A stretch of DNA of 50,997 bases, taken from contig CAIMNS010000164.1 of assembly GCA_903842945.1 (NCBI GenBank), forward strand, positions 1 to 50,997. The letters run 5' to 3'. The notes below the pieces were generated by a model that made no database searches, was not told the origin of the DNA, and saw only the letters and a list, made by a program, of their open reading frames with translations. The stretch comes from an uncultured Burkholderiales bacterium (GTDB taxonomy: Bacteria > Pseudomonadota > Gammaproteobacteria > Burkholderiales > Burkholderiaceae_C). The translations under genes were made by a program, and so were the position numbers. This document shows positions 1-50,997 of this stretch, piece after piece (the stretch's first letter is position 1; every line of letters starts with the position of its first letter).

Positions 1-54
1 GAACGATCAGTTTAAATAAACAAATTCACATTTATAAATCTATAAAATAAGCGT

Positions 55-729
55 ATGCAATTTAAAGAAATACTTAATATCATCGGAAGTTATAAAAAGA
101 AACCATCTCAACAGCGGTCCAATAAAACTGTTGAAGATTTATACCAAACTGCGAGGGAAATTTTAGAATCTAATGTTGGTGTTGATGTTGATGTTGAATT
201 GTCATCCAAATTACTTTCAGAAAAATCCGGCTACAGTGCGGGCGTCATCTACCGTTACTTTAATAAATTTGAAGATATTTTCATAAAACTATCAACTGAG
301 ATAGCGGATAAACATTTTGATGAAGTGCAACAAATTTTTATCAATCATCAAGCCCATGAGCCCATTGATAAACTGATTGAAAAACTTGTTGATCACGCCT
401 TTGATTTTTTATCAAAGCGTACGATTCTCATTAAAAATCTGCCCTTGTTGTTCAATCTTGTGATGAGGCGATTAAAAGATCCTGGTATAGTTTTTAAAGT
501 CAATGATAGGCTTTTGCCATACATGATGGAGTTACAAAAGAATGACATGACCCATACATTTGAAAAAATGAATGAAATGGAGTGTATTTGCAGACTACGT
601 GCTTTTGATCTTTTTATAAGAATCCCTTACGCCACATCAAACAATACGTTTGATCTCTTACAACATAAAAAAAGTTGTTATAAGTTCGGCGTGCTGATTT
701 TTTCTAGGCATTCTGTCTACCTTGATTAA
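55..729 (+). CDS. TetR-family transcriptional regulator, 3' end probably altered by an IS scar
   Basis: The 224-residue product has a TetR-like N-terminal helix-turn-helix: residues about 25-75 include SEKSGYSAGVIYRYFNKFED, the recognition helix followed by the usual Tyr-x-Tyr/Phe pattern. The rest is helical and lacks a recognisable ligand-pocket signature, so the effector is unknown. The gene is markedly richer in A+T than everything to its right, which suggests foreign origin. Its last codons (about 704-729) lie antisense on a transposase remnant, so the original C-terminus was probably replaced when the IS element inserted or a deletion formed. It may be a pseudogene that keeps a DNA-binding domain. 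No partner gene is visible because the window starts just upstream. Confidence 0.7.
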   Translation: MQFKEILNIIGSYKKKPSQQRSNKTVEDLYQTAREILESNVGVDVDVELSSKLLSEKSGYSAGVIYRYFNKFEDIFIKLSTEIADKHFDEVQQIFINHQAHEPIDKLIEKLVDHAFDFLSKRTILIKNLPLLFNLVMRRLKDPGIVFKVNDRLLPYMMELQKNDMTHTFEKMNEMECICRLRAFDLFIRIPYATSNNTFDLLQHKKSCYKFGVLIFSRHSVYLD

Positions 730-874
730 ATTTGTTTGCAAACTTAGTCAAGGCCTCATGGGTATTGGGGATCTCACCAAAATACCGAACTTCGCCACCA
801 TCTTCAGGAGCAATCGAAATCGCTATTGTTGATTTGTGTACATCTAAACCGATGAATTTGTTAAACTCTTGCAT
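704..874 (-). pseudogene. IS110-family transposase, N-terminal fragment
   Basis: The reading frame from ATG at 874 begins MQEFNKFIGLDVHKSTIAIS, the typical start of IS110-family (DEDD) transposases, with the first catalytic Asp in GLDVHK. It stops after about 56 residues, whereas full proteins have roughly 300-400, so the remaining catalytic residues and the transposase_20 domain are missing. A start further upstream at 919 is possible but adds non-family residues. The fragment abuts the TetR-like gene, and the junction probably lies near 700. It is a dead remnant and cannot encode an active enzyme. Confidence 0.8.
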
Positions 875-1084
875 GACTTGCCACCTAAATTTTGGCTCTG
901 GGCCTGGGTTAAAACCCAAGCTTAACCCACGTCGCTTTAGGTTGGCAGGTCAATACATTTTGTCTAGTTTAATAAATACCTTTGTCCCCCCGTTAATGAT
1001 GAAGAGCCAGTATTCAACCGTGTTTGATAAATGCTCATCCCCCGTTAATTGGGTAGAGCCCAAAATCAAAAGCTTACATGAGTT
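875..1084. other. intergenic remnant with IS-like sequence
   Basis: This stretch upstream of the transposase fragment holds no believable gene. It includes an inverted repeat TGGGTTA (905-911) / TAACCCA (923-929) around an 11-nt spacer. An 11-bp sequence CCACCTAAATT (881-891) recurs at 1277-1287 on the other side of the tRNA gene. These look like leftovers of insertion-sequence ends or leaders rather than host regulatory DNA. An open frame across it (732-1142, plus strand) overlaps both the transposase fragment and the tRNA and is not a gene. Confidence 0.4.
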
Positions 1085-1161
1085 TGGTAGGCGATATTGG
1101 ATTCGAACCAACGACCTCTTCCATGTCAAGGAAGCGCTCTAACCAACTGAGCTAATCGCCT
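1085..1161 (-). tRNA. tRNA-Val (anticodon GAC)
   Basis: The minus strand folds as a complete 77-nt tRNA. It has a perfect 7-bp acceptor stem (AGGCGAT with ATCGCCT), U8-A9, a D-arm GCTC..GAGC, an anticodon stem CTTCC/GGAAG around the loop TTGACAT (anticodon GAC, valine), a T-arm with loop TTCGAAT, discriminator A, and an encoded CCA at 1085-1087. A fair sigma-70 promoter lies 40-70 bases upstream. Confidence 0.95.
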
Positions 1162-1200
1162 GTTTAAAGATGAAATCGTGTAGCGATTTGCAAGGATAGC

Positions 1201-1231
1201 ATTATATCCCAGTTACAAAAAGCTTTGTCAC
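1201..1231 (-). promoter_or_regulatory. candidate promoter of tRNA-Val
   Basis: On the minus strand there is a perfect -10 hexamer TATAAT (1201-1206). A GTGACA -35 (1226-1231) lies 19 bp upstream, slightly longer than the ideal spacing. Transcription would begin about 30 nt before the tRNA 5' end. Confidence 0.45.
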
Positions 1232-1337
1232 CTTCCTTAAAAGCACAACATAACAAGTGCATATTTTAGTTGAAACCCACCTAAATTGACCCTTTATGTG
1301 CCCACGAACAACATTGTGGACGTTTAAAGATCAGTTC

Positions 1338-3560
1338 TTATCTTCTTCTGACCGCTCTGACCCCTTTGATCTCTTGAACCGAAAGCAATACTTTTTCTAG
1401 CCTTAAAGCATCGTTGATTTCAACCGTAAATGTCATCCAAGCAATCCCTTTGATGGATTGGGTCTGAACGCCAACCACATTCATGCGCTCTTTTGCGAAC
1501 ACCTCAGAAACATCTCTGAGCAGCCCTTGTCTATCGTTGGCCTCAAGCGCCACATCAACAGGGTAGTAGATGGGGTTTTGGGCTTGCGAGGAGCCCCAAG
1601 CCACGACAATCACTCGATCAGGCTCCTTGAACTCCAATTGTTTAAAGTTTGAGCAATTTTGGCGATGGATGCTCACGCCTTTTCCACGGGTCACAAAACC
1701 TTTGATCAAATCTGGGGGAGCTGGCTTACAACACCTGGCCAATTGAGTCATCAAAGAATCCAAGCCAACGACCAAGACAGCACCTTTTTTGCTGGACTCA
1801 TTGACCTTGGATTTTTTACTCACCAAAGAAATATCGTCAACATTGGACAATTGCTCAGGCGGATGGATCCATTGTTCAATATTTCTCAGGGAAAATTCAT
1901 CTTTCCCGACAACTTCAAAAAGATCTTGTGAAGACTTAAAACCCAGACCCGAGGCCAACTCTTCAAGGTTTAAAGATGTTTTACCTTCGCGCTGCAAGAT
2001 TCTCTCGACCAACTCTCTGCCTTTGTTGATGGTTTCTTGAGCGATTTGTGCATTGAACCAAGCCCGGACCTTGGATTTAGCCCTTGGACTGGCCAAAAAC
2101 CCCAAATCTGCGTTCAACCAATCTCTTGAAGGTCCACCCTCTTTGGCCACAACGACTTCGACGGTTTGTCCACTTTTAAGCACTGTGTTCAAGGGAACCA
2201 AAACGCCATCGACTTTCGCACCACGGCAGCGATGCCCTAAATTCGTATGAACTGCATAAGCAAAATCAACAGCAGTGCTCAGTTGAGGCAACTCCACAAT
2301 CTCTGCTGCAGGAGACAACACATAAATCCGGTCGTCTAGGTTCTGCGCTTTTGCAAGTTGCGGGGACTCTGGTGAGGGGCTGACAAGCTCTCGCTCCCAA
2401 GCGAGCAACTGCCTAAGAACTGCTACTTTGGCGTCATAGGATGAATTGGCGCTCACGCCTTCGTAGCCTTTGACGCCAGCTTCTTTGTAGGCCCAATGCG
2501 CTGCAACTCCAAACTCCGCATGTTCATGCATCGCTTGCGTACGTATTTGAATCTCTATGGGACGGCCTGACTCGTCTCGCACCACAGTATGCAAAGATCG
2601 ATACCCATTGGTTTTAGGTTTTGCAATGTAGTCGTCAAACTCTTGCTCCAGGGGTTCAAAGTGGTGATGCACCCAACTCAAAACCGCATAACAGTCGCTC
2701 ACCGCAGGCACCACAATGCGAAGCGCGCGGATATCAAAAATTCGATCAAAGCCAAGCGACTTGCCTCTCATTTTTTTTACTATGCTGTAAATATGCTTGG
2801 GCCGACCTTCAACCACGGCTTTGATGCCTTGGTGCTTTAACTCCTCAAAAATTTGAGCCTTCAAGCGCTCAAGGTACGACTCTCTTTCAACCCTTTTCTC
2901 ATCCAACAACTTGGCCACGTCATGGTAAGTCGCAGGTTCCAAAAAACGAAAGGACAAATCCTCGAGCTCCCATTTAATTTGCCAAATTCCCAGCCGGTTG
3001 GCCAAGGGTGCAAACACTTGTAACGTCTCCTGCGCCAAGTCCGTTGGACAAGTTTTGGTGGTAGAGGCACAGTACCTTAGGGTTTGCAGCCTGGAAGACA
3101 ACCTCAACAGAACAACCCTCAAGTCTTTTGAAAAAGCCATGAGCATTCTTCGAACTGCCTCGGTTTGATTGATGGTCGAGTTCAAGGTGATCGAAGAGGA
3201 GGTATGCGGGTGGCCCATGGCTTGCGCACGAGCGACCTTTTGCAACTGCACCAATTTGGTCGTCTCCAAAGCCAAAACTGCGTAAGGCTCACCAAAGGCC
3301 TTGGAGATGACTTCCAAAGGCTTGCTCAAATGCTCGCATGCATAGACCAAGTAGGAGGCAGCCTGTAGAGACACCGCACCGCCCAAGTGTGCAATCAATT
3401 CAGCCACCGATTGCGCGTGAGACCACGTGCTCTCGCCAGTAGATAAATACTCCCCAACCAGCAAAGGCTCAGCAAAGGCTTTGGCCCGCTCCAAGATCTC
3501 TTGCTCTTCTAAAGAGCCCCCTTCGGCTGGACTGCTTGAATCTTTCGAAATGGTTTTCAT
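1338..3560 (-). CDS. relA: GTP pyrophosphokinase RelA, (p)ppGpp synthetase
   Basis: About 740 residues with the long RelA/SpoT architecture. An N-terminal hydrolase-like domain (about 45-190) has lost the metal-binding HD motif: YACEHL replaces the expected HDxxED. The synthetase domain (about 250-360) contains KHIYSIVKKM and EFDDYIAKPKTNGYRSLHT. The acidic EFDD is the ExDD form typical of monofunctional RelA rather than the RxKD form of SpoT. A TGS domain follows (about 410-475), then a Cys-rich zinc-finger segment (LARCCKPAPPD) and a C-terminal ACT domain (about 665-740). It transfers pyrophosphate from ATP to GTP/GDP on stalled ribosomes during amino-acid starvation. ATG at 3560 is preferred over GTG at 3569 because GGTGA lies just upstream. 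It is divergent from bdhA. Confidence 0.93.
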   Translation of the reverse strand: MKTISKDSSSPAEGGSLEEQEILERAKAFAEPLLVGEYLSTGESTWSHAQSVAELIAHLGGAVSLQAASYLVYACEHLSKPLEVISKAFGEPYAVLALETTKLVQLQKVARAQAMGHPHTSSSITLNSTINQTEAVRRMLMAFSKDLRVVLLRLSSRLQTLRYCASTTKTCPTDLAQETLQVFAPLANRLGIWQIKWELEDLSFRFLEPATYHDVAKLLDEKRVERESYLERLKAQIFEELKHQGIKAVVEGRPKHIYSIVKKMRGKSLGFDRIFDIRALRIVVPAVSDCYAVLSWVHHHFEPLEQEFDDYIAKPKTNGYRSLHTVVRDESGRPIEIQIRTQAMHEHAEFGVAAHWAYKEAGVKGYEGVSANSSYDAKVAVLRQLLAWERELVSPSPESPQLAKAQNLDDRIYVLSPAAEIVELPQLSTAVDFAYAVHTNLGHRCRGAKVDGVLVPLNTVLKSGQTVEVVVAKEGGPSRDWLNADLGFLASPRAKSKVRAWFNAQIAQETINKGRELVERILQREGKTSLNLEELASGLGFKSSQDLFEVVGKDEFSLRNIEQWIHPPEQLSNVDDISLVSKKSKVNESSKKGAVLVVGLDSLMTQLARCCKPAPPDLIKGFVTRGKGVSIHRQNCSNFKQLEFKEPDRVIVVAWGSSQAQNPIYYPVDVALEANDRQGLLRDVSEVFAKERMNVVGVQTQSIKGIAWMTFTVEINDALRLEKVLLSVQEIKGVRAVRRR

Positions 3561-3568
3561 GATGGTCA

Positions 3569-3589
3569 CCAGTCTAGCCGAACGACTGG
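3569..3589 (-). promoter_or_regulatory. hairpin in the relA leader next to the ribosome-binding site
   Basis: CCAGTC (3569-3574) and GACTGG (3584-3589) form a 6-bp stem around a 9-nt loop. In the relA transcript the 3' arm ends in the GG of the GGTGA Shine-Dalgarno sequence, so folding could limit ribosome access. The stem is short and the effect is unproven. Confidence 0.3.
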
Positions 3590-3714
3590 ATAAATTTCAA
3601 GGCAAGGGGCGGAGCCATCAAAAAAAGTCCACATGCCCTGTTCAAAGCCCTGTACCCATCGATCTTCTTGGCTTAAGATGAGCACATCATTTCATCCATT
3701 TGGGGAGTTCTTCA

Positions 3715-4494
3715 ATGAGTCAACTTTTAAAGGGTAAAACCGCATTGGTCACCGGTTCAACCAGTGGCATTGGTCTTGGTATCGCCATTGGCCTGGCCAA
3801 GCAAGGCGCAAACATTGTCTTGAACGGCTTTGGGGACCACCATGTTGCCCAAACCCAAATTGAACAACTGGGCGTTCAAGCCCTCTACCACGGCGCAGAC
3901 GTGAGCAAAGCCAAAGACATCGAGGATTTGTTTGGCTTTGCTGAATCAAATCACGCCAACATCGACATCTTGGTCAACAACGCAGGCATTCAATATGTGG
4001 CCAACATTGAGGATTTTCCTGTGGAGAGATGGGACTCGATCATTGCGATCAATTTGTCCAGCGCTTTTCACACCTCCAGACTTGCGTTGCCCTACATGAA
4101 GAAAAAAAACTGGGGACGCATCATCAATATCGCATCCGCTCATGGGCTCGTCGCTTCTGCTCAAAAAGCCGCCTATGTGGCTGCCAAACACGGCATTGTT
4201 GGACTCACCAAGGTCACCGCTTTAGAGAACGCCACCTCAGGCATCACTTGCAACGCCATTTGCCCAGGCTGGGTGCTAACACCCTTGGTTCAAAAACAAC
4301 TCGATGACAAAGCCAAGGCCCAGGGCATCAGCAACGAGAAAGCCACCGAGCAACTCCTGAGCGAAAAAGAGCCCTCGCTACAGTTCACCACACCAGAGGA
4401 AATTGGAGAGTTGGCTGTCTTTTTGTGCTCGCCTGCGGCCAACAATGTTCGCGGCGTCGCTTGGGCCATGGATGGCGGATGGACGGCCCAATAA
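3715..4494 (+). CDS. bdhA: D-3-hydroxybutyrate dehydrogenase (SDR family)
   Basis: A 259-residue classical short-chain dehydrogenase that interconverts 3-hydroxybutyrate and acetoacetate with NAD(H), in the cytoplasm, during polyhydroxybutyrate turnover. Visible motifs are the Rossmann TGSTSGIGLGIA, the NNAG motif (DILVNNAGIQ), the catalytic Ser in NIASAHGLVAS, and YVAAKHG (YxxxK). The segment CNAICPGWVLTPLVQKQ is typical of the 3-hydroxybutyrate dehydrogenase subgroup. ATG 3715 is chosen because GGGGAG (3702-3707) sits at correct spacing; an in-frame TTG at 3700 would overlap it. The presence of a phasin gene at 23589 fits a PHB-storing cell. It is transcribed alone, convergent with ispF. 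Confidence 0.88.
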   Translation: MSQLLKGKTALVTGSTSGIGLGIAIGLAKQGANIVLNGFGDHHVAQTQIEQLGVQALYHGADVSKAKDIEDLFGFAESNHANIDILVNNAGIQYVANIEDFPVERWDSIIAINLSSAFHTSRLALPYMKKKNWGRIINIASAHGLVASAQKAAYVAAKHGIVGLTKVTALENATSGITCNAICPGWVLTPLVQKQLDDKAKAQGISNEKATEQLLSEKEPSLQFTTPEEIGELAVFLCSPAANNVRGVAWAMDGGWTAQ

Positions 4495-4507
4495 AGTCTT
4501 GCCCCAA

Positions 4508-4529
4508 GGCCTCTTTCAAAAAAGAGGCC
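4508..4529. terminator. hairpin between convergent bdhA and ispF
   Basis: GGCCTCTTT (4508-4516) and AAAGAGGCC (4521-4529) form a perfect 9-bp stem with loop CAAA in the 70-bp gap between two convergent genes. There is no T tract on either side, so it is not a canonical rho-independent terminator. It may still stop or protect both transcripts. Confidence 0.45.
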
Positions 4530-4564
4530 AACTGGCCTCATGGCCACGCACTGGCTACTCGTCT

Positions 4565-5062
4565 TTAAGTCAACGGCCCTTTGTAGAGCAGAACCACCGC
4601 CCTTGCCTCAATGCTTTGCTCAAGTCCCACGGGCCCAAGTTTCTCAGCGGTCTTGGCTTTGACGTTCACGCGATCAACGGGAACAGATAAACACAAGGCA
4701 ATTTGCTCACACATGGCTTTGATATAGGGCATGAGTTTTGGCGCTTGTGCAACCACGGTGCAATCAACATTGATGACCGAGTAGTCATGGGTTTTGAGCA
4801 ACTGTACAACCTTGGTCAATAAAATTTTAGAATCTGCCCCCTTGAAACTGGGGTCAGTGTCAGGAAAATGTTGCCCAATATCACCCAAAGCAGCGGCCCC
4901 CAAAAGCGCATCGGTGATGGCATGCAAAAGCACGTCTGCATCAGAGTGCCCAAGCAGTCCTTTGACATGCGGGATGTCTACACCGCCTATGATCAAGGGC
5001 CGCGCATCCACCAAAGCGTGCACATCAAAGCCCTCGCCCACTTTTAAATTCAAGACGTTCAT
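4565..5062 (-). CDS. ispF: 2-C-methyl-D-erythritol 2,4-cyclodiphosphate synthase
   Basis: A 165-residue IspF that cyclises CDP-methylerythritol 2-phosphate to ME-cPP with loss of CMP in the non-mevalonate isoprenoid pathway. The metal-binding motif FDVHAL and the segment [20 protein letters not shown] near the N-terminus are diagnostic, as is the [12 protein letters not shown] loop. The C-terminal [12 protein letters not shown] matches the nucleotide-binding end. The start at 5062 gives the normal family length; frames extending to 5131 would overlap ispD. It lies 14 bp downstream of ispD in the same transcription unit, a common arrangement in proteobacteria. Confidence 0.93.
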
Positions 5063-5076
5063 GTGCTTGGCCTTTT

Positions 5077-5829
5077 CTAGGTTTGATTTGAACCGCCGAG
5101 AGATTTGGCGGCCAACCATGCATCTGCCCATAAAAAATCATCGGCATACGTGACTTTGATGTTGAGTGCACTGGCCTGGACCAATTTTGGAGCAAAGCCT
5201 TGGGCCTCCATGGCTGAGGACTCATCGGTCATGAAACCTGGGGCCGCCTCGATCGCCTGGATCAAGGGCCCCAGTTTGAACATCTGAGGCGTTTGCGCCA
5301 ACCACTTGTTTTGACGCTCCAAGGTCTGATCGATCCTCTCACCCAGACTTTGTTTCAAGGTGTCTGACAAGGGCCAGGCCAAAATACCTCCAACCTGGTC
5401 ATGCCTGCATTCGTCAATGAGCTTTTGAACCCAGTTCGATTGAACCAGACACCTGGCTGCATCGTGCACCAGCACCCAATCGTCCTCTTGAGCACCCCTG
5501 TGCCTGATCGCTTTTAAACCCGCTAAGACAGATTGAGATCGGGTCTCACCGCCAATTTTTTCAACGGAAAGACGCGCAAAGCTCTTAGAATGCGGGATGT
5601 GCTTTTCAAGCAGGTGTTCGATCTCTTGATCCTTGGGTGAGACCACCAAAAGGCAGTGGACGATCTCCTCGATCTCTAGCAAAGCCCCAAGCGTGTGCAT
5701 GATCATGGGTAAACCACGGATCTCTTGGTATTGCTTGGCCTTGTTGCCACCGGCTCTAGAGCCAGATCCAGCGCAAGGGATGACGAGGAAAATTCTATTC
5801 ACACCCTTATTATCTAACAGGTTTCTCAC
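5077..5829 (-). CDS. ispD: 2-C-methyl-D-erythritol 4-phosphate cytidylyltransferase
   Basis: A 250-residue IspD that couples MEP to CTP to form CDP-methylerythritol. The nucleotide-binding signature [17 protein letters not shown] is at residues about 18-35, and [11 protein letters not shown] (about 135-145) is the metal-binding aspartate region. The end [14 protein letters not shown] is family-like. The start is uncertain: ATG 5829 is given, but a GTG nine codons later would still leave the whole domain. It heads an ispD-ispF operon and is divergent from mfd across about 80 bp. Confidence 0.92.
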
Positions 5830-5846
5830 AAGCTTTTAAAATCTCC

Positions 5847-5861
5847 TCTCAATCGTTGAGA
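5847..5861. promoter_or_regulatory. palindrome between divergent ispD and mfd
   Basis: TCTCAA-TCG-TTGAGA is a perfect 6+6 palindrome with a 3-nt centre in the 78-bp gap between two divergent genes. It could be an operator or chance. No cognate regulator is suggested by the sequence. Confidence 0.3.
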
Positions 5862-5907
5862 CAAACCAACACAACTCCCACCAGAATTCGTTTTCTTGAA
5901 AGTCGCA

Positions 5908-8900
5908 ATGCAACTCCCATCACTCGTCAAGGGTAAAAGATTCATTACCAAAAAAACCCATGGCTCCTCCGATGCGCTGTACATTGCCCAATTGGCACTC
6001 AGAGAAAAAGCCCGTGGACAACGCATGGCTTTGGTCACGGAGTTTGCCCTTGATGCGCAGCGCCTTTTGGAAGAAATTGTATTTTTTGCCCCCGATGTCC
6101 ATTGCGTCTTGTTTCCTGACTGGGAAACCTTGCCCTACGACACCTTCTCACCGCATCAAGATTTGATCAGTGAGAGACTCGCCACCTTGTGGCAGATCTC
6201 TCAAGGGGAGGCTGATTTGATTTTGATCCCTGCTTCCACGGCCTTGTACAGAGTCGCCCCACCCGCTTTCTTGGCGGGTTATACCTTTCATTTCAAAGTC
6301 GCCCAACAGTTGGATGAATCTCAGCTGAAGTCACAACTGACCTTGGCGGGCTACCAGCACGTCAGTCAAGTCGTAAGCCCTGGCGAGTATGCTGTGCGCG
6401 GTGGCTTGATTGACCTCTTTCCCATGGGCTCCTTGGTGCCCTACCGTGTTGACTTGTTCGATCAGCAAATCGACTCCATCCGCACCTTTGACCCTGATTC
6501 ACAAAGAAGTCTGTACCCCGTTCCAGAAGTGCGTCTCTTGCCCGGTCGAGAGTTTCCAATGGACGACGCTTCTCGATCCAAGTTTCGCAGCCGATGGCGA
6601 GAACTCCTAGAAGGCGACCCGACCAGAAGTCGGCTCTACAAGGACATTGGTCAATCCATTGCAACAGCCGGTATTGAGTATTACTTGCCCTTGTTTTTTG
6701 ATGAAACTGCGACGGTCTTTGACTACTTGGGAGAGGATGCCATCGTTGTCACCCACGGTGAATTGGAGAACGCATTTCAGCACTTTTGGCTCGATACCCA
6801 AGAGAGATACCGTCTGAACCAGGGAGATCCTGAGCGACCGGTGCTACCACCCCATGCACTCTTTTTGAGTGCAGAAGAGTTCTACACCCAATGCAACCAT
6901 TATCCTCAACTGGCCATCAGGCCAAGCTCGATTCTGAGCACTCAAGAAACCGAAGCTGCACCCCCACTAGAGCATGCTTGGAGCGCATCTCTCACAGAGC
7001 TCAAAGTTGAACGCGGCCATGAAGATCCCCTTCAGCGCCTAAAAAATCACGCGCTCACCAGTCAACAAAAAATTCTGATCCTTGCCGAAACCGAGGGTCG
7101 ACGGCAAAGTCTTCTGGATTTTTTAAGGGCCAGTCAATTTGATCCGCCTATTTTTGAATCTCTTCAAGACTTCATCGACAGCGATTCTCGCTTGGGGATT
7201 TGCCTGGGATCTTTGTCCATAGGATTCAGTGATCTTGAGCAAGACATTGACTATGTCACAGAGACCGAACTCTTTGCCACCAACAGCTTTTCTCGAAAGA
7301 GAAAAAAACAAGAACAGGTCAGTGATCTTGACTCCTTGATCAAAGACCTCTCTGAATTGCAAATCGGGGACCCTGTTGTGCACAACTCTCACGGCATTGG
7401 TCGCTACAAGGGGCTCATCAATTTGGACTTGGGCCTGGGCGTTGACGAGCTTGGCGCACCAGTGACACAAGAGTTCTTGCACCTGGTGTATGCGGACGAC
7501 GCCGTCTTGTATGTGCCCGTGAGCCAACTGCACTTGGTCTCTCGCTACACCGGCGTGAGCGCAGAGGAGGCGCCTTTGCACCGCTTGGGTTCCGCGCAAT
7601 GGGACAAAGCCAAAAAACGCGCCGCCGAACAAATCAGAGACGCAGCCGCAGAACTTCTCAACTTGTACGCCAGGCGTGCAGCTCAAGAGGGGTATGCCTT
7701 TAGGTTTTCTCCTGGTGACTATGAAACCTTTGCCAACGCATTTGGGTTTGAAGAAACCGCAGATCAAAAAGCGGCCATCCATGCGGTCATCCAAGACATG
7801 ATCAGCCCCAAACCCATGGACAGACTCATCTGTGGAGATGTGGGGTTTGGCAAAACGGAAGTGGCCATCAGAGCCGCTTTCGTCGCCGTCACAGGCGGCA
7901 AACAGGTGGCCATCCTGGCTCCAACCACCCTTTTGGCAGAGCAGCATTTCCAGACCTTGGTGGATCGTTTTTCAAAATGGCCCGTCAAAATTGCAGAAAT
8001 GTCTCGGTTCAAAACCACCAAAGAAATCAATCAAGCCATTGAAGGCATTGCAGCTGGCACCGTCGATATCGTGGTGGGCACCCACAAGCTGCTGAGTCAA
8101 AGTGTTCAATTCAAACAACTCGGCCTGATGATCATCGACGAAGAACACCGCTTTGGTGTGCGCCACAAAGAAGCCATGAAAGCCATGCGCTCAGAGGTCG
8201 ACGTCTTGACATTGACCGCAACCCCCATTCCTAGAACACTGGGTATGGCACTTGAAGGCCTCAGAGATTTGAGTGTCATTGCCACCGCACCCCAGCGACG
8301 TTTGGCCATCAAGACGTTTTTAAGACGAGAGGGTTCTGGTGTCATTCGAGAAGCCGTGCTCAGAGAAATCAAACGCGGCGGGCAATGCTATTTCCTCCAC
8401 AACGAGGTCAGCACCATAGAAAACAGATTGCATCAATTGCGCGAGTTGCTGCCTGAGGCAAGAATAGAAATCGCTCACGGTCAAATGGGCGAGCGAGATC
8501 TAGAGCGGGTCATGCGAGACTTTGTGGCTCAACGCTTCAATGTGCTGCTGTGCTCGACCATCATCGAGACGGGCATCGATGTGCCAAGTGCCAACACGAT
8601 TTTAATCAGTCGATCTGATAAATTTGGTTTGGCTCAATTGCACCAATTGCGCGGGCGTGTTGGTCGCAGTCATCACCAAGCCTATGCCTACTTGTTGGTC
8701 CCTGATATCGAAGGACTGACCAAACAAGCAGCGCAACGCCTAGAGGCCATCCAACAAATGGAAGAGCTTGGCTCAGGTTTTTACTTGGCCATGCACGACC
8801 TTGAGATCAGGGGCTCAGGAGAAATATTGGGCGAGAACCAAAGTGGCAACATGATGGAAGTGGGGTTTCAGTTGTACAACGAAATGCTTTCAGAGGCGGT

Positions 8901-9408
8901 CAGGGCCTTGAAAAACGGTGAAGAGCCCGACCTCTTGAGCCCTTTGCAAGCCACCACAGAAATCAATTTACATTCGCCCGCCTTGTTGCCAAGCGACTAT
9001 TGTGGGGATGTTCATTTGCGACTGTCCTTTTACAAAAAATTGGCCACAGCGAAAAACTTTGATCAAGTTGACCGACTCCAAGAGGAGATTGTTGATCGTT
9101 TTGGCAAACCCCCAGCCCAAGTTCAAACGCTCGTTGAAGTTCATCGCCTTCGCATCTTGGCCAAGTCCTTTGGTGTCGCCAAAGTCGATGCCTCACCACT
9201 GGTCACCCACATCACCTTCAAGCCCAACGCCCCCATTGAGGCCAGCAAGATCATTGAACTCGTGCAAAAAAATAAAAACATCCGACTCACAGGCAATGAC
9301 AAAATCAGAATTGAGCGAAATTTACCCGAAGTCAAACAAAGAACCCAACTCATCCGAGATCTGTTGAACAACATCGGCAACACCAAACCTCTATTAAAAA
9401 CACCATGA
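5908..9408 (+). CDS. mfd: transcription-repair coupling factor Mfd
   Basis: A 1166-residue ATP-driven translocase that removes RNA polymerase stalled at DNA lesions and recruits UvrA. The N-terminal UvrB-like module includes FPDWETLPYDTFSPHQD (about 70-90). The RNA-polymerase interaction domain (about 480-550) includes DPVVHNSHGIGRYKG. The helicase core carries Walker A GDVGFGKTEVAIRAAF, the box IIDEEHRFGVRHKE (DEEH), TLTATPIPRTL, and motif VI-like QLRGRVGRS. The C-terminal TRCF domain follows. An ATG at 5908 is chosen over TTG 5896. Its stop overlaps the serB start by 4 nt, so the two genes are translationally coupled. Confidence 0.95.
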   Translation: MQLPSLVKGKRFITKKTHGSSDALYIAQLALREKARGQRMALVTEFALDAQRLLEEIVFFAPDVHCVLFPDWETLPYDTFSPHQDLISERLATLWQISQGEADLILIPASTALYRVAPPAFLAGYTFHFKVAQQLDESQLKSQLTLAGYQHVSQVVSPGEYAVRGGLIDLFPMGSLVPYRVDLFDQQIDSIRTFDPDSQRSLYPVPEVRLLPGREFPMDDASRSKFRSRWRELLEGDPTRSRLYKDIGQSIATAGIEYYLPLFFDETATVFDYLGEDAIVVTHGELENAFQHFWLDTQERYRLNQGDPERPVLPPHALFLSAEEFYTQCNHYPQLAIRPSSILSTQETEAAPPLEHAWSASLTELKVERGHEDPLQRLKNHALTSQQKILILAETEGRRQSLLDFLRASQFDPPIFESLQDFIDSDSRLGICLGSLSIGFSDLEQDIDYVTETELFATNSFSRKRKKQEQVSDLDSLIKDLSELQIGDPVVHNSHGIGRYKGLINLDLGLGVDELGAPVTQEFLHLVYADDAVLYVPVSQLHLVSRYTGVSAEEAPLHRLGSAQWDKAKKRAAEQIRDAAAELLNLYARRAAQEGYAFRFSPGDYETFANAFGFEETADQKAAIHAVIQDMISPKPMDRLICGDVGFGKTEVAIRAAFVAVTGGKQVAILAPTTLLAEQHFQTLVDRFSKWPVKIAEMSRFKTTKEINQAIEGIAAGTVDIVVGTHKLLSQSVQFKQLGLMIIDEEHRFGVRHKEAMKAMRSEVDVLTLTATPIPRTLGMALEGLRDLSVIATAPQRRLAIKTFLRREGSGVIREAVLREIKRGGQCYFLHNEVSTIENRLHQLRELLPEARIEIAHGQMGERDLERVMRDFVAQRFNVLLCSTIIETGIDVPSANTILISRSDKFGLAQLHQLRGRVGRSHHQAYAYLLVPDIEGLTKQAAQRLEAIQQMEELGSGFYLAMHDLEIRGSGEILGENQSGNMMEVGFQLYNEMLSEAVRALKNGEEPDLLSPLQATTEINLHSPALLPSDYCGDVHLRLSFYKKLATAKNFDQVDRLQEEIVDRFGKPPAQVQTLVEVHRLRILAKSFGVAKVDASPLVTHITFKPNAPIEASKIIELVQKNKNIRLTGNDKIRIERNLPEVKQRTQLIRDLLNNIGNTKPLLKTP

Positions 9409-10136
9409 GCGCATCCCATCTTTATGAACCAGGACTTGTGGTGCAAGGCTTTGAGCCCCCCGTGTCCCTCAGCGACTACGCTTTGATCGCCTTTGACATG
9501 GACTCCACCTTGATCAACATCGAATGCATTGATGAATTGGCCAAGATGGCAGGCGTTGGTGAACAGGTCGCCAACATCACCGAAGCCGCCATGCGTGGGG
9601 AGATCAAAGACTTCAAAGACAGTCTACGACGACGAGTGGCTTTGTTAAAAGGCACGCACGAAAGAGCCTTACAAAAGGTGCTGCAAGAGGTGCTTCAACT
9701 CAACCCCGGCGCCAAAAAATTGGTGCGCACCTGTAAAGATCAAGGCCTCAGAGTTCTGTTGGTCAGCGGAGGCTTCACCTTCTTTGCCGACGCCGTTCAA
9801 GAGATGCTCGGTATCGATGACACCAGAAGCAATGTTTTAGAAATCAAAGACCATGTCTTGACAGGTCGGTTGGTTGAGCAGTCTTGGGGCGACATCTGCG
9901 ATGGGGAAGAAAAAAAGAACATGTTGCTGCAAACCTGTGAGCGTCTTGGCGTCACGGCGGCCCAAGCGATTGCAGTCGGAGACGGTGCCAACGACTTGCC
10001 CATGATGCATGCCTGCAAGGACGCAGGAGGCTTGAGTGTGGCCTTTCACGCCAAACCCACTGTTCGCGCGCAGGCGATGATTTCGATTGAAGAAGGGGGG
10101 CTTGACCGGCTCTTGTCGGTGATCAAACCGGGGTGA
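9405..10136 (+). CDS. serB: phosphoserine phosphatase
   Basis: A 243-residue HAD-superfamily phosphatase catalysing the last step of serine synthesis from 3-phosphoglycerate. Motif I is FDMDSTLINIECIDELA (nucleophile and acid Asp, with the SerB-specific Glu), motif II LVSGGFTFFAD, and motif III/IV GDGANDLPMM. There is no N-terminal ACT domain, so it is the short form. It overlaps mfd by ATGA, which implies co-transcription, and converges on uvrC with only 18 bp between stops. Confidence 0.93.
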   Translation: MSASHLYEPGLVVQGFEPPVSLSDYALIAFDMDSTLINIECIDELAKMAGVGEQVANITEAAMRGEIKDFKDSLRRRVALLKGTHERALQKVLQEVLQLNPGAKKLVRTCKDQGLRVLLVSGGFTFFADAVQEMLGIDDTRSNVLEIKDHVLTGRLVEQSWGDICDGEEKKNMLLQTCERLGVTAAQAIAVGDGANDLPMMHACKDAGGLSVAFHAKPTVRAQAMISIEEGGLDRLLSVIKPG

Positions 10137-10154
10137 CTCAAGGGACAGAAGCTT

Positions 10155-12140
10155 TTAGCGCAAGGCTTTGTAGATGGCATCTGCCAACTCTTCTGAAATC
10201 CCATCGACCGACATCAAGTCTTGCACACTGGCTTGCGCGATGCCTTTGACACCTCCAAAACGCTGCAAAAGTTTGGCTCGCTTTTTAGGCCCTACCCCTG
10301 CAATGTCCTCGATCTTGCTGGCGCCAATGCGAACGCGAGCTCTTTGGGCCCTCATGCCCGTGATGGCAAACCGATGGGCCTCATCTCTGATTTGAGCCAC
10401 CAACATCAAGGCTGCCGAGTCCGCTGGCAAAGAGACTTTGTCGCGGCCATCGGCAAAGACCAACTCCTCCAATCCCACCTTACGGCCCTCGCCCTTTTCC
10501 ACACCAACCAGCCTTGAAATATCCAGCCCAAGGGACTCAAAGACCTCGCGCGCCACACCGATTTGTCCTTTACCACCGTCGACCAAGACCAAATCTGGCA
10601 TCTTGCCCTCCCCTAGGCGCACGCTCTCTGCTACTTTGCTGTAGCGCCTGTCCAAGACTTGTCGCATGGCAGCGTAATCGTCCCCACCTTTAACACCCTC
10701 GATGTTGTAGCGTCGGTATTCGGCACCTTGCATTTTATGGTGATGGAACACCACACATGACGCCTGGGTTGCCTCACCCGAGGTGTGCGAGATGTCAAAG
10801 CATTCGATTCGAAACGCCTCCATGTCCTCCACAGCCAAATCCAACGCATCCACCAAAGCGCGGGTTCTGGCTTTTTGAGAGCCCTCCTCTGCGAGCAAAC
10901 GGGTCAATTGAATTTGAGCGTTTTGTACGGCCATTTCAAGCCAGACCTTTCTCTGCCCTTGAGGTTGCGAGATGAATTGGATCTTGACGCCCGATTGAAG
11001 ACTCAAGACTTTGATCAGTTCTGCAGGGACTTTGTGACTGGCAATCAAAGTGGGCGGCACTTTGATGTCCAAATAATGTTGCGTCAAAAAGGCCTCCAAG
11101 ACTTCAGGCGCCTCAGCTTGCTCCACATGCATGGGGAAATAAGGACGGTCCCCCAAGTGCCTGCCTCCCCTGACCATGGCCAAGTTGACACAGGCCTTGC
11201 CACCTTGAAGTTGCACCGACAAGATGTCCACGTCCTGGTCGCCGGCTGTTTCCACGGCTTGTTGATGCAAGACTTTGGACAAGGCGCTGATTTGGTTGCG
11301 CAGTTCCGCGGCCAATTCAAACTCAAGTTTTTCTGCATGGGCCGTCATCTTGGCTTCAAGTTCTTGGATCACTTGCTGCGTCTCACCGCGCAAAAGCGCT
11401 GCCGCATTTTTCACATCCTGGTTGTATTTCTCGACACTCACCAGGCCAACACATGGGGCGGAACATCGCTTGATTTGATACAACAAACAAGGTCGATTGC
11501 GATGGTTAAAAACGCTGTCTTCACAGGTTCTCAACCGAAAAACCTTTTGCATGAGCCAGATGGCCTCTCTCACAGCCCAAACACTGGGATAGGGACCAAA
11601 ATATTCATGCTTGGCATCGACTGCGCCACGGTAATAAATCACCCTTGAAATCTCTTGAGCACTGGGGTTGGCCGTCTTGATGGGCAGCTGGTTCTCTTCA
11701 AGGGACTCAAGCGTCTTCTTTAAATTGACTTGGGGCTTGGTGATCTTCAGATAAGGGTAACTTTTGTCGTCTCTGAAGAGGATGTTGTATTTGGGCTTTA
11801 AGGTCTTGATCAGATTGTTCTCAAGAATCAAAGCCTCTGCCTCGGAGCGAACCACCGTGGTTTCCATGCGATGGATTTTTTTGACCATGTGACCAATTCG
11901 CGTGCCGCCGTGGTTTTTTTGAAAATAGCTAGTGACTCGCTTTTTCAAACTGTTGGCTTTGCCAACATAAAGCACTTGATCTTGATCATCAAAATAACGA
12001 TAAACCCCAGGCAGCGCGGGCAAGGCACTCACGTCCGACAAGAGCTGCTCGGAAAATACATGTGCGGCTTCTTGGCTTTGGGGGCCTTGCTGATCTGGGG
12101 AATGCTGGGGACTTAGGGATTTCAAGGATTTTTCGGTCAT
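10155..12140 (-). CDS. uvrC: excinuclease ABC subunit C
   Basis: About 661 residues. UvrC makes the two incisions around a lesion in nucleotide excision repair with UvrA and UvrB. The GIY-YIG nuclease lies at about residues 40-125 ([23 protein letters not shown]), followed by the UVR/UvrB-binding segment (about 230-265), the RNase-H-like C-terminal nuclease with [11 protein letters not shown] and [10 protein letters not shown], and terminal helix-hairpin-helix repeats ([18 protein letters not shown]). ATG 12140 is preferred: residues encoded upstream to 12224 are not family-like. An Asn/Gln/Ser-rich linker of about 30 residues precedes the GIY-YIG domain. It is divergent from earP. Confidence 0.94.
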
Positions 12141-12273
12141 ACTCGGTGGGACAAACTTGAAGCTGCATGCAAGGCCAAGGGCTGTATACTTTTGATGGAT
12201 CCTACACGAAACACGGCCACTCATAAAAAGCGCCTAGCTTTTTTAAGTCTCGTCTCCAACCCCTAGCCCCTTT

Positions 12274-13437
12274 ATGAAGAACACCCCCTTTTTATGGGAT
12301 ATTTTTTGTCAAGTTGTTGACAACCATGGTGACTTGGGCGTTTGCTGGCGGCTGAGTCAGCATTTGGTGGCTTTGGGGCATCACGTGAGACTTTATGTGG
12401 ACGACGCCTCTGCCTTGACTTGGATGGCGCCCCATCACCAAGACCATGCCTCATTGCGGGTGTTGCCTTGGCCAAGCGACGACGCTTTAACTTCCAGGCA
12501 CGCCTGCAGTTGGCAACGACCCCATTGCGTCATAGAGGCTTTCGGCTGTGAACTTCCAAACGTTTATCTGCACAACTTGCTCGCACCCGAACTTCAAGGT
12601 GAAGAGTCCCGGGCTTGGATTTGGACTTGGATCAATTTGGAGTACTTGAGTGCAGAGGATTACCCCAACAGAATGCACAAACTGGCCTCACCCGTGCTGC
12701 AGGGGCCAGCGAAGGGCATGACCAAATGGTTTTTTTACCCTGGGTTTACAACGCAAACAGGTGGGCTCTTGAAAAAGCATTGGCCAAGCTCTCGCCAGCC
12801 CTATGAAGCCACCCATGAGCCTGCAGCACAGGCATTGACATGGTGTGCACAAGCCAGTTTGCGTGTTTTTGTCTTCAGCTATGAACCGCGTGCTCTCAAA
12901 GATTTGTTGTTACAACTGAGTCAATTGGGCCGATCGGTTCATTTGAAGATCAGCGCTGGGAGAAGCACAGTATTTACCAGGTCCTTGCTCAAATCTACGG
13001 ACTTGTTGGGCCTGCAAGCAAATACACAAGCGCCTCAAGTGCAAATAAAAAAACTGAGCATCGAATTCTTAGACCCTGTTGACCATGCAGGCTTTGACGC
13101 TTTGCTGCAAAGCAGTGATCTGAACTTTGTTCGTGGCGAGGACTCCTGGGTCAGAGCGATATGGGCTGAGAAACCCTTTGTTTGGCAAATTTATCCCCAA
13201 GACGACGGCATACATTTCAAAAAAATAAGCGCTTTCTTGACCCGATTTGAAGCCCCCGACACCTTGAAACAGGCGTTCATGGTTTGGAACGAATTTGAGC
13301 ATGCTCGGTTTCCAAGTCTGTCTGAGGAGCTCCTTGGTGAATGGGCGCAATGGAGTCTCCAAGTGGCAAGGGAGCTCAAAGACAGAACTGACCTGGCCAT
13401 CCAATTGAGTGAATTTTTAAGCCTCAAACAGGCTTGA
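12274..13437 (+). CDS. earP: EF-P arginine rhamnosyltransferase EarP
   Basis: The 387-residue product matches the EarP family (formerly DUF2331), GT-B glycosyltransferases that attach rhamnose from dTDP-rhamnose to Arg32 of elongation factor P. Visible family features are the N-terminal DIFCQVVDNHGDLGVCWRLS, in which the early Asp is the catalytic-base region. Near the C-terminus, FVRGEDSWVRAIWAEKPFVW contains the RGEDS nucleotide-sugar site. The gene is directly followed (179 bp) by efp, whose product has Arg at position 32, the expected substrate. The dTDP-rhamnose biosynthesis genes are not in this window. Start ATG 12274 is the only good candidate. Confidence 0.93.
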   Translation: MKNTPFLWDIFCQVVDNHGDLGVCWRLSQHLVALGHHVRLYVDDASALTWMAPHHQDHASLRVLPWPSDDALTSRHACSWQRPHCVIEAFGCELPNVYLHNLLAPELQGEESRAWIWTWINLEYLSAEDYPNRMHKLASPVLQGPAKGMTKWFFYPGFTTQTGGLLKKHWPSSRQPYEATHEPAAQALTWCAQASLRVFVFSYEPRALKDLLLQLSQLGRSVHLKISAGRSTVFTRSLLKSTDLLGLQANTQAPQVQIKKLSIEFLDPVDHAGFDALLQSSDLNFVRGEDSWVRAIWAEKPFVWQIYPQDDGIHFKKISAFLTRFEAPDTLKQAFMVWNEFEHARFPSLSEELLGEWAQWSLQVARELKDRTDLAIQLSEFLSLKQA

Positions 13438-13468
13438 ATCTGGCCCATGTAACTCTAAAAAGAATCCT

Positions 13469-13524
13469 ATGGATCTATTTTTGCCAAGCTGGTAGCCCGT
13501 TAGATCCATGAAGCATGTTAAAAT
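13469..13524 (+). promoter_or_regulatory. efp upstream inverted repeat and candidate extended -10 promoter
   Basis: ATGGATCTA (13469-13477) and TAGATCCAT (13501-13509) form a 9-bp inverted repeat with a 23-nt spacer in the earP-efp gap. Just downstream, TGTTAAAAT (13516-13524) resembles an extended -10 element, with no good -35 at 17 bp. This suggests that efp has its own promoter beneath or after a structured element. Confidence 0.35.
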
Positions 13525-13616
13525 GAGGAGATGTCCTAGGGAAAGCCAACCATGCAAAACGCTGCGTTTGAGTCCCTGAATTGTCTATTTGTGTTTGACC
13601 CAACGTCCAATTATTT

Positions 13617-14171
13617 ATGAAAATCGCTCAAGAAATCCGCCCTGGCAACGTCATCATGCACGGCAAAGATCCCATGGTTGTTTTGCGTGCCGAATATGCA
13701 CGTGGTGGCAGAAACTCAGCAACGGTTCGCATGAAACTCAAAAGCTTGCTCAGCAATTTCGGCACCGAGGTGGTCTTCAAAGCAGATGACAAAATGGACC
13801 AAGTGATCTTGGACAAAAAAGACTGCACCTATTCTTATTTTGCCGATCCCATGTACGTTTGGATGGATGCAGATTTCAACCAATATGAGGTTGAAAACGA
13901 AAACATGGGAGATGCCTTGAATTATTTGGAAGATGGCATGAGCGCTGAAGTGGTTTTCTATGACGGCAAGGCCATCTCTGTGGAGTTGCCCACCTCCGTA
14001 GAGAGAGAGGTCACTTGGACTGAGCCTGCCGTCAAGGGCGACACCTCTGGTAAAGTTTTGAAACCCGCAAAAATTTCAACTGGTTTTGAAGTGCCCGTTC
14101 CTATTTTTGTGGCTCAAGGCGACCGCATTGAAATCGACACTCGAACGGCAGAATACCGTCGTAGGGTCTAA
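13617..14171 (+). CDS. efp: translation elongation factor P, Arg32 type
   Basis: A 184-residue EF-P of standard length with the KOW-like domain I and two OB-fold domains. It binds ribosomes stalled at polyproline stretches and promotes peptide bond formation. The loop that is modified reads [10 protein letters not shown], and counting from ATG 13617 places Arg at residue 32. This is the rhamnosylated arginine of EarP-type EF-P rather than the lysine of EpmA-type proteins. The C-terminal signature [16 protein letters not shown] is present. The ATG lacks a strong Shine-Dalgarno sequence. Confidence 0.96.
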
Positions 14172-14215
14172 AGACAAATCGCTGCATCCGTCTCATTGGT
14201 TTCATCACAAGCCTC

Positions 14216-15103
14216 ATGGAAGCCAAGCAATCCCTTGTCGACGCCCACAGCAATCAATTGCTTCAAGATTGGGAAGCGTTTGTTCAAGCACGCAACCAAG
14301 AAGAGTTGCCACAAAACTCCAACCGACTGGCTTTTGCTGACCCACAGTTTCTGACCCGACGCGAAACCCGTGGTATTCGCATTCAACTTGAATTGCTCAA
14401 GCCCGATCTGATTCAACAAGAGATGGGCATTGAGCACACGGTGGTGATCTTTGGAAGCGCTCGCTTTTGTGACCGACCCACTGCGCTTAGGCAACTCCAA
14501 AAAGCAACGGATCTAGGCCTTGCCAAGGACATCCAAAAAGCCAAGGCCATCCTCAAAAATTCCATCTACTATGACCATGCCCGAGAGCTTGGCCGTTTGA
14601 TCACGCAATCTTGCAAAACCATGCCTGAGAAAGACCGGCTCTTTGTCTGCACCGGTGGGGGCCCAGGCATCATGGAAGCGGCCAATCGTGGCGCCCACGA
14701 CGCTGAAGGCTTGAGCGTTGGATTGAACATTGCTCTGCCCTTTGAGCAAGAGCCCAACGCCTACATCACCAAAGAATTGAGCTTTAGATTCCATTATTTT
14801 GCAGTTCGAAAAATGCATTTCATGATGAGGGCCAAGGCGCTTGTCGCCTTTCCCGGTGGATTTGGAACGCTCGATGAGCTTTTTGAGACCCTCACCTTGA
14901 TTCAATGCAAAAAATCCAGCCCCGTGCCCATCATCTTGTTTGGCAAGGACTACTGGAACAAGGTCTTTCACCCCGAGGTTTTGGTGGAAGAAGGTGCTGT
15001 GTCCGAAGAAGATTTGCGCTACTTCAACTACGTTGACGATGTGCAAGATGCATGGCAAATCATCAAAGATTTTTATCCGAACGAAGTCCCCAAGCCAATC
15101 TAG
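14216..15103 (+). CDS. LOG family protein (TIGR00730-like)
   Basis: A 295-residue protein of the Lonely Guy/lysine-decarboxylase-like superfamily. Members hydrolyse nucleoside 5'-monophosphates (cytokinin riboside phosphate phosphoribohydrolase or AMP/pyrimidine nucleosidase activity). The Rossmann segment VVIFGSARF, the CTGGGPGIMEAANRGAHDA motif, and the catalytic FPGGFGTLDELFETLT (PGGxGTxxE) are all present. The first 75 residues form an extra helical extension seen in the larger type-II members. The cellular substrate cannot be read from sequence. Its 3' end overlaps the convergent MFS gene by 41 bp. Confidence 0.85.
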   Translation: MEAKQSLVDAHSNQLLQDWEAFVQARNQEELPQNSNRLAFADPQFLTRRETRGIRIQLELLKPDLIQQEMGIEHTVVIFGSARFCDRPTALRQLQKATDLGLAKDIQKAKAILKNSIYYDHARELGRLITQSCKTMPEKDRLFVCTGGGPGIMEAANRGAHDAEGLSVGLNIALPFEQEPNAYITKELSFRFHYFAVRKMHFMMRAKALVAFPGGFGTLDELFETLTLIQCKKSSPVPIILFGKDYWNKVFHPEVLVEEGAVSEEDLRYFNYVDDVQDAWQIIKDFYPNEVPKPI

Positions 15104-16211
15104 AACCACTGGTCACGGCTGCACTGACGCACCAAAACAATCCTTTGACGCCGATCAAAGTACCGGCCATGCCAAACAACATGGGCATAAAGACGCTTGA
15201 CGCATTGACCATCATCAAGCGCACCCCCAAGGCCTCTCCTTGCCGATGTTCAGGCGTGATTTGATGCATGGTGCTCATGAGCATGGGTTGGACCGAACCC
15301 AAAAAGAGACCTAAACCCCCAGAGCAAATTGCCATCATCCAAGCGGCGCTCAAAAAGGGATAGATGCCCATCATGACGCCCGTCATGAACATGGAGATGG
15401 TCATGATTTGCCATTCCGTCAATCGCTCGGCGATGGAGGGCAAGACAAACCGAATCAATGCAGCGCACAAAGCAAAGACCCCCATGATGGTTCCAAGGGC
15501 AGACGCACTGATGCCCCGCTCATGCCCAAGCAAGGGCACCACAAAGGTATGCACGTCCCAGCAAGATGACATGAACCAATTCACATACAACAAGCGTCTG
15601 AGCATGGGAATACCCAGCAGATCCCAAACCGACTCACTTTTGTCTCTTGGGGCCGCCTCTTGAGGGGGCTTAGAGATCTCATCACGAACACCAAACCAGG
15701 CCATCAAAGGCAGGATGGCCAAAAAAACAAAGGCCGCCTGAAAGCTCACATAATCGATCAAGATACCCGCACAAAAGGGGCCGATAAAGTTGGAGATGGC
15801 CGGTCCAATGGCCAGCCAACTGAACGCCAGTTTCAATTCAGCGTGGTCCTTGGAGATGCGACCCACATGTCGCTGCAAGGAAATCATCGTGGCCCCCGTG
15901 GCACCTCCTGCCAACAAGGAGGCCACACACAGGGCTGGAAAGCTTTGGAACACCGCTGCCGTGCCTGCACCCGCACTGGCCACACACATGCCAATGAGCA
16001 TGGGCAACTTTAAACCATGCCGATCGGCAAACCGCCCTGCAGGCAGAGCCAAAAAAATCTGTGTCACGGAGAACAAGGCCAACATGACACCCACCTCTAA
16101 GGCTGAGGATCCATCCCTGAGCGCCATCAAGGGCCCAGCCAAGCGCACACCCGTCATACAAGCATGAACACACACCTGCGCACAAATGAGACGGATCAAT
16201 TGCGCTTTCAT
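15063..16211 (-). CDS. MFS transporter
   Basis: A 382-residue integral inner-membrane protein with about 11-12 hydrophobic segments and the MFS loop 2-3 motif GRFADRHGLKLPML (residues about 60-73), typical of drug/metabolite exporters of the major facilitator superfamily. The substrate is unknown. It starts 4 nt inside the end of rmuC, so it is the last gene of a three-gene operon (2-hydroxyacid dehydrogenase, rmuC, transporter). Its 3' end overlaps the convergent LOG gene by 41 bp. Confidence 0.82.
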   Translation of the reverse strand: MKAQLIRLICAQVCVHACMTGVRLAGPLMALRDGSSALEVGVMLALFSVTQIFLALPAGRFADRHGLKLPMLIGMCVASAGAGTAAVFQSFPALCVASLLAGGATGATMISLQRHVGRISKDHAELKLAFSWLAIGPAISNFIGPFCAGILIDYVSFQAAFVFLAILPLMAWFGVRDEISKPPQEAAPRDKSESVWDLLGIPMLRRLLYVNWFMSSCWDVHTFVVPLLGHERGISASALGTIMGVFALCAALIRFVLPSIAERLTEWQIMTISMFMTGVMMGIYPFLSAAWMMAICSGGLGLFLGSVQPMLMSTMHQITPEHRQGEALGVRLMMVNASSVFMPMLFGMAGTLIGVKGLFWCVSAAVTSGSRLAWGLRSDKNL

Positions 16212-17509
16212 TCCTCGTCCTCTTTGCTGGGCAAAAGAAGGGCCACTTCAGCATCTGGTATGGACTCTACGCCCTTTAGAACCCGCCTCATCTGCCGGCC
16301 CCGCGTGTCGGCTTTGTCCAAGGTGTCGGCGGCCTTTTGCACTTGCTCTCTGACCTTGGAGACCCACTCCCCATAGCGTTCAAACTCGGTTTTGACAGCC
16401 CCAAGCACTCTCCACACTTGAGACGCTTGCTCCTCAAGTGCCAAGGTTCTAAAGCCCATTTGCAAACTGTTCAACATGGCCAAAAGTGTCGTGGGCCCAG
16501 CCAAGGTCACTCGGTATTCTCGCTGCAAGGTGTCCATCAGACCAGGCAAGCGAAGCACTTCAGCGTACAAGCCCTCCACGGGCAAGAAAAGTATCGCAAA
16601 ATCCGTTGTGTAGGGCGGCGCCAAATAGTTTTCTGAAATGCTCTTGGCTTCGGCCTTGATGCGCACTTCCAAAGCTTTGCTGGCCAACTCAGCGGCCAGC
16701 ACATCGGCTTGGTCTCTTGCATCCAGAAGTCTTTCATAATCATCTCGAGGAAACTTGGCGTCAATGGGCAACCAAACGGTTTCACTGGCTTCCCCGCGAC
16801 CGGGAAATTTAATGGCAAAGTCCACCCGTTGGTTGCTTCTTGGGCGAGTCTCGACTTGTTTGGCATATTGCTCTTGGGTCAAGACTTGTTCGAGCAAGGA
16901 CTCAAGTTGGGCCTCACCAAAAATGCCTCGAGACTTCACATTGGTCAGGACACGCTGCAAATCCCCCACCCCTTTGGCCAAGGTTTGCATGTGCCCCAGA
17001 CCTTGATGCACTTGGTCGAGTCGGTCTGCGACTTGTTTGAAACTCTCCGAAAGCCTGAGCTCCAAGGTGGATTGCAACTTCTCATCCACGGTCTTTCTCA
17101 TCTCATCGAGCTTGGCCGCGTTGTTGAATTGGAGTTGTTGGAGTTGATGGTCCAAGGTGGAGCGGACCTCGGACATGCGTTCAGAATTGCTCTGACTCAG
17201 TGCGTGAATTTGTGTGTGCAGTGAGTCACTCAAGCCCTTTTGCAAGACACTCAATTGCTCGGCTTGGCCATTTTGAAAGAGCGTGAAATTTTGTGTCAAC
17301 TCTTGTCTGGACAAGCGAGAAGACTCATGGACTTCAAAGCGGACATCGCGTTCGAGCTTTTCGATTTTTTCTTCAAATCCCTTGAGTTGCTTCAAAAGCT
17401 CTTGATCTTGGTTTGACTTGGAGGGCTTCAAAATCAAATAAATCACCATCATCGCTGTCACAACGGGCAAGACACTGAGGATGACATCCAACACGGCTTG
17501 GAGGTTCAA
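16208..17509 (-). CDS. rmuC: DNA recombination protein RmuC homologue
   Basis: A 433-residue RmuC-family protein. It starts with one membrane segment (about residues 8-27), continues as a long coiled coil (about 35-190), and ends in a nuclease-fold domain of the PD-(D/E)XK type. That domain contains GIFGEAQLESLLEQVL, VDFAIKFPGRGE and LPIDAKFPRDDYERL (the acidic and Lys residues of the core). RmuC limits sequence inversions at short inverted repeats. It overlaps the neighbours on both sides by 4 nt, which means tight translational coupling. Confidence 0.9.
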   Translation of the reverse strand: MNLQAVLDVILSVLPVVTAMMVIYLILKPSKSNQDQELLKQLKGFEEKIEKLERDVRFEVHESSRLSRQELTQNFTLFQNGQAEQLSVLQKGLSDSLHTQIHALSQSNSERMSEVRSTLDHQLQQLQFNNAAKLDEMRKTVDEKLQSTLELRLSESFKQVADRLDQVHQGLGHMQTLAKGVGDLQRVLTNVKSRGIFGEAQLESLLEQVLTQEQYAKQVETRPRSNQRVDFAIKFPGRGEASETVWLPIDAKFPRDDYERLLDARDQADVLAAELASKALEVRIKAEAKSISENYLAPPYTTDFAILFLPVEGLYAEVLRLPGLMDTLQREYRVTLAGPTTLLAMLNSLQMGFRTLALEEQASQVWRVLGAVKTEFERYGEWVSKVREQVQKAADTLDKADTRGRQMRRVLKGVESIPDAEVALLLPSKEDEE

Positions 17510-18492
17510 AATTCAAGCACCTGAGGATTCAAAGGCGTGATGGCCTTTCGGTGAGCAAAGAATGAAATCAAATTGTCAGCGGCTAAATTCGACATCTTCA
17601 GACGGGTTTGAAGGGTTGAGCTTGCAATATGCGGGGTCAAGACCACCTTTTTTTGCGTCAAGAGCCTCGGATTGATCTTGGGTTCTCCTTCAAACACATC
17701 CAAGGCAAATCCACCCAGGTGCCCACTGGCCAAGGCATCCACCAAGGCCTCTTCATCGATCAGCCCACCTCTGGCGATGTTGATGAGATGTCCGCCTGGT
17801 TTCATCATGGCCAACTCTCGCGCACCGATCATGTGATGGGCCTCTCGGCTGTAAGGCAAAGCCAACATGACGTGGTCCGATTGGGCCAAGAGTTCCGCCA
17901 ACTCGACCCATCTGGCCCCACAGTCGTTTTCGGTCGATGCAGGCAGTTGGCTGCGGTTGTGGTAGAGGACCTTCATGTCAAAACCCTTTGATGCCCGCTT
18001 GGCAATGGCTTGTCCTATTCTGCCCATGCCAATGATGCCCAAGGTGGTGCCATGCACGTCTTGACCCGCCAACAAATCAAACCGCCACTGCTTCCATTGT
18101 TGATCTCGCAAAAAATGCTCACTCTCTACCAATCGACGCGAACACGCCATGAGCAAAGCGAAGCCAAAATCCGCCGTCGTTTCCGTTAAAACGTCAGGTG
18201 TGTTGGTTGCAAGCACACCCGCTCGGGTCATGGCATCTAGATCAAAGTTGTTGAAACCCACGGCCATGTTGGCGCATATTTTTAAGCCAGGACAGACCTT
18301 CAAAAGTTCCCCATTGATCACATCCGAACCCGTGGTGAGCAGGCCATCAACGAGCGAGGCTTGGGCCAAGAACTGCTCGCGCAAGACCTCTTGATCGGCT
18401 TGATTGTGAACGACCTCAAAATGCGATTGCAGTCTCTCAATGACCTGAGGGAAATTGGGTCTGGGAATATAGATCTTGGGCTTTGCGTTCAT
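17506..18492 (-). CDS. D-2-hydroxyacid dehydrogenase (GhrB/glyoxylate reductase-like)
   Basis: A 328-residue D-isomer-specific 2-hydroxyacid dehydrogenase. It has the NAD(P)-binding motif GTTLGIIGMGRIGQAIAKRA (about 145-165), the substrate Arg in INIARGGLIDEEALV, the active-site Glu in FEGEPKINPRL, and the His in LTPHIASST. Such enzymes reduce glyoxylate, hydroxypyruvate or other 2-keto acids. The exact substrate is not clear. It is the first gene of the operon with rmuC and the MFS gene. Confidence 0.87.
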   Translation of the reverse strand: MNAKPKIYIPRPNFPQVIERLQSHFEVVHNQADQEVLREQFLAQASLVDGLLTTGSDVINGELLKVCPGLKICANMAVGFNNFDLDAMTRAGVLATNTPDVLTETTADFGFALLMACSRRLVESEHFLRDQQWKQWRFDLLAGQDVHGTTLGIIGMGRIGQAIAKRASKGFDMKVLYHNRSQLPASTENDCGARWVELAELLAQSDHVMLALPYSREAHHMIGARELAMMKPGGHLINIARGGLIDEEALVDALASGHLGGFALDVFEGEPKINPRLLTQKKVVLTPHIASSTLQTRLKMSNLAADNLISFFAHRKAITPLNPQVLEF

Positions 18493-18593
18493 GGTTGAGG
18501 ATCAGATGTATAAAAAATATAGATGAAGTTGAAGACTCTTGGCTAGATCGATCAAAGGCAAACATTGGCCCCAAGCGTTTGTTTCATGAGCGT

Positions 18594-19895
18594 TCAGTGC
18601 ATGTACCAAAAAAACAATGCCCCAGCCACATAGCCTAGCAAAGCTTTGGGCGAGAAGTTTTTCAAGAACCATGCGAATTTTAAACCCTCTTGACCCATGG
18701 CAACAATGCCGGCTGCAGAGCCCAAAACAAGGAGAGAGCCGCCAGTGCCCGCACAATAGGCCAAAAAGAGCCACAAGCCATGATCCAAAGGGTAAACACT
18801 TGGATCGAACATGTTCATGCTGGCACTGACCAAGGGAATGTTATCCAAAAAAGCACTCAACAGTCCGAGTACAAAGATTTGATTGAACTCGTCTCCCAAA
18901 TAAACGAGCATGAGTTTTGACAACAATCCAAGCAAACCCGATTCGTGCAACAAGTCCATGCAAAGCAAAATTCCCAGTATGAAAACTATAGACGGCCAGT
19001 CGATTTTGAAAAAGGCGGTCGTAAGTTTTGAATGAGGCTGTGGTCGATTTTGGATTTGGAACTGACGCTTGACTTGACTCAATAAAGGATCGAACACACA
19101 CGCCAAGACCACCAAACACGATATGGCCACCATGGCAGGAGCCAAATCGGTGAGGTGCGCAAGAACCGGGATCAAGAGCATCAACAGCAGTCCAATGCAC
19201 AAAATGAAATTTTGAAATTGCTCTAGGCCCGTCAAACCGGCGCCAGTTGAAAGCACCGGGGCTCTCATGTGCGAAGCACGTGAGCCCGTAAAAACACGGG
19301 TGCAAAGTAAAAGAGGTAAAAGGCAATTCAGTACGGCTGCAGCAAATCCACCCCTGATCAAACCCAGTGGGGAAACCATACCAGCGATCCAAAGCATCGT
19401 GGTGGTGACGTCCCCAATGGGTGACCAGGCCCCACCTGCGTTGGCAGCCAAAACGACCATGCTCACCAAGGTCCATTGCCGATTGCGCTCCAAATGACGG
19501 CCCTTGATAATGGCCAACATGATCAGAGTGGACGTCATGTTATCGATCACCGCACTCAAAAAGAAGGTCACCCACGTGATTCGCCATAGCTCTTGAAGGG
19601 CACTGTCGTGCAAAAGCCATTTTTGCAAGACGACAAATCCACCGTTCTCACGGATCCATTCAACCAGCATCATCACCGCCAACAAAAAGAGAACGATTTG
19701 AGAGGTTTTGGCTGCTGAGTATTCAAGTGCCTTCAGCGTCTGGCTGTAACTGTCTTGGCTAATGGCGAACAAGCCCCAAAGAAATACCGCGCCCCCCAAA
19801 GCCAAAAGTGTTCGATCCCAATGCAACCACTCCTCCATCACAATGGCCAAATAAATCAGGAAAAAGACCATTGCAATGAGCCCATCCAAGCTCAT
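18594..19895 (-). CDS. nhaD: NhaD-type Na+/H+ antiporter
   Basis: A 433-residue polytopic membrane protein with at least ten hydrophobic helices and the ion-transporter superfamily pattern of NhaD. Marker segments are VIDNMTSTLIMLAI and AGGAWSPIGDVTTTMLWIAG in the first half, and LLSAFLDNIPLVSASMNMF and YCAGTGGSLLVLGSAAGI in the second. The paired DN(M/I)T/P and GG(A/S) loops line the ion path. NhaD exchanges Na+ or Li+ for H+ and helps pH and sodium homeostasis. It is probably monocistronic. Confidence 0.88.
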   Translation of the reverse strand: MSLDGLIAMVFFLIYLAIVMEEWLHWDRTLLALGGAVFLWGLFAISQDSYSQTLKALEYSAAKTSQIVLFLLAVMMLVEWIRENGGFVVLQKWLLHDSALQELWRITWVTFFLSAVIDNMTSTLIMLAIIKGRHLERNRQWTLVSMVVLAANAGGAWSPIGDVTTTMLWIAGMVSPLGLIRGGFAAAVLNCLLPLLLCTRVFTGSRASHMRAPVLSTGAGLTGLEQFQNFILCIGLLLMLLIPVLAHLTDLAPAMVAISCLVVLACVFDPLLSQVKRQFQIQNRPQPHSKLTTAFFKIDWPSIVFILGILLCMDLLHESGLLGLLSKLMLVYLGDEFNQIFVLGLLSAFLDNIPLVSASMNMFDPSVYPLDHGLWLFLAYCAGTGGSLLVLGSAAGIVAMGQEGLKFAWFLKNFSPKALLGYVAGALFFWYMH

Positions 19896-19962
19896 AGAGA
19901 GTCCTTGAACAGGTCTTGAAAGCTTGAGTCAAGCTCATTGGGCAAGAAACGCTTGAGTGCGA

Positions 19963-21150
19963 TCATTGCAAAGGCGACTCAATTTCAAAAACTTGCCGCA
20001 AATAAGCCAAGTACTTCTCGTCGGTGCACATGTTCTTGGATGGCGTATCGGAGAGTTTGGCCACCGGTTGACCATTGCAGTGAACCATCTTGATCACGAT
20101 TTGCAGTGGCTCATAGCCCAAATCATTGGTCAAATTGGTGCCAATGCCAAAGGCCAGTTGACAACGGCCTTTGAACTGATGGTAGAGCTCAATGGTTTTA
20201 GGAACCGTCAAGCCATCGCTAAAAATCAAGATCTTGGTTTTGGGGTCTACACGATTTTTCTTGTAATGGGCAATCATGCGCTCTCCCCATGCAAATGGAT
20301 CACCACTGTCGTGTCGGGCACCGTCAAAGAGTTTGCAAAAATAAAGGTCAAAGTCCCTTAAAAAAGGCTCGATGCCGTAGACGTCAGACAAAGCAATGCC
20401 CAAATCTCCTCGGTACTCTCTTGCCCAAGACTCAAAGCCAAAGACTTGACTGTCTCTCAATCGAGGACCCAAGGCCTGACAGGCTTGAAGGTACTCATGG
20501 GCCATGGTGCCCAAAGGGGTCAAACCCAATTGTTTGGCCAAAAGGACATTGGACGTGCCGGCCAATTGCCCTTTGGCGCCATGGCCTAGTTCACGGCTCA
20601 AGGTCTGCAAAACTTCCAACTGCCAATCTTTAGAAAACCGTCTTCTCGTTCCATAGTCTGCGATCTTCAGATCTGACAAATGAGGGCCTTTGAGCAACTC
20701 AATTTTTCCCTGCAACAAACGCCGGCCTTTTTCGAGATCCGGTTCGGGATACAAACTCTTGAAAGCCACCTCATTGACAATGGCCAAAACAGGGATCTCA
20801 AACAAAATCGTATGAAGCCAGGGGCCCTTGATCACGATATCCAATTCACCATTGTCCAAGGCCTTGACGGTGATGTATTTTTCATTCAAGCGAAACAAGC
20901 CCAAGAAATCCACAAAATCACTTTTGATGAATCGCAGACTTCTCAGCCACTTGATCTCATCTTCGTAAAAACTTAGGGTGCACAAATGCTTGATTTCTTG
21001 ACGTATCTCTTGCGCCAAATGGGCCAATTTGACGCCAGAGTTTCTGCACTTGAATCGATACTCGACCGTTGCACCAGGAAACTGATGCAAAACGGCTTGC
21101 ATCATGGTGAACTTGTACAAATCGGTATCTAAAAGACTGGTAATGATCAT
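19963..21150 (-). CDS. pncB: nicotinate phosphoribosyltransferase
   Basis: A 395-residue enzyme making nicotinate mononucleotide from nicotinate, PRPP and ATP in NAD salvage. It shows the N-terminal [15 protein letters not shown], the YRFKCRN segment, GTRRRFS, the phosphorylatable His in GTMAHEYLQ, and [14 protein letters not shown] for PRPP binding. Length is normal. It lies between nhaD and the nitroreductase gene on the same strand, with 34 bp separating it from the latter, so co-transcription is possible. Confidence 0.95.
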
Positions 21151-21184
21151 GGGTGTATCAAACGCAATGAAAGTTTTTAATGGC

Positions 21185-21901
21185 TCAAGTCATCTCTTCG
21201 TCAACCAGCCATGTCGTAAATGTTTCAGCGTTCAAACGGGGGGTCATAAAGGTGTTGACCACCTGGGTCTGGTCTGACCATCCAAGGCTCATGCCACAGA
21301 TGAGTTTTTCTTCCTCACTGGCACCAATGTGCGACATGATAACCTCAGAAAACGAGTTCCACGCCGCTTGGGGACAAGTATCAAGCCCTCTGGCCTTGGC
21401 TGCGAGCATCAGGTTTTGTAAAAACATTCCATAATCGATCAATGAACCTCCTTCAAGAGAGCGATGGGCGGTAAAGAAGAGTCCCACAGGCGCGCCAAAG
21501 AACTCAAAGTTTCTTCGATGGTGTTGATGCATTTTTTCTTTCTCGCCTTTTGCAATCCCCAAAAGAGAGTAAAGTCCCCAACCATTTTCTCTTCTTCGCT
21601 CAAGAAACGGAGACACCCAAACACTTGGGTAATACGCATAATCGGGTTGGTAGAGCCCCGCTTTTTTAGGATGCAAAAACAAATCGTCATGCAAAGCACA
21701 TACTTTTTGTACCAAACTTGCCTTGTAGGCCCCCTCAAGGACATAGACCTTCCAGGGCTGCAAGTTGGATCCTGAGGGCGCCTTGGCCGCGATGTCCAAG
21801 ATCTCAGCGATCCATGTCTTTTGAACAGGCTTGTCCAGATAAGCTCTAACACTGTGCCTGGAGGAAATTAATTCATCCATCAAATTTGGGTTGGACTTCA
21901 T
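21185..21901 (-). CDS. nitroreductase-family FMN flavoprotein
   Basis: A 238-residue member of the nitroreductase fold. FMN-contacting signatures are [13 protein letters not shown] near the N-terminus, [18 protein letters not shown] (about 35-50), and the C-terminal [17 protein letters not shown]. These enzymes reduce nitroaromatics, quinones or enones with NAD(P)H. The substrate is unknown. It starts 4 nt before the end of the thioesterase gene (ATGA overlap), so the two are translationally coupled. Confidence 0.85.
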
Positions 21902-22341
21902 CGCAGTTTTTCTAATGTTTGCTTGAATGCATCGGTCAATGCACTGGGTCGATGGCTCACGGGGTCCACATAGACGTGCACAAATTTCCCCTGAGCGCTG
22001 GGCTGCTCTTGATCGCCCTTGAAGATTCCTATTTCATAATGCACACTCGAGTTGCCCACGTGCACAACTTTGAGCCCCGCGACCACGGCCTCGGGATAAG
22101 CCAGGGGACCAAAGTAATTGCACTCTGAATGGGCCACCAAGCCCACCCATGGATTTTGAGCGCTTTTTAGAACCTTGTTTTCTATGAGCCATTGGTTCAC
22201 AATGGTGTCCATCCATGCATAGTAAATGACGTTGTTGACATGTCCATACACATCGTTGTCCATCCAACGGGTGGTGATGGGAATACAGTAAGGATAAGCA
22301 CTGCGCAGATGTGTCACTCCATGGGAGTTAGGTCGATTCAT
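21898..22341 (-). CDS. acyl-CoA thioesterase, 4-hydroxybenzoyl-CoA thioesterase family
   Basis: A 147-residue hotdog-fold protein. The N-terminal TTRWMDNDVYGHVNNVIYYAW carries the Asp-x-x-x-x-Gly-His-x-Asn core of the YbgC/FcbC family, with the Asp as nucleophile or base. The C-terminal half forms the remaining hotdog sheet. It probably hydrolyses short-chain or aromatic acyl-CoA. It overlaps the nitroreductase gene and follows the deacetylase-like gene by 21 bp, suggesting a three-gene operon. Confidence 0.85.
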   Translation of the reverse strand: MNRPNSHGVTHLRSAYPYCIPITTRWMDNDVYGHVNNVIYYAWMDTIVNQWLIENKVLKSAQNPWVGLVAHSECNYFGPLAYPEAVVAGLKVVHVGNSSVHYEIGIFKGDQEQPSAQGKFVHVYVDPVSHRPSALTDAFKQTLEKLR

Positions 22342-22362
22342 GTTCTTGTCTAGCTAAAAGCT

Positions 22363-23307
22363 TCAATTTGCCTCAAGACTGAAACGCTGGCTTTGCCAAA
22401 GAAGCCAAGTTGCATAGGCTGAAGCAAACGTATTCATTTGAATTTGTGCCGTCTCTTGCATATCGTGACCATAGCCCCCTGCCATCACAAAGGCCAAAGG
22501 CAAGCCTTGCTCTCTTGCCCAGAGAAAGACCGCTTCGTCTCTGGATCTTAACCCATCCATGCTCAGGGACAAACGGCCCAAACGATCGCCTTTGTAGGGA
22601 TCGGCACCGGCCAGATAAAACACAAAATTGGGCTTGAACCTGGACGTCATGGTACGAAGTGCCTGCGCCAGAGCACTTAAATAAGCCGCGTCTTGCGTGC
22701 CATCGGGCAACTCCACATCCAAGTCACTGCACTCCTTTTCAAATGGAAAATTCTTGGCCCCATGCAGTGACAACGTAAAGACGGTCTGGTCCTCACGAAA
22801 AATTCTTGCACTGCCATTGCCCTGGTGCACATCCAAATCAACGATGGCGACGTTGAAGGGCTCTGCGCTGGTTCTGTGGTGCTCCACTTGAAGGAGTCTG
22901 GTGGCAACGGCCACATCGTTGAAAACACAAAATCCCCCACCTTGGTCTGCATAGGCGTGATGCGTGCCCCCAGCTAAATTGGCACTGATGCCCTCCTTGA
23001 GGGCTTGCCTTGCAGCTTGAATGGTCGCGCCTGTAGAACACCTTGCCCGATCAACCATGCCCAGGGACCAAGGAAATCCAATCGCTTTTTGAACGGTCGA
23101 CGGCAAGGTGCCAGAGAAAACTTGATCGATGTAACTCGGTGAATGCACCAAGGCCAACTCCCCCTCTGTGGCCGGCTTTGACTCGATGAGATCGATGAAA
23201 GCCATCTCTTGGCTCACTCTGGTCTTTAAGAGCTCGTACTTGCTCATTGGAAAGCGATGGCCCAAGGGCAAGGTTTGCAATTGCGTGCCTGCAAAAAAGA
23301 TTTTCAC
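22363..23307 (-). CDS. histone deacetylase-family hydrolase (AcuC/acetylpolyamine amidohydrolase-like)
   Basis: About 314 residues from a GTG at 23307, chosen because family members begin with this segment (VKIFFAGTQLQTLPLGHRFP). The ATG at 23382 would add a hydrophobic, non-family extension. The zinc-dependent deacetylase motifs are GGTHHAYADQGGGFCVFNDV (paired His), VDLDVHQGNG (Asp and His metal ligands), AGADPYKGDRLG (second Asp ligand), and VMAGGYG. Bacterial members remove acetyl or acyl groups from lysine, polyamines or related amides; the substrate here is unknown. It is divergent from the phasin gene, with a 20-bp palindrome between them. Confidence 0.87.
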   Translation of the reverse strand: MKIFFAGTQLQTLPLGHRFPMSKYELLKTRVSQEMAFIDLIESKPATEGELALVHSPSYIDQVFSGTLPSTVQKAIGFPWSLGMVDRARCSTGATIQAARQALKEGISANLAGGTHHAYADQGGGFCVFNDVAVATRLLQVEHHRTSAEPFNVAIVDLDVHQGNGSARIFREDQTVFTLSLHGAKNFPFEKECSDLDVELPDGTQDAAYLSALAQALRTMTSRFKPNFVFYLAGADPYKGDRLGRLSLSMDGLRSRDEAVFLWAREQGLPLAFVMAGGYGHDMQETAQIQMNTFASAYATWLLWQSQRFSLEAN

Positions 23308-23427
23308 GAAATAAACCAATAAAAACAAAGACTTAACTAAGGTCGACCACGACGGAGAACTGGGAACAGGGTATTGTGTCACAGCGACAAGACGGGTGCA
23401 TTCTGGCCATGGGGGAAGGTCTTCTTG

Positions 23428-23447
23428 ATTAGAGGGTCACCTCTAAT
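23428..23447. promoter_or_regulatory. 20-bp palindrome, operator candidate
   Basis: ATTAGAGG-GTCA-CCTCTAAT is a perfect 8+8 inverted repeat with a 4-nt centre. It lies 24 bp upstream of the phasin -35 box and 120 bp upstream of the divergent deacetylase-like gene. No T tract follows, so an operator is more likely than a terminator. Confidence 0.5.
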
Positions 23448-23450
23448 ATG

Positions 23451-23540
23451 GTGCATTGCAACAATAAAGCCTTGAAATTGAGCGGCACGCCCCTATACTT
23501 GAATCATGTTGCAACGCATCATTGAAAAATGTTGCATTGC
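23451..23540. promoter_or_regulatory. three TGTTGCAAYGCA-like boxes around the phasin promoter
   Basis: The box occurs at 23451-23463 (minus strand, TGTTGCAATGCAC), 23507-23518 (plus, TGTTGCAACGCA) and 23530-23540 (plus, TGTTGCATTGC). The first lies upstream of the -35, the others just downstream of the -10 and in the leader. TGCA-rich sites like these are plausible targets of PhaR, the repressor of phasin genes. PhaR itself is not encoded in the window, so this is inference from the context. Confidence 0.5.
23472..23499 (+). promoter_or_regulatory. phasin gene promoter (sigma-70)
   Basis: TTGAAA (23472-23477) and TATACT (23494-23499) are separated by 16 bp, close to the sigma-70 consensus. 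The predicted start near 23507 falls on the second TGTTGCAAYGCA box. The ribosome-binding site AAGGAG is at 23577-23582. Confidence 0.65.
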
Positions 23541-23588
23541 CCTAGCTTTCATTTTCAATTTTGTTTTCATCACCTCAAGGAGTCCATC

Positions 23589-24137
23589 ATGTTAAACGTC
23601 GAACAAATCACCTCAGCTCAAAAAAATAACTTGAATGTTTTTTTCGGTCTTACAGAAACCGCATTTTCTGGCGTAGAGAAATTGGTAGAGCTCAATTTGG
23701 CAGCCGCCAAAGCCGCTTTCAATGAAAACGTTCACCACGTCCAGTCCATGATTTCTATCAAAGATCCAGCAGAAATCGTTGCTTTGCAATCTTCCTTTTA
23801 CCAGCCCATCGCTGAAAAGGGTGTTGCCTACGGCCGTCATGTTTATGAGATTGCAACCAGCACCACCTCTGAGCTGTCAAAATCTATCGAAAGCCAAGCT
23901 CAAGAAGCTCAACACGCTTTGATGTCCATGATCGATGGTGCCACTAAAAATGCACCCCAAGGTTCAGAAGCAGCAGTTGCCATGTTCAAGAACGCAATGG
24001 CGGCCAGCCAAAATGCAATTGAAACAGCTCAAAAAGCCATCAAACAAGTGACTGAAACTGCAGAAGCCAACATTCAAGCTGCCGTCAGCTCTGCCACAAC
24101 AGCCACCAAAGCCACTAAAAAACGCGCAACGGTCTAA
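23589..24137 (+). CDS. phaP: phasin, PHA granule-associated protein
   Basis: A 182-residue phasin_2-type protein that coats polyhydroxyalkanoate granules and limits their coalescence. The N-terminal core [20 protein letters not shown] and the following [20 protein letters not shown] are typical of burkholderial PhaP. The middle is amphipathic helix without cysteines. The C-terminus is an Ala/Thr/Lys-rich tail ([14 protein letters not shown]). ATG 23589 has AAGGAG (23577-23582) at ideal spacing. Strong promoter, strong RBS and a good terminator agree with the high expression known for phasins. Confidence 0.92.
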
Positions 24138-24185
24138 ATTGAAGGTGCGCTAGGCACCTTGTTCAACGTGAAGTTGCCCACCTGA

Positions 24186-24216
24186 AACAGACTGCCTTTT
24201 GCAGTCTGTTTTTTTT
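24186..24216. terminator. rho-independent terminator after phaP, shared with the convergent patatin gene
   Basis: AACAGACTGC (24186-24195) and GCAGTCTGTT (24201-24210) form a 10-bp stem with loop CTTTT, followed by a T run to 24216. The patatin-like gene on the other strand ends at 24215, so its stop codon lies in the T tract. Whether the hairpin also stops that transcript is unknown. Confidence 0.9.
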
Positions 24217-25189
24217 AGGGTAATTGTTTTTGCAATAGGATTTTGAGCTGAGGCAGGGCCTGTGTCATGGCCGCACGACCCGCTTCGATCGAACGCTTTC
24301 TTTCGCTGAACGCTGCGGAGCCAATCCCACTCAATGCAGGTTTGACCACCAAGTCGGCCTCTTTGAGCTCAAAATCACTGATGCTTTTACCCATGATGCT
24401 GAAGGTCTGCAACAAGATCTGCAGCATGCCATCGGCTTTGTTGGCTTCCAAGGGGGTAGAGATATCGACAGCCACCACGATGTCGGCGCCCATTTGTTTG
24501 GCAAACCTCACGGGCACTGGGGCGACCAAACCTCCATCGACATACTCTTTGCCGCCAATCTGTACTGGCTGAAATACCGCGGGAACTGCGCTTGAGGCCC
24601 GAACAGCTGTGGCAGCATCACCTCGTTGAAACAAAATCGATTCCCCTGAGTGCAAGTCAGTCGCGACAACACCCAATGGAATTTTCATGTCCTCAATTTT
24701 TTTGATGTCTAAATTCTGCGTCATGTATTTGGCCAACGCATCTCCTCTCATCATCCCCCTTGAGATCAAGGGAACTGTCCAATCCGTCAGCGACGATTCG
24801 TCCATGCTTTCTGACAATTTAAGCAACTGTGAGGCGTTTTTACCGCTGGTGTAAAACGCAGCCACCACACTGCCCGCAGAGGTGCCCACCACCAACTGCG
24901 GCTTGATACCCGCCTCCTCAAGCACCTGCAAGACACCAACGTGAGCAAAGCCCCTGGCCGCCCCACCTCCCAAAGCCAGGCCAAGCTTGACCGGTCGCTT
25001 AGGGATTGAAGGGTCTTTTTTCTCTGACTCTTCTCGCATCGAACCTGGCACACTGGCGCTCCCATTGGCGCTCCCATTGGCGCCCAATGGCACTTGGGTA
25101 CTTGAGCATGACACCAGGACCAAACTGAAGATACAGCAAACCAGTGGAACGCACCGATCTTTGAAGACGGACCAACGAAACAAAAACAT
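24215..25189 (-). CDS. patatin-like phospholipase, predicted lipoprotein (RssA-like)
   Basis: A 324-residue protein with a signal peptide ending in a lipobox (LVLVSC, lipidated Cys at about residue 28). A low-complexity Asn-Gly-Ser-Ala repeat follows (about 37-48), then a patatin domain from about residue 66. The oxyanion loop LALGGGAARGFAHVGVLQVL, the nucleophile elbow VGTSAGSVVAA (GxSxG) and the catalytic-dyad DGG in YVDGGLVAPVPV are all present, so the enzyme should be active as a membrane-anchored (phospho)lipase. The substrate is unknown. A 12-bp DNA repeat encodes the linker. Confidence 0.88.
   Translation of the reverse strand: MFLFRWSVFKDRCVPLVCCIFSLVLVSCSSTQVPLGANGSANGSASVPGSMREESEKKDPSIPKRPVKLGLALGGGAARGFAHVGVLQVLEEAGIKPQLVVGTSAGSVVAAFYTSGKNASQLLKLSESMDESSLTDWTVPLISRGMMRGDALAKYMTQNLDIKKIEDMKIPLGVVATDLHSGESILFQRGDAATAVRASSAVPAVFQPVQIGGKEYVDGGLVAPVPVRFAKQMGADIVVAVDISTPLEANKADGMLQILLQTFSIMGKSISDFELKEADLVVKPALSGIGSAAFSERKRSIEAGRAAMTQALPQLKILLQKQLP
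25051..25085. repeat. 12-bp tandem repeat in the patatin-like gene
   Basis: Near-perfect copies of CATTGGCGCTCC repeat about three times (first copy CACTGGCGCTCC). The unit is in frame and encodes Gly-Ala-Asn-Gly-Ser-type residues in the linker between lipobox and catalytic domain. Copy-number change would alter linker length without a frameshift. Confidence 0.7.
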
Positions 25190-25394
25190 GAAATGCCCTT
25201 AGATCACCAACAAAAAGAAAAGAAAAAAATCCACCATTGACTTCACAAATTTTGATCAACTTGGTGTTTAATAGATGCGTCGAATGAATACGAAAGAATT
25301 CACAAACGATTTTAATGGGTTTACCTTCGTTTGGCCATACCCAATCAACAATAAGCCTTTTGAGGCCACTAAAATACGCCCTCACCGCCCTGCA

Positions 25395-27242
25395 ATGTCT
25401 ATCCCTCAAACCTTTATTCAAGACCTGTTAGCCCGAGTCGACATCGTCGACGTGGTGGGTCAACACGTTCAACTGAAAAAGGGTGGCGCAAATTTTGTGG
25501 GCCTGTGCCCCTTTCATAACGAAAAATCCCCGTCCTTTTCCGTCAGCCCAAGCAAACAGTTCTTTCATTGTTTTGGTTGCAGTAAAACTGGCAACGCCAT
25601 TGGCTTTTTAATGGAACACACGGGCATGCATTTTGTAGAGGCGGTCAAAGACTTGGCACAGAGTTATGGTTTGGTGGTGCCAGAAACTGATTTCTCCCCT
25701 GAAGACCGGGTCAAGGCTTTGGAGAATCAAAAGAAGCAACACTCCTTGGTTGAACTGCTTGAAACGGCCAGCCTCAGTTACAGAAAAAACCTCAAAGACT
25801 CACCCAAAGCGATCAGCTACTTGAAACAAAGGGGCCTTTCAGGTGAAGTCGCCAAACTGTTTGGCCTGGGTTACGCCCCCGATGAGTGGACGGGTCTGGC
25901 GCATGTTTTTGAAAACTACAGCTCACCCTCCCTTGTAGAAACGGGCTTGGTGATTGAGAACAAGGAAGATCCTGCGAAGGAGAAAAGATACGATCGTTTT
26001 AGAGATCGAATCATGTTTCCCATTCGAAACATCAAAGGAGAGTGCATCGGATTTGGTGGTCGCGTGATGGGAGACGCAACACCCAAATACCTGAACTCCC
26101 CAGAAACACCGGTCTTCTCGAAAGGCAAGGAGCTTTATGGGCTCTTTGAGGCGCGACAACATCTTAAAGAAAAGGGCCATGCCATCGTGACAGAGGGCTA
26201 CATGGACGTGGTTGCGCTCGCACAACTGGGTGTGCCAAATGCGGTTGCCACGCTTGGCACAGCCTGCACGCCAGACCACATCTCAAAACTATTTCGATTC
26301 ACCGATACCATCGTCTTTAGCTTTGATGGCGATCAAGCAGGTAGACGTGCGGCCAAAAAGGCACTGGAAGTTTCTTTGCCCTTTGCAAAAGACACGAGAA
26401 GTTTGAAATTTCTCTTTTTACCCCCCGAACACGATCCAGACAGTTACATCCGAGAAATGGGTGTGGATGCGTTTTCCAGACTTGTTTCAAGCTCAACACC
26501 CTTGAGTCAATTTTTACTGGACATGGCCAGGAATGGATGTGATTTGTCAACGGCAGAAGGACGCTCTATGCTGGCCGCTCAAGCACATCCTTTATGGAGC
26601 GCCTTGCCTCAAGGGGTTTTACAGACTCAACTCTTGAATGAAATCGCTGATTTGGTGCACATTGGGCATTTCGAACTCAAACAACTTTGGTCCGACAAGC
26701 ACAACTCGCAAGGCAGCAGCGCTCAAAAAAACCCCTTTAACAGCAAAAAAACGCCATCAACGTCTTGGACCACCAAAGATCGCCAAGGGCTGAGCCCTAG
26801 GCGATCTGTCGTGCGACAAGCGCCCATGAGCCGACAAGACCGAGGCATACAAATCTTGTTTCAACACATGACGCAGTGGTCAGCCATCAGCTCTGAGCAA
26901 CAAAATATCCTCTGTGACCTGCCAGCACCCCACGGACTGGCTTTCACCTGGCTTGATCTGCAATTCAATGAGTTAGGCGTTTTGAATTGGCCCCAACTCA
27001 AAGCCTTGTCACCCCCGGATGAGTGGTCACAATGGTTAAGCGCTCTGGTTGAAAACACGCCTTTGGAGGCAGAGGAAGGCAATGGCGAGTTGAAAAACAT
27101 ACTGTTTGAGCTTGAAAAAGCAGATATTTCAAAAAAACTCAACCAAATGGCTCCTTTGGTGGATTCCGACCCTCAAATCTACAAACAATTTAAAAGCTTA
27201 AGTGCCCGATTTGCTTTACTCAAATCGCCCCCTTTGGTATAA
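25395..27242 (+). CDS. dnaG: DNA primase
   Basis: A 615-residue DnaG that makes RNA primers at the replication fork. The zinc-binding domain shows CPFHNEKSPSFSVSPSKQFF then HCFGCSKTGN (CHC2 type, residues about 38-65). The TOPRIM catalytic core includes AIVTEGYMDVVAL and FSFDGDQAGRRAAKKAL. The C-terminal part (about 440-615) is the DnaB-binding region, with a variable Ser/Thr/Lys linker. Start ATG 25395 gives the standard MSIPQTFIQDLLARVDIVDV opening; the frame continues upstream to 25275 but that part is not family sequence. dnaG precedes rpoD, the classical macromolecular-synthesis order, here without rpsU immediately upstream. Confidence 0.95.
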   Translation: MSIPQTFIQDLLARVDIVDVVGQHVQLKKGGANFVGLCPFHNEKSPSFSVSPSKQFFHCFGCSKTGNAIGFLMEHTGMHFVEAVKDLAQSYGLVVPETDFSPEDRVKALENQKKQHSLVELLETASLSYRKNLKDSPKAISYLKQRGLSGEVAKLFGLGYAPDEWTGLAHVFENYSSPSLVETGLVIENKEDPAKEKRYDRFRDRIMFPIRNIKGECIGFGGRVMGDATPKYLNSPETPVFSKGKELYGLFEARQHLKEKGHAIVTEGYMDVVALAQLGVPNAVATLGTACTPDHISKLFRFTDTIVFSFDGDQAGRRAAKKALEVSLPFAKDTRSLKFLFLPPEHDPDSYIREMGVDAFSRLVSSSTPLSQFLLDMARNGCDLSTAEGRSMLAAQAHPLWSALPQGVLQTQLLNEIADLVHIGHFELKQLWSDKHNSQGSSAQKNPFNSKKTPSTSWTTKDRQGLSPRRSVVRQAPMSRQDRGIQILFQHMTQWSAISSEQQNILCDLPAPHGLAFTWLDLQFNELGVLNWPQLKALSPPDEWSQWLSALVENTPLEAEEGNGELKNILFELEKADISKKLNQMAPLVDSDPQIYKQFKSLSARFALLKSPPLV

Positions 27243-27243
27243 T
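27215..27243 (+). promoter_or_regulatory. rpoD promoter overlapping the dnaG 3' end
   Basis: TTTACT (27215-27220) and a perfect TATAAT (27238-27243) are separated by 17 bp. The -10 covers the dnaG stop codon. A transcript from here would have a leader of about 195 nt before rpoD. Confidence 0.6.
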
Positions 27244-27447
27244 CCATTCACTCAAGTGCGACAGCAACACCTCCGAGCCGGCAAATCTTGACTCCTTAAC
27301 GTCATCTCTCGCCCAATATCGCAAGGATTGCATTCCAAATGTTCGCCCAAACAACTTGTTTTTGCGCATCTCCCCTCATGCCATCCCACCAACGTCTCTC
27401 CTCTCTTTGTTGATCAGGAGACTTCTTCTTTCTGTCAAGGATTGAAC

Positions 27448-30042
27448 ATGCCGACCAAAAAGCCAGCTACCAAAGCCGCAGCCACCAAAAAATCTGCACA
27501 AAAGTCCGTTGCAAAAAAAGTTGCAGCCAAGCCCATCGCCAAAGCGAGTGCCAAAGCTACTCCAAAAAAGCCCATCAAAGCTGTCCGTAAAACAGTTTCA
27601 ACTCCCGCTAAGAAAACAGCACCTTCGAAAGCTTCAGTGTCCTCCTCCAAACTTACCGCCACAAAAAACATCAATGCCAAAGCAAAAGTTGCAGCCAAGC
27701 CCGTTGCAAAAGCGGTTGCAAAACCTGCAGCTAAACCTGCAGCTAAACCAGTTGCAAAAACTGCAAATAAACCTGTTGTAAAAGCTGCGGCCAAACCCGT
27801 TGCAAAAGTTGTGGCCAAACCCAGCGCCAAGGTAGACAGCAAGGCCGCCTCGAGTGCCAAAAAAGCCGCACCCAAGGCCGACGTCAAAACCACCACCAAA
27901 GTGGTGGCCAAATCCAGTGCACCCGTAAAAAAACCAGCACTTGTCGCCTCCACGACCAGCAAGGGCAAAGCGCCTGCTAAAGCGGTCCACGCACCGGCAA
28001 AAGCAGCTGCAACCGCGAAAGCAAAAGCCAAAGCCAAGACCCCCATCGTTGAAGAGGAAGAGCTGATCGACATGGAGGCAGAGTTCGCTGAAGAAAGCAC
28101 CAGCACCTCCACCGAAAAGGTCAAACCCCTGCGAATGAAAATCAGCAAAGCCAAAGAGCGTGCTTTGATGAAAGAGTTCGGATTGGATGAAACTGTTTTG
28201 TCTGAAGAGGACATTGCAAAACGTCGCCAGCGCCTTAAAACCTTGATCAAGCTTGGAAAAACCAGGGGTTACCTCACGCATGGTGAAATCTCCGACCACT
28301 TACCCGACAAATTGGTGGACGCAGAAACCATGGAGGTGGTGATCACGATGCTCAACGACATGGCCATTGCCGTCTACGAGCAAACGCCCGATGCTGAAAC
28401 TTTGCTGATCAACAACACGGGCGTTGCCCCAGCCACGGAAGAAGAGGCTGAAGAAGAGGCTGAAGCGGCGCTCTCCACGGTTGACAGCGAGTTCGGGCGA
28501 ACCACCGACCCTGTGCGAATGTACATGAGAGAAATGGGAACGGTTGAGCTCTTGACCCGAGAAGGTGAAATTGAGATCGCCAAACGCATCGAAGGTGGCT
28601 TGATGGCCATGATGGAGGCCATTTCCGCCTCGCCAGCAACCATCGCTGAAATCTTGCGAATGGCCGAGGACATTCGCGAAGGCAAGGTGGTGATCTCTAG
28701 CGTGGTGGACGGCTTTAGCAACACCGATGAGGCCGATGACTATGTCGCCGAGGAAGACTTCGATGAATTCGATGAGGCCGACGACGATGACGGTAAAGGC
28801 GGGTCCAAAGCACTGACCAAAAAACTTGAAGAACTCAAGAAAGAAGCCCTAGGTCGTTTTGATTTGATCGCCAGCTTGTTCGATGCGGTCCATAAAGTTT
28901 ATGACAAAGAAGGCTATGGCACCCCGGCTTATCAAAAGGCACAAAAGGCATTGAGTCTTGAGCTCATGACGATTCGCTTTACCGCCAAAACAATTGAAAA
29001 ATTATGCGAAATGGTCAGAGCACAAGTTGAAGATGTGCGTAAAAAAGAACGTCAACTCAGACGCATCATCGTCGACAAGTGCGGCATGCCACAAGACGTT
29101 TTCGTCAAAGACTTCCCTCCCAATTTGCTCAATCTCTCTTGGGTGGTCAAACAAGCCAATGCGGGCAAAAATTGGTCGACCACCATCAGCAGAAACATTC
29201 CACCGATTCAAGAGTTGCAACAAAATTTAATTGATCTGCAAACCAAAGTGGTGGTCCCCTTGGGCGAACTCAAAGACATCAACAAGCGCATGAACGAGGG
29301 AGAAGCCGCTTCCAGAAATGCCAAAAAAGAAATGATTGAGGCCAATTTGCGCTTGGTGATCTCCATCGCAAAGAAATACACCAACCGTGGTCTTCAATTC
29401 TTGGACTTGATTCAAGAGGGCAACATCGGCCTGATGAAAGCAGTTGACAAGTTTGAATACCGTCGAGGCTATAAATTCTCAACCTATGCGACTTGGTGGA
29501 TTCGACAGGCCATCACCCGTTCGATTGCAGACCAGGCCAGAACAATTCGAATTCCAGTTCATATGATCGAGACCATCAACAAAATGAACCGCATCAGTCG
29601 TCAACATTTGCAAGAGTTTGGCTTTGAACCCGACGCAAGCATCTTGGCTGAAAAAATGGAAATCCCAGAAGACAAGATCAGAAAGATCATGAAAATTGCC
29701 AAGGAGCCCATCTCCATGGAAACGCCCATCGGAGACGATGACGATTCACATTTGGGCGATTTCATTGAAGACTCCGCCAACACGGCCCCGATTGAGGCGG
29801 CCATGCAGGCAGGTTTGAGAGATGTGGTCAAAGACATCTTGGATGGACTCACCCCAAGAGAAGCCAAGGTCCTTCGCATGCGATTTGGCATTGAGATGAG
29901 CACCGACCACACTTTGGAAGAGGTGGGCAAGCAATTTGACGTGACCCGTGAGCGCATCAGACAAATAGAAGCCAAGGCCTTGAGAAAACTCAAGCACCCT
30001 AGTCGCAGCGACAAGCTTAGAAGTTTTATTGACACGCTTTGA
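27448..30042 (+). CDS. rpoD: RNA polymerase primary sigma factor (sigma-70) with a basic N-terminal extension
   Basis: An 864-residue primary sigma factor, much longer than the 613 residues of E. coli sigma-70. Residues about 1-198 are almost only Lys, Ala, Pro, Val and Thr with AKPVAKA-type repeats, resembling histone H1 tails. An acidic stretch follows, then region 1.1 (about 235-310), region 1.2 ([20 protein letters not shown]), a non-conserved acidic insert ([16 protein letters not shown]), region 2 ([33 protein letters not shown]), region 3, and region 4 with the helix-turn-helix [23 protein letters not shown] 27448 is chosen after TCAAGG at good spacing. Long basic tails occur in several burkholderial RpoD proteins. 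Confidence 0.95.
27655..27835. repeat. degenerate AKP/VAK-coding repeats in rpoD
   Basis: Imperfect 12-24 bp repeats built on GTTGCAAAA and GCAGCTAAACCT units encode the Ala-Lys-Pro-Val-Ala-Lys stretch of the RpoD tail. The repetition also leaves long antisense frames open, which are not genes. Confidence 0.7.
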
Positions 30043-30071
30043 AACGCAGATAGAAACTACGCTGATCGATC

Positions 30072-30111
30072 GTCGGATCTGGAACTCGAGGTTCCGATCC
30101 GACTTTTTTTT
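30072..30111 (+). terminator. rho-independent terminator of rpoD
   Basis: GTCGGATC plus GGAAC pair with GTTCC plus GATCCGAC (30072-30103, one unpaired T, loop TCGAG), followed by eight T residues. It lies 30 bp after the rpoD stop. Confidence 0.92.
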
Positions 30112-30180
30112 GGACCGCAATCTCTATAAGTTGACTATACTTGTGAGTCTTTAAAAAAACAAACCTAAGGGAGTCCAACC

Positions 30181-31152
30181 ATGAGCTATCGATTGAGCAT
30201 CCGGTGTCTCACAAGCATTTACATGATGTTGGCATTGCAAGGCTTACAAGCCCAGACCTTTCCAACAAAACCCATCAAAGTCATTGTGCCAACAGCCAGT
30301 GGTGGCCCCAGTGACACCTGCATGCGCGCTGTCGCGCAAGCCATGCAAACCCAACTTGGACAATCCATCACCATCGAGAATGTCACGGGTGCGACGGGCA
30401 GCATTGGACTTAACAAGGTGGCGAGCTCTCCAGCCGACGGCTATACATTGGTTGTGCCAAGTGCCGCAAACACGGCAAGCTTAGCAACACGTCCACAAAA
30501 TAGCTTTGATGTGATGAGTGGATTCAAGCCGATTGGGAAAATCTGCAATGCCACCCAAACCCTTGTTGTCTCACCCTCAATGGGCATTAAAAGCGTGGAG
30601 GAATTGATCAAGTACGCAAAAGCCAATCCAGGTAAGCTGTCTTTTGGCAGCATTGGCATTGGATCCAGCCAACACTTGGTGGGAGAGATGTTTGCGGTTG
30701 CCACCGACATTGACATGCAACACATTCCCTTTAGGGGTGAGGCCTTGGCGGCCACTGAAATCGCCGCTGGGCGTGTACAACTGATGTTCATGGCAGGCGC
30801 CAAGCCCTTCATCGACAGCAAATTGGTGGTGGGTCTAGCGACGACCAACAAAGACACTTGGGCTCCCATGGCCAACTTGCCCTCTATGGCCAAAACGAGT
30901 GTGCCAGGATTCACTTACAACGGCTGGAACGGAATCATGGCACCAGCTGGCACGCCCGATCAAGTCATTCAACTTTTAAGCAAAGCCTTGGCTGAGGCTT
31001 TGAAAGACGACAAGGTTCGTGGCGTCATTTCGTCCATGGGCAACATGCCAGGTCTTGGGACTCCTGAAGAGTTGTCTGAGCAAATGAAAGCGGATATCTA
31101 CATGTTCAAAAAGATCATGAAGGATAGAAATTTAAACTTCAACGACCAGTAG
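30181..31152 (+). CDS. Bug/TctC-family periplasmic solute-binding protein (1)
   Basis: A 323-residue tripartite tricarboxylate receptor with an N-terminal signal peptide (about 24 residues ending LQAQT). The mature start PIKVIVPTASGGPSDTCMRA is the ligand-loop hallmark of Bug proteins. Family landmarks KYAKANPGKLSFGSIGIGSS and NGIMAPAGTP are present. Bug proteins bind carboxylates or amides, and the ligand is unknown. GGGAG precedes the ATG. No tctA/tctB genes are nearby, so it is an orphan receptor. It converges on the molybdenum-hydroxylase operon, which suggests but does not prove a shared substrate. Confidence 0.88.
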   Translation: MSYRLSIRCLTSIYMMLALQGLQAQTFPTKPIKVIVPTASGGPSDTCMRAVAQAMQTQLGQSITIENVTGATGSIGLNKVASSPADGYTLVVPSAANTASLATRPQNSFDVMSGFKPIGKICNATQTLVVSPSMGIKSVEELIKYAKANPGKLSFGSIGIGSSQHLVGEMFAVATDIDMQHIPFRGEALAATEIAAGRVQLMFMAGAKPFIDSKLVVGLATTNKDTWAPMANLPSMAKTSVPGFTYNGWNGIMAPAGTPDQVIQLLSKALAEALKDDKVRGVISSMGNMPGLGTPEELSEQMKADIYMFKKIMKDRNLNFNDQ

Positions 31153-31193
31153 GGTCCATTCTTTAAAAACAAGTAAGCCCCACAAATCTCTTG

Positions 31194-31808
31194 CTACGGC
31201 CTCTTAAAGAGCGCCTTCAATCTGGCAATCAAGACCTTCCAGAGCAATGAAAAAGCGGAGATTTCGTTGGACCCCTGCGTGTCATTGCGCGCAGGCGAAT
31301 GGCCAGCAATCACTGCATCAGATGGTGCAACGCTCAAAGGAGAAGTGAAAGACTGAAAGTCTTTGGACTTTTGCTCTAAGTTTCTGGCAAATTGAGAAAT
31401 CAATTGCTCAGAAATTTCTGAAATCATTCCCACCCCACGTCCATATTGCGCCACCTGTCCGGCCAATTGAACATCGCTTTCAATTTGAACTTGTGTGCCC
31501 TGATCGCAGGCAAGAAGTTGGAATTTGATATCGGATTGAGCACTTCCGCGACCCTTTTCTTCACGCCAATTCGCAGACACATCGGCACACAGATTTTGCT
31601 CATCTTTCATTTTGAATTGGAGGGTACCTGCAAAAACCATCGATACGGGGCCCAACTTGACTTTGATCCGACCCTTTTGAGTGTTTTCGTCAATGAACTC
31701 TGTCAACTCGACCCCTGGGAAACAAGGGGCAATCTCTTGGATGTTCATCAAAAAGACCCAAGCGTCACGAGGTGCGAGGGGAACCGTAAATTGATTTTTT
31801 AATTGCAT
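31194..31808 (-). CDS. CoxG-like SRPBCC protein (carbon monoxide dehydrogenase subunit G family)
   Basis: A 204-residue protein. The first 145 residues form a CoxG/SRPBCC domain (MQLKNQFTVPLAPRDAWVFL, CFPGVELTEF). The C-terminus has a variable linker and a basic amphipathic/hydrophobic tail (FSLLWKVLIARLKALFKRP) that could anchor it to the membrane. CoxG proteins accompany xanthine-oxidase-family molybdenum hydroxylases and are thought to help enzyme recruitment or assembly. It is the last gene of the operon, 30 bp after the enoyl-CoA hydratase-like gene. Confidence 0.83.
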   Translation of the reverse strand: MQLKNQFTVPLAPRDAWVFLMNIQEIAPCFPGVELTEFIDENTQKGRIKVKLGPVSMVFAGTLQFKMKDEQNLCADVSANWREEKGRGSAQSDIKFQLLACDQGTQVQIESDVQLAGQVAQYGRGVGMISEISEQLISQFARNLEQKSKDFQSFTSPLSVAPSDAVIAGHSPARNDTQGSNEISAFSLLWKVLIARLKALFKRP

Positions 31809-31838
31809 ATATTCTCTAAAGACCTATCGACTTGTAAC

Positions 31839-32558
31839 TCAAGACCTCACCAGCGCGAGCAAGGTCCCAGCGTATTCAAGAGCCATATCGGGTGAAGCGT
31901 GTGTTGCTTTTTCTTGGTATTTTTTAATCGTCTCCAACACCAAGCGGGGCTTAGCAGAGAGCTTTTCAATGAACAGTTTGGTTTGCGCTTCAAAGGAGGC
32001 CTGTGCATAGACTTGACTGGCCATACCCAGTTGCTTGGCCTCTGTTGCATCCACAGATTCTGCAGAATAGATCAAATAGGAGAGCGCCTTGGCTGGGATT
32101 TTCCCAAGTGCTGCACACATGGCCATGGTGGGAGGGATATCGTGTTCAATTTCTGGAAAGGACATCTTCACTTGTGAAGAAGTGAGGGTCAAGTCACAAG
32201 CCACTGCCAAAGCGCAACCAAAACCCACCGCATCGGCGTGGACCTTTGCCACCACGGGTACGGGGACATCAGCGATTGCTTTGTAGACGTCAAGCACTGC
32301 ACCCATCATGTTGACCCTGATCTCATAGGGTGTCATACCCGTTCTGGATTCGCCTTTACCGTCTCGACCTTTGCAAAAGTAATCCCCAGAAGCTTCAATG
32401 ACCAGCAAATGGTTGGATGGGTCTTCGCCACAAGTTCTCAAAACCTTTGCCAATTGAAACATCATGGCTCGGGTCAATGCATTGCCCTCATGGGGACGAC
32501 TCAAGTCAATGTAGGAGACCGATCCTTTTTGGGTGACCTTGAATTCAAATTCAGACAT
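31839..32558 (-). CDS. enoyl-CoA hydratase/isomerase-family protein
   Basis: A 239-residue crotonase-fold protein. The oxyanion-hole segments are DYFCKGRDGKG and ADAVGFGCALAVACD, and FPEIEHDIPPTMAM occupies the catalytic-Glu region. The first differs from the common AFCAGAD pattern. The reaction may be hydration, isomerisation or hydrolysis of an acyl-CoA. HmfE of the furoate pathway, a 2-oxoglutaroyl-CoA hydrolase, belongs to the same superfamily. It is 63 bp downstream of the molybdopterin subunit gene. No CoA ligase is encoded nearby, so a CoA substrate would need a ligase elsewhere. Confidence 0.82.
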   Translation of the reverse strand: MSEFEFKVTQKGSVSYIDLSRPHEGNALTRAMMFQLAKVLRTCGEDPSNHLLVIEASGDYFCKGRDGKGESRTGMTPYEIRVNMMGAVLDVYKAIADVPVPVVAKVHADAVGFGCALAVACDLTLTSSQVKMSFPEIEHDIPPTMAMCAALGKIPAKALSYLIYSAESVDATEAKQLGMASQVYAQASFEAQTKLFIEKLSAKPRLVLETIKKYQEKATHASPDMALEYAGTLLALVRS

Positions 32559-32621
32559 TTCGTTCCTTACTAAAAATTTTCATCCTCTGATGTTGGACAT
32601 CAGAGATCCAAAGCAGATCAA

Positions 32622-34964
32622 TCATTCAGTGATCGATGCCAGATGTGGGCCTAGCAACTCAATGATTTTTTGCGGACTGATGGGTGCTTGTGAAATTTTC
32701 ACATCAAAGGGCTTGAGCGCGTTTTCTACAGCTCCAATGATCGCCGCGATGGCTGGAATGGTACCACTCTCACCCGCGCCTTTGACACCCAATGGGTTCA
32801 AAGGTGAAGGTGTTTCAAGGTGCACCAAATCTATCACAGGCATGTTCGTTGACAAAGGCATCAAGTACTCGCCAAAATTGGTAGAAACGGGTTGTGCATT
32901 TTCATCAAACACCATCTCCTCTAGCAAAGCATTGCCAATCCCATGGGCTGCACCACCGATGATTTGTCCATTGACCACCATTGGATTGATCACTTTCCCA
33001 CAGTCATGAGCGATGCACATGCGGTGGATATCCACCATGCCCGTTCCCACATCGACTTCCACCTCTGCCACAATCGTCGCATTGGAGTAGGTCGAGCGAT
33101 CAGGCATGAAGTAAGACGTGTGCTCTAAGCCAGGTTGCATGCCATTGGGCATGGCAAACCCAGGCATTCCCACTGACTTCACGGCGACTTCCTTCAATTT
33201 GCAACTGATGCTGGGGTTGGCTTTATCAAACACCACATCATTTTCAATCTCAAGATCTTCTGGGTTCTTTGACAAAATCACTGCTGCATAAGCTTTGATT
33301 TTCTTGGCAACTTCGATCGCCGCCATATGAACCGATGACCCCGCGTTGACAGCCGTCCTTGCAGCAAAGGTCCCCACTCCAAGTCCTAAATTGGCAGTGT
33401 CACCTGTCACCACCGTGATATCTGCGGGATTGGCATTGAGCTGATCAGCGGCTATTTGTGCTAGTGTCGTTTTATGCGACTGTCCCTGCGGTACAGCACT
33501 GGTATACACCGTGATTTTCCCAGTGGTAGAAATCTTAACCGTTGCCCCCTCATAAGGGCCCAATCCAGTGGCCTCGACACCATTGGCAATCCCAATGCCC
33601 AAGTAACGTCCTCTTTCTCTGGCTGCTTGTTGTCGCGTTGCAAAGCCGGCGTAATCCGCTTGATCCAACGCCGCTTGTTGACAGGCCGGGTAGTCTCCGC
33701 TGTCATAGGTCACAGGACGACCATCTCTAAAAATGATCCCCACGTTGTAAGGCATCTGCTCGGGCTGAATAAAGTTTCTTCTTCTGACCTCGGCGGGATC
33801 CAAATGCAACTCATTGGCTACACGGTCCATCAAACGCTCCATGGCAACAACCGCCTGAGGGCGACCTGCACCACGAACTGAAGTGACTTGAATCTTGTTG
33901 GTGTACATGGAATACACCTCCAACTTAAAGGCTGGGATGACATAAGGACCTGGCACTGTGGTTGCACTGATCCATGGCACCACAATTCCCCAAGGCACGT
34001 AAGCGCCATTGTCGTGAACGAGTCGACCGCGAACGCCAAGTATTTTGGCATCGTCATCGACGGCAATTTCAACATCCCAATATTGGTCTCGTTCTTGGTG
34101 CGTCGTTAAAAAATTCTCTCGTCTGTCCTCAATCCACTTGACCGGCCTTCCAAGCATCTTCGACGCAATAGAGACGTTGGCGTATTCAGGATAAAAAGAC
34201 CCCTTCGGACCAAAACCTCCACCCACATCAGGAGCCATCACCCGCAATTGACTGTCTCCGATGTCAAAGAGCTCGAGCATGCATCGTTTGATGCGATGGG
34301 AGCCCTGTGAAGAAACGTGCAAGGTGTAGGTGTCTCCAGATCTCTCATATTGAGCCACCGCACCTCTGCACTCCATAAAAAAGGGCCCTCCTCTGTGTTG
34401 AAAAAGTTTTTCTTTGAACACGTGCTTTGGATTTGCAAAGGCCTTGTCGGTGTCCCCAGACTTCACGTCAAAGTAGGCTGCCACATTGCTTGTCATACCC
34501 AAATGGGCCTTTGGAGAGCTGTCTTCCAAGGCTTGAAGACAGTCATTGGCAACGGGCAAAGGCTCGTATTCAATGTCAATCAATTGAGCAGCGTCCTCAG
34601 CAATGTAGCGATTGTCAGCAATCACACAAGCGATGGGCTCACCCACATAGCATGCCTCATCCTTGACCAAGGTATACGGCAGCTTCGTTACTTTGATAGA
34701 AGGATGTGGCACCAACAAAGGCAAGGTCTGCGCTTTCACAACATCGGGTAAATCTGCATAGGTTAAAACCGCATGCACGCCAGGGACAGCCAGGGCCTGA
34801 GACTTGTCGATCGAGATGATCTTTGCATGTGCATGCGCACTTCTAGCAAAAGCTGCATGCAGCATCCCTGGCATTTGAATATCGTCAACATAGCGACCCT
34901 CGCCCTTCAGAAATGCAGGATCCTCTTTTCTTTTAAAGGATTGGCCAAACCAAGTTGTTTTCAT
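32622..34964 (-). CDS. xanthine dehydrogenase-family molybdopterin-binding subunit
   Basis: A 780-residue large subunit of a three-part molybdenum hydroxylase. The N-terminal Ald_Xan_dh_C domain (about 15-135) starts with RYVDDIQMPGMLHAAFARSA. The Mo-cofactor domain includes DVGGGFGPKG, the loop SVRGAGRPQAVVAMERLMD, and the catalytic-Glu motif VKGAGESGTIPA near residue 725. The CO-dehydrogenase Cys loop (AYRCSF) is absent, so this is not a CO dehydrogenase. It hydroxylates an aldehyde or an electron-poor ring carbon with water as the oxygen source. It overlaps the 2Fe-2S gene by 4 nt. Confidence 0.9.
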   Translation of the reverse strand: MKTTWFGQSFKRKEDPAFLKGEGRYVDDIQMPGMLHAAFARSAHAHAKIISIDKSQALAVPGVHAVLTYADLPDVVKAQTLPLLVPHPSIKVTKLPYTLVKDEACYVGEPIACVIADNRYIAEDAAQLIDIEYEPLPVANDCLQALEDSSPKAHLGMTSNVAAYFDVKSGDTDKAFANPKHVFKEKLFQHRGGPFFMECRGAVAQYERSGDTYTLHVSSQGSHRIKRCMLELFDIGDSQLRVMAPDVGGGFGPKGSFYPEYANVSIASKMLGRPVKWIEDRRENFLTTHQERDQYWDVEIAVDDDAKILGVRGRLVHDNGAYVPWGIVVPWISATTVPGPYVIPAFKLEVYSMYTNKIQVTSVRGAGRPQAVVAMERLMDRVANELHLDPAEVRRRNFIQPEQMPYNVGIIFRDGRPVTYDSGDYPACQQAALDQADYAGFATRQQAARERGRYLGIGIANGVEATGLGPYEGATVKISTTGKITVYTSAVPQGQSHKTTLAQIAADQLNANPADITVVTGDTANLGLGVGTFAARTAVNAGSSVHMAAIEVAKKIKAYAAVILSKNPEDLEIENDVVFDKANPSISCKLKEVAVKSVGMPGFAMPNGMQPGLEHTSYFMPDRSTYSNATIVAEVEVDVGTGMVDIHRMCIAHDCGKVINPMVVNGQIIGGAAHGIGNALLEEMVFDENAQPVSTNFGEYLMPLSTNMPVIDLVHLETPSPLNPLGVKGAGESGTIPAIAAIIGAVENALKPFDVKISQAPISPQKIIELLGPHLASITE

Positions 34965-35446
34965 TTTTTCATCTCACGTATCTTTTTGGCTGCATCCAAG
35001 ACCGCATCAACAATGGGCAAATAACCTGTGCAGCGGCACACATTACCGGACAACATCTCCCTGACCTCAGGCTCACTTGGACTGGGGTTATCAAGTAAAA
35101 ACTCTGTCATGGTCATCAAGATACCAGAGGTACAAAATCCGCATTGCAGCGCATGGTGATCTTGAAAGGCTTGTTGTAATACATTTAAAACACCGTCGCT
35201 CGCCAAACCTTCTACCGTTTGAACGTGTGAATGGTGACATTGAACCCCAAGCATCAAACACGATCTGACACTGTGACCATCCACCAAAACAGTGCAAGCA
35301 CCACAAGCACCGTGCTCACAACCAACGTGCGTGCCTGTGAGTGCACATTCTTGTCTTAAAAAATCAACCAATGTTGTTCGGGTTTCAATGGACCGCGAAT
35401 AAGCGACTCCGTTGACGTTGACCGTTATTTCTCTTGTATCAGACAT
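34961..35446 (-). CDS. molybdenum hydroxylase 2Fe-2S subunit
   Basis: A 161-residue small subunit carrying two [2Fe-2S] clusters. The plant-ferredoxin-like cluster uses CEHGACGACTVLVDGHSVRSC and the second uses CGFCTSG with CRCTGY. It passes electrons from the Mo centre to FAD. ATG 35446 is chosen because AGGAG sits 7 nt upstream; the frame's earlier start at 35464 is less likely. It overlaps the FAD subunit gene by 8 nt and the Mo subunit gene by 4 nt. Confidence 0.92.
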   Translation of the reverse strand: MSDTREITVNVNGVAYSRSIETRTTLVDFLRQECALTGTHVGCEHGACGACTVLVDGHSVRSCLMLGVQCHHSHVQTVEGLASDGVLNVLQQAFQDHHALQCGFCTSGILMTMTEFLLDNPSPSEPEVREMLSGNVCRCTGYLPIVDAVLDAAKKIREMKK

Positions 35447-36314
35447 GGGAGTTCTCCTGAGCACTTGAACACGCAGCTTTTAAAACCCTGTATGACATGA
35501 TTTTGGCCAAATGTTTGCGGTAAGTTGCGTTGACATAAGAATCCTCCATGGCATCGAGCTTGGAAACTTCTGCGGCAAATGCCTTGAGCACTGGTTCTGC
35601 AGGTTTTTCACCCTGCAATGAAATCTCCATGTCTCTCATACGCTGTGGCCGATGGGTCATACCAGAAATGGAAAATGCTGCCTGAGAAATCGTTCCATTG
35701 GGAGCCAATAAAATCAAAGCTGAACAGGCCACAATCGCATAGTCGCCATGTCTTCGAGCGAACTCATCAAATGCATACCCATGCTTTTGAGATGGAACTG
35801 TGAAAGTGATGTCAGACAACATTTCACCCTCATCGATTTGAGTGGTCAAATAGCCTTGACCAAAATCGTCCATGGATACATCTCGATCGCCAGATTTTGA
35901 GATGATTTTGATCTTGGCATCCAACAAAGACGAAATATTGACCAATTCGGCGCTGGGATCGAAATGGCAAAGTGACCCACCCAAGGTGCCTCGGTTCCTG
36001 GTTTGGCGATGACCAACAAACGACAAGGCTCGAGTCAAAATGGGACATTTCTCGGAAATATCTTTTGAGAATTCGATGCTCCTTTGACGCGTCATGGCAC
36101 CAATGTTCAATTGATTGCCAGAAAATCGAATGAAATCCAACTCTGTGACATGATTTAAATCGATCAAGTGGTCTGGCATGAGAAAGCGAAAGTTCATCAT
36201 GGGCATGAGGGACTGACCTCCTGCCAATAACTTTGAATTTTCAAGCGTTGAAATTAAATCCAACACCTCACTTCTTGTGTGAGGATCGTGGTAAGTAAAT
36301 GGTGCGGGTTTCAT
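35439..36314 (-). CDS. molybdenum hydroxylase FAD-binding subunit
   Basis: A 291-residue medium subunit of the xanthine oxidase family. FAD-binding signatures are LLAGGQSLMPMMNFR (about 31-45) and TRNRGTLGGSLCHFDPSAE (about 105-123). The C-terminal CO_deh_flav_C domain follows (about 170-285). It hands electrons to an external acceptor. The four genes UbiD, FAD, 2Fe-2S and Mo are joined by 11-bp or shorter gaps, so they form one transcription unit. Confidence 0.9.
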   Translation of the reverse strand: MKPAPFTYHDPHTRSEVLDLISTLENSKLLAGGQSLMPMMNFRFLMPDHLIDLNHVTELDFIRFSGNQLNIGAMTRQRSIEFSKDISEKCPILTRALSFVGHRQTRNRGTLGGSLCHFDPSAELVNISSLLDAKIKIISKSGDRDVSMDDFGQGYLTTQIDEGEMLSDITFTVPSQKHGYAFDEFARRHGDYAIVACSALILLAPNGTISQAAFSISGMTHRPQRMRDMEISLQGEKPAEPVLKAFAAEVSKLDAMEDSYVNATYRKHLAKIMSYRVLKAACSSAQENSHV

Positions 36315-36325
36315 AGGGGCTTATC

Positions 36326-37960
36326 TTAAAATTTCTCAACGGTGGAAGTTGGCGTCTCAGGACTTAAATCCTCTCGACAACGCAAGAGGGTCTCTAAACC
36401 ATTGGCCTCCCAGTCACCTGCAACAGCACGCTGGGCAAATTTTTCCCATGTGTCGTTCCAGTCCCCTAGGGTATAGCCATGCCAAGGTTGCTTCATGACC
36501 AAAGGCGGCAGACCCAACTCGTCCCAAAGATCCTTTGCACGGAGCATGTACGGCTTTGCTGGCAAAGCCAAGGGAGCTAAATCATGTTTTTGAGTCGCAT
36601 CGATCAACAACGTGGACTCTTCTTTTTTGGGACCATATTGAGAACCTTGAACACCCCGCCGATAAGGAACCAATTGAACATCGGTCATGGGCGTCATCCT
36701 ATAGGCCATCGACCAAAAGACCGCATCTGTACTTTGCGGGTCGATGTCTTCACTGACAGCGACTACAATTTTTCCACATTCAGGTCTTAATGTGGAGGCG
36801 CCATGTAAACCACGCCAAACCTCAGTTTTATTCGCACCCCTTTCAAACTGCAAGAAAATCACCGGCCGTAAATTTGACAGTGGCTCGTGCATGACCACGC
36901 GTTTGACGCATTTGATAGACATCTCATCTCTAAGATGAGACAAAAATATAGGCTCATAAGCCACCCGCTTGACCACACTTGACTCACTTGGGGTGACTTG
37001 ACTGATGATGGCCGTAAAGACTGCTTTTTTTCGGTGGGTAATGGCCGTGACTTGCATAGGCATATTGAATGCCTCCAAGGCGACATACCCATTGCTCTCG
37101 CCAAACGGAGCCTCAGGCTCCAAGGTCGAGGGATCGATCAGCCCTTCGATGACGATTTCACTGTCTGCGGGAACTTGTAAGTCAACACTGAGACACTTGA
37201 CCATTCGAATAGGCTCACCCGCTAAAGCACCCGCGACCGCAATCTCATCCAAGTCGACGGCCAATTTTTGTGGCCCCGTAAAGAACACGATCGGAGAAGA
37301 ACCAATCACGATGGCCATTGGCATCAGTTCTTTTCTCTCTCGGTACTTCAGCCAATGCACCCAGCCACCAGCACCACCCACACGGGCCACCATGCGCACC
37401 ACCAATCGATCTGTTGCTTTGAGGGCAGCACGATAGGTACCCATATTTTGAACACCGCTGTCTGGATCTTTCGAAATGCATAAAGTTGCCGTCAAATAAG
37501 GTGCTGCATCAAAGCCAGGGGTGGAAATAGGAACAGGTAAAAGAGCGAGACCGCCGCCATCCTTCTTTAAGTCATCTCCTTGTATCACCACATCTTGGCA
37601 AGGTGCTTGACTGACGTAGACTGGTGGAATAGGATTTTTGATGGCTTGCATCCAGGCTTTGCCAATGTTATCCACCTGTTGCCCCATCCCAATCGCATAG
37701 ATGTCCGCAGATGATGCAAATGCTCCAATCGACACAGGCATGTCGTAGCGCTTGCCTTTTGAATCTACGACATTGGTGAACAGAAAAGCTTTTCTTTGCT
37801 CTTCTGGCAATCCACCTACAAACTGCCATCGAACCAAGGGTTGCATCTCGGTGTCTTTGTTGATGGGCTGATCTATGGTGACCAATAAGCCTCTTTGATC
37901 TAGATCAGCCAAATGCTCTTGAAAGTTATTGGCTGGTTTTATTTTTTTATCTTCAGACAT
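36326..37960 (-). CDS. UbiD-family prenyl-FMN-dependent decarboxylase
   Basis: A 544-residue UbiD-fold (de)carboxylase, longer than E. coli UbiD (about 497). Active-site features fit a working enzyme: NMGTYR gives the Asn and Arg five residues apart that contact prenyl-FMN, and EAPFGE supplies the two catalytic Glu residues of the E-x4-E motif. UbiD relatives remove carboxylates from aromatic, furan or unsaturated acids. The cofactor-making UbiX is not in the window. ATG 37960 has GAGGG at 6-nt spacing; GTG 37963 is less likely. Its position between a Bug receptor and a Mo hydroxylase points to a carboxylated aromatic or heteroaromatic substrate, not ubiquinone synthesis. Confidence 0.87.
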   Translation of the reverse strand: MSEDKKIKPANNFQEHLADLDQRGLLVTIDQPINKDTEMQPLVRWQFVGGLPEEQRKAFLFTNVVDSKGKRYDMPVSIGAFASSADIYAIGMGQQVDNIGKAWMQAIKNPIPPVYVSQAPCQDVVIQGDDLKKDGGGLALLPVPISTPGFDAAPYLTATLCISKDPDSGVQNMGTYRAALKATDRLVVRMVARVGGAGGWVHWLKYRERKELMPMAIVIGSSPIVFFTGPQKLAVDLDEIAVAGALAGEPIRMVKCLSVDLQVPADSEIVIEGLIDPSTLEPEAPFGESNGYVALEAFNMPMQVTAITHRKKAVFTAIISQVTPSESSVVKRVAYEPIFLSHLRDEMSIKCVKRVVMHEPLSNLRPVIFLQFERGANKTEVWRGLHGASTLRPECGKIVVAVSEDIDPQSTDAVFWSMAYRMTPMTDVQLVPYRRGVQGSQYGPKKEESTLLIDATQKHDLAPLALPAKPYMLRAKDLWDELGLPPLVMKQPWHGYTLGDWNDTWEKFAQRAVAGDWEANGLETLLRCREDLSPETPTSTVEKF

Positions 37961-38017
37961 CACATACCCTCAGACTCTTTGCGAGTCGACATTGAATTCA
38001 ATCATCAAAAAAATACG

Positions 38018-39007
38018 CTACTTCAAAACTCGCCCGCTTGAGAGCAGTTTTATATTCAATTCATACTCTTCCCGAACACGGGCTTGAAAGTGCTCGCTGC
38101 TAGAAGCTAGAACTGTAAAACCAACGGCCTCAAAGGCCTCCTTGGTCTTTGGATGTTTCAAGGCAGTTTGAAGTGCACTTTGAAGTTTATTGGACACCTC
38201 CAGAGGAATTCCCTCAGCCGCAACAAAACCAATCCATGATGAGTAGGTCCAATTCTTAAGCTCCTGAACACCACTTTCCTTCATGGTTGGCAGCGCTGGC
38301 AACCTGTCGTTCCTATTTGCACCCGTGATTCCAAGGGCGATCAAAGAGCCGTTGTTGATGTGGTTCAATACGTCACCAACATCGGGCATGAGCATATTGA
38401 CTTCACCAGACAAAACACCCATCAGTGCGGGGCCACTGGACTTGTATGGGACATGCAGCACATTCAAACCCAGCACATTCAAAAAAGAGGCCGTTGAGAA
38501 ATGCAACGTCGTTCCATTGCCTCCACTGCCATAGGTCAACTTGCCTGGATTCGCTTTGGCATAGGCAATCAATTCAATTAGATTTTTGACTGGGATTGAT
38601 GGGTTGATCACAAGAACACGGTTATTTTCAATACCGTTGGCCAACATGACAAAATCCTTAAGGGGATCATAGCCAATGTTTTTGTCAATCGCTGGACTGA
38701 TGGTCATTGACGCGGCGGAACACGCAGCGAAGGTATAGCCGTCTTTAGGTGAGCGCAACAAGGTCTCAATGCCAATTTTTTGCGACGCTCCTGGTTTGTT
38801 GATGATGACCACTCGCTGATCCAAAATCTTTGACATCTCATTGGCAACAATTCTTGCCGTCATATCAACTGGCCCTCCAGGGGCAGTGGGGACAATCAAG
38901 GTAATGGGTTTACTTGGATAAATGTCTGCACCAAATGCAACATTCAACAAGGCAAAAAAGAATGCCAAGAAAAAAAGTAAAGGTGTTTTAATCGGGAAGT
39001 TATGCAT
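38018..39007 (-). CDS. Bug/TctC-family periplasmic solute-binding protein (2)
   Basis: A 329-residue receptor with a signal peptide (hydrophobic LLFFLAFFFALLNVAFG). The mature start is PSKPITLIVPTAPGGPVDMTARI, with the Asp in the ligand loop. YAKANPGKLTYGSGGNGT and SWIGFVAAEGIP are family landmarks. It is the first gene of the operon with UbiD and the Mo hydroxylase (54-bp gap), so its ligand is probably the substrate of that pathway. The start ATG 39007 lacks a strong RBS. Confidence 0.87.
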   Translation of the reverse strand: MHNFPIKTPLLFFLAFFFALLNVAFGADIYPSKPITLIVPTAPGGPVDMTARIVANEMSKILDQRVVIINKPGASQKIGIETLLRSPKDGYTFAACSAASMTISPAIDKNIGYDPLKDFVMLANGIENNRVLVINPSIPVKNLIELIAYAKANPGKLTYGSGGNGTTLHFSTASFLNVLGLNVLHVPYKSSGPALMGVLSGEVNMLMPDVGDVLNHINNGSLIALGITGANRNDRLPALPTMKESGVQELKNWTYSSWIGFVAAEGIPLEVSNKLQSALQTALKHPKTKEAFEAVGFTVLASSSEHFQARVREEYELNIKLLSSGRVLK

Positions 39008-39443
39008 CAAAGGACAGCCAAAACCATGATGAGTTTTGCGTTTTAATATGACATCTCATTATTGAGCTATTTTGTATTTTAAGCAATAGATCTCTCCCTT
39101 ATCAACCCATTGATCTAGTGTTGATGGATTTGCGTTGAACTGCGTGTTCAAGCCTTGGCTAAGATTCATTTCCAATCAATCCAAATTACTCCGCATCCGC
39201 ATTGCAACCCTTTAATCAAGCTTCTTGCCAATTACAAAAGCTAGTTGTTTTAAATTCATCAATTCCACGATTCAATCATTTGATAAGCGGCTGAACGTGA
39301 ACACAATCAATCTGGTGTTAAAAAAGTAACTACTGATCTGAAGCTATCATTTTCACTAGGGTTAGCACTCTAACTGTGCATGGCACATCAATCGTCAAAT
39401 AGGCTCTGAAGTCACCTAAGATCAAGTCGATGGAGTCCCAAGC
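39008..39443. other. 436-bp intergenic region
   Basis: This AT-rich stretch between divergent Bug-2 and the DUF2892-like gene holds no believable ORF or RNA. It must contain the promoter of the seven-gene operon. A weak minus-strand match, TTGCTT-17 bp-AATAAT, lies around 39060-39090. A small hairpin GTTAG-CACT-CTAAC lies near 39362-39376. No regulator gene accompanies the operon. Confidence 0.5.
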
Positions 39444-39671
39444 ATGAAAACCAACCTGTCACAAACGGATCGCGTTCTAAGAATACTCTTAGGCAGCATG
39501 CTGCTCAGCTTGAATTTAACAGGGGTCGCCAGCGCTTGGAGTTTTTACACGGGATTGGCCTTGCTTTTATCCTCGGCCGTGAGCTTTTGCGCGCTCTATG
39601 CGGTTCTTGGTCTGGGCAGTTGTCAGACAAGCAACCCAGTCACACACCACCCAAAAGGACCGAGCACTTGA
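39444..39671 (+). CDS. small DUF2892-type membrane protein
   Basis: A 75-residue protein with an N-terminal DRVLRILLGS motif and two hydrophobic segments (about 14-32 and 36-54), ending in a short Cys-containing tail (LGLGSCQTSN). This is the pattern of DUF2892 (YgaP-type transmembrane) proteins, whose function is poorly known. GGAG precedes the ATG. It stands alone on the plus strand between two minus-strand operons. Confidence 0.65.
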   Translation: MKTNLSQTDRVLRILLGSMLLSLNLTGVASAWSFYTGLALLLSSAVSFCALYAVLGLGSCQTSNPVTHHPKGPST

Positions 39672-39681
39672 TCCCTGGCGT

Positions 39682-40686
39682 TCAAGACGCGAAGTCTTCG
39701 GTATCGACTTCAACAGAATTTTGGGCGTTGTAGCGAGGACCTGTAACGGTCTTGTGATTGATCAATCCCTCCAAGCGCTGCATCACCTCCTCACTCAAAT
39801 TCAAACCCACAGCTCCCCAATTGTCCGCCAAATGATCGGCGTTTTGCGTGCCTGGTATGGCAATGAGTTGCGGCTCTTTGGTCAACAACCAAGAAAGTGC
39901 CAACTGAGCAGGTGTGTGTCCAAGCTCTTTGGCCAACTTGAAGTATTCAGGCAGGAGGGTTTGATTTTTCTTGAAATTCTCTGGCTCAAACCTAGGCATG
40001 GCTCGACGAATATCTTTGGCGTCCAATTGCGTGACATCCAAATCGATGGAACATAAAAACCCCCTTGCAACTGGACTGAAGGCCACAAAGGCAATGCCCA
40101 AGTCCTTGCAGGTTTTTAAAACAGCGATCTCAGGGTTTCGACTCCATAATGAATACTCCGTTTGAACCGCAGAGATAGGGTGCACTTGGTGTGCTTTTTT
40201 GATCGTTGCCGATGAGACTTCACTCAAACCAATGGCTCTCACCTTGCCTTGGACAATCAAATCCGCAAGCGCACCTACACTGTCCTCAATGGGCACTTTT
40301 TTATCCCAACGGTGCAAATAATAGAGATCGATCACATCCGTTTTCAAACGCATCAAGCTGTCTTCACAGTTTTTCTTGATGGCCTCAGGCCGTCCGTCAA
40401 TCACCCTTTTCATGCCGTCAGGAAATTGCACGCCAGCCATGCCCCCCTTGGAGCACAACGTAATCTCAGAACGGTGGGCCTTTAAGAGAGGTCCTAACAA
40501 GGACTCATTGGCCCCAAAACCGTAAAGAGCTGCCGTATCAAACAAATCCACCCCAAGGTCAAGCGCTCGATGAACCACTTTGGCAGCAGCTTGCGCAGTT
40601 GGGGGCGTGCCATAAGCGTGGCTAAGGTTCATGCACCCCAATCCAATGGGATGAACCTGAAATGGACCGATCGAGCGTTTGGACAT
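39682..40686 (-). CDS. aldo/keto reductase
   Basis: A 334-residue AKR-fold oxidoreductase. The catalytic tetrad is visible as Asp in LFDTAALYG, Tyr in the same motif, Lys in TLCSKGG and His in LYYLHRWDKK. C-terminal TKEPQLIAIPGTQNADHLAD is the NADPH-binding region. It starts 30 bp after ligC, so it is probably co-transcribed with the protocatechuate cluster. It may reduce or oxidise an aldehyde intermediate, but no specific role in this pathway is known to me. Confidence 0.85.
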   Translation of the reverse strand: MSKRSIGPFQVHPIGLGCMNLSHAYGTPPTAQAAAKVVHRALDLGVDLFDTAALYGFGANESLLGPLLKAHRSEITLCSKGGMAGVQFPDGMKRVIDGRPEAIKKNCEDSLMRLKTDVIDLYYLHRWDKKVPIEDSVGALADLIVQGKVRAIGLSEVSSATIKKAHQVHPISAVQTEYSLWSRNPEIAVLKTCKDLGIAFVAFSPVARGFLCSIDLDVTQLDAKDIRRAMPRFEPENFKKNQTLLPEYFKLAKELGHTPAQLALSWLLTKEPQLIAIPGTQNADHLADNWGAVGLNLSEEVMQRLEGLINHKTVTGPRYNAQNSVEVDTEDFAS

Positions 40687-40716
40687 AGGAAATCTACTTT
40701 TGAAGAAAATGGAGAA

Positions 40717-41670
40717 TCAATGGTGCATTTGTTGCTCTAAATCATGGAGCACTTGGTAACAAGCCAAGACGTTTTCAACGCTTGAGTTGGGTTGTCGACC
40801 TTCTCTGATGGCCGCAAAGAATTCGCGGTCTTGAATTTCAATGCCATTCATGCTCACGTCGACTTTTGAAACATCAATTTGCTCTTCTTTGCCATTGTAC
40901 AAATCGTCGTACTTGGCCAAGTAGGTTCCCGTGTCACCTATGTAACGAAACCAAGTCCCCAAGGGTCCATCGTTGTTGAACGACAGCGACAAGGTACAGA
41001 TCGCGCCATTGGCCGCTTTCAGTTGAACACTCATGTCCATGGAAATACCCAATGCAGAATGAATAGGGCCTTGGATGGCATTGGCTTTGACGATGGGGCT
41101 ACCGCACTGGTAAGCAAACAGATCAACCGTGTGCGCAGCATGGTGCCACAACAAGTGGTCCGTCCAACTTCTGGGTTGACCCAAAGCATTCATATTGGTT
41201 CTTCTGAAAAAATACGTTTGAACATCCATTTGCTGGATGTTGAATTCGCCCGCTTTGATTTTTTTGTTGATCCATTGGTGACTGGGGTTGTAGCGTCTTG
41301 TATGACCGGCCATGGCCACAAGGCCGCTGGCTTTTTGCAAAGCCACAATGGCTTTGGCATCATCAAGGCGGTCGGCCATGGGAATCTCAACTTCCACATG
41401 CTTGCCCGCCTGAAGGCATTGAATCGTTTGCTGAGCATGCATTTGAGTAGGGGTGCACAAAATCACGGCGTCCACTTCCGAAATCGCCAAGCTCTCGGCC
41501 AAGTCGGTTGTGACGTGTGCAATGCCATATTGTTTAGCAATCTCTTGAGTCTTATCAAGGGTGCGCCCGACCAAAGAAATAACTTCAACGCCATCGATTT
41601 TCTTGATGCCATCAAGATGCTTGTTACCAAATGCACCTGCCCCTGCAAGGGCGACTTTAATTGTTTTCAT
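40717..41670 (-). CDS. ligC: 4-carboxy-2-hydroxymuconate-6-semialdehyde dehydrogenase
   Basis: A 317-residue Gfo/Idh/MocA-fold dehydrogenase closely resembling LigC/PmdC. It oxidises the hemiacetal form of the ring-cleavage product CHMS to 2-pyrone-4,6-dicarboxylate with NAD(P). The Rossmann start VALAGAGAFGNKHLDGIK, CTPTQMHAQQTIQCLQAGKH and the strongly LigC-like IQQMDVQTYFFRRTNMNALG and WTDHLLWHHAAHTVDLFAYQ are visible. ATG 41670 follows AAGGA at good spacing, and the earlier start at 41712 would overlap ligB. It lies 38 bp downstream of ligB. Confidence 0.92.
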   Translation of the reverse strand: MKTIKVALAGAGAFGNKHLDGIKKIDGVEVISLVGRTLDKTQEIAKQYGIAHVTTDLAESLAISEVDAVILCTPTQMHAQQTIQCLQAGKHVEVEIPMADRLDDAKAIVALQKASGLVAMAGHTRRYNPSHQWINKKIKAGEFNIQQMDVQTYFFRRTNMNALGQPRSWTDHLLWHHAAHTVDLFAYQCGSPIVKANAIQGPIHSALGISMDMSVQLKAANGAICTLSLSFNNDGPLGTWFRYIGDTGTYLAKYDDLYNGKEEQIDVSKVDVSMNGIEIQDREFFAAIREGRQPNSSVENVLACYQVLHDLEQQMHH

Positions 41671-41708
41671 AGAATTTTCCTTTTGACTGATATTGAATAA
41701 TGAATGGT

Positions 41709-42997
<1,289 letters not shown>

Positions 42998-43008
<11 letters not shown>

Positions 43009-43927
43009 GTTGCGTCTCCTCAGGCCAATACAAACGACTTGGGTTATCGACCAACAAACGCTGTTGAAGGGCAACTGTCGTGGCAATCAAGGGGATGAAG
43101 TCCACCAACAAACCATCATCAGGCATGTGATCCTTTAAATTGGGGTGAGGCCAATCAGTGCCCCAAATGACTCGATCAGGAAAGGTCTCCACCAAACGCT
43201 TGGCAAATGGAACGACGTCGTGATAAGCGTTTCGCTCACCATGAAGGGCGGCAGGTCCCGTTACTGTCAGTCTTTCTGGACAAGTGACCTTGCTCCATAC
43301 ATTTTGATGCTCGGTCATGAATTTAATGAACAATTCAAACTCAGGCCCATCCACAGGCTTGGTGACATCGGGTCGGCCCATATGATCCACAACAACAGTG
43401 GTGGGTAAAGCTGTAAAGAAATCCCACAGTTCGGGCAAATCCACAGCCTCAAAGTAAATGACCACATGCCAACCCCACTTGGCAATGCGTCCAGCAATTT
43501 CCATCAACTCGTCCTTGGGCGTGAAGTCAACCAAGCGCTTCACAAAATTGAATCTGACCCCGCGCACGCCGGCATCATGCAGCTTTTGAATCTCTGCATC
43601 GCTCACATCTCGTTTGACCGTTGCCACTCCTCTGGCTTTACCGCCTGAGTGTGTGAGCGCATCCACGAGGGCCCTGTTGTCAGCGCCATGGCAAGTGGCT
43701 TGAACAATGATGTTTTTGGCAAAGCCCAAATGATCTCTCAAGGCAAACAATTGCTCTTTGCTGGCATCGCAGGGCGTGTACTTTCTCTCTGGCGAATAGG
43801 GAAACACATCCGAGGGTCCAAACACATGACAATGCGAATCGATCGCACCTGCTGGCAGTTTGAACTGTGGTTTTGAAGGGCCTTGGTACCAATCAAGCCA
43901 GCCGGGGGTTTTAGTAAAGTCAGTCAT
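42998..43927 (-). CDS. ligI: 2-pyrone-4,6-dicarboxylate hydrolase
   Basis: A 309-residue amidohydrolase (COG3618 type) that opens the lactone 2-pyrone-4,6-dicarboxylate to 4-oxalomesaconate. The His-x-His motif appears in AIDSHCHVFGP, with the further motifs RGVRFNFVKRLVD, VVVDHMGRPDV and VIWGTDWPHPN (catalytic Asp). LigI works without a metal. ATG 43927 has GAGGAA at proper spacing, whereas the frame extends to 44065 inside the upstream gene. It overlaps ligA by 11 bp. Confidence 0.93.
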
Positions 43928-43973
43928 TTCAAATTCCTCAATTTCAATTTCACTATCAATGTCGTTGCAGTTT

Positions 43974-45014
43974 TTAATCGGGTTTGATCTGAGCTTGGCG
44001 AATGAGTTTTTCATATCGCACGCGCTCTGAATGCAACAATTCGGCAAATTGCTCTTTGGATGCAAGCGTCACTTCACCCCCTACAGAGCTCATCTTTTCT
44101 CTCACCTCTGAACTCGTCAAGGCCTTTTGCACCTCTTGATGCAAAAGAACCAATATGTTTTTGGGTGTGGCGCTGGGCGCCACCACACCGTACCACACCG
44201 ATGCCTCAAATCCAGGAAAACCTTGTTCAGACAACGTCAACGCATCCGGAAACATAGGCGTTCTCTTGGAACTCAAAACAGCCAACACTTTGAGTTTACC
44301 GCTGCTCACATGCGGCAGCACCTCCAAGGCATTCATGGACAACACTGGAACTTGCCCCCCTAAAACATCGGTCACGGCCTGAGCACCACCCTTGTAGGGA
44401 ATGTGCGTCAACTCAATGGCTGCAGCTCTTGCAAAAATCTCCATGGCCAAATGGGGGGTCGAGCCATTACCAGGACTGGCATATGAAATGCTTTTGGGGT
44501 CTGACTTGGCTTTCTCCATCAGCAAAGCAACATTTCTCAAGGGAGAATTCGAAAGGGTCGCAATCACAACAGGGATCTTGCCCACCAAGGACACGACGGC
44601 CAACTCCTTTTCAGCATCAAAAGGGGCGGGTTGATAAAGCGACATGTTAGCCGCCAGTGCATTGGCGGCCAACATCAGGGTGTGTCCATCAGGTTCAGCA
44701 GCAATGACCGATTTGACGGCAATGTTGGTCCCCGCTCCAGGCTTGTTTTCAACCACAAAGGTCATACCCATTTGAGCGGAGAGACCTTTGGACAGTGCTC
44801 TGGCGACAAGATCAACCGCTCCTCCAGCCGAGTAGCCCACAATCATTTTGATGGGCTTGTTGGGATTCAAAGATGAGGTCAAGGGCGCGAGCTGAGCAAA
44901 TACATTCGAAATGCCACACCCTGTCATCAAGCAAGCCACGGCCAACAAGGTCTTGGGCTTGATACCCAACCACCCACGTTCATGAACTTCAAGCTCAAGT
45001 GACCGTCTTGCCAT
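43974..45014 (-). CDS. Bug/TctC-family periplasmic solute-binding protein (3), inside the lig operon
   Basis: A 346-residue Bug receptor. The signal segment LLAVACLMTGCGISNVFAQ contains a Cys in a possible lipobox (LMTGC). The mature start PIKMIVGYSAGGAVDLVARA has the ligand-loop Asp. ATG 45014 after AAGGGGA is preferred to 45077, which would overlap ligK. It lies between the ligK and ligI genes, 62 and 46 bp from its neighbours, and is almost certainly co-transcribed. Its ligand may be protocatechuate or a related acid, or a pathway by-product. Confidence 0.87.
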   Translation of the reverse strand: MARRSLELEVHERGWLGIKPKTLLAVACLMTGCGISNVFAQLAPLTSSLNPNKPIKMIVGYSAGGAVDLVARALSKGLSAQMGMTFVVENKPGAGTNIAVKSVIAAEPDGHTLMLAANALAANMSLYQPAPFDAEKELAVVSLVGKIPVVIATLSNSPLRNVALLMEKAKSDPKSISYASPGNGSTPHLAMEIFARAAAIELTHIPYKGGAQAVTDVLGGQVPVLSMNALEVLPHVSSGKLKVLAVLSSKRTPMFPDALTLSEQGFPGFEASVWYGVVAPSATPKNILVLLHQEVQKALTSSEVREKMSSVGGEVTLASKEQFAELLHSERVRYEKLIRQAQIKPD

Positions 45015-45076
45015 CAGTGTCCCCTTAAAAAAAACACGTGCTACATAAAGCTCTTTGATCCAATGTGCCATTGCCA

Positions 45077-45766
45077 TCAGTCGATGTATTTCAATCCAGC
45101 CTTCTCTAAGGGTTCCCGCATCTTGTACATATCTAAGCCCAAGACGCCTGCTGCCAACTTTTCTCTTTTGGCACCCTCATTGTCTTCGCGGGCTTGAGCA
45201 GCATCGGCGGCCTGAGCGGCAATGTGCGCTGGCACCACCACCACACCATCGTCATCGGCCAACACCACATCGCCTGGACTGACAAGTGTGCCTGCACAAA
45301 CCACGGGGAAGTTCACTGAGCCAAGCGTTGCTTTGATGGTGCCTTTTGCGCTGATGCCCTTGCTCCATACAGGAAAGCCCATCTCGGTCAACTCTTTGAC
45401 GTCTCTGACACCGGCATCAATGATCAAGCCCTTCGCGCCCCTGGCCTTGAAAGATGTTGCCAAGAGATCGCCAAAGAAGCCGTCGCAATTGTCGGCACTC
45501 AGAGCCACAACAACGATGTCACCTGGATGAATTTGCTCCGCAGCCACGTGCAGCATCCAATTGTCCCCGGGGTGAACCAATACAGTCACTGCTGTTCCAG
45601 CCACTCTTGCGCCTGTGTAAATGGGTCGCATGTAGGCTTGCATCAAACCCACGCGGCCCATGGCTTCGTGAACGGTGGCAACGCCAAAATGCTCCAAACG
45701 CTTGACTTGAGCGGCATCGGCTCTTGTGATGCCACGCTTGACGCAACCCATGGTGTTCATTGACAT
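45077..45766 (-). CDS. ligK: 4-carboxy-4-hydroxy-2-oxoadipate aldolase/oxaloacetate decarboxylase
   Basis: A 229-residue class II aldolase of the RraA/HMG-CHA aldolase fold that splits 4-carboxy-4-hydroxy-2-oxoadipate into pyruvate and oxaloacetate, and may decarboxylate the oxaloacetate. Active-site segments are [40 protein letters not shown] (GxxRD metal/substrate loop) and [15 protein letters not shown] 45766 is used, with AAGGA upstream, in preference to TTG 45772. The gene follows ligJ by 40 bp. Confidence 0.92.
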
Positions 45767-45806
45767 GATCAATTCCTTTTATTTTTAAACTTGGTGATGC
45801 ACTGAA

Positions 45807-46853
45807 TCAACTATTTTTTGCTTTCAATGCCGCGTCCATTTTGGGGAACACTCGTCGGGCATTGCCTTCATACACCATGTAACGCTCTTGCGCATTCAAG
45901 TGCGGGGTGGATTCAATGTAGCGCTTGGTGTCATCAAAATAGTGACCCGTTTCTGGGTCAATCCCACGAACGGCACCAATCATTTCACTGGCAAACAAAA
46001 TGTTTTTCACTGGAATGACCTTGGTCAAGAGGTCAATGCCTGGTTGGTGGTAAACACAGGTGTCAAAATAGATGTTGTTCAACAAATGCTCAGACAAAAG
46101 TGGTTTTTTCAACTCTTGGGCCAAACCTCTGAATCGGCCCCAGTGGTAAGGAACTGCGCCGCCGCCATGAGGAATCAAGAAACGAAGTGTTGGAAAATCT
46201 TTGAACAAATCGGAGGTCAAGCACTGCATGAAAGCGGTCGTGTCGGCATTCAAATAGTGTGCACCTGTCGTATGAAAGCAAGCGTTGCAACTGGTCGACA
46301 CATGAACCATGGCTGGAATATCGTACTCCACCATCTTTTCGTAAATAGGATACCAATGTCGATCCGACAAAGGGGGTGAGGTCCAATGACCGCCGGATGG
46401 ATCTGGGTTCAAGTTGATACCAACAAAGCCATAGTCTTTCACACACTTGTCGATCTCGGCGATCGAAGTTTTGGGGTCCACCCCAGGAGACTGAGGCAGC
46501 ATGGCTGCCCCCATGAAGTTGTCAGGAAACAGTTGCGCCACGCGATAACACAACTCATTACAAATGGCCGCCCAAGTCGATGAGACTTGAAAGTCACCGA
46601 TGTGATGCGCCATGAAGCTGGCGCGTGGGCTGAAAATGGTGATGTCACTGCCGCGTTGCTTCATCAACTTCAATTGATTGGCCTCAATCGTTTCGCGCAG
46701 CTCGTCATCGCTGATTTTCAGATCCGCCACTTTGGGCATCATGGATGGATCTTTGATGCCAGCAATTTGCTTGTTTCTCCACTCTTCCAGCGCCTTTGGG
46801 GCGGTGGTGTAGTGGCCATGCACATCAATGATCAAGGGGTTGGTCGTGCTCAT
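45807..46853 (-). CDS. ligJ: 4-oxalomesaconate hydratase
   Basis: A 348-residue amidohydrolase-2-type hydratase that adds water to 4-oxalomesaconate to give 4-carboxy-4-hydroxy-2-oxoadipate. The metal motif IIDVHGHYTTAP opens the protein. VGINLNPDPSGGHW, FLIPHGGGAVPYHWGRFRGL and ILFASEMIGAVRGIDPETG are strongly LigJ-like. ATG 46853 follows GAAGGA. It is the first gene of the lig operon, with a leader of repeats (46877-46949). Confidence 0.93.
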   Translation of the reverse strand: MSTTNPLIIDVHGHYTTAPKALEEWRNKQIAGIKDPSMMPKVADLKISDDELRETIEANQLKLMKQRGSDITIFSPRASFMAHHIGDFQVSSTWAAICNELCYRVAQLFPDNFMGAAMLPQSPGVDPKTSIAEIDKCVKDYGFVGINLNPDPSGGHWTSPPLSDRHWYPIYEKMVEYDIPAMVHVSTSCNACFHTTGAHYLNADTTAFMQCLTSDLFKDFPTLRFLIPHGGGAVPYHWGRFRGLAQELKKPLLSEHLLNNIYFDTCVYHQPGIDLLTKVIPVKNILFASEMIGAVRGIDPETGHYFDDTKRYIESTPHLNAQERYMVYEGNARRVFPKMDAALKAKNS

Positions 46854-47153
46854 TGCTTATCCTTCGTAAAAAAATGCGCGCTCTTACGCTCTTAGAAAAA
46901 CGCTCCTGCGCTCATCTACAAAAACCTCTGACGCTCGAGGCCTAAAAAACGCCCCATCGACGTCAAAATCGATAGGGAAGATTCTAGAGATAAACAGACT
47001 TTAAAACGCTTTTGATAGCACTTAAAATCCTACGCCTTGCCACTATCTGATATAACAAAAATGCATAACATGGGTTAAAATATACAATTTATGACTAACC
47101 CAAAGGGCTTGGAGGCTTTTGAAGCCACCTAGAAACCTATCAATGTCAGAAAC
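46854..47153. promoter_or_regulatory. divergent ligJ/ligR control region
   Basis: This 300-bp gap must hold both promoters. The ligJ side contains a three-unit repeat (46877-46949). The ligR side has TAAC-ATGG-GTTA (47066-47077) and a longer TGGGTTA (47071-47077) / TAACCCA (47096-47102) pair, plausible LysR-type operator sequences. AT-rich TAAAATATACAAT between the arms may contain a -10. A small hairpin GGCTT-TTG-AAGCC (47114-47126) lies in the ligR leader. Confidence 0.5.
46877..46949. repeat. three imperfect 24-25 bp tandem repeats in the ligJ leader
   Basis: Units at 46877-46900, 46901-46924 and 46925-46949 each carry CGCTC pentamers and end in a run of five or six A. In units 1 and 2 two CGCTC copies start 8 nt apart (46879 and 46887; 46901 and 46909). 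Unit 3 keeps one CGCTC. Another A run (46868-46874) precedes unit 1. On the ligJ mRNA the pattern reads as U runs alternating with GAGCG. Confidence 0.65.
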
Positions 47154-48065
47154 ATGGATTTAAAACAAATTGAAGCCTTTGTGAGAGTCGCCGAATTGGG
47201 CAGCTTCACCAAAGCAGCGCTTGCCATGCAAGTTGCGCAGCCCCTGCTCAGTCGACACATCCGCCAGCTTGAGGTGGAGTTGCATCAAAGCCTCTTGATC
47301 CGAAACGGCCGCGGGGTCACACCCACCGAATCAGGCTTGTTGATGTTGGAACACGCCAGGGGCATTTTGTATCAAGTCGCCCTCGCCAAGGAGGAGTTGA
47401 GTGGCACCAGTGGCGCCTTGGCAGGCCCCATTTCGATAGGTTTGCCCCCCAGCCTATCCAGACTCATCACGGTCCCCTTGACCTTGGCCTTTAAAACCGC
47501 CCTGCCCCAAGCCAAGCTGTCCCTCACAGAAGGGTTTTCTGCTCTGATGTATGAAAGCCTGAGGGCTGGACGCATCGATATGGCAGTTTTGTACAACCCA
47601 GCTCCCTCACAGGACCTAGAGATGACGCAATTGCATGAAGATGCTTTGATCTTGATTGGTAGCAGCAAAGGGATCGGTCAAAAATCCCAAGTCCTCCTCA
47701 AGCCCAATCTCTTGTTGAAAGACTTGTGCGAACTGCCCTTGATCTTGCCAAGCAAACCCAATGCTTTCAGGTTGTTGATTGAAGTACAGATGCAAAAACT
47801 CAATGCTCGCCCAAAGATCGCATTAGAGATCGATGGCATCAACGCCATTTTAGAGCTGGTCAAAGAAGGTCTGGGCTTTGCGGTCCTGCCCACCTACACC
47901 CTCAATCAATTCCCCAATCCTGAAGTCTTCACCACCCATAGCATCCAAAGACCTCAACTGCTTTCTCAGTTGATGCTGGTGTGGTCCTCCAAAAGACCCA
48001 GCACAGGCACGCAACGGGTCGCCTTGGCTCTCACTCAAAAGGTCATCCAAGAAGCCCTGCAGTAA
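47154..48065 (+). CDS. ligR: LysR-family regulator of the lig operon
   Basis: A 303-residue LysR-type regulator with an N-terminal winged helix-turn-helix (LGSFTKAALAMQVAQPLLSR) and a periplasmic-binding-protein-like effector domain (about 90-290). It is divergent from ligJ across 300 bp, the arrangement expected for a LysR activator of that operon. In known systems LigR responds to protocatechuate or gallate. The effector is inferred here, and the symbol rests on context rather than on diagnostic residues. Confidence 0.8.
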   Translation: MDLKQIEAFVRVAELGSFTKAALAMQVAQPLLSRHIRQLEVELHQSLLIRNGRGVTPTESGLLMLEHARGILYQVALAKEELSGTSGALAGPISIGLPPSLSRLITVPLTLAFKTALPQAKLSLTEGFSALMYESLRAGRIDMAVLYNPAPSQDLEMTQLHEDALILIGSSKGIGQKSQVLLKPNLLLKDLCELPLILPSKPNAFRLLIEVQMQKLNARPKIALEIDGINAILELVKEGLGFAVLPTYTLNQFPNPEVFTTHSIQRPQLLSQLMLVWSSKRPSTGTQRVALALTQKVIQEALQ

Positions 48066-48116
48066 TTGAAGACGAAGGCCTCTTGTTCAATCGGGCAGTT
48101 CAACCCTTCCAAAAAC

Positions 48117-49049
48117 TCATGCTGGTTTTTGATCCAGATGAGCAATCAATGCATCTGCATAGTCTTGCCAAGGGGATTGGCCATGGATGCCCGCAAACAC
48201 GCCCTGGGCAGCCAACTGAGAGACCCAGTCTTGTTTATCCGCTATGGCTTGAGCCATGAAGGGCGAGGCCCCAGTTTCTTCAACCGTCACCGCCGACTCT
48301 CGCATCTCCTCGGCCCGTCTTTTACCGTGTTGAACAACGCGACTAAAAAGGTAAGCCCCTTGTTCAACCCAGTCAATGCCAGGCATGGTCTCTTTCAAAG
48401 TCGCCAACATGGCTTGCTCAACACCATAATGTCTTGCCGTTGTATAACTCTCAATGACCAAGGCCTCAAGCCCCTTGATCATGATGCTTCTGCACATTTT
48501 GATGGCACTGGCAACACCTAATTTTTCAGAAACGGCTTTTGCATCCCCCCCATAGGATTGAATCACGCTTGCCAAGTAATCGGCCTTGATGCCACCCAAC
48601 AACATGGGCACCTTGATGCCGTAAGGGGGCACCGAGGTCATCACGCCAGCCTCCACATAAAACGCACCTTTGGCATCAATCAATGCCGCACAGGCTTGTT
48701 TGGTTCCAGGGGAAGCAGAATTCAAGTCAATAAAAAATTGCCCAGGCTTGATGGTTTGACTCACTTCTTTGGCCACAGCCAAGGTGTTGGAGGCCGTGAC
48801 ACAAGACACAATCAGGTTGACGCCGTCGACCAAGTCCGCACAACCAGAAGCCCTCAAAATGCCCATGTCCCGAACTTGCTCAAGCGACTCTTGGTGTACC
48901 TTGGCGTTCTCAAAATTGGCGGACAACTTTAAATCCCAAACCTTCATACCCGTTTCAAGCTTGACTTTGTCCTTCCATCCTTTTGCAAATGTCTTGCCTA
49001 CCTCACCGAAACCAATCACTCCAATTCGCCATTTTGAAAAGTCTTCCAT
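48117..49049 (-). CDS. NAD(P)-dependent oxidoreductase, 6-phosphogluconate dehydrogenase/DUF1932 type
   Basis: A 310-residue beta-hydroxyacid-dehydrogenase-fold protein. The Rossmann motif GVIGFGEVGKTFAKGW is at the N-terminus, IKPGQFFIDLNSASPGTKQA lies in the substrate region, and the conserved Lys follows in AIKMCRSIMIKGLEALVIES. The C-terminal helical part resembles DUF1932. The substrate is unknown. ATG 49049 with AGGTG upstream is favoured over GTG 49061. It is the last gene of a unit with livG, livF and a Bug receptor, which suggests oxidation or reduction of the acid they take up. Confidence 0.78.
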   Translation of the reverse strand: MEDFSKWRIGVIGFGEVGKTFAKGWKDKVKLETGMKVWDLKLSANFENAKVHQESLEQVRDMGILRASGCADLVDGVNLIVSCVTASNTLAVAKEVSQTIKPGQFFIDLNSASPGTKQACAALIDAKGAFYVEAGVMTSVPPYGIKVPMLLGGIKADYLASVIQSYGGDAKAVSEKLGVASAIKMCRSIMIKGLEALVIESYTTARHYGVEQAMLATLKETMPGIDWVEQGAYLFSRVVQHGKRRAEEMRESAVTVEETGASPFMAQAIADKQDWVSQLAAQGVFAGIHGQSPWQDYADALIAHLDQKPA

Positions 49050-49072
49050 CTTTGATCGCACCTTTGATTGAG

Positions 49073-50071
49073 TTATTGTTTTGAAATTGCAGCTTTTTCA
49101 ATCACCTTGCCCCAAATTTTGATCTCCGAGATGTACCACTCCTGAGCTTGAGCGGGCGTCGATACTTTGGGGTTGATGTTGAGGTCTTGGAATTTTTTCT
49201 CTGTTTGCGGATCATGTAGCGCAACATTGATCTCCTTGTTCAATCGATCAACAATGGCTTTTGGCGTCTTTGCCGGTGCAGCCAAACCATTCCAAGAGGA
49301 TGCCACCAAGTTTTTATAGCCCAACTCTTTTGCGGTTGGAACATCAGGCAAGGCCAAATTTCTTTGCTCCGACGTCAACGCCAAGACTTTGAATGTTTTA
49401 GCTTTGATTTGCGCCATGACGGGCCCCAAAATTTCAACAGCCACATCCACTTGATTGCCCTTTAAGGCCGTCATCAATGCAGGCGTTCCATTAAAAGGCA
49501 CCACTTGCGCATCCAAGCCCGTGGTTGATTTGAACAACTCAGCAGTGAGGTTTTGAGTGCTCCCGATGTTGATGCTGCCAATGTTCAAGCTTACAGGTTT
49601 GCTCTTTGCGTATTGAATCACATCGGCCAAGGTGTTGAATTTAGACTCTGATGAACTCAGGATAGAAATATCAAAGGTCGCCAACAACCCCACATTGGTA
49701 AAGTCGTTCACGGGATCAAAGGGCAGGGATTTCATGAGTGTTGCACTGACAGCGGTTCCATTGGAGATCAACAGCAAGGTGTGCCCGTCTGCCTCTGCCT
49801 TGGCCACCACATCCGCGGCGACCACCCCGCCAGCACCGGGCCTGTTTTCAACCACAACCGGTTGGCCCAACCCCTCAGACATTTTTTGAGCAATGACACG
49901 TGCGGTCAAATCGGCCACGCCTCCCGCCCCAAAGGGGACCACGATTTTAATGGGCTTACTTGGAAAATTCACCCCTGTTGAATTGGGCTGTGCGTGCAAC
50001 GCGCCGCACAAACTCATCAGCGCTAAAACTTTCAAGCCCTTCCCAAAAGATCTGATCCACAATGATTTCAT
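49073..50071 (-). CDS. Bug/TctC-family periplasmic solute-binding protein (4)
   Basis: A 332-residue receptor with signal peptide (VLALMSLCGALHAQ) and mature start PIKIVVPFGAGGVADLTARV. The segment VVENRPGAGGVVAADVVAKA is the classic Bug ligand-loop continuation. It follows livF by 57 bp and precedes the DUF1932 gene by 23 bp on the same strand. Being beside an ABC transporter of the Liv type rather than TctAB is unusual, so its translocating partner is unclear. Confidence 0.88.
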   Translation of the reverse strand: MKSLWIRSFGKGLKVLALMSLCGALHAQPNSTGVNFPSKPIKIVVPFGAGGVADLTARVIAQKMSEGLGQPVVVENRPGAGGVVAADVVAKAEADGHTLLLISNGTAVSATLMKSLPFDPVNDFTNVGLLATFDISILSSSESKFNTLADVIQYAKSKPVSLNIGSINIGSTQNLTAELFKSTTGLDAQVVPFNGTPALMTALKGNQVDVAVEILGPVMAQIKAKTFKVLALTSEQRNLALPDVPTAKELGYKNLVASSWNGLAAPAKTPKAIVDRLNKEINVALHDPQTEKKFQDLNINPKVSTPAQAQEWYISEIKIWGKVIEKAAISKQ

Positions 50072-50128
50072 GACTGACTTTCAAATGATTTTTTTATTGG
50101 CCATGCAACAACGCAGGCCAGCTTTGGT

Positions 50129-50854
50129 TCACTGTACACCCAAAAGGTGCTCCAAAAGAGCCGGTTGTTTCAAGAGGGTCTCAGCACGCTCGAACAAAGC
50201 CACTTGACCTCGTTCTAATACCAAAGCTTGATCGGAAATAGAAAGGATCATTTGAGGATGCTGCTCAACAACGATGGCAGAGATGCCCTCTTCTCGAGTG
50301 ATCTTCTTCAAGGCCATCAGCAACTCCTCAACAATGATAGGTGCCAGGCCTTCGAGAGGTTCATCAAGAAGCAGGACCCTTGGATTGACCATCAAAGCCC
50401 TGGCAACTGCCAACATCTGTTGCTCACCCCCAGAGAGTTGGCCACCCAAATTGCCTTGTCGCTCTTTTAACCTAGGAAAGAGCTGATAGACCCTCTCGGT
50501 GTTCCAGCCCTGTTGAGAATGAACGTATCTCTCTACCGCGGTTAAATTCTCATGGACGCTCAAGGACTTGAAGATATTTCTTTCTTGCGGCACCCAACCA
50601 ATGCCGCCTTGTGACAACTTTCGCACGCGCTCATATGGCGTCCAGCTTTCAATCGCGACATCGCCCAGCTTGATTTGACCTGCATGCCGCTTGGTCACGC
50701 CAATCAAGGTGTTGATCAGTGTGGTTTTACCCACCCCATTGCGACCTAAAAGCGCCAAGGTTTCGCCTTCTTTAAGTGTAAAGTCAATGTTGGAGATGAT
50801 CACAGCTTGCGCATAGCCGGCTGTCAAGCCTGAGACTTGCAGGAGTTCACTCAT
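50129..50854 (-). CDS. livF: branched-chain amino acid-type ABC transporter ATP-binding protein
   Basis: A 241-residue LivF-type ATPase. Walker A is GRNGVGKTTL, the signature motif LSGGEQQ, Walker B RVLLLDEPLEGLAP, and the switch His lies in VVEQHP. It powers uptake of a hydrophobic or aromatic carboxylate through LivH/LivM-like permeases upstream of the window. The start ATG 50854 overlaps the end of livG (ATGAGTGA). Confidence 0.88.
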   Translation of the reverse strand: MSELLQVSGLTAGYAQAVIISNIDFTLKEGETLALLGRNGVGKTTLINTLIGVTKRHAGQIKLGDVAIESWTPYERVRKLSQGGIGWVPQERNIFKSLSVHENLTAVERYVHSQQGWNTERVYQLFPRLKERQGNLGGQLSGGEQQMLAVARALMVNPRVLLLDEPLEGLAPIIVEELLMALKKITREEGISAIVVEQHPQMILSISDQALVLERGQVALFERAETLLKQPALLEHLLGVQ

Positions 50855-50997
50855 TGAAAGCTCCATGAACGCCGCCCTGACCCAAATACACTTCCTTCAC
50901 GCGTTCATCTTTGGCCATGTCACTGGGTTGACCAGAGCATAAAACACCACCATTGACCAACACCGTCATTTGCTTGGCGAAACTGAACACCAAGTCC
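50847..50997 (-). CDS. livG: branched-chain amino acid-type ABC transporter ATP-binding protein, C-terminal part
   Basis: Only the last 50 codons are in the window, ending FNE-stop at 50847. The segment QMTVLVNGGVLCSGQPSDMA and the final VYLGQGG fit the C-terminus of LivG ATPases, which pair with LivF. The frame runs off the right edge. The stop overlaps the livF start by 8 bp. Confidence 0.75.
   Translation of the reverse strand, partial: DLVFSFAKQMTVLVNGGVLCSGQPSDMAKDERVKEVYLGQGGVHGAFNE

Follow-up and report, generated by a model that had tools for sequence, protein, structure and literature searches.

A seven-gene UbiD, molybdenum hydroxylase and crotonase operon in an uncultured Burkholderiales bacterium, proposed to degrade a (hetero)aromatic carboxylic acid

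The window analysed here, a stretch of 50,997 nucleotides from an uncultured Burkholderiales bacterium, contains seven co-directional ORFs on the minus strand between positions 31194 and 39010. All seven were confirmed in an ORF check of the window, and each encoded protein exceeds the Pfam gathering score in its own family. The operon begins with a Bug/TctC-type periplasmic solute receptor (38018..39010; Pfam TctC, 212.7 bits), which starts at TTG 39010 or ATG 39007. It is followed by a predicted prFMN decarboxylase from an uncharacterised clade of the UbiD family (36326..37963; Pfam UbiD, 170.1 bits; start GTG 37963 or ATG 37960) and by the three subunits of a molybdenum hydroxylase. These are the FAD subunit (35439..36314; FAD_binding_5, 142.5 bits, plus CO_deh_flav_C), the [2Fe-2S] subunit (34961..35464; Fer2_2, 101.0 bits) and a CoxL-like molybdopterin-binding large subunit, hereafter MoL (32622..34964; MoCoBD_1, 250.3 bits, plus MoCoBD_2; also placed by tree and motif check). 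For the [2Fe-2S] subunit, ATG 35446 is a more likely start than GTG 35464. The last two genes encode a crotonase-fold protein of an FCxGR / (P/M)PT subfamily, a proposed hydrolase (31839..32558; ECH_1, 112.1 bits), and a CoxG-like protein (31194..31808; COXG, 54.1 bits). From the coordinates, the genes are separated by 54 bp (Bug-UbiD), 11 bp (UbiD-FAD), 63 bp (MoL-crotonase) and 30 bp (crotonase-CoxG), and overlap by 8 bp (FAD/FeS, with the ATG start) and 4 bp (FeS/MoL). A first-pass annotation had described seven contiguous minus-strand genes, and both their presence and the identities it gave them agree with our ORF check and Pfam matches; its range of 31194-39007 is right to within the choice of start codon for Bug. 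Outside that range, a second Bug receptor (30181..31152; TctC, 162.8 bits) lies on the plus strand, convergent with the operon.

The arrangement of the operon is not a product of chance. A near-identical copy is present at locus L066 (78–95% identity per protein), and the UbiD-FAD-FeS-MoL order recurs at seven further named betaproteobacterial loci (L067–L071, L073 and L075), with UbiD and MoL 70–76% and 66–70% identical to the window proteins. A relative of the second Bug gene (55–60%) directly follows MoL in L067, L068, L071 and L073. The UbiD clade is widespread: at least 80 loci with a UbiD 57–95% identical were kept from a scan of named genomes, and a clade UbiD of about 50% identity or more is encoded in 26 of the 399 genomes examined from the order. 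A Mo subunit is encoded near UbiD at 44 of the 80 related loci, within 5 kb in 42 of those; at the remaining 36 none was seen within the flank examined, many contigs being short. Where 10 kb could be inspected on each side of UbiD (40 loci), successive 2.5-kb bins contain 23, 8, 3 and 1 Mo genes. UbiD proteins of the window type (72% or more) occur in five of the 399 genomes, that of the window included, and Mo subunits of 66% or more are found only in these five (at most three UbiD and two Mo candidates were scored per genome). The two share a contig in four of them, and the fifth is cut off at a contig edge. Co-occurrence counts are based on BLAST labels against our own reference set and thus leave unlabelled neighbours uncounted; this set includes LigB and neither another dioxygenase nor an amidase, so that such genes would stay unlabelled.

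The UbiD domain, fold and E-R-E triad are all present in the window UbiD, and the alignment confirms conservation of the catalytic Arg and both Glu residues. On this basis, prFMN-dependent decarboxylation is the proposed reaction. Its best PDB sequence match is the structure of HmfF (about 31% identical), and identity to four HmfF proteins is 27–31%, or 33% over the local match. Arg304 of HmfF, a position that we take to have a functional role, corresponds to Tyr. Phylogenetic analysis of hand-picked rows, drawn from 24 of the 80 loci, placed the window UbiD in a separate clade of 32 rows apart from HmfF (support 100/100; alignment A2 excludes L014). This clade is solid, whereas the deep placements are unsure because of long branches, which were flagged for AnInD, AroY, E. 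coli UbiD, set A of this genome and the stem that separates the window side from the HmfF side. The column of HmfF His296 (chain position) holds Ser in all 32 clade rows and His in all five HmfF-type rows; AroY, which is no furan enzyme, likewise has His there. In the sections of PMC7976604 drawn on here, this residue, numbered H297, is the furan-specificity His. Elsewhere in the same genome, contig C96 encodes a different HmfF homologue (50% identical to HmfF). UbiX (268 bits over a cut-off of 188) is likewise encoded outside the operon, beside a paralogous UbiD on contig C100. The cluster on C100, set B of this genome, reads FAD-FeS-MoL-PcaD-like-crotonase-CoxG-Bug-SBP-UbiD_B2 and, as a second block, LysR-UbiD_B1-UbiX.

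All three subunits of a xanthine-oxidase-family hydroxylase (FAD, 2x[2Fe-2S] and Moco) are encoded, as judged by Pfam and a motif check, and MoL retains the VKGAGESG motif with its Glu, presumably the catalytic Glu of Mo hydroxylases. The cysteine loop AYRCSFR of CO dehydrogenase is absent: MoL reads SVRGAGR, and both CO dehydrogenase references have CSFR. We take the cysteine of AYxCSFR to be the Cu/Mo cysteine of form I CO dehydrogenase. MoL is about 35% identical to HmfA. In a tree of hand-picked rows (16 of the 80 loci plus four G-handle loci, with two rows for L112 and three for L133), HmfA groups with set-B-type large subunits at 100/99, and the window MoL lies in another clade. A search for an HmfA orthologue in the same genome returned none, all matches being 36% identical or less. 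Mo hydroxylases normally attack electron-poor carbons, and an unactivated furan or pyrrole would therefore be a demanding substrate. Hydroxylation may come before decarboxylation.

The ECH protein has a crotonase fold. It is 22% identical to HmfE and carries FCKGRD in place of FSSGGD. Among the 50 structural matches listed, those with a named function act on CoA esters and include 4-chlorobenzoyl-CoA dehalogenase, PaaG, LiuC, MenB and feruloyl-CoA hydratase/lyase. In some related loci, the slot of this gene appears to be filled by a different family. Locus L077 has the order MoL-crotonase-UbiD-SDR-Bug, whereas L082 has PcaD-like hydrolase-UbiD-SDR-Bug (UbiD 88% and SDR 75% identical to those of L077, the latter over 169 residues), and L084, L088 and L091 read MoL-PcaD-like-UbiD. 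This is one clean case of a swap within an operon slot; in L078, MoL lies next to UbiD and the slot has no labelled gene. For all six alpha/beta-hydrolases tested from these clusters, the best NCBIfam model is 3-oxoadipate enol-lactonase (PcaD or PcaD-fusion; 146–208 bits, all below cut-off). Not counted among the six is the esterase of set A of this genome, which is FrsA-like by Pfam, not PcaD-like, and accompanies another UbiD branch. The swap argues against a CoA-thioester substrate, whereas the named-function structural matches argue for one. PcaD-like protein and crotonase also coexist in Paraburkholderia, Variovorax and set-B clusters, which indicates that they may act in sequence and not as alternatives.

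The Paraburkholderia sp. BL9I2N2 cluster comprises PcaD-like protein, CoxG, FAD, FeS, MoL, FCxGR crotonase, UbiD, UbiX, succinate-semialdehyde dehydrogenase and a second UbiD, and Burkholderia sp. Ac-20365 has the same gene order. The BL9I2N2 dehydrogenase scores 723 bits against TIGR01780 (cut-off 646) and 787 bits against the stricter NF008415, under its cut-off of 828. Such a gene is found in three of the 80 related loci, all from Burkholderiaceae; within the window, none matched our reference labels.

Based on gene content, we propose that the operon is catabolic and serves an imported (hetero)aromatic carboxylic acid through decarboxylation, water-derived ring hydroxylation and hydrolytic ring opening, perhaps without CoA, a reading that we consider quite possible, if just short of probable. 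The acid would be taken up via the Bug receptors and lose its carboxyl group to UbiD, using prFMN supplied by the UbiX on C100. The three-subunit Mo hydroxylase would then place a water-derived oxygen on the ring carbon beside the heteroatom, its electrons leaving through the Fe-S and FAD subunits, and CoxG would serve the Mo enzyme, possibly in membrane recruitment or maturation. The hydroxy-heteroaromatic product could tautomerise to an enol lactone (or lactam), which the crotonase-fold protein would open hydrolytically, a job that we propose for the PcaD-like enol-lactonase in sister operons. As the most likely class of substrate we favour mono- or dicarboxylates with a five-membered O- or N-heteroaromatic ring; the likeliest end product would be a C4 semialdehyde entering the TCA cycle as succinate. 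We infer these reactions, the order of decarboxylation and hydroxylation, the ring type and the independence from CoA from the genes and their relatives. A narrower version is doubtful: a CoA-independent route for furan- or pyrrole-type carboxylates, in which this UbiD subfamily is paired with several Mo-hydroxylase clades, a crotonase does the work of an enol-lactonase with a free substrate not bound to CoA, and succinate semialdehyde is formed instead of the 2-oxoglutarate of the hmf pathway.

Several other readings of the operon need to be weighed against this proposal. A CoA-dependent route, with a CaiB-type CoA-transferase in place of the HmfD ligase and the crotonase acting on a CoA ester, as is usual for crotonases, is a real but minor possibility. 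CaiB is present in the flank of five of the 80 related loci, L088 and L091 have an OB-fold protein, thiolase and CaiB after UbiD, and a Variovorax Mo cluster holds CaiB, thiolase and crotonase. Thiolase genes also occur in some related loci, and together with the five CaiB loci they keep a CoA route in play, as does the match of the crotonase fold to CoA enzymes. However, no CaiB was seen in the flank of the other 75 loci, the window yielded no match to our CaiB or CoA ligase references, and enol-lactonase-like proteins may occupy the place of the crotonase. A split or reduced hmf system, converting furan-2,5-dicarboxylate and 2-furoate via furoyl-CoA and having its hmfD and ubiX genes in other parts of the genome, had been one of two options in the first-pass annotation and is the least probable reading of all. 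It would fit the protein families shared with the hmf-type reference clusters L065 (Cupriavidus oxalaticus plasmid) and L061 (C. necator pENH92), the HmfF structure as best PDB match of UbiD, and a UbiX that does lie elsewhere in the genome. Yet the UbiD, MoL and crotonase of the window are not orthologues of their hmf counterparts, the HmfF-like UbiD of this genome is the one on C96, and the search for hmfD retrieved only generic acyl-CoA ligases, the best-scoring at 31%. An HmfD-like CoA ligase was likewise found in the examined flank of none of the 80 loci. Membership of the hmf system was rejected on HmfF-type UbiD with His, HmfA-type Mo subunit, HmfD and HmfE-type crotonase. The other option of the first-pass annotation, a different route resembling hmf in its logic, is supported.

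Two further readings draw on the neighbouring operon, which encodes protocatechuate 4,5-cleavage (39682..46853, minus strand; aldo/keto reductase, LigC, LigB, LigA, LigI, Bug, LigK and LigJ). LigA (PCA_ligA, 229.5 bits over 108.6) and LigK (ligK_PcmE, 394.6 over 304.5) were identified by profile search, and LigB, OxRdtase_C and the aldo/keto reductase by Pfam; LigI and LigJ were assigned only from Amidohydro_2 and their position. Ammonia and the product of protocatechuate 4,5-cleavage can yield pyridine-2,4-dicarboxylate, and the operon could salvage this dead-end product or another six-membered N-heteroaromatic carboxylate. We regard this as unlikely. The best PDB match of MoL is quinoline 2-oxidoreductase (about 38%), but quinoline oxidoreductase, CO dehydrogenases and hydroxypseudooxynicotine dehydrogenase are nearly equidistant from it (35–38%). 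NCS2 nucleobase-type permease genes are present in seven of the 80 loci; no amidase, and no dioxygenase other than LigB, could be labelled. The operon follows the protocatechuate operon in the window, in G018 of the same genus and in L066, the only one of the 80 loci with adjacent LigA/LigB, and linkage to ligAB is thus not conserved. The same count weighs against an upper pathway that converts a benzenoid polycarboxylate to protocatechuate for the neighbour, which we consider very unlikely. Both operons are on the same strand and directly consecutive, but the 671-bp gap between them holds a promoter-like site of its own, although such sites are no more frequent than in shuffled sequences, and we know of no XDH-family enzyme that hydroxylates an unactivated benzene ring.

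If the proposed catabolic route is true, it would add a second path for the mineralisation of heteroaromatic acids; its decarboxylases could be operated in reverse to fix CO2, and a crotonase-fold enzyme would be seen to act as a lactonase.

When comparing the operon with the hmf pathway (HmfFG and HmfABCDE), both combine a UbiD, a three-subunit Mo hydroxylase, a crotonase-fold protein and a Bug receptor, and the water-derived ring hydroxylation proposed for the window matches the hmf chemistry. However, the UbiD, Mo subunit and crotonase of the window belong to different branches from those of this known furan-acid pathway, the key His of HmfF is Ser, the gene order differs, and the operon lacks a CoA ligase and UbiX and adds CoxG. 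The pyrrole-2-carboxylate decarboxylase HudA/PA0254 and the indole-3-carboxylate decarboxylase AnInD resemble the window UbiD in combining its fold with heteroaromatic acid substrates. Identity is 22% to HudA (structural alignment) and 24% to AnInD, which shares the E-R-E triad in our alignment; the sections of PMC7976604 and PMC8988006 drawn on here name no Mo hydroxylase partner for either. The lum cluster for lumichrome (vitamin B2) likewise has a decarboxylation step followed by xanthine-oxidase-type hydroxylation of the heteroaromatic (PMC12746152), but its decarboxylase is thiamin-dependent, its ring is opened by Rieske and extradiol dioxygenases, and UbiD does not appear in the main text of that paper. 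Form I CO dehydrogenase (CoxLMS, CoxG) has the same subunit make-up and CoxG, whereas the window operon lacks the CO-binding cysteine motif, is about 35–37% identical and has UbiD and crotonase partners. The set B of the same genome shares the UbiD clade (52–55%), the partner types and an FCxGR crotonase, and differs in a Mo subunit of another clade, nearest HmfA, and in its PcaD-like hydrolase, second UbiD, UbiX and LysR.

The seven genes reported in the first-pass annotation are all present on the minus strand in the order claimed, each above its Pfam gathering score: a Bug receptor (38018–39010), UbiD (36326–37963), the FAD (35439–36314), FeS (34961–35464) and large (MoL, 32622–34964) subunits of a molybdenum hydroxylase, a crotonase of the ECH family (31839–32558) and CoxG (31194–31808). 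Neighbouring genes overlap by up to 8 bp or are separated by up to 63 bp. The upstream flank carries, in the same orientation, a protocatechuate 4,5-cleavage operon (39682–46853; aldo/keto reductase, LigC, LigB, LigA, LigI, Bug, LigK, LigJ) with the aldo/keto reductase gene at its end, its own Bug receptor gene at 43974–45017 and an adjoining divergent LysR gene (47154–48065). A second Bug gene downstream (30181–31152) is convergent with the seven-gene operon.

To follow the UbiD across named genomes, we scanned them with a ten-row UbiD alignment and kept the best 80 loci (57–95% identical), many of them on short contigs. The Mo subunit lies in the flank of 44 of these, the FAD subunit in 32 and the FeS subunit in 33. 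Alpha/beta hydrolases (23), crotonases of any type (15), TPP enzymes (15), CoxG (14), UbiX (14), further UbiDs (11) and CaiB (5) were also found in these flanks, and an HmfD-like ligase was sought there and found in none of the 80. Where 10 kb was available on both sides (40 loci), Mo genes number 23, 8, 3 and 1 in successive 2.5-kb bins from UbiD. LigA/LigB lie near UbiD in 1 of the best 80 loci, and the protocatechuate neighbourhood is therefore local, being seen in the window, a genome of the same genus (G018) and a near-identical operon (L066). Two MAG records among the loci, titled Bordetella parapertussis and Klebsiella pneumoniae (L067, L144), are suspected to be misnamed environmental bacteria.

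Within the order, UbiD was detected at E ≤ 1e-170 in 26 of 399 genomes and the Mo subunit at E ≤ 1e-220 in 20. Among the candidates scored (at most three UbiD and two Mo per genome), Mo subunits of at least 66% occur only in the five genomes, our own included, that carry a window-type UbiD (at least 72%); the next-best Mo subunit scored elsewhere reaches 52%. Both genes share a contig in four of the five, and in the fifth (G373) a contig edge truncates the locus. This UbiD clade is found with other Mo clades too. Its Paraburkholderia form is joined by a Mo subunit nearest a Variovorax one, and an alphaproteobacterial form (L036, L110, L112, L117, L119, L124) combines it with one or two Mo large subunits, an NMT1-type ABC receptor, GntR and UbiX. 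TPP enzyme and TctA are additionally present in L036, L112, L117 and L124.

Three clues bear on the reaction, one of which is an apparent gene swap. One Mo-UbiD locus, L077, is ordered FAD-FeS-MoL-crotonase-UbiD-SDR-Bug. Its relative L082 (UbiD 88% and SDR 75% identical, the latter over 169 residues) carries a PcaD-like hydrolase at the position preceding UbiD, where the contig ends, and three further loci (L084, L088, L091) read MoL-PcaD-like-UbiD. Similarity between the L077 crotonase and the L088 hydrolase was sought and none was detectable. Against a swap, locus L078 has no labelled gene in this slot, and other clusters carry both proteins. The best NCBIfam models for the alpha/beta hydrolases of these clusters were PcaD or PcaD-fusion in all six run (146–208 bits, under the curated cut-offs). 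FCxGR and (P/M)PT motifs are common to 11/11 crotonases accompanying the window's UbiD or Mo clade and absent from HmfE and four HmfE-like proteins in the same alignment; in a nine-row alignment, FC, GR, Glu136 and PT are invariant. A plasmid of Variovorax paradoxus VAI-C (L063) encodes a relative of the Mo enzyme (51.5%) with an FCxGR crotonase, PcaD-like hydrolase, CaiB, thiolase and GMC oxidoreductase; no UbiD is annotated in the 22 kb covered.

The cluster of Paraburkholderia sp. BL9I2N2 (L118, L154, L155), repeated in Burkholderia sp. Ac-20365, reads PcaD-like, CoxG, FAD, FeS, MoL, crotonase, UbiD, UbiX, succinate-semialdehyde dehydrogenase (TIGR01780, 723 bits against a cut-off of 646), second UbiD. 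A partial gene for this dehydrogenase stands at a contig edge in L127. The BL9I2N2 cluster is flanked by an MFS gene nearest aromatic-acid symporters (under cut-off), an NCS2 nucleobase-type permease and a GntR regulator. Such permeases, 45–78% to the Paraburkholderia one, lie near the UbiD clade in seven of the best 80 loci (L080, L110, L074, L123, L125, L128, L130), a hint that the substrates are planar heterocycles.

Succinate-semialdehyde dehydrogenase acting after an enol-lactonase-like step suggests a ring with a C4 skeleton and a closing heteroatom. A furan hydroxylated beside its oxygen yields 2(3H)-furanone, which is the succinate semialdehyde enol lactone, and a pyrrole likewise gives the matching lactam; ring carboxylates ease attack on the ring. 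The candidate substrate would be a furan- or pyrrole-type acid, whose ring carboxylates may be removed by the UbiDs before or after hydroxylation. The two UbiDs of the Paraburkholderia form suggest a dicarboxylate. Because the window operon combines a single UbiD with a crotonase and lacks a PcaD-like protein, we propose the crotonase as its putative ring opener, acting with or without CoA.

The window is contig C164 of a 3.2-Mb draft genome (97% complete) with five UbiD genes and two flavoprotein-family genes. UbiX, noted in the first-pass annotation as missing from the window, is nevertheless present in the genome: one of the two flavoprotein genes, on contig C100 directly after a paralogous UbiD, exceeds the NCBIfam UbiX cut-off. 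There, set B (FAD-FeS-MoL-alpha/beta hydrolase-crotonase-CoxG-Bug-solute binding protein-UbiD_B2) stands opposite LysR-UbiD_B1-UbiX, and set A comprises a UbiD (about 23%), a Mo hydroxylase and an FrsA-like esterase. With both sets within about 36 kb (L008–L010), UbiX and several Bug genes, C100 forms a catabolic island. The genome also seems rich in Mo-hydroxylase large subunits (18 distinct frames, counted from 22 matches).

The idea of a split hmf set did not survive comparison with the reference clusters, taken from plasmids of C. oxalaticus (L065) and C. necator (pENH92, L061), and with Geobacillus (L062). L065, ordered UbiD-UbiX-Bug-MoL-FAD-FeS-AMP ligase-crotonase, holds the hmf gene set, with gene roles as described in PMC12064950. 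The window UbiD is 27–31% identical (33% over one local match) to HmfF of these three and of P. thermopropionicum, whose structure is solved; the Mo subunit is about 35% identical to HmfA and the crotonase 22% to HmfE. A tree of 41 rows places the window UbiD inside a 32-row clade (support 100/100) and groups the HmfF rows outside it; how exactly the two sides relate is uncertain, since long branches between them were flagged by the program. PMC7976604 reports an HmfF histidine as key for furan substrates. This column is Ser in 32/32 window-clade rows and His in 5/5 HmfF-type rows and in AroY. Arg304 of HmfF, which we take to have a functional role, is replaced by Tyr in 30 and Leu in two of the 32 rows, all of which retain the catalytic Arg and both Glu. 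HmfA groups with set-B-type Mo subunits (support 100/99) in a tree of 36 rows, where the two CO dehydrogenases pair with each other; the window Mo subunit, in which the CO dehydrogenase CSFR loop was looked for and is absent, lies in a different, well supported clade. In another Burkholderiales genome, a second, HmfF-like UbiD (L075, 19870–21489; 33% to HmfF) lies 8 kb from a window-type operon. The HmfF-type UbiD of our genome, which groups with the HmfF rows, is found on contig C96 (L011): it is 50% identical to L065 HmfF, retains the His/Arg pair and is preceded by two Bug genes, and the opposite strand of the contig encodes an acyl-CoA ligase (31% to HmfD), making C96 the likelier furan locus.
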